Below, piece after piece: positions 1 through 20,174 of a stretch of DNA of 20,174 nt (the first letter of the stretch is position 1; each line of letters opens with the position of its first letter). Source of the stretch: a virus; IMG/VR virus record IMGVR_UViG_3300042924_000879, positions 1 to 20,174 of that record. One strand, given 5' to 3'. Below the pieces are notes generated by a model that searched no databases, had not been told where the DNA came from, and saw only the letters and a program-made list of their open reading frames with translations. The position numbers were made by a program, and so were the translations under genes.

Positions 1-1829
1 GCGAATAAAGTACCGCTAACACCGCTTTGCTGATACGCAAAGGCTACTTTATGATAACCAGCAGCAGGATTGCCTAAGGAAATATCTGTACTTTGAATTT
101 GCGCTCTTAATGCGTTACTTGTGTAATATAAAAAAACTCTATTTGATTGAGTGCCGTCACTTAGACCAAAAAGCCTTCTTGTTGTTGAATCGCTTCGTAT
201 CTCAAACTCCGCATAAATCGTACCTTCGGTTTGGCCGATATACCCACTCACCCCCGACACTGTGCAAACCTCCGCGGCGCGGGTTGCAGAGCCTGTTGTC
301 GTGGGGATGTACGAAGTCGGGATTGCGCCTGTTTCAAGTTGTGGTAATGCCGTAAGGAAGCCCTGCCCTGTTGATAAAGCCGCAGGTAATCGCATCAAAT
401 ATGTTACAGGCGAACCCGAAGGCGATGCTCCTGTCGTTATTCGTACCGCCACCCGATACCATCCGTTGCCGTAATTCTCAACGCTACCTGTGCAACTTGT
501 ACTCGTGCCAAGCGTTACGCCTGATGAAGCGATATTGATGACTTGATTCCAAGCTGTTCCACCCCATTGTGCAATATTATTATACTCCATACTCGTGGCA
601 AAATCAACGCCATCGTACTTGAAAAAGCGGCTAATGGTGTATGTTGTACTGCCTGCCAATGCGGATGTACTGCAATTTTGCCAAGCATATCGAATCGTAC
701 CACTCGCCTCATTCTTTGTAATTCTCGCGCTGTTAATGCTGACCGCAGGTGAATCGCTTACAGCCGTGTCGTATAGCACCCCTGCCGCCGAATTAAAGAC
801 CAACCCACTTGGCACTAAATTCTGCGCACTCGGCTCAATCAACCCCGCAGGGCAACCGCCTGTCACAGGGTAATCCAAGCGAAGCACTCCCGAAGCGACC
901 GATTCAATCAAGCCACTCGCATTCACTCGCGTGGCGGTGGTCGCTCGCGTGAAGGTGAAGTCAGGCGGTGCGCCATCTCTCGCCACTCCAAGCATATCAA
1001 CGCTCACAAAGCCACTCGCCGTTCGGATGACAGGCGTAGCAACACTACCCTTCTCCAACTGCGGAGATGCTATGCGAATCGTGTAGTTCAACACCTGACC
1101 GCTTGCTATGGCGTGTCCATAGCGCGTTCTAATTCTATCAGCACCGCCTGTGCCTGCAATTGGTCGTGTGACGCTATACCTTGTAAGATTTGATGTAATC
1201 GCCGATAAATCTAATGAAGTACCAGACACAAATGTTGTTCCTGAAACTTCTTGAATTTGATAGTTAGGACTAACTCCCGAAACCGAACCTGACAATAAAG
1301 ACATATAGAAACTGGCCGTGTACGTCATCCCTGAGGCAAATAACAAATTACCGCTGACAGTTGAAGTCACAGGTTCAGGCCGCAAATTAAAATTACCCGA
1401 AGTCAATGCCGTGCCGCTTACCGTTACGTCAATGTAGTCCACCAACGTGCCATCAGCCGCAGTCGTCTGACCGCTCGCTGAATAGCCAATAGTAATCCCC
1501 AAAGGTGGGGCGACAACACTCCAAGTTGTAGGTGCTACCGAACCAGTCGCACCTGTCATCGTGTTGTTTTGGATGAAGTTGGTGCGGGTGTCAGGAAGTT
1601 GGTTTAGAACAACGCCATTGCGCGTCAGTTGCGGCACAACCAAAATGGAAGGCTGAACAACCGTGCGCTGTTGCACCTCCAACGCCCGCGCATCCAAGCA
1701 ACTGCCCGCCGCTTCCTTTGTTGCGCCATCAGCAGTTGCGCGAATGGTAGCGTCAGCAGTGTTCTGCGCCAGCACGCCCGTGCGCCTCAATGCCTCGAAA
1801 GGCAATGCATATCCGTGCGCTAATGCCAT
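1..1829 (-). CDS. Large modular appendage / tail fibre-like protein (3' end beyond window)
   Basis: The protein starts MALAHGYALPFEALRRTGVL at an ATG sharing the TGATG of the previous gene. It runs 609 codons to the window edge without a stop. Residues 1-80 are a mixed N-terminal region. From about 95 there are two tandem beta modules with similar ends: SPQLEKGSVATPVI (about 255-268) and LPQLETGAIPTSYI (about 495-508). Between them lies a typical phage lead-in (RDGAPPDFTFTRATTATRVN, then LRLDYPVTGGCPAGLIEPSA). After PTSYIPTTTGSATRAAE comes GQTEGTIYAEFEI, an opening of concanavalin/LamG-like domains. These are carbohydrate-binding features, so a host-glycan-binding fibre or tail-spike is likely. 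No catalytic domain is visible in the part present. Confidence 0.82.
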   Translation of the reverse strand, partial: MALAHGYALPFEALRRTGVLAQNTADATIRATADGATKEAAGSCLDARALEVQQRTVVQPSILVVPQLTRNGVVLNQLPDTRTNFIQNNTMTGATGSVAPTTWSVVAPPLGITIGYSASGQTTAADGTLVDYIDVTVSGTALTSGNFNLRPEPVTSTVSGNLLFASGMTYTASFYMSLLSGSVSGVSPNYQIQEVSGTTFVSGTSLDLSAITSNLTRYSVTRPIAGTGGADRIRTRYGHAIASGQVLNYTIRIASPQLEKGSVATPVIRTASGFVSVDMLGVARDGAPPDFTFTRATTATRVNASGLIESVASGVLRLDYPVTGGCPAGLIEPSAQNLVPSGLVFNSAAGVLYDTAVSDSPAVSINSARITKNEASGTIRYAWQNCSTSALAGSTTYTISRFFKYDGVDFATSMEYNNIAQWGGTAWNQVINIASSGVTLGTSTSCTGSVENYGNGWYRVAVRITTGASPSGSPVTYLMRLPAALSTGQGFLTALPQLETGAIPTSYIPTTTGSATRAAEVCTVSGVSGYIGQTEGTIYAEFEIRSDSTTRRLFGLSDGTQSNRVFLYYTSNALRAQIQSTDISLGNPAAGYHKVAFAYQQSGVSGTLF

Positions 1830-2101
1830 CAGGAATAAGCAAATACGTTGCCGCCTGACACTGTGACCGCCGCCAACTTCAAGCCATTACGCGCGCGCAC
1901 AATCATCCCTGTCATCACCGTAATGCCACTCAATCCCAAGTACGTCAGCGCGTTGTTGCCTTCGCTGTCGGTCAAAGTCGTGAAGCTCGTGGATGCATTC
2001 ACCACAAGAAATTCAAACGCCTGACCTGTGACTGCGCCTGTGACTACGGTTATCGCGCCGTAGCCTCCCAGCATCGCGTCTAATTGTTGCCCAATGTTCA
2101 T
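1829..2101 (-). CDS. Small structural-type protein, unknown function (90 residues)
   Basis: The frame is open from further upstream, but the ATG at 2101 (MNIGQQLDAMLGGYGAITVV) is the sensible start: it avoids overlap with the previous gene and lies 15 bases after a GTGGTATTTA motif. The protein is beta-rich and Val/Thr/Gly-heavy (QAFEFLVVNASTSFTTLTDS, TYLGLSGITVMTGMIVRARN). It resembles small decoration or fibre-base proteins in phages, but I do not recognise a named family. Its stop TGATG is shared with the next gene, suggesting coupled translation with the large appendage protein. It could anchor that protein to the virion. Confidence 0.65.
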   Translation of the reverse strand: MNIGQQLDAMLGGYGAITVVTGAVTGQAFEFLVVNASTSFTTLTDSEGNNALTYLGLSGITVMTGMIVRARNGLKLAAVTVSGGNVFAYS

Positions 2102-2116
2102 ATCGCTATTTTTAGT

Positions 2117-2126
2117 TAAATACCAC
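2117..2126 (-). promoter_or_regulatory. GTGGTATTTA motif, copy 4 (before small 90-residue gene)
   Basis: An exact 10-base match directly after the TAA of the neck protein, followed by ACTAAAAATAGCGAT and an ATG. Together with copy 2 it shares an extended pattern of the form TTTAACTAnAAAnnnGCGA. Confidence 0.5.
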
Positions 2127-2630
2127 TTATGTCGGAACTTCGCAAGAATTGTGCGGATATTCAAAGTCAAAGTTGGCAGTCGCCTGCCATCCAGCAACCT
2201 TGTCATCCCTCGCCTCCACGAATCGCGTTGCACTCACCGCATCCTGTAAGGTGTAATCCTTCGCAGGGTCATTCGTGAACTTGCTGATAAAGTCACGCAT
2301 TATATATAAAGTGTCGTTCAGCACCTCGTCTTCGTTGTCAGTCCACCTCGCTACAACGCTACCTGTCACCACTGTTGATAGGTTGCGGCTATCCTCAACG
2401 CGGTCCATCACAAGCACACTCACGCCAAGCGTAAGCGCACCAACATTCGCGGTCATCGATTGCAGGTCAGCAAACAGCAAAGGGTAAACAACCCTATCCC
2501 TGTCCGTTGTCCGCAGGTTTATCGTGTTGTCCGTTCCTATCGCCAGCGGGTCGCCGAAGCCCACGCTGTTGATTTGTGGATGTGCCGCCGCAAAGGTCAG
2601 CAGGTCGTTCTTTAATTGCACCCAACTCAT
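2127..2630 (-). CDS. Neck / tail completion protein (unassigned family)
   Basis: The 167-residue protein begins MSWVQLKNDLLTFAAAHPQI. An N-terminal helix is followed by alternating beta strands (VVYPLLFADLQSM, VLVMDRVEDSRNLSTVVTGS) and a helix with conserved-looking aromatic and Asp positions (TLYIMRDFISKFTND). It ends ATANFDFEYPHNSCEVP. This outline resembles small completion or terminator proteins after connectors in Bacteroidota phages. It lies 39 bases after the connector gene, and a copy of GTGGTATTTA follows its stop directly. The structural role is inferred. Confidence 0.6.
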   Translation of the reverse strand: MSWVQLKNDLLTFAAAHPQINSVGFGDPLAIGTDNTINLRTTDRDRVVYPLLFADLQSMTANVGALTLGVSVLVMDRVEDSRNLSTVVTGSVVARWTDNEDEVLNDTLYIMRDFISKFTNDPAKDYTLQDAVSATRFVEARDDKVAGWQATANFDFEYPHNSCEVPT

Positions 2631-2669
2631 AGTACTGCTTTAATTTGTTAATGTTCTTCGCGTGTGCCA

Positions 2670-3236
2670 TTAAAAAGGATAGAATCGTTTTTCGGGATAA
2701 TCCAATGGGTCACGGAAGCGTCCACGCTTTCCCAATGCCATCCCTGTTTGGTAACTACTGCCGTTCGGGTAAATCGTGTCAATCGCCGTTGGTGGGTTGT
2801 CAAACAATGGGTAACTGGCGTGGTTCTCCTGCAAGTAGCGGGTAATGCGCTCCGTGTACCACTCCGCATCGTTCTTCACCTTGTCCATCAGTTTGAACAC
2901 CTCATCCACGCTCATCGGGTTGCTTTCAGTGCTGGTCCTGCGGTCCATCCCTTTGTTCATATACTTGAAGGAAAGCACCATCGGAAGTTCAAAGTACATC
3001 CATTGCACGATAGCAGGTTGGATGTAATCTTCAAGCAGGGTCGTGTTTAGCGCGGTCACCGAACCGCTCACCACTTGCGTCTGCACTTCTTTGTACAACG
3101 CACTGCCAAGCGCAGGTTGGATGTGCATATCCTGAACCTTGACCAACGTGGGCCTGATTTGGGTATAGGCTACGTTCTCGTTGATGACGCTGTTTTCCAG
3201 CAGGTATTCTTCCGATACAAATAGGGCGATGCTCAT
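2670..3236 (-). CDS. Head-tail connector / head completion protein
   Basis: The 188-residue protein starts MSIALFVSEEYLLENSVINE at a TAATG shared with the portal stop. It has the helical pattern of a DUF6712-like connector family found directly after portal genes in Bacteroidota phages: RPTLVKVQDMHIQPALGSAL, LLEDYIQPAIVQWMYFELPM, then MSVDEVFKLMDKVKNDAEWY and ERITRYLQENHASYP. The short disordered C-terminus (PEKRFYPF) follows. It would bind under the portal and extend the neck. The family name is from memory; the position supports the role. Confidence 0.72.
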   Translation of the reverse strand: MSIALFVSEEYLLENSVINENVAYTQIRPTLVKVQDMHIQPALGSALYKEVQTQVVSGSVTALNTTLLEDYIQPAIVQWMYFELPMVLSFKYMNKGMDRRTSTESNPMSVDEVFKLMDKVKNDAEWYTERITRYLQENHASYPLFDNPPTAIDTIYPNGSSYQTGMALGKRGRFRDPLDYPEKRFYPF

Positions 3237-5287
3237 TACACTACACGTTTAACTGTTGTTCCTTTTTTTACGACTAACTGCTGAACCCACATATGTCTGC
3301 AACTTGGCCTGTGGTTGCCGTTCGGAAGGGTAAACCAACCGCCTCTGCGCTCCCAAACATTCCAGCCAACCAACTGCCCGATGTCGTTTATATCGCTCCT
3401 TGTGTACAACTTTGTCGCGCTCAAATCCAGCATTGTTTGGCAGAACTTGCGGCTTTTGTCGTAGCCATCCGCCTTGCTCAATCCTGCATATTCTGGCCGC
3501 CAATCGTAGCGATAGCGCACCTCCACCACTTCCTCCTCAACTGGCGTTTCTTTCGTTGCGATGTCAATATCGCGGCTAATCGGGAAGCGGTTTTTTTCAA
3601 GAAGGTAAGCAATGCGTTTGCGAATCTTCGCAGGGCTGACCTTCAACGCCTCGGCTATTTCTTTGACCGTTGCCAGCCTGTTCTTCTTGCGATACGCCAT
3701 AATTCGCTTATCCAACTTCTCTTCCTCCTCATCGACCGCAAACGTTTCAGGGTCGCCTTCAAGCGCAAGTTCCCAACTATCAACCACATCAAAGCCTTCC
3801 GCGTCATCGCCATATTGCGACCCAACCGCAGCCAACATCCGCATCTCTGCGTCTTCACCCTGTGCGCTGAACTCGGCTTGGCCATCGGTCAGGAAGTCGT
3901 TAATCTGCTCGGCGGTCAAGCCAAAGCCACTGCCCAGCATCGTGCGGGCCTGCGCCTCGCTAATCTTGCCCGATTGGTAGTTGCGGACAATCCGCATCAG
4001 GTGCTGAAACTGCCGCCCTGTCATCGTCCGCAGTGCCTCGTTCACTGGTTCGCTCGCCAATGCCTCCGCCGCAGGTGCGCCTTCGGGTTGCGTGGCTTCT
4101 TCTTCCAATGGTTCAAGTCCTGCCTTCTCGCGCAGTTCATTCCGCGTCATTATCTGGGTCAGCACCTGTTCGCTCAACTGCTCCGTGACTGGGTCGGTAG
4201 GGCATAAATACAAGCCCTCGATGTCGTTAAACCCTGCGATGTAGTTAATCATCCGCTCGACTATCATCACCCGCGCGTTGACGTAGGTGTTTTTGAAAAG
4301 TTCGTAAGCCTCAATCAATTCCTTCCTTCCACCCAACTGCCCTTCGGTTTTCACGCCGAACAGCATCGGGTTGGTGACGTTGTGCGCGACAAATATCTCC
4401 TCCTGAATCTGCTTGTTCAGCAGGTCAAACTGCTTGTCCAAATCGCTCGGCGTTAGCGACTGGATGCTCGGTGCGCTTTCCTTGCCGCTACTGAACGTCA
4501 GCACAAATCTACCTGCGTTCCCCGCACCGCTGAACTTGCGGCGCATCATACGCTCAATCTCATCCTTTTCTTCCTCCGTAGGTATGCCATCAGCGAAGTT
4601 TATCAACTGCCCACCCCAAAACTGGTTGCGGATGTTGTTGATGTGGAAGCGCGCTATCTCCGCATCACACTCAATGTACGCGAGCGCACCTTGATAGTTC
4701 GGAAGCGGGTAATGCTGAACGCCTGCCGAATAGTGGCGGTAGTAAAACATCTGCTTTCCAACGCGATTCTTCTCATCAAACTTCGGCATCTTCTCCACCT
4801 CGTTGCCTTTCGGGAACTGCTGAATCATACGCGCATCGTACCAATCGGCGATTAGGAACATATCATCATCCAAACTCACCCGTACCTTTTGGAATGGAAC
4901 GTGTTCAACAAAGGCGATGCCGCCACCCCTGTTCCACGTCACTGCAAGTGCGAAGCCGTTAAACAACTCCAAATCCAGCACCAACTTCTCGGTAAGGTCG
5001 TTCAAATCATCCTCAACATTCGGGTCGCGGATGAACTCCTCCGCTCTTGCTTGCTGTTCTACCGTGCCTTTATCGCTTGCCTTCCATCCCTTGCCTACGA
5101 TGTAGTGAACCTTGCCGTTGACGATGGCGCAGTGCTTCGCGCTTTTGTGGTAGTTGTCCAGCAGATAGTACGGGTATTCGTTGCGTTCACCAAACAGCAC
5201 CATATTGGCCTGCTTGTTTTCCAGCATCACAGGCAACTGGTAGTCGGTGGTGGGGATGAAACTGAATGCGAATTTAGAAGCTGACAT
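3236..5287 (-). CDS. Portal protein with C-terminal extension
   Basis: I chose the ATG at 5287 (MSASKFAFSFIPTTDYQLPV), which overlaps the adhesin stop by 14 bases, over one 48 bases further upstream. Residues about 20-400 form the portal body: RNEYPYYLLDNYHKSAKHCA, VHYIVGKGWKAS, RFHINNIRNQFWGGQLINFA, NVTNPMLFGVKTEGQLGGRK and LLNKQIQEEIFVAHN. The portal forms the dodecameric DNA entry ring and the terminase dock. Past it, residues about 410-683 form an extension with a helical acidic linker, a helix-turn-helix-like segment (RLATVKEIAEALKVSPAKIR) and a Trp/Cys/His domain (LVGWNVWERRGGWF, RPSCRHMWVQQLVVKK). That last domain also occurs as a C-terminal module in head proteins of related phages. 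The whole protein is much longer than a minimal portal (about 400-500). Confidence 0.85.
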   Translation of the reverse strand: MSASKFAFSFIPTTDYQLPVMLENKQANMVLFGERNEYPYYLLDNYHKSAKHCAIVNGKVHYIVGKGWKASDKGTVEQQARAEEFIRDPNVEDDLNDLTEKLVLDLELFNGFALAVTWNRGGGIAFVEHVPFQKVRVSLDDDMFLIADWYDARMIQQFPKGNEVEKMPKFDEKNRVGKQMFYYRHYSAGVQHYPLPNYQGALAYIECDAEIARFHINNIRNQFWGGQLINFADGIPTEEEKDEIERMMRRKFSGAGNAGRFVLTFSSGKESAPSIQSLTPSDLDKQFDLLNKQIQEEIFVAHNVTNPMLFGVKTEGQLGGRKELIEAYELFKNTYVNARVMIVERMINYIAGFNDIEGLYLCPTDPVTEQLSEQVLTQIMTRNELREKAGLEPLEEEATQPEGAPAAEALASEPVNEALRTMTGRQFQHLMRIVRNYQSGKISEAQARTMLGSGFGLTAEQINDFLTDGQAEFSAQGEDAEMRMLAAVGSQYGDDAEGFDVVDSWELALEGDPETFAVDEEEEKLDKRIMAYRKKNRLATVKEIAEALKVSPAKIRKRIAYLLEKNRFPISRDIDIATKETPVEEEVVEVRYRYDWRPEYAGLSKADGYDKSRKFCQTMLDLSATKLYTRSDINDIGQLVGWNVWERRGGWFTLPNGNHRPSCRHMWVQQLVVKKGTTVKRVV

Positions 5288-6080
5288 AGGTGTTGTTGTT
5301 ACTTGGTGCAACGTAGGTTTCAACTGCGGGTTCAATGTAGGCCAATCCTGTTTCCACGACCCTTGGCGTTCCCATCAGGAATCTCCGCATCGCTCTTGTG
5401 TAGCGATTTGACGTGCTACCCTTTGAATGCGTGCCTTGATTGCCGTTATTCATATTCACTGTGAAAGCCTGATTAGCATCGGCTTGCGTTGATGACCAAT
5501 AGGTGTGATTTGCAAAGTTGCCCAAGCCATCAGCGGCCAATTTCGTGTACATTTCGGACAATTCATCAAGCGAAGGAAGAAACCAATCGCTATACCCGTT
5601 CAGTATCAATTCATCGCAAAGCCTCGCGCTTATACCCGATGTAGGGCAAACTGCGATAATGTCAGCAGTGTTTAATTGACCATAGCCAATTTCAGATGCA
5701 CTTGCGTCTTGCTGTATTGCCGTTCCCTGACACCCCCACGGCGCGTTCGTTGCTTGGTCAGCCGCCGCGCTAATGTATGCATAGCCGCCATCTTCAAACA
5801 CGAACAAGCCGCCGCCAAGGGTATCACCTGCCGCGTAGCCGTTAGCATCCTGATACACCTCGTATTTGTACTGTCCCTTTTCAAGCGCACCCAACGTAAA
5901 CGTGAAGCGGTCGTATCTCTCCTCGTAACTGGATGCGTTGCTAATCGCGTCAATGTACACCGCCGTGCTGGTGTTCTTCGCGATGTTGGTCAGTATCAAC
6001 TTGTAGATGGTCGCGTTGGTTGCGCGTTCAGTCCACGTGACGTTGATGGTATTCGATTGGCTGGCTTTCAGGTATAGCAT
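5274..6080 (-). CDS. Adhesin-like protein with DUF1566 (Lcl, C-type-lectin-like) domain
   Basis: The 268-residue protein has two parts. Residues 1-95 form a beta domain (NTINVTWTERATNATIYKLI, FTLGALEKGQYKYEVYQ) often found at the N-terminus of Bacteroidota phage appendage proteins. Residues about 96-234 match DUF1566/Lcl: GQLNTADIIAVCPTSG, LCDELILNGYSDWFLPSLDE, MYTKL, TYWSSTQ, and a closing RYTRAMRRF. This fold is used as a ligand-binding surface and in some phages as a variable receptor-binding domain. The tail (ETGLAYIEPAVETY) resembles attachment tails of virion proteins. It starts 6 bases after the preceding glycosyltransferase stop and overlaps the portal start by 14 bases. Confidence 0.75.
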   Translation of the reverse strand: MLYLKASQSNTINVTWTERATNATIYKLILTNIAKNTSTAVYIDAISNASSYEERYDRFTFTLGALEKGQYKYEVYQDANGYAAGDTLGGGLFVFEDGGYAYISAAADQATNAPWGCQGTAIQQDASASEIGYGQLNTADIIAVCPTSGISARLCDELILNGYSDWFLPSLDELSEMYTKLAADGLGNFANHTYWSSTQADANQAFTVNMNNGNQGTHSKGSTSNRYTRAMRRFLMGTPRVVETGLAYIEPAVETYVAPSNNNTYVSF

Positions 6081-6085
6081 TACCT

Positions 6086-7156
6086 CTAAATACCACGCGC
6101 GACTGATTTGTACAAATTCAGCCTTGCCTCGCTGATTTGCTGGATGTCAAACTTGCCCTGCATCTTGGCACGTAGCCGCTCACCCATTTCCTTCGCCATC
6201 GCAGGTTCGTTAATGAATGCCCGCATATACTTATACCACAGTTTGTCCTTCTTTTCAGGCACAAGCCACCCATCCACGCCATTCTCGATGCAATCCGCAT
6301 ACATCGGCACCTCGCTGGCAATAACCGCCTTTCCCATCCACGCCGCCTCCGTTATCTTCAACTCCGACTTCAATCGGTTGAACTTGGTGTCGCGAAGTGG
6401 TGCAAGGCTCACGTCCACCCAATTGTAACCTTGAACGTAGCTGTATATGTCAGCCGCTTGGATGCGTGAGTAGTTGTTGTTCTTGCCCTTGTTGCTGAAC
6501 ACCTGCTCATACCCTTGATAAATCGGGTTGTTTTCGTTCCACCCTGCCAAGTAAATCATATACTTGCCATCCAATTCCACCTCATCCGACAGGCGTTGCA
6601 GTGGTGACCGCATCAGTTCCACATCCTCGGTGTGCTGGGCCGCGCCGAAGTAACCGAACCGCACCCGCTCGCTTTGCGTTGGCTGTTCCTGAAACTGCTT
6701 GTATTGCAAATAAGGCGTGTTCGGAAATATGCTGACGTTCTTGTTGAACTTCACCAACTCATCGCGCAGGTATGTCGTGGTCGTGATGATGTGGTCAGCT
6801 ATGCGGATGTGCTTTTCGATTATCGCAGGCATCTTCGTGTCGTGGTAATGCCTGTAAAAGCTATGCCCTGTGCCTAAATGCCAATAGTCATCCATATCAA
6901 GGATGATGCGCGCGCCGTATTGCCGAAGGATGTTGGCCACCTGCTCAACCGCCTCCAACGGCCCTGCAATCCACGTTCGGTTGTACAAGAATAGGTCAAT
7001 CGTCTTCAACTCATCCTCTTCCATACGCCTGATGTCATCGATGCTGACAAAATCCACCACTCCACCGCATAGGTCGTGAACGGCCGCGTTTGGCATTTCA
7101 AGGCGGTAGTAACTGCATCCTGTTGGGTGTTGGTTGTAAACGATGCATATTCTCAT
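6086..7156 (-). CDS. Glycosyltransferase, GT-B fold (GT4-like), in the structural block
   Basis: The 356-residue protein begins MRICIVYNQHPTGCSYYRLE, an N-terminal Rossmann strand with a loop like those of phage and host GT4 enzymes. ILDMDDYWHL and HIRIADHIITTTTYLRDEL are typical of a nucleotide-sugar transferase that tracks 'D.DD' and 't.T..L...l' motifs. FGYFGAAQHTEDVEL opens the second Rossmann domain. LKSELKITEAAWMGKAVIAS is the donor-binding E-x7-E-like region, and the end is helical. It is full length. A terminator lies just upstream, so it probably has its own promoter in 7157-7190. The next gene is a lectin-like adhesin, hinting that the acceptor may be a tail fibre or other virion protein. 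It is not closely similar to the enzyme at 16385-17251. Confidence 0.87.
   Translation of the reverse strand: MRICIVYNQHPTGCSYYRLEMPNAAVHDLCGGVVDFVSIDDIRRMEEDELKTIDLFLYNRTWIAGPLEAVEQVANILRQYGARIILDMDDYWHLGTGHSFYRHYHDTKMPAIIEKHIRIADHIITTTTYLRDELVKFNKNVSIFPNTPYLQYKQFQEQPTQSERVRFGYFGAAQHTEDVELMRSPLQRLSDEVELDGKYMIYLAGWNENNPIYQGYEQVFSNKGKNNNYSRIQAADIYSYVQGYNWVDVSLAPLRDTKFNRLKSELKITEAAWMGKAVIASEVPMYADCIENGVDGWLVPEKKDKLWYKYMRAFINEPAMAKEMGERLRAKMQGKFDIQQISEARLNLYKSVARGI
6087..6096 (-). promoter_or_regulatory. GTGGTATTTA motif, copy 3 (before adhesin gene)
   Basis: An exact 10-base match at the end of the glycosyltransferase (again Arg-Gly-Ile-stop), 6 bases before the adhesin ATG. Confidence 0.5.
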
Positions 7157-7182
7157 TGTGCAGATTTAAGGGTTTGTGTTGT

Positions 7183-7226
7183 GCAAAAATAAGAAAGCCA
7201 ATGCGACCCTTAACGCACTGGCTTTC
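7183..7226 (-). terminator. Rho-independent terminator after the tail tube gene
   Basis: On the coding strand GAAAGCCA-G-TGCG pairs with CGCA-T-TGGCTTTC (7226-7193) around an eight-base loop, 12 base pairs with one mismatch. TTATTTTTGC (7192-7183) follows. It lies 23 bases after the tail tube stop and separates the capsid/tube section from the glycosyltransferase section. The tract after the stem also contains TATTTTTG, which fits the Bacteroidota -7 consensus TAnnTTTG, but a matching -33 element is not clear. Confidence 0.85.
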
Positions 7227-7249
7227 AACCAACCCAAACTGAACTACAC

Positions 7250-7798
7250 TTAATTCGCGCCGCCTGTGATTTGCGTACCTGACGTCACACCTGCGATGAC
7301 AGTCGATAGCACCTCCCTGCAAGGCTGTGCCTCCATCGCCGTGAACGTCAACTCATAACCACCACGGTCACCCATCGCTGTTCCTGACTGCGCTGTGCCG
7401 CCAGTCACCTCGATGCCATTCGTTTCACCCAACAGCCAATACTTGCCGTTGCGGTCAGTGACAATGGCTAACAACCTGCCGTTGGAAGCAAGGCGCAACT
7501 GATTGCGCACCTCTTGCGTGAGCCTGTTGATGACCAAAGTCATTTCTTGCTGGTAAAAGATAGTGCCGTTTTCAACGCTGGCGTTTGTCGTTTCAGTGAA
7601 CTGACCCACGCCCTTCGGCAATTCGTATTTGTAGAAGGCATTGCTTCCCGAAGCATAACCTGTAAAGCCAGTCACCGTGCCTGTGGTGTTGGTGGCTACT
7701 GACCCTGTTACGTTCCACGATGCAAGCCTAATTTCGCTAATGCCGCCGACATTGTTGCGGCATCCTAATGCATAACCTGATGTAAGTGCGCAGCTCAT
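7250..7798 (-). CDS. Probable major tail (tube) protein
   Basis: The 182-residue protein begins MSCALTSGYALGCRNNVGGI. The 'C.LT.Gy.l.C....GGI..I' opening, the YELPKGVGQFTETTNASVEN centre, FYQQEMTLVINRL and the GETNGIEVTGG to GGYELTFTAMEAQ region resemble a tail tube family in Bacteroidota siphophages. The beta-rich character and size fit a tube subunit. It has its own terminator downstream and an A-rich leader (AACAAGAAAAAATATG) upstream, consistent with strong separate expression. The alternative is another abundant head-associated protein; position next to the capsid gene does not distinguish the two. Confidence 0.65.
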   Translation of the reverse strand: MSCALTSGYALGCRNNVGGISEIRLASWNVTGSVATNTTGTVTGFTGYASGSNAFYKYELPKGVGQFTETTNASVENGTIFYQQEMTLVINRLTQEVRNQLRLASNGRLLAIVTDRNGKYWLLGETNGIEVTGGTAQSGTAMGDRGGYELTFTAMEAQPCREVLSTVIAGVTSGTQITGGAN

Positions 7799-7820
7799 AT
7801 TTTTTCTTGTTTATAGTGTC

Positions 7821-7852
7821 AAAAGAAAAAGAAGGGCAGGTTTCCCTGCCCT
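7821..7852 (-). terminator. Rho-independent terminator after the major capsid gene
   Basis: On the coding strand an 8-bp perfect stem AGGGCAGG / CCTGCCCT closes a GAAA tetraloop (7852-7833). A T-rich tract TCTTTTTCTTTT (7832-7821) follows directly. It starts 4 bases after the capsid stop codon, so it is well placed to limit read-through into the tail tube gene. Confidence 0.88.
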
Positions 7853-7856
7853 GTCA

Positions 7857-8843
7857 TCAGCCAGCAGGTGTGGTTGCGTTGCTCGCTTTGTACAGCACCA
7901 TAAACTCGGGATAAGCAAATTGCACTCCGTATTTCAGCGCGGCTTGGAAGCGGATTTGGTCGTTGTCGTAACTCGCCCAGATGCGGAAGGTATCCTCATC
8001 TGAAAGCAGGTCAGTTCCGAAGAACAGGTTGCTCAATGAAGTGGCTACAATCCTACGCGTGCCATTCAATCCGTTCACCGCGCAGATTCGCATATTGGTT
8101 GCAGGGAAAAACATCTCACCCGCACCCAACTGCCCAAGGTCGCCCTGATACAGGTTCAATCCTACCAGTTTATTCGCAAGGATTCGGTAGGTATCCCATC
8201 CGCAGAAAGCGTAGATGTCGTCCTTGCTGATGATTTCAACAGGGATGTTCTGATACACATTTTCAAACGCGCTCACGATGGTGGTGTCACTGAAAGCCGC
8301 ACCTGCAAGGCTCGATACGATTGAAGCGGATGCAGTGGTCTTCTCCATCAGGTGCAACAAACCAACGGTCTTGTTCAGGTTTGCGTCACCGCTCAATGAT
8401 GCAGATGAACCAGTCCACCCTGATGCGCCTGTTGCAGTTGTTGACTGCCAAATAGCGTTCTCGATGTTCTTGGCAATCTGCTTTGCTTTCTGCTCGGCAA
8501 ACGCTTGCTCGAAAGGTACGCCTTCGTAGTTGCTACCCTGCGTCAACTGGGTTTGCATCCAGTACTGTTCAAGTGAACGAGGACACAACTCCTCTTGCAC
8601 TTTTACACGTGCCACGCTGATGTTACGCTGGCTGAACGTGGTTGTACCTGACGCATTCCACGCACAGGTGGATGCGGCTTGGAATACTGCATCGGTGTCC
8701 ATTAAGTTCAACGATTCCTCGTATTTAACTCCGACACGCTTCTGCATCAATGATTGGGTCTTCGCATCGAAAACCGCTTTTGTCAGCAACGGCAAACGCT
8801 GTTGCTCGACATAGGACGTTAGTCCCCCAAGTGAAAATGCCAT
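7857..8843 (-). CDS. Major capsid protein
   Basis: The 328-residue protein starts MAFSLGGLTSYVEQQRLPLL and has the features of HK97-fold shell proteins of Bacteroidota phages. These are an N-terminal helix, a central stretch with FEQAFAEQKAKQIAKNIENA, a VEIISKDDIYAFCGWDTYRI segment near residue 210-230, and a C-terminal AALKYGVQFAYPEFMVLYKA beta region close to the end. It follows the protease and scaffold genes and is followed at once by a strong terminator, consistent with a highly expressed structural gene. No N-terminal delta domain is obvious, in line with a separate scaffold. Confidence is high from context and overall pattern. Confidence 0.88.
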   Translation of the reverse strand: MAFSLGGLTSYVEQQRLPLLTKAVFDAKTQSLMQKRVGVKYEESLNLMDTDAVFQAASTCAWNASGTTTFSQRNISVARVKVQEELCPRSLEQYWMQTQLTQGSNYEGVPFEQAFAEQKAKQIAKNIENAIWQSTTATGASGWTGSSASLSGDANLNKTVGLLHLMEKTTASASIVSSLAGAAFSDTTIVSAFENVYQNIPVEIISKDDIYAFCGWDTYRILANKLVGLNLYQGDLGQLGAGEMFFPATNMRICAVNGLNGTRRIVATSLSNLFFGTDLLSDEDTFRIWASYDNDQIRFQAALKYGVQFAYPEFMVLYKASNATTPAG

Positions 8844-8850
8844 AATCTTT

Positions 8851-9438
8851 TTATTTTAGGTTTTTTAGGTTATTTGCTAATGCTTCAAAATTCGTGTTGC
8901 GCGACAGCTTGATGTTCTCGACAATCGCATCGCTGGTCCGCTTGCGCGGCTCTGCGGTTGGTACTTTGCTCATCTTCTGAACCTCGGCATCCAACTGGTC
9001 AAAGCGCGCGGTATTGGCTTCCATAGCCCCTGCCAACTTCGACATAATCTCATCCAGCTTCGCTTCAAGTGCGCTAATTCTCGCGTCTATTTCGGATTCG
9101 GCGGCCTCGCCTTCGGGTGCAACTTCAATCTCCACTTCCTGTGCGGCTACTTCTTCCTCCACCACTGGCTCACCTGCTGGCAAATCTCCGACTTCGACAA
9201 TCTTGCCGCCTTCGGTTGTGATAACGCCAACTTCGGGTACAGTGTGCTGGCCATCAGGTGCGGGTAGCATCCCTTCCTCGGTCACAACGAATACAGGCGT
9301 ACCTGCAACAAGGTCACCATCAACGCGCACCATCGTGCCGTCTTCCAATTTGTAATCTGCAAAGTTTTGCGGCGTTGGCGTTGCGGTAAACTTCCGCAAG
9401 GCGTCAGCCAGTTCAGTTAAACGATTTGCTATGCTCAT
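8851..9438 (-). CDS. Capsid scaffold-like protein
   Basis: The 195-residue acidic protein begins MSIANRLTELADALRKF. Residues about 26-80 form a small beta domain (YKLEDGTMVRVDGDLVAGTP, then TVPEVGVITTEGGKIVEV), followed by a Glu/Val/Ala-rich linker. A coiled coil follows at about 114-157 (ISALEAKLDEIMSKLAGAME, FDQLDAEVQKMSK). The C-terminus is basic then helical (EPRKRTSDAIVENIKLSRNT), as expected for the part that binds the capsid shell. Its place between the XkdF-like protease and the major capsid gene strongly supports a scaffolding role. The start ATG is preceded by one copy of the GTGGTATTTA motif 26 bases upstream. Confidence 0.8.
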   Translation of the reverse strand: MSIANRLTELADALRKFTATPTPQNFADYKLEDGTMVRVDGDLVAGTPVFVVTEEGMLPAPDGQHTVPEVGVITTEGGKIVEVGDLPAGEPVVEEEVAAQEVEIEVAPEGEAAESEIDARISALEAKLDEIMSKLAGAMEANTARFDQLDAEVQKMSKVPTAEPRKRTSDAIVENIKLSRNTNFEALANNLKNLK

Positions 9439-9453
9439 AGGTCGCTTTTGTAG

Positions 9454-10056
9454 TTAAATACCACGTGTTTGGATAGTATGCAAAAAAACGCTGAACGCTT
9501 CTTCAAGGCTCGCCATCGCCGCCTCCAAACTCGATTCGGTTGCCTGCATCCCAAAGTAGCCCTCAATGCTGAACCCTGTGAACTGGTCGCGCTCTTCCCA
9601 AACCTTGTCGTTCTCCACCTTGAACGAACCAAACCAACTGCCATCAGGCGCATCCTCAAAGCCTTTGGGTGGATTCACCCCACGCTCGCGGTCAATCAGG
9701 TACGATTCAAACATATACACTCCATCCAGTGGTTTGCTGTGTTCGGCGTTTACCTTCGCTTGATTTTGTTGCTTGAAGTACTTCTGAACCATCTTGCGGA
9801 TGGTGTCTTTGTCAAACATCACGTAGTACTTGCCGCGGGTGTCATCCTGCCGAATGATTGGCGTGTCTGCCAGCATCAGCGGGCCTGTCAGGATACGAAG
9901 TGCGGCATCTTCTGCGAAGCGATGCTGTTTGGATAGGGCAATGAAAGGCCGCTCGATTGCGGGTGATTCCACGAGGCTGACGTAGCTGACGCCTTCGCCA
10001 TCCTCATCGATTGTCATTAAGTAAACAGGTAGCTGTTCCATATCGTCAAATACCAT
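9454..10056 (-). CDS. Capsid maturation protease, XkdF-like
   Basis: The protein (about 200 residues from the ATG at 10056, or one more from an overlapping GTG) contains the XkdF-family succession: GVSYVSLVESPAIERPFIAL, ALRILTGPLMLADTPIIR, TRGKYYVMFDKDTIRKMV, VNAEHSKPLDGVYMFESYLI, DGSWFGSFKVENDKVW and FTGFSIEGYFG. The NAEHS histidine and the GFSIEG segment are the most conserved points. In PBSX-type heads this protein cleaves scaffold and prohead proteins. It directly precedes the scaffold-like protein and the major capsid protein, in the expected order. A second ATG at about 10041 (MEQLPVYL) is a credible shorter start because a motif like that upstream of other genes sits just before it. 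Confidence 0.85.
   Translation of the reverse strand: MVFDDMEQLPVYLMTIDEDGEGVSYVSLVESPAIERPFIALSKQHRFAEDAALRILTGPLMLADTPIIRQDDTRGKYYVMFDKDTIRKMVQKYFKQQNQAKVNAEHSKPLDGVYMFESYLIDRERGVNPPKGFEDAPDGSWFGSFKVENDKVWEERDQFTGFSIEGYFGMQATESSLEAAMASLEEAFSVFLHTIQTRGI
9455..9464 (-). promoter_or_regulatory. GTGGTATTTA motif, copy 2 (before scaffold-like gene)
   Basis: An exact 10-base match. It overlaps the last codons of the protease (Arg-Gly-Ile-stop) and is followed by ACTACAAAAGCGACCT and the scaffold ATG. The downstream bases resemble copy 4. Confidence 0.5.
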
Positions 10057-11642
10057 CACGCGCCCAACGTTGCAAATTCACTCATCCTGCGAAGCCTGCC
10101 ACTAACCGAGCGGATGTCTGATTCAACCACATACGCCCGCATCCCTGAGTTTTGTCCGTTAGCAGGTGGGTTGAGCAGTTGCGCATTCGGGTTGGTTGCT
10201 GTTGGCGCGGCCATACCTCCTCCGCCTTCACCGCCTCCCATTGAGCCACCGCCGCCACCACCGCCGCCGCTTGGCGATTGAAATTGCTGCTTGCTGATTT
10301 GCGCAACTCGCACCAACCCTGCCGCTGTTGCCGCTGCCGCCGCGATGACCGCACGAACGGGTGCGGAAGGGTCGGGTATAGTCATTTGGCTTAAGTACGC
10401 CGCCTGCGCCGCACGGAAGGTCTCAATCAGCGCAATTGCCATATTCATCTTCTTGTTGACCTCAAAGGCGCGGCGTTGTCCCTGCTCGGTCTTCCCTGCA
10501 AACAAGGTCGCAAGATTGCCAATGGTCTGAAAGCCCAGCCTTGCCGTCTCAATTTTCGCTTGCTCAATCTGCTCCTCGCGCTGCCGCTGCCTTTCTGATT
10601 CCTTGAGCATCGCGTCAACGCCATTCCGCTTAATTACGTGCAACCCCTGCTCTTGCGTCTCCGCGCTTTCAAGAAATTGCGTCAGGCCATCCACGCGCTC
10701 CAAGTACACCAAATCCTCGGCATCCTTCAACGCCTTTTCACGAATCTTCCGCTGTTCAATCATCCGCGTATCGTGCGCCTTTTGGTCTTCTTCTTGCTTT
10801 TTTAACTGCTGTTCCTTGACGTATGTTTCGTACTGCGCCCGCAGCAGGTTGTGCTGGTGGCGTGCCTCGTCTTGTTCCTCCGCTGTCTTTGCCATCCGCA
10901 TCCGTTCACGCGACAGTTCGAACTCCCGCGCAAAGATTTGCTCCTGACTTGCGCCTCGTGCCTTCAATATTTCAATCTCCCGCTCCATCGCCTGCGTGCC
11001 ATCGGCAATCGCCTTGTTGCTTTCGGTCTTGATGCCAAGGAAACGCTTGACCGCACCCGTTAGCTTATCGAAGTTCTCAATCAGCAAGCCAATAGCCACC
11101 ACAGCCGCGCCAATTCCAGTCGCAACCAATGCCAACCTAAATGCCTTCATCGCGCCTGTGCTTGTGCCAACGGCCAACGCATACGCTCGCTGTGCCACCA
11201 CGTTCAGATTCACCATTACAGCCGAATCCTTGTTCAACACGTTAGCGACCGCCTGCACGCCGTTCAGCAACGCCAATGCACCCTGCACCTTCATCATCGC
11301 CTTCTGCAAGTCCTCATTCTCATCGCCAAACAACGCCGCCGCACCCTGCGCCACTGCGAATGCACCTGCCAAGCCTTGACCCACGCCAAGCAAGGTGTCC
11401 AGCGTTCTCGTGTCGGAAGCCATCGCCTTGATTTGCGCCTGCGTGTCGCCAATTTGGTCAGCAAGTCCACCCGCCTGCGCTTGCAACTCGCGGAAGCGGT
11501 CAGTGTTGCGTTGCCCTGTTTGTTCGAGCTGCAACATCTCCTCGCGCAACGATTTAAGTTGCGACCTTGCCGATTGCGTGCCTTTCTGCGTTTCGTCTTC
11601 CAATCGAAGACCAACGACAACGGTGTTTTTTATATCTGCCAT
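10056..11642 (-). CDS. Tail tape measure protein
   Basis: The 528-residue protein has a long helical N-terminus (SARSQLKSLREEMLQLEQTG, AQIKAMASDTRTLDTLLG) and Ala/Gly-rich hydrophobic segments around residues 85-110 and 160-190. A long charged coiled-coil follows (about 210-355), then RRAFEVNKKMNMAIALIETF with ASPVR-type helices, the usual tape measure ending. A poly-Gly region (about 455-477; GGGGGGGG then MGGGEGGGG) is coded by a GC-rich repeat around 10245-10270. Length sets tail length: at about 1.5 angstrom per residue this implies a tail near 80 nm, short for a siphophage. It sits after two large tail proteins and before the head protease, the reverse of the usual head-then-tail order. 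Confidence 0.87.
   Translation of the reverse strand: MADIKNTVVVGLRLEDETQKGTQSARSQLKSLREEMLQLEQTGQRNTDRFRELQAQAGGLADQIGDTQAQIKAMASDTRTLDTLLGVGQGLAGAFAVAQGAAALFGDENEDLQKAMMKVQGALALLNGVQAVANVLNKDSAVMVNLNVVAQRAYALAVGTSTGAMKAFRLALVATGIGAAVVAIGLLIENFDKLTGAVKRFLGIKTESNKAIADGTQAMEREIEILKARGASQEQIFAREFELSRERMRMAKTAEEQDEARHQHNLLRAQYETYVKEQQLKKQEEDQKAHDTRMIEQRKIREKALKDAEDLVYLERVDGLTQFLESAETQEQGLHVIKRNGVDAMLKESERQRQREEQIEQAKIETARLGFQTIGNLATLFAGKTEQGQRRAFEVNKKMNMAIALIETFRAAQAAYLSQMTIPDPSAPVRAVIAAAAATAAGLVRVAQISKQQFQSPSGGGGGGGGSMGGGEGGGGMAAPTATNPNAQLLNPPANGQNSGMRAYVVESDIRSVSGRLRRMSEFATLGA
10245..10270. repeat. Low-complexity GGC/GGT codon repeat in the tape measure gene
   Basis: A run of glycine codons (read as GCC/ACC triplets on the plus strand) encodes eight consecutive glycines, with a second short Gly tract just downstream. 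It is a flexible linker between the helical body and the C-terminal tail. Such triplet runs can change length by replication slippage. Confidence 0.8.
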
Positions 11643-13885
11643 TAGCGTACCTGTACTGGTGTTGTGTATGTTGGAATGACCTCGCCATCCACTTCGGATT
11701 CAAGGTTGTAGTTCAAATTCGGTGTTACCGTTTGCGCTGTAAATTCGGCAAGGTTCAGGATGCGGCGAAGCGTTACCCTGCACATCACGTTCTGACCAAC
11801 ACGATAGTCGCTGATTTCCAATAACCGCCATTTAACTCCGTGCCAGTAGACAGGGATGCGGAAGTCAAGTGCCGCGATGTCGGTAACGGTGAGCAAGAAG
11901 GTGGCCTGTACGGTCATCGCTTCCTTGCTTGCAATTTCCTCAATGTAGGTCTTCCAGTAGCCGTTGAACAGGTTGTTGTTCGTGTATGGCGTGTAACCGC
12001 CTTGACCATCGGGAAGGGTAAAGTAAATCTGCTTCGGCATACCAAATGCCAAGTCTTGTTGCGGATCATAAGGATTGTCAACGTGACCAATGTAAGGCAA
12101 AAAAGTGCCTGTAACTTGCGATGATGCCTGTGTTATATTTTGCAAATAGAACCAATCTTGCGTCGATCCACTTGGCGCAGGTGTCATTTCGATGTAGTTG
12201 TACTGCGCTATGCGGTATCCTGTTTTCATCGGCCTTAACGTGCCATCGGTTTCAACGTCAAAGGTGCGGCCAAGTACGATATTGGTTTGATATTGCGCAG
12301 GAATGACCGTCGCGCACTTGGTTTCAATCCGCTGTTCACCTTGTCCGTAAAAGTTGTCCGTGTCGTAAATCCTGCATCCGTAACCTTCCTGCCAAGTGTC
12401 TTGATAACTTTTAGCAAGTGCCTCGCCTCCGTTTCGGTATGCAAAGACAAACTGCTTGCGAAGTTCAGGATCGCCCATTGTCATCTGCATCTCCTGCGCT
12501 TCGTCTGATTTCTGCGACCAGTCCACAACGCCTGATGTGTAGAAGTCAATAAACGGCTCGACGTAAATCAAGGTTGGATCAAGCGGCGATTGGTAGAAGT
12601 ACAGGTTGAACATTTTTTGCAGGTCGGATAGCAGGTCAATCTGCAAGGTGTCGGCAGGTAGTGCCGTTCGCATATCAATCGACACGCCATTCAATCCTAT
12701 TCGCTGAACTAAATTAATTTGAATAGTGCCATTGTCCAATAATTCAATGCCGCCATTGTTTGCTGTTATCACCAATTTTAACGTGTCGTTTCCAGCCAAA
12801 ACAATTGAATAGTTGCGCAACAATATCGGGTCGTCAATACCTGTTTCTTGAATTAACCTGCCGCCTACGTCTTTTAGAACCGTGCCACCGCTATCTTGAA
12901 TTGCCCAATCATAAGTAAAGCCAACGGATAAATTTTTGAACCCAAATGACAGGCCAAGATTATACTTGCCCATATAGCCACTTGCAGCAGTATAAACGCC
13001 TGTTGCCATATCAAATTTGCCATCACCTGAATTGGTGAATGGTGCAGAATCATTGTCGTAAACCACCGTGTAAGTCCAAGGCGCATCATTAACATACCCA
13101 GATGCTTGAACATAGCAGTTGTTGTCGCCACTTGCCTGTGTAAAAGGCTCGCCTGCGTATGGAATGACTAATCGCTCAAACTCGGTGCTTTGAAAGAATG
13201 TCGATTCGTAGCGGTATCCGTGCTGCGCGAAAATCAAGTCCACCATCTTCTTCACCCAGATATTCGGTCGCTGAATTTCAATCGGCACAAGCCTAAATAA
13301 ACTTTGATAAGCGTTGGCTATTACGCCTCCCAAATAATTGTTCGGCACGTTAAAACAATGCGGTAATCCTAACGCATCAACTGCTCCATAAACAAACCCA
13401 CTTGCGTCGCTGAACGTGTCATCCCAACTTCCAGTCACCAGCGATTCGGTGAAGGTGTGGTTCATTCCAGTCACGCCCACCGTGTCCACCAGTTTCACTC
13501 CTTCCATCGCTTTGAACAGGCTCACCTCCTCGCCGTAGATGCCAACCTCATAAGTCGCAACCCCTCGCGTTACTGACATCGACAGCATCTGCATCGTGCC
13601 ACGAAATACCTGCACCCCATCATTCCAAAGCGCGCACTTTACCTGCTTGTTTGGCGTGAACCCGCCCACAAAGGATTGCACGTTGTACGCATAGCGGAAG
13701 GCGATGTCATTGGCTTTGCTGGATGGCAAGGCGATTGTCTTGCTGAACGCTCCGCGCCGCTTGGTGATGTCGGCCAAGTCCTGAACGCTGAACGTGATAG
13801 CGATGTCAGTATCCTGCGATAGGTCAAGGTCATAGCCTACTGTTGGGTTGTCCGCGTCAGGATAGCAAACGAATTTCGTCATCAT
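11642..13885 (-). CDS. Large tail / baseplate protein
   Basis: The 747-residue protein begins MMTKFVCYPDADNPTVGYDL. Its N-terminal domain contains FSVQDLADITKRRGAFSKTI and LPSSKANDIAFRYAYNVQSF, which I recognise as a typical opening of tail-tip or baseplate proteins in Bacteroidota phages. It is mainly beta-structured with many aromatics, and has no catalytic motif I can point to. The end (CRVTLRRILNLAEF, then a Thr-rich tail) is ordinary. The tandem ATGATG means the start may be 13885 or 13882; the first gives an ATGA overlap with the upstream stop. Its stop TAATG is shared with the tape measure start. Hub, tail-associated adhesin or central baseplate protein are all possible. Confidence 0.7.
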   Translation of the reverse strand: MMTKFVCYPDADNPTVGYDLDLSQDTDIAITFSVQDLADITKRRGAFSKTIALPSSKANDIAFRYAYNVQSFVGGFTPNKQVKCALWNDGVQVFRGTMQMLSMSVTRGVATYEVGIYGEEVSLFKAMEGVKLVDTVGVTGMNHTFTESLVTGSWDDTFSDASGFVYGAVDALGLPHCFNVPNNYLGGVIANAYQSLFRLVPIEIQRPNIWVKKMVDLIFAQHGYRYESTFFQSTEFERLVIPYAGEPFTQASGDNNCYVQASGYVNDAPWTYTVVYDNDSAPFTNSGDGKFDMATGVYTAASGYMGKYNLGLSFGFKNLSVGFTYDWAIQDSGGTVLKDVGGRLIQETGIDDPILLRNYSIVLAGNDTLKLVITANNGGIELLDNGTIQINLVQRIGLNGVSIDMRTALPADTLQIDLLSDLQKMFNLYFYQSPLDPTLIYVEPFIDFYTSGVVDWSQKSDEAQEMQMTMGDPELRKQFVFAYRNGGEALAKSYQDTWQEGYGCRIYDTDNFYGQGEQRIETKCATVIPAQYQTNIVLGRTFDVETDGTLRPMKTGYRIAQYNYIEMTPAPSGSTQDWFYLQNITQASSQVTGTFLPYIGHVDNPYDPQQDLAFGMPKQIYFTLPDGQGGYTPYTNNNLFNGYWKTYIEEIASKEAMTVQATFLLTVTDIAALDFRIPVYWHGVKWRLLEISDYRVGQNVMCRVTLRRILNLAEFTAQTVTPNLNYNLESEVDGEVIPTYTTPVQVR

Positions 13886-15075
13886 AGCGCGGTGTTTTCG
13901 TAGCCTACCTGAACATCAACGGTGATGGCCTGCAATCGGTCATTGATGCGCTTCATAATCGCGAAGGTATTGGTCTGCACCACCACAGGGACGAGCGCAC
14001 CTGACAACTCAATCCAGCATTCAGGGCTGTAAATCATCTCTTGAAGCCAACTGAACTGCGCATCCGATAGCCAATCGCTTTGTAGGTTGTAGGTGTCGCG
14101 ATAGGTGACGCTCCACTGCTTGTCAAACTGGTCATCGCCGTACACCGTGTTGTTGTATCCGTAGGTTTGTCTGTTTACATTTACCGATTGTCGGTTCTTT
14201 TTTGTAAACGTGTAGCCATCCACTCCGCCGTACATATTGCGGAAGAAGACCCGCAGTTGGTCGTATCGCTCACAGTTGTCAATCGTGTAGGTGTATGCCT
14301 GTGTGCGGCTGAATGCAGAAGTATTGCCGCCTGCTGTGTTGGCGGTCATCTGCACTGCTATTGTGCCTCCTTGCGTTGGAAAGTTTACCGAGCCTGCATT
14401 GCCATCACTGCACTGCGCACTGGTTAAGTTGTACAATCCTCTCGGGCCTGCGTTAATCAAAGGCGCAAGTCCGCTAACCGTTCCTGTCACCAAGAATGGC
14501 GAACGCGTTGCCCCGCTGTCGTAGGTGACGCGAAGGGCAACACCTGTCACCGCCGTGTCCACAACCATCGACAGGAAGTCATTGCTTCCGCTGGTCAGCG
14601 TGCTACTTACTGGCCTATTGCTCACCACCTTCAATGCCACAGCGTCACCGCTCACCGTTGCCGCATAGTAAGTCGTTGGCGCGGCAATGGCTGTGTTGTA
14701 ATCTTGTTGCCTGAACGCCGCCTGCCACGCGATGACTGAACCTGTTGTAGTTCCTGTCGCCACCGTTGGCGGATTGCCGTACTCCTCGCGGAAGGTCAGG
14801 TTTGCCTTGACCGCATAGCCGCCTGACTGCCATCCGCTGGTTGTCTGCGGAACTGCGGGTAATATCAGCGTTTCAACAACCTTGCTAACTCCAAAGAATC
14901 CGAAGCTCGTGGTTGGCAGTTTGTCGCACTTCAATCGTGCGCTTGCAGTGCTTCCACTCACATCGCAGATGTAGCGAAAGTTTGCGGATGCGGTTAGGTC
15001 ACTGCTGACCACCACTACGTCAGAATTGCCGACAGGAAGTAAGGCGGGAAGGGAAGATACAATCGTTATGCTCAT
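13882..15075 (-). CDS. Large tail structural protein (distal tail type)
   Basis: The 397-residue protein starts MSITIVSSLPALLPVGNSDV and is rich in Thr, Ser, Ala and Val with predominantly beta character, typical of virion proteins. The C-terminal third (DNCERYDQLRVFFRNMYGGV, WLSDAQFSWLQEMIYSPECW, MKRINDRLQAITVDVQVGYE) matches the conserved end of a tail protein that I recall as widespread in Bacteroidota siphophages and paired with a larger protein like the one downstream. It lies between the gp10-like gene and the 747-residue tail protein with 4-base overlaps on both sides. A distal-tail or baseplate role is likely; the specific role is not proven. Confidence 0.7.
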   Translation of the reverse strand: MSITIVSSLPALLPVGNSDVVVVSSDLTASANFRYICDVSGSTASARLKCDKLPTTSFGFFGVSKVVETLILPAVPQTTSGWQSGGYAVKANLTFREEYGNPPTVATGTTTGSVIAWQAAFRQQDYNTAIAAPTTYYAATVSGDAVALKVVSNRPVSSTLTSGSNDFLSMVVDTAVTGVALRVTYDSGATRSPFLVTGTVSGLAPLINAGPRGLYNLTSAQCSDGNAGSVNFPTQGGTIAVQMTANTAGGNTSAFSRTQAYTYTIDNCERYDQLRVFFRNMYGGVDGYTFTKKNRQSVNVNRQTYGYNNTVYGDDQFDKQWSVTYRDTYNLQSDWLSDAQFSWLQEMIYSPECWIELSGALVPVVVQTNTFAIMKRINDRLQAITVDVQVGYENTAL

Positions 15076-15665
15076 CGTCTGGTTGCTGTTTGTTTGCCAA
15101 ATTCGGAAAGTAGGCGCAGGCTTATCTTTTGCCCTGTGATGTCGGCAATGGTCACGGTTAATTCGTTTACCCGCTTGTCGGTCATCGTATCCGTGTAGAA
15201 TGGTCGTGGCTCAATGCCTCGCCTCTTGATGGCGCGCGCTATGTTGTACGCGGCCTCGTCAATCTCCTCCTTCGGGATGCCCAACGCCTTGTCAATCGCC
15301 CACTTGCGGATTGCCGCCACGTGTCGCTTGCTGGGCCTGATGTAGCGGAAACTGAACGGCCTGCCGCGCTTGTTCTGCACGCCATCAACGCCGTAGTTCA
15401 CATAGGCCCAATACTCCGCACCTTCAAGGTCAATCTTCAACGCCTGCCCATCAAGTCGGAAGTCGGAAGCGCGGAACGACTGGCGAAGGTTTAGCGTGGC
15501 GGTAGCATCGTACCTATCCACTGCTTTATTCATCGCATCAATCGCGTCATTAAGCCACCGTAGTACTGCGCTCTTTACATCCTTGCTATCGGTCAGGCTT
15601 ACGGATTCGGTAACGTCCGAACCCTTGCTGGAAAGCTGGCTGGTTAAACTTACATCGAACTTCAT
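15072..15665 (-). CDS. HK97 gp10-like neck / tail completion protein
   Basis: The 197-residue protein begins MKFDVSLTSQL. It has an N-terminal helix region and a beta-rich centre (EYWAYVNYGVDGVQNKRGRP, then FSFRYIRPSKRHVAAIRKWA). It continues AAYNIARAIKRRGIEPRPFY. The 'yw.yv.yGv.G......G.pfsf' and 'rgi.prpfy.d' features resemble HK97 gp10-family completion proteins that sit between head and tail in siphophages. It follows the tail chaperone pair after a 32-base gap containing one copy of the GTGGTATTTA motif, and overlaps the next tail gene by 4 bases. The exact station (neck or tail terminator) is inferred. Confidence 0.7.
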   Translation of the reverse strand: MKFDVSLTSQLSSKGSDVTESVSLTDSKDVKSAVLRWLNDAIDAMNKAVDRYDATATLNLRQSFRASDFRLDGQALKIDLEGAEYWAYVNYGVDGVQNKRGRPFSFRYIRPSKRHVAAIRKWAIDKALGIPKEEIDEAAYNIARAIKRRGIEPRPFYTDTMTDKRVNELTVTIADITGQKISLRLLSEFGKQTATRR

Positions 15666-15671
15666 CAGCTA

Positions 15672-15681
15672 TAAATACCAC
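15672..15681 (-). promoter_or_regulatory. GTGGTATTTA motif, copy 1 (before gp10-like gene)
   Basis: An exact 10-base match on the coding strand between the tail chaperone fusion stop and the next ATG, 6 bases upstream of that ATG. It is non-coding here. Confidence 0.5.
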
Positions 15682-15697
15682 TGCCCGCAAATGTGTG

Positions 15698-16398
15698 CTA
15701 TTGCAGGTCTTTTGCTAACCTCACGTAATTCATAAACTGCCGAGCGGGCATCGCAAAGACCGCATCCATTTTGAGCGGGTCGCGCTTGGCTATCAGCACA
15801 TACGCCACGCCAAGCCATCCGTAATCGGGTTTGGCTACGCCTTGCCCGCTGTCTTCTTCTTGCTCGCCTCCACGAAATAGGTCTGCATAATCTTCAATAA
15901 AGGCTCTGAATGACGCAAAAAAAAACAGGCAAACCCCCACACGTCAGCCATCTTCGCCTTCTTCATCGCCTCCGCCCTGTCCGCGTGTTTGCCGCCATCA
16001 TACGCCAATGTCTTGCCGTACCACGTCACCTCACGCGTTAAACTGGCGAGCAACAGGTGCAGATTGGCAACCACCTCCCTATCGCTGGTCAGCTGATAGT
16101 TTAGCAACTCCATCATCTGCCCTGCGCTCATTTGGTCGATGAACCACTCCATCCTGTACCGCTTGCCGCCAATGCGAACCACCCGCTTGGCAGGTAGCAT
16201 CGACAGCGCACCGCACTCCTTGTCAATCTTTGCCGCCCTTGCGTTTAGCTGTTCAATCGTCCACCCTTCAACAGCATTTTGGTCGAATCCATCCACGATG
16301 CAGACAGTGTTGACCTTTTTCCGCAATGCGCCCATATCAGGATCGATCGCGTTCAGCTCTTGGAACTGGGCAACGGTTAGGCGGTTAAGTAATTTCAT
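15698..16398 (-). CDS. Tail assembly chaperone, -1 frameshift fusion (gpGT-like) form
   Basis: After 160 residues of the short form the ribosome can slip back one base on the T run. It then continues in the -1 frame for 73 residues (FASFRAFIEDYADLFRGG ... RLAKDLQ) to a TAG at 15698. The fusion is about 233 residues. The extension carries YGWLGVAYVLIAKRDPLKMDAV and MPARQFMNYV, a 'W..V..lA......K.d.v..m....f..y' pattern I associate with the T half of such fusions, which contacts the tail tube subunit. The extension has no convincing independent start: its only upstream start codon in that frame is a GTG lying inside the short form, ahead of the slippery run. The short form alone ends at 15835. 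Confidence 0.8.
15835..16398 (-). CDS. Tail assembly chaperone, short (gpG-like) form
   Basis: The unshifted frame gives 187 residues starting MKLLNRLTVAQFQELNAIDP and ending EASKKKTAGKA. The N-terminal half has the 'LT..QF..L' opening and helical mid-section (MEWFIDQMSAGQMMELLNYQL, VVANLHLLLASLTREVTWYG) seen in tail assembly chaperones of Bacteroidota siphophages. The end is lysine-rich. Its position before the tail tape measure, and the slippery run with an overlapping -1 frame, identify it as the analogue of lambda gpG: it would coat the tape measure during tail assembly and not be part of the virion. The start overlaps the glycosyltransferase by 14 bases. Family sequence is poorly conserved, so the call leans on context and the frameshift. 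Confidence 0.82.
   Translation of the reverse strand: MKLLNRLTVAQFQELNAIDPDMGALRKKVNTVCIVDGFDQNAVEGWTIEQLNARAAKIDKECGALSMLPAKRVVRIGGKRYRMEWFIDQMSAGQMMELLNYQLTSDREVVANLHLLLASLTREVTWYGKTLAYDGGKHADRAEAMKKAKMADVWGFACFFLRHSEPLLKIMQTYFVEASKKKTAGKA
15919..15925 (-). promoter_or_regulatory. -1 ribosomal frameshift site (T_TTT_TTT)
   Basis: The coding strand has nine consecutive T residues (15925 down to 15917). The first seven lie in phase as the last base of TGT followed by TTT TTT, a canonical X_XXY_YYZ heptamer. Slipping one base back keeps full pairing of both Phe-tRNAs and opens the frame ending at 15698. Its position between the two halves of a tail assembly chaperone is where tailed phages conserve this event. 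I did not identify a downstream stimulatory hairpin with confidence. Confidence 0.85.
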
Positions 16399-17251
16399 TG
16401 TATATGGTTATCAATGATTCAGCAACGCGGTCACTGCTGTACAGGTCGATGTCGCTTGGTGGTGCTAATACTTCCCTGCTGACGATGCCGCCCGATGCGT
16501 TAAACTTGTAACTCAACACCGACTTGCCGCACATCCACGCTTCAATTGTCGTCCTGCCAATGAACAAACCGCAGGCGATGTGGCACGACTTCACCATCAT
16601 CTCAATGTTCGGAATTGGCTGGTAGTAAATGATGTCGCGAGCCTTCCGCAAGTCCGATAAATAGTCGCCGTGGTCGTAGCCAATCAGCACAAACCGCTTG
16701 CCATTATCCTTTGCCCACTGCGATGCATCGTAAATCATCTGCTTGCGCATATAGTCAACCGTACCTGCCAAAAGCACAAAGTCATCCTCGGTCGTGTTAT
16801 CCTTGTTGAATTTAGATGAATCAACAGGGTTGTATATCGTGCTGACCTTGTCCGAAGGAATGCCGTAGTTACTGATGATGAATTCGCGCTCGTGACTGGC
16901 AATCGCAACGTAGTGCTTGATGCTGTCGTGCTTTACAGGTCGCTCCAAATCATAGACAATGCTGTGAATGGTCGTAACCTTTGGCGTTGTCGGGTATAGT
17001 TGGCACAGGTGTTCCGTGACTGGCTTGTGCTGGCAGTGGATAACGTCAAACTGCTCATCGCCTGTCAACTGCGATAGTTCCACGACCTTGATGCCGTAAA
17101 ATGCCGCCTCGCTGGTGATTGGCAGGTGGATGTACATACCTGCCACCGTTACATCAAAGCCTCGGCGTTTTAACTCCTTGGCCAAGTAAAGGCAGTACAA
17201 TTCCGAACCTGTGTACTGGCGAAAGAATAGGCAACCGATTAGTATCTTCAT
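16385..17251 (-). CDS. Glycosyltransferase, GT-B fold (GT4-like)
   Basis: The 288-residue protein opens MKILIGCLFFRQYTGSELYCLYLAKELKRRG, the N-terminal Rossmann strand and 'G.E.y...LA..L..RG' helix of GT4-type enzymes. VTTIHSIVYD, the linker STIYNPVDSSKF and FVLLAGTVDYMRKQMIYDA match the inter-domain and second Rossmann segments. IGRTTIEAWMCGKSVLSY is the nucleotide-sugar E-x-x motif region with Glu in the expected place. The protein is shorter than typical GT4 enzymes (about 350-400), mainly in the C-terminal domain, but all core segments are present. It is translationally coupled to the acyltransferase upstream and overlaps the tail assembly chaperone by 14 bases. Donor and acceptor cannot be read from sequence; a virion protein or host surface glycan is plausible. 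Confidence 0.88.
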   Translation of the reverse strand: MKILIGCLFFRQYTGSELYCLYLAKELKRRGFDVTVAGMYIHLPITSEAAFYGIKVVELSQLTGDEQFDVIHCQHKPVTEHLCQLYPTTPKVTTIHSIVYDLERPVKHDSIKHYVAIASHEREFIISNYGIPSDKVSTIYNPVDSSKFNKDNTTEDDFVLLAGTVDYMRKQMIYDASQWAKDNGKRFVLIGYDHGDYLSDLRKARDIIYYQPIPNIEMMVKSCHIACGLFIGRTTIEAWMCGKSVLSYKFNASGGIVSREVLAPPSDIDLYSSDRVAESLITIYNEIT

Positions 17252-17709
17252 TGGTTCTTGATTTTGGCTGGATTTCCGTATGCCAACGCCTTGGCAGGTA
17301 TTGACCGCGTCACCACTGAACCCGCGCCAATGGTCGCGCCTTCGCCTACTTCAACGCCGCATACAATCGTTGCATTTGCGCCAATGTTGCAACCCTTGCG
17401 AAGTATTGTCTTCCTGAACCTGCCGCTCTTCATCCAGTCGCCGTGTACGCTTGGCAGGTGGTCGTTGGTGGTCACTACATTCGGGCCGACAAACACATCA
17501 TCCTCAATGGTGACGCCGTGATATATGAGCGCGTGGTTTTGGATTTTGCAGTTGTCGCCAATGGTGACGTTGTAGTCGATGTGTGCGCCCTCGCCAATGA
17601 TGCAGTTGTCGCCAATCGTTGCACCTGTGCGGATGTGCGCGAATGCCCAAACGCGGCAGTTCTTGCCAAGCGTGACATTCTCCTCGATGATTGCTGTTGG
17701 GTGTATCAT
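17248..17709 (-). CDS. Hexapeptide-repeat acyltransferase (left-handed beta-helix)
   Basis: The 153-residue protein is built almost entirely of hexapeptide repeats (IIEENVTLGKNCRVWAFAHI, ATIGDNCIIGEGAHI, VTIGDNCKIQNHALI, then VEVGEGATIGAGSVVT). It ends IPAKALAYGNPAKIK, the usual close of these trimeric acetyltransferases. The loop TTNDHLPSVHGDWM interrupts the helix where family members place catalytic or sugar-contacting residues. It resembles the WlbB/WbpD type that N-acetylates amino-sugar nucleotides in surface glycan synthesis, so acetyl-CoA and a nucleotide sugar are the likely substrates. It starts 10 bases after terL and overlaps the following glycosyltransferase by 4 bases, implying a shared pathway. 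Such a gene inside a packaging/tail operon is cargo rather than core virion machinery. Confidence 0.88.
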   Translation of the reverse strand: MIHPTAIIEENVTLGKNCRVWAFAHIRTGATIGDNCIIGEGAHIDYNVTIGDNCKIQNHALIYHGVTIEDDVFVGPNVVTTNDHLPSVHGDWMKSGRFRKTILRKGCNIGANATIVCGVEVGEGATIGAGSVVTRSIPAKALAYGNPAKIKNQ

Positions 17710-17718
17710 AACGCAAAT

Positions 17719-18930
17719 CTACATAATTACATACTTCCCGCCTGCGCTCTGCGATAGCTTGTTCAGTGCAACATAACGCACCGCATCGATAGCGTGATTG
17801 TACTTATCAATCGGCACTCCCAACGATGCACCCGTGCGGTCAGTATCCCACGTGTAGTTGCGTAGTTCCTTGATGAGGTTGGTGCTGGTTTTCGTCACCT
17901 GAATGTTGAACCTATGCAGTATGTCGATGCTATTGCGGATGCTGTCCTGCCCCTTGCTTGCTGGCTTGATGTTGAAGCCAAGCCTATGCACCTCCTCGAT
18001 GCTTTTCGGCTCAGCTGAATCCGCGACAATCTCCCACGCCCGATTGATGCCGAACTCCCGCAATTTGGTCGCGATGTCTTGGTTCGTCAGGTTGTTGGCG
18101 TACAGCAGTTCGTGAAGGGTCAGCGTGTCGCCTGACCTGTACACCGCCACCAGTGCGGTCGGGTCATTGGTGTATCCCCAGTCAAGACCAAGCGCGACCA
18201 GTTTGGATGTCGTGTAGTTAATCTCATCCACCTGCGTCCAGTTGCTGAATATTACGCCCTGAACACTGCCGACTTGCCCGAGACCGTACACCTTCCACCA
18301 GTTAGCCCAGTACGGTGATGTCGCGGCCTTCACCTCCGCCATCTCGATGTCCTTGCGGATCGTGTCAGGAAGTGCTTCGTTGTCGCGGAAGGTCAGCACC
18401 AGCAGGTCAGCATCATCCTCGCGTAGCACCTCCGTGTGCGCCCAGAACTCGTGCGTTGGGTTGTAGTCGATGTATATCGCTTCGCTTGTGCGGATTGCCA
18501 GTTGGTAGTACGATTCAAAGTCGATGTTGTTCGCTTCGTTTATGTACAGCACCTGCCGCCTTGCACCGCGTAGCCTTCCCTCGCTATCTGCGCTAAAAAA
18601 CTCGATGGTGCTTCCGTTGGCGAAGTTGTACGTCAGCAGGGTTTTGTTCCATCGGTCGGCCGCCCAGCGTCCAGTCCACTGCATCACCTTGGCAAAGTCC
18701 TTGATTGCACCCCTGCGAAGGTGCGGCACGGATTCAGATACTACGCTGATTTCGGTCTTTGCCTTTGCCGCGATGTTGATTAGCACTGCAAGGATGGCGA
18801 TTGTTTTTCCGTTCCCCCACCAGTTGCCCAGTGGGGGTCAACATCCAGCAGATGTGCCGCCCTGAATCACCTTCTTCCGAGCGGTCATCTGCCGAATGCG
18901 CTTTATCGCTGTTGTGTATTTGAAGTCCAA
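17719..18930 (-). CDS. terL: Terminase large subunit, Walker A interrupted by a 36-base in-frame segment with a stop
   Basis: This is the ATPase-nuclease that drives DNA packaging. The frame opens at a TTG (18930; LDFKYTTAIKRIRQMTARKK), or alternatively at ATG 18888, and reaches VIQGGTSAG. It then reads Cys and UGA at 18840-18838. Past that stop the same frame continues to 17719. Skipping 18843-18808 gives VIQGGTSAGKTIAIL, a perfect PBSX-type Walker A, in a 391-residue protein. Other motifs are intact, numbered on the bypassed product: VLYINEAN (about 115-122, Walker B region), IDYNPTHEFW (about 143-150, coupling region), and nuclease aspartates in LDWGYTNDPT (D238), EIVADSAEP (D292) and HAIDAVRYV (D370). 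Translation restarting after the stop (a GTG at 18786 is available) would lack Walker A and be inactive as an ATPase. The gene is therefore either recoded, processed at RNA level, broken, or mis-assembled. Confidence 0.9.
18808..18843 (-). other. 36-base in-frame interruption of terL: candidate translational bypass element
   Basis: On the coding strand the order is: GGA (18846-18844, Gly29), TGT, TGA, a hairpin, AAC, GGA (18810-18808), AAA (Lys30). The hairpin runs from 18837 to 18814 with arms CCCCCACTGG and CTGGTGGGGG. That is ten pairs, two of them G-U wobbles, closed by a GCAA (GNRA) tetraloop. Identical GGA codons flank the 33 intervening bases, so a peptidyl-tRNA-Gly could leave at the first and land at the second. 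A G-rich run lies just upstream of the landing codon. The nascent chain upstream is basic (IKRIRQMTARKK). The structure is seen directly; the recoding role is inference by analogy with T4 gene 60. A 36-base insertion with a three-base duplication fits the same sequence. Confidence 0.6.
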
Positions 18931-19109
18931 TCTAATTGCTTAATCTTCTCAATGTAAACGACTGCATCCATCAGCTCCTCTTGCAGATGCTGAATCCACT
19001 GGGCGAATGTCAGGTCATCGCGTTCCATTGTCGTGCCGTACTTGCGCTTGCCCTCCTCAGCTCTTGTCCGAAATTGGTCAATAACTGATTCGACTATCTT
19101 GTCACTCAC
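18903..19109 (-). CDS. Small conserved phage protein, MazG-like pattern (68 residues, GTG start)
   Basis: I place the start at the GTG at 19109-19107 (V-S-D-K-I-V-E-S). It shares a GTGA with the previous gene's stop, matching the coupling seen across this operon. A longer in-frame start would add 13 residues but overlap that gene heavily. The core RAEEGKRKYGTTMERDDLTF and WIQHLQEELMDAVVYIEKI follow a pattern common in short phage proteins related in sequence style to MazG/dNTP pyrophosphohydrolase helices (the EELMDA segment). I do not claim enzymatic activity, since the protein is too short for a full catalytic four-helix unit. Its 3' end overlaps the predicted N-terminus of the large terminase. 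Confidence 0.75.
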   Translation of the reverse strand: MSDKIVESVIDQFRTRAEEGKRKYGTTMERDDLTFAQWIQHLQEELMDAVVYIEKIKQLDWTSNTQQR

Positions 19110-19393
19110 GCAAACAAAAATTGATGCAGTTCTTCCACCGTGCGGCAAATCTCTTTCCCATCCTTATCCCACATCTGCAACTGCTCACGCCTGCCGAAAT
19201 CCTTCTCGTACATCCACCAAGTAAGGCACTCGTACTGGTCTTGATTAAATACGTGCTTCAACAGCAGTTCGATGACTTCTTGTGCGCTCTCTCTAAATTC
19301 AGTCAGGTCGATGCCAAGTTTGTAAGCCTCCCGCGTTCTTTCGTTGTCCGCATCCATCAGGTTCAGCAGGTGTTGTAGTTCGGTTAGGGTCAT
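19106..19393 (-). CDS. Hypothetical phage protein (95 residues)
   Basis: The start ATG overlaps the end of the small terminase gene by 4 bases, and its stop overlaps the next start in the same way, so it is a coupled member of the operon. The protein is acidic and helical, with NLMDADNERTREAYKLGIDL near the N-terminus. It carries an aromatic motif TWWMYEKDFG around residues 58-67, followed by a short WDKDGKEICRTVEEL segment resembling a beta hairpin plus helix. I have a sense of similar short proteins next to phage terminases but cannot name a function. There is no signal peptide and no membrane segment. Confidence 0.75.
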   Translation of the reverse strand: MTLTELQHLLNLMDADNERTREAYKLGIDLTEFRESAQEVIELLLKHVFNQDQYECLTWWMYEKDFGRREQLQMWDKDGKEICRTVEELHQFLFA

Positions 19394-19809
19394 AGGTCGT
19401 CATTAAATAGCGGCTGTTCAATGTGTACCTTTTGCTCTTGCTTGTCGGCCAAGCCAAGCACCCGTACTGCGATGGCACTGTTGTACACATTGGCGCCACT
19501 GCCCTCGACCATATCGCGGTCGCAAGTCGCTCGTATGCGGGTAAGGATGGGGCGAAATGCCTCGTGATGCTCGCCTTCTTCCCTTTGATAGTGCGACAAG
19601 TCAAAGCACCACCCTTCTTCTGCAAGGTAGCCTTCAAACCCCCTGAACGTCAGCGGTCGCTCCTTGTCGCGATACACCATTGCACCATCCTTTCCCACGT
19701 AATCTTGCACGCGGTAAGGGTTCGCCTTCGTCCACGCTTTGTACGTGCAGAACAAGTCCCACAACTGCTCAGGACTTTCAAACGCGGGTGGCCTTCCTAC
19801 TTTCTTCAT
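19390..19809 (-). CDS. terS: Terminase small subunit
   Basis: The 139-residue protein begins MKKVGRPPAFESPEQLWDLF. A GRPP.F.SPE.LW..F..Y opening is common in small terminase subunits of tailed phages, especially those of Bacteroidota. The middle has an aromatic stretch (LTFRGFEGYLAEEGWCFDLSHY) that fits the usual helical DNA-binding part. The end (YNSAIAVRVLGLADKQEQKV, then acidic FNDDL) matches the usual 'IA.R.LGL.DK.E' C-terminus, which in this family is thought to contact the large subunit. It would recognise the packaging site and load the large subunit at 17719-18930. It overlaps both neighbours by 4 bases. The separation from the large subunit by two small genes is slightly unusual. Confidence 0.85.
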   Translation of the reverse strand: MKKVGRPPAFESPEQLWDLFCTYKAWTKANPYRVQDYVGKDGAMVYRDKERPLTFRGFEGYLAEEGWCFDLSHYQREEGEHHEAFRPILTRIRATCDRDMVEGSGANVYNSAIAVRVLGLADKQEQKVHIEQPLFNDDL

Positions 19810-19955
19810 ATTTCCACGCTGTTCATTATGTCGATTATCTTCTCGCAGATGGCCACCTTCGCGTGCAGTGCGTTGGGTGCATTGCAGTCGTTCAGCGAAT
19901 CCAATATGTTGGCCATATCGGTCATAAGCGCGCCAATGTTCACGAGCTTGCTCAT
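19806..19955 (-). CDS. Small hypothetical protein (about 49 residues)
   Basis: A short ORF starting MSKLVNIGALMTDMANIL, mostly helical and with no recognisable family. Its TGA stop overlaps the terminase small subunit start in an ATGA arrangement, typical of translational coupling and the main reason to accept it. The ATG at 19955 leaves 25 bases after the preceding gene. A TTG at 20003 in the same frame would add 16 residues and overlap that gene by 23 bases. An AGGAAG lies about 14 bases upstream of the ATG, longer than ideal. The exact start is uncertain. Confidence 0.6.
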   Translation of the reverse strand: MSKLVNIGALMTDMANILDSLNDCNAPNALHAKVAICEKIIDIMNSVEI

Positions 19956-19980
19956 ATGCAAGTCGTGTTCTTCCTGTTTG

Positions 19981-20174
19981 TTACTCTTCGTCAAGTTCGC
20001 CAAGTTCTTTCAGTTTATTTCGTGACCATCCAAGTGCCGCCTTGCCACCCCAAAGCAGGTAGCTGATGTATCCACAGTCGCTCGTTGAGTCTGCGTTGTC
20101 GTAGTACGTTTCCGCCCTCGACAGGTAACTGTGCATCCGCTTTATTGTTTCAACGCTGATGCCTTCGCCCTTGG
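19981..20174 (-). CDS. Phage protein of unknown function, C-terminal end only
   Basis: The reading frame enters from the right edge of the window and ends at a TAA at 19983-19981, so only the last 63 or so residues are visible. They include the stretches ISVETIKRMHSYLSRAE and GYISYLLWGGKAALGWS and end in an acidic LGELDEE. I recognise this kind of tail (a 'KRM.SYLSRAE...CGYISYLLWGG..A..W' pattern) as a recurrent C-terminal module of tailed-phage proteins, several of them head-associated or of unassigned role, but I cannot name the function. It lies immediately upstream of the terminase genes. The start and N-terminal domain lie outside the window. Confidence 0.8.
   Translation of the reverse strand, partial: KGEGISVETIKRMHSYLSRAETYYDNADSTSDCGYISYLLWGGKAALGWSRNKLKELGELDEE

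Follow-up and report, generated by a model that had tools for sequence, protein, structure and literature searches.

Switches in transcription driven by phage-encoded sigma factors are known from a few model systems. Phage 7-11 has a sigma factor, gp47, that reads bipartite late promoters, which lie at positions like those of phiEco32 and have a different consensus (PMC8948821). For Flavobacterium johnsoniae, promoters are described as carrying TTTG at -33 and TAHHTTTG at -7, with transcription starting 4-5 nt downstream and six nearly invariant -7 bases, T-12, A-11, T-8, T-7, T-6 and G-5 (PMC6847099). The cultured Nonlabens phage P12024S (NC_018271, Inhavirus) has a gene layout near its sigma gene similar to the one described here: gp33, annotated as a Sigma-70 region 2 protein and confirmed by PF04542 (1.4e-5), is encoded between the VRR-NUC and large terminase genes. 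P12024S carries its own repeated CGTTAMTW, which stands 3-4 nt ahead of seven annotated starts of late genes. Two copies of CGTTAATA lie on its minus strand, not clearly enriched with about 2.4 expected by chance on both strands, so that the P12024S signal rests on position.

The window analysed here, 20,174 bases long, makes up an entire IMG/VR virus record. All its clear genes (terminase, two glycosyltransferase-like genes, tape measure, protease, capsid, portal and tail) are on the minus strand, the capsid gene being assigned by position and by relatives. An earlier note had reported four exact copies of a ten-base motif, GTGGTATTTA, at gene junctions on one strand, 6 to 16 bases before the next start. 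We confirmed all four on the minus (coding) strand, with gaps to the ATG of 15, 6, 16 and 6 nt, and found none on the other strand; dinucleotide shuffles predict 0.01 copies, and 0/100 shuffles held four. The longer downstream pattern that two copies were said to share is real (AACTAAAAATAGCGAT and AACTACAAAAGCGACCT), as is the near copy ATGGTATTTG at 10047-10056, which is preceded by TTTG at N18 and followed after 5 nt by an ATG. When two mismatches were allowed, the window held 16 matches against 13 expected, which is chance level, so only near-exact copies carry signal. The copies at 6087 and 9455 run into the 3' end of the preceding gene, covering its final codons and stop (...RGI* in both cases); these sites thus lie at junctions but are not intergenic.

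GTGGTATTTA proved to be part of the downstream half of a bipartite element, TTG-N18-GGTATTTA, whose TTG is present in four of the five window sites, J4 being the exception. Three points go beyond the earlier note: the TTG-N18 partner, the lineage-specific switching of the motif and the orthology of the near copy. We collected putative capsid relatives from viral contigs (395 and 417 in two scans, the best 80 of each being kept) and grouped them by capsid similarity, with single linkage at 85%, into clades A (that of the window), B, C, D and E and some small groups. The sites are as follows, with the conservation of the orthologous motif by clade.

J4, minus strand: GTGGTATTTA at 15672..15681 (8-mer GGTATTTA at 15672-15679), 6 nt ahead of the ATG (15665) of a 197-aa gene that begins the unit 197aa-397aa-747aa-tape measure. 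At the -33 position (15698..15701, minus strand) stands ATAG, not TTG, in which TAG ends the 80-aa ORF upstream. Conserved in A 10/10, B 11/11, C 5/5.
J5, minus strand: ATGGTATTTG at 10047..10056 (8-mer GGTATTTG), 5 nt ahead of the ATG (10041) of the head maturation protease; -33 element TTTG at 10073..10076, minus strand. Conserved in A 30/30, B 26/26, C 11/11.
J3, minus strand: GTGGTATTTA at 9455..9464, overlapping the RGI-stop codons of the protease, 16 nt ahead of the ATG (9438) of the 195-aa gene that precedes the capsid gene; -33 element TTTG at 9481..9484, minus strand, within the protease codons for Phe-Leu. Conserved in A 32/32, B 29/29, C 13/13.
J2, minus strand: GTGGTATTTA at 6087..6096, overlapping the RGI-stop of a glycosyltransferase, 6 nt ahead of the ATG (6080) of the 268-aa gene that precedes the portal gene; -33 element TTTG at 6113..6116, minus strand. 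Conserved in A 28/28, B 19/19, C 11/11.
J1, minus strand: GTGGTATTTA at 2117..2126, 15 nt ahead of the ATG (2101) of the 90-aa gene that precedes the tail gene; -33 element CTTG at 2143..2146, minus strand. Conserved in A 7/7 and B 8/8; in C, 3/5 read GGTATATTT and 2/5 AGTATATTT.
J0: seen in relatives, in front of the terminase genes at a position shortly beyond the window end (A 18/18, B 6/6).

At 217/260 dereplicated sites, the 8-mer is preceded by a TTG at a gap of exactly 18 nt (other gaps of 8-27 nt hold 0-33; background 0.029 per position). The D/E portion of this count leans towards a loose pattern set afterwards, the D/E words having been picked out by eye with TTTTGCA/ATTTGCA as the anchor. 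Leaving out 77 D/E J0 rows and two rows from the record L067 gave 421 rows, and merging identical 60-nt upstreams reduced these to the 260 sites. By site, TTG at this gap was present in 15/20 (J0), 24/25 (J1), 47/49 (J2), 60/60 (J3), 71/82 (J5) and 0/24 (J4). Judged from the sequences, the TTG-N18-GGTATTTA sites are very probably promoters. The shared motif stands ahead of late transcription units and is rare elsewhere, the pattern that marks late promoters of phage sigma factors.

In the best 80 of 395 relatives, 41 loci hold exact GTGGTATTTA, with 77 occurrences in all, every one on the coding strand; the backwards-spelled control gave 14 on that strand and 0 on the opposite one across the 80 loci. 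In whole clade A records, the coding strand holds 3-5 copies of GTGGTATTTA and the opposite strand 0; the corresponding counts are 5-8 and 0-1 for GATATTTA in whole clade B records and 5 and 0 for GGTATATTT in one clade C record (G008). We then compared 500 junction rows, the regions upstream of the genes that follow each site, from 255 related records; rows were left out where the alignment of the downstream gene began after its first 8 residues, no ATG was nearby or less than 70 nt of upstream sequence was present. Clade A, with the close group A2, has TGGTATTT in 125/125 rows, clade B has GATATTT in 99/99 and clade C has GGTATATTT in 43/45, counts that are not independent since sites within a clade share descent: the independent units are the 5-6 non-homologous junctions and about four lineages. 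None of the A, B or C words is present in any of 229 D/E rows. Of these, the 77 J0 rows showed no site that we recognised; the other 152 mostly read TACATTTA, GACATTTA or CACATTTA, J3 having TACAAATC and most J5 sites of clade E having TACATATC. An enrichment analysis of k-mers recovered the A, B and C words and gave no clear word for D or E. That 5-6 non-homologous junctions carry the same base changes within each lineage suggests that a trans-acting reader changed and that the sites followed.

Could this reader be the primary sigma factor of the host? The host is probably a member of the Bacteroidota, and probably of the Flavobacteriia, as indicated by terminase relatives in Flavobacterium phages (52%) and by P12024S. 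No near-DNA match to the window was found among named phages, nor did the clade A capsid query match any of them; the clade C query matched four records, all from Nonlabens, and through it the P12024S capsid appears as a distant relative (26%, E 2e-3). A capsid search of genome contigs, covering 40 stretches, returned no relative, and a prophage therefore gives no host. Compared with sigma-ABfr promoters of the Bacteroidota, the window sites are alike in the -33 TTTG, the TTT in the -7 element and the similar spacing, and differ by G-12 G-11 in place of T-12 A-11 and, in the exact copies, by A for G at -5. The window words, GGTATTTA at four sites and GGTATTTG at J5, thus lack T-12 and A-11, and G-5 is present only at J5. 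If sigma-ABfr read the promoters, with or without a phage activator, a phage sigma factor would be superfluous and the words would reflect host preference in each lineage. The -33 TTTG and the N18 spacing do resemble host promoters, and D/E words such as TACATTTG fit the host consensus: TACATTTG stands at J5 of the records L150 and L157, and some D sites with it match the published consensus outright. Still, every exact clade A copy departs from host promoters at three of their six nearly invariant positions (T-12, A-11 and G-5; PMC6847099), and all sites of one lineage deviate alike. We therefore regard reading by the host sigma factor as unlikely.

A candidate for a phage-encoded reader is present in the relatives. 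A 193-aa sigma-like protein is encoded upstream of the late genes, beside the terminase genes, in relatives from clades A, B and D; the window ends before this gene, which is known from the relatives. Its identity is 57-58% between A and B and about 40% to D. The P12024S sigma-70 protein aligns to the family with an hhalign probability of 78%, and weak profile matches lie in the same direction: the NCBIfam profile sigma70-ECF TIGR02937 matched two of five members (E 0.005 at best) and the PHROG RNA polymerase sigma factor match gave 0.056. No Pfam sigma family was matched at E up to 1, and no Pfam match was credible in the four members tried from A, B and D; a search of the profile against PDB sequences gave three matches, none of them a sigma factor (best E 0.024). 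The AlphaFold (AF2) model has a mean pLDDT of 71.5 and shows a loose linker between two helical parts. In Foldseek its 16 best matches were all sigma factors or sigma chains of initiation complexes, none of them significant (E 0.16 at best). VIA-align gave Z values up to 8.0, which can be ordinary for helical models, with 62 residues of sigma4 aligned at 2.2 A to SigW region 4 (Z 6.8) and 80 residues of sigma2 at 3.7 A to RpoE region 2 (Z 7.4). The clade D query found no match among named phages; its scan of relatives kept the best 80 of 310. No sigma homologue turned up in C or E records, which may not cover the region; of ten records searched, two matched, both from D. Between A and B, divergence in region 2 does not clearly exceed that in region 4 (47/81 and 43/69 identical), so that a shift specific to region 2 is not visible in bulk identity. 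Ahead of the sigma-like gene stands a canonical host -7 element, TATATTTG, in 31/31 A and B records viewed. This hints at a host promoter for the gene; TTG at N18 accompanies the element in only 2/21 A loci tested, and it overlaps codons for YIC. Taken together, these data lead us to name the sigma-like protein as the reader with moderate confidence. To the combined statement that the sites are promoters and are read by this phage protein we would assign a probability of roughly 0.68.

The same region encodes a DnaA C-terminal domain protein (PF08299, 3.8e-10) beside the sigma-like gene, and this or another phage DNA-binding protein might bind the 10-mer as an activator or repressor. The conservation in clade A, which includes the GT preceding the 8-mer, would suit such a binding site. 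For simple binding, however, neither the exact 18-nt placement of a TTG nor the 5-nt distance to the ATG would be required, and GTGGTATTTA does not appear to resemble the DnaA-box consensus, which makes this explanation improbable.

We then considered the distance between motif and start codon. The ATG lies 5 nt past the 8-mer at 82/82 J5 sites and 5-6 nt past it at 24/24 J4 sites; at the remaining sites the gap is 5-18 nt, apart from one site at 2 and one at 23, and the -33 spacing holds. An element acting on translation or RNA processing could account for the nearby start codons and for the A-rich sequence downstream of J1 and J3. The gap to the ATG differs from site to site and from clade to clade, the TTG spacing being constant at 18, which counts against an action on translation, and the TTG sits in the coding sequence of the upstream gene, so that an enhancer or processing site is very improbable. 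The J3 overlap falls in protease codons: there, 6/6 invariant amino acids use a single codon in eight A and B records, as against 29/123 in the gene as a whole (hypergeometric 1.1e-4).

Recombination of modules at the junctions, for which short identical words at gene borders and the A/B mosaic L067 might speak, has next to no probability, because the break in L067 falls within the capsid gene, somewhere from 1362 to 1615, and away from the motif, and because the lineages kept their gene order and changed the words in place. L067 has the A word at J3 and the B word at J2; its identity is 97.6% with A as far as base 1362 and 88% with B from 1615 onwards, and it appears to be either a recombinant or an assembly chimera. 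Among the possibilities raised in the earlier note, the translation enhancer, RNA processing site and recombination junction are hence disfavoured. Its phage-specific late promoter element gains support from the second element at fixed spacing, from the same junctions in relatives, from the position ahead of late gene blocks and from the sigma-like gene in relatives.

Under the phage sigma reading, infection would proceed as follows. Host RNA polymerase would transcribe the early genes, including that for the small sigma-factor-like protein, which would then take the host core polymerase to the late promoters and turn on the packaging, capsid and tail genes. Each late transcription unit would have one TTG-N18-GGTATTTA promoter, J1-J5 in the window and J0 outside it. 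With starts 4-5 nt downstream and an ATG 5 nt (J5) or 5-6 nt (J4) past the 8-mer, leaderless or nearly leaderless mRNAs are predicted, transcription at J4 and J5 starting on the AUG or no more than 1-2 nt from it. We hold the leaderless starts and the late timing with moderate confidence. The lineages have kept the -33 half and shifted the -7 half at all promoters together, with the words nACATTTA, TATATTTA, GATATTTA and GGTATTTA. The full account, in which the phage sigma factor and five or six late promoters co-diverged in steps, with the -33 element fixed and the host-invariant -12/-11 bases replaced, and drive leaderless late mRNAs, is tentative, and we rate it a little below even odds.

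The kind of mechanism, a phage sigma factor with its late promoters, is already known. A literature search that covered few subscription journals found nothing on late promoters of phage sigma factors in Bacteroidota phages. The close relatives studied here form a large, natural set in which a promoter element changed coordinately genome-wide and a candidate reader gene is present, so that the joint change of a regulator and many sites becomes testable. If the phage sigma reading is true, the family would offer a natural series in which to follow the evolution of promoter specificity, and it is a possible source of orthogonal promoters for Bacteroidota.

P12024S differs from the window phage in its CGTTAMTW, which has a AAAACAAA-like upstream part, and in its AT-rich genome. 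With phiEco32 (gp36) and 7-11 (gp47), the window phage and its relatives share a low-copy motif ahead of late units, and the relatives also share a small phage sigma-like gene (PMC8948821, PMC4331800). As here, those two are related phages with late promoters at similar genome positions and differing consensus (PMC8948821, PMC4331800). Sigma dependence is demonstrated in them and predicted for the window phage. They differ in their enterobacterial hosts, in the 7-11 consensus GTAAtg-(16)-aCTA and in having sigma factors that are only 15% identical. Clades A and B are much closer to each other than that pair, with capsids 82-84% and sigma-like proteins 57-58% identical, and here the shift is seen in steps.

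The predicted late promoter at gene junction J4 lacks TTG at -33 in every clade (window 15698-15701 and J4 of the relatives). An ACAC-like stretch is often kept at this position, and J4 may need an extra activator. In both the J1 and J3 leaders (window 2102-2116 and 9439-9454), an A-rich stretch and then AGCGA come ahead of the start codon; this shared pattern is perhaps a translation signal. Sugar- and acyl-transferase-like genes lie among the late virion genes:

window 6086-7156, glycosyltransferase (PHROG 7162)
window 16385-17251, second glycosyltransferase-like protein (judged by eye; no PHROG match)
window 17248-17709, hexapeptide-repeat acyltransferase-like protein (judged by eye)

In the related record L081, the sigma-like gene, the candidate reader of the late promoters, is immediately preceded by the gene of a small protein:

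L081:11524-11901, small protein with DnaA C-terminal DNA-binding domain (PF08299)

A canonical host -7 element, TATATTTG, overlaps the end of the DnaA-C-domain gene (L081:11827-11866), 8 nt upstream of the GTG at which the sigma-like gene probably starts, and is found at the corresponding place in 31 clade A and B records. A further relative, L067, is an A/B mosaic with its breakpoint at 1362-1615, within the capsid gene; it is either a natural recombinant or an assembly chimera.

In the cultured Nonlabens phage P12024S (NC_018271), CGTTAMTW is positioned 3-4 nt ahead of seven late gene starts:

P12024S 167, 3019, 5400, 21269, 23949, 25189 and 26790, CGTTAMTW sites

At several of these sites a stretch resembling AAAACAAA lies some 20 nt further upstream. 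The CGTTAMTW sites are probably the late promoters of P12024S itself.
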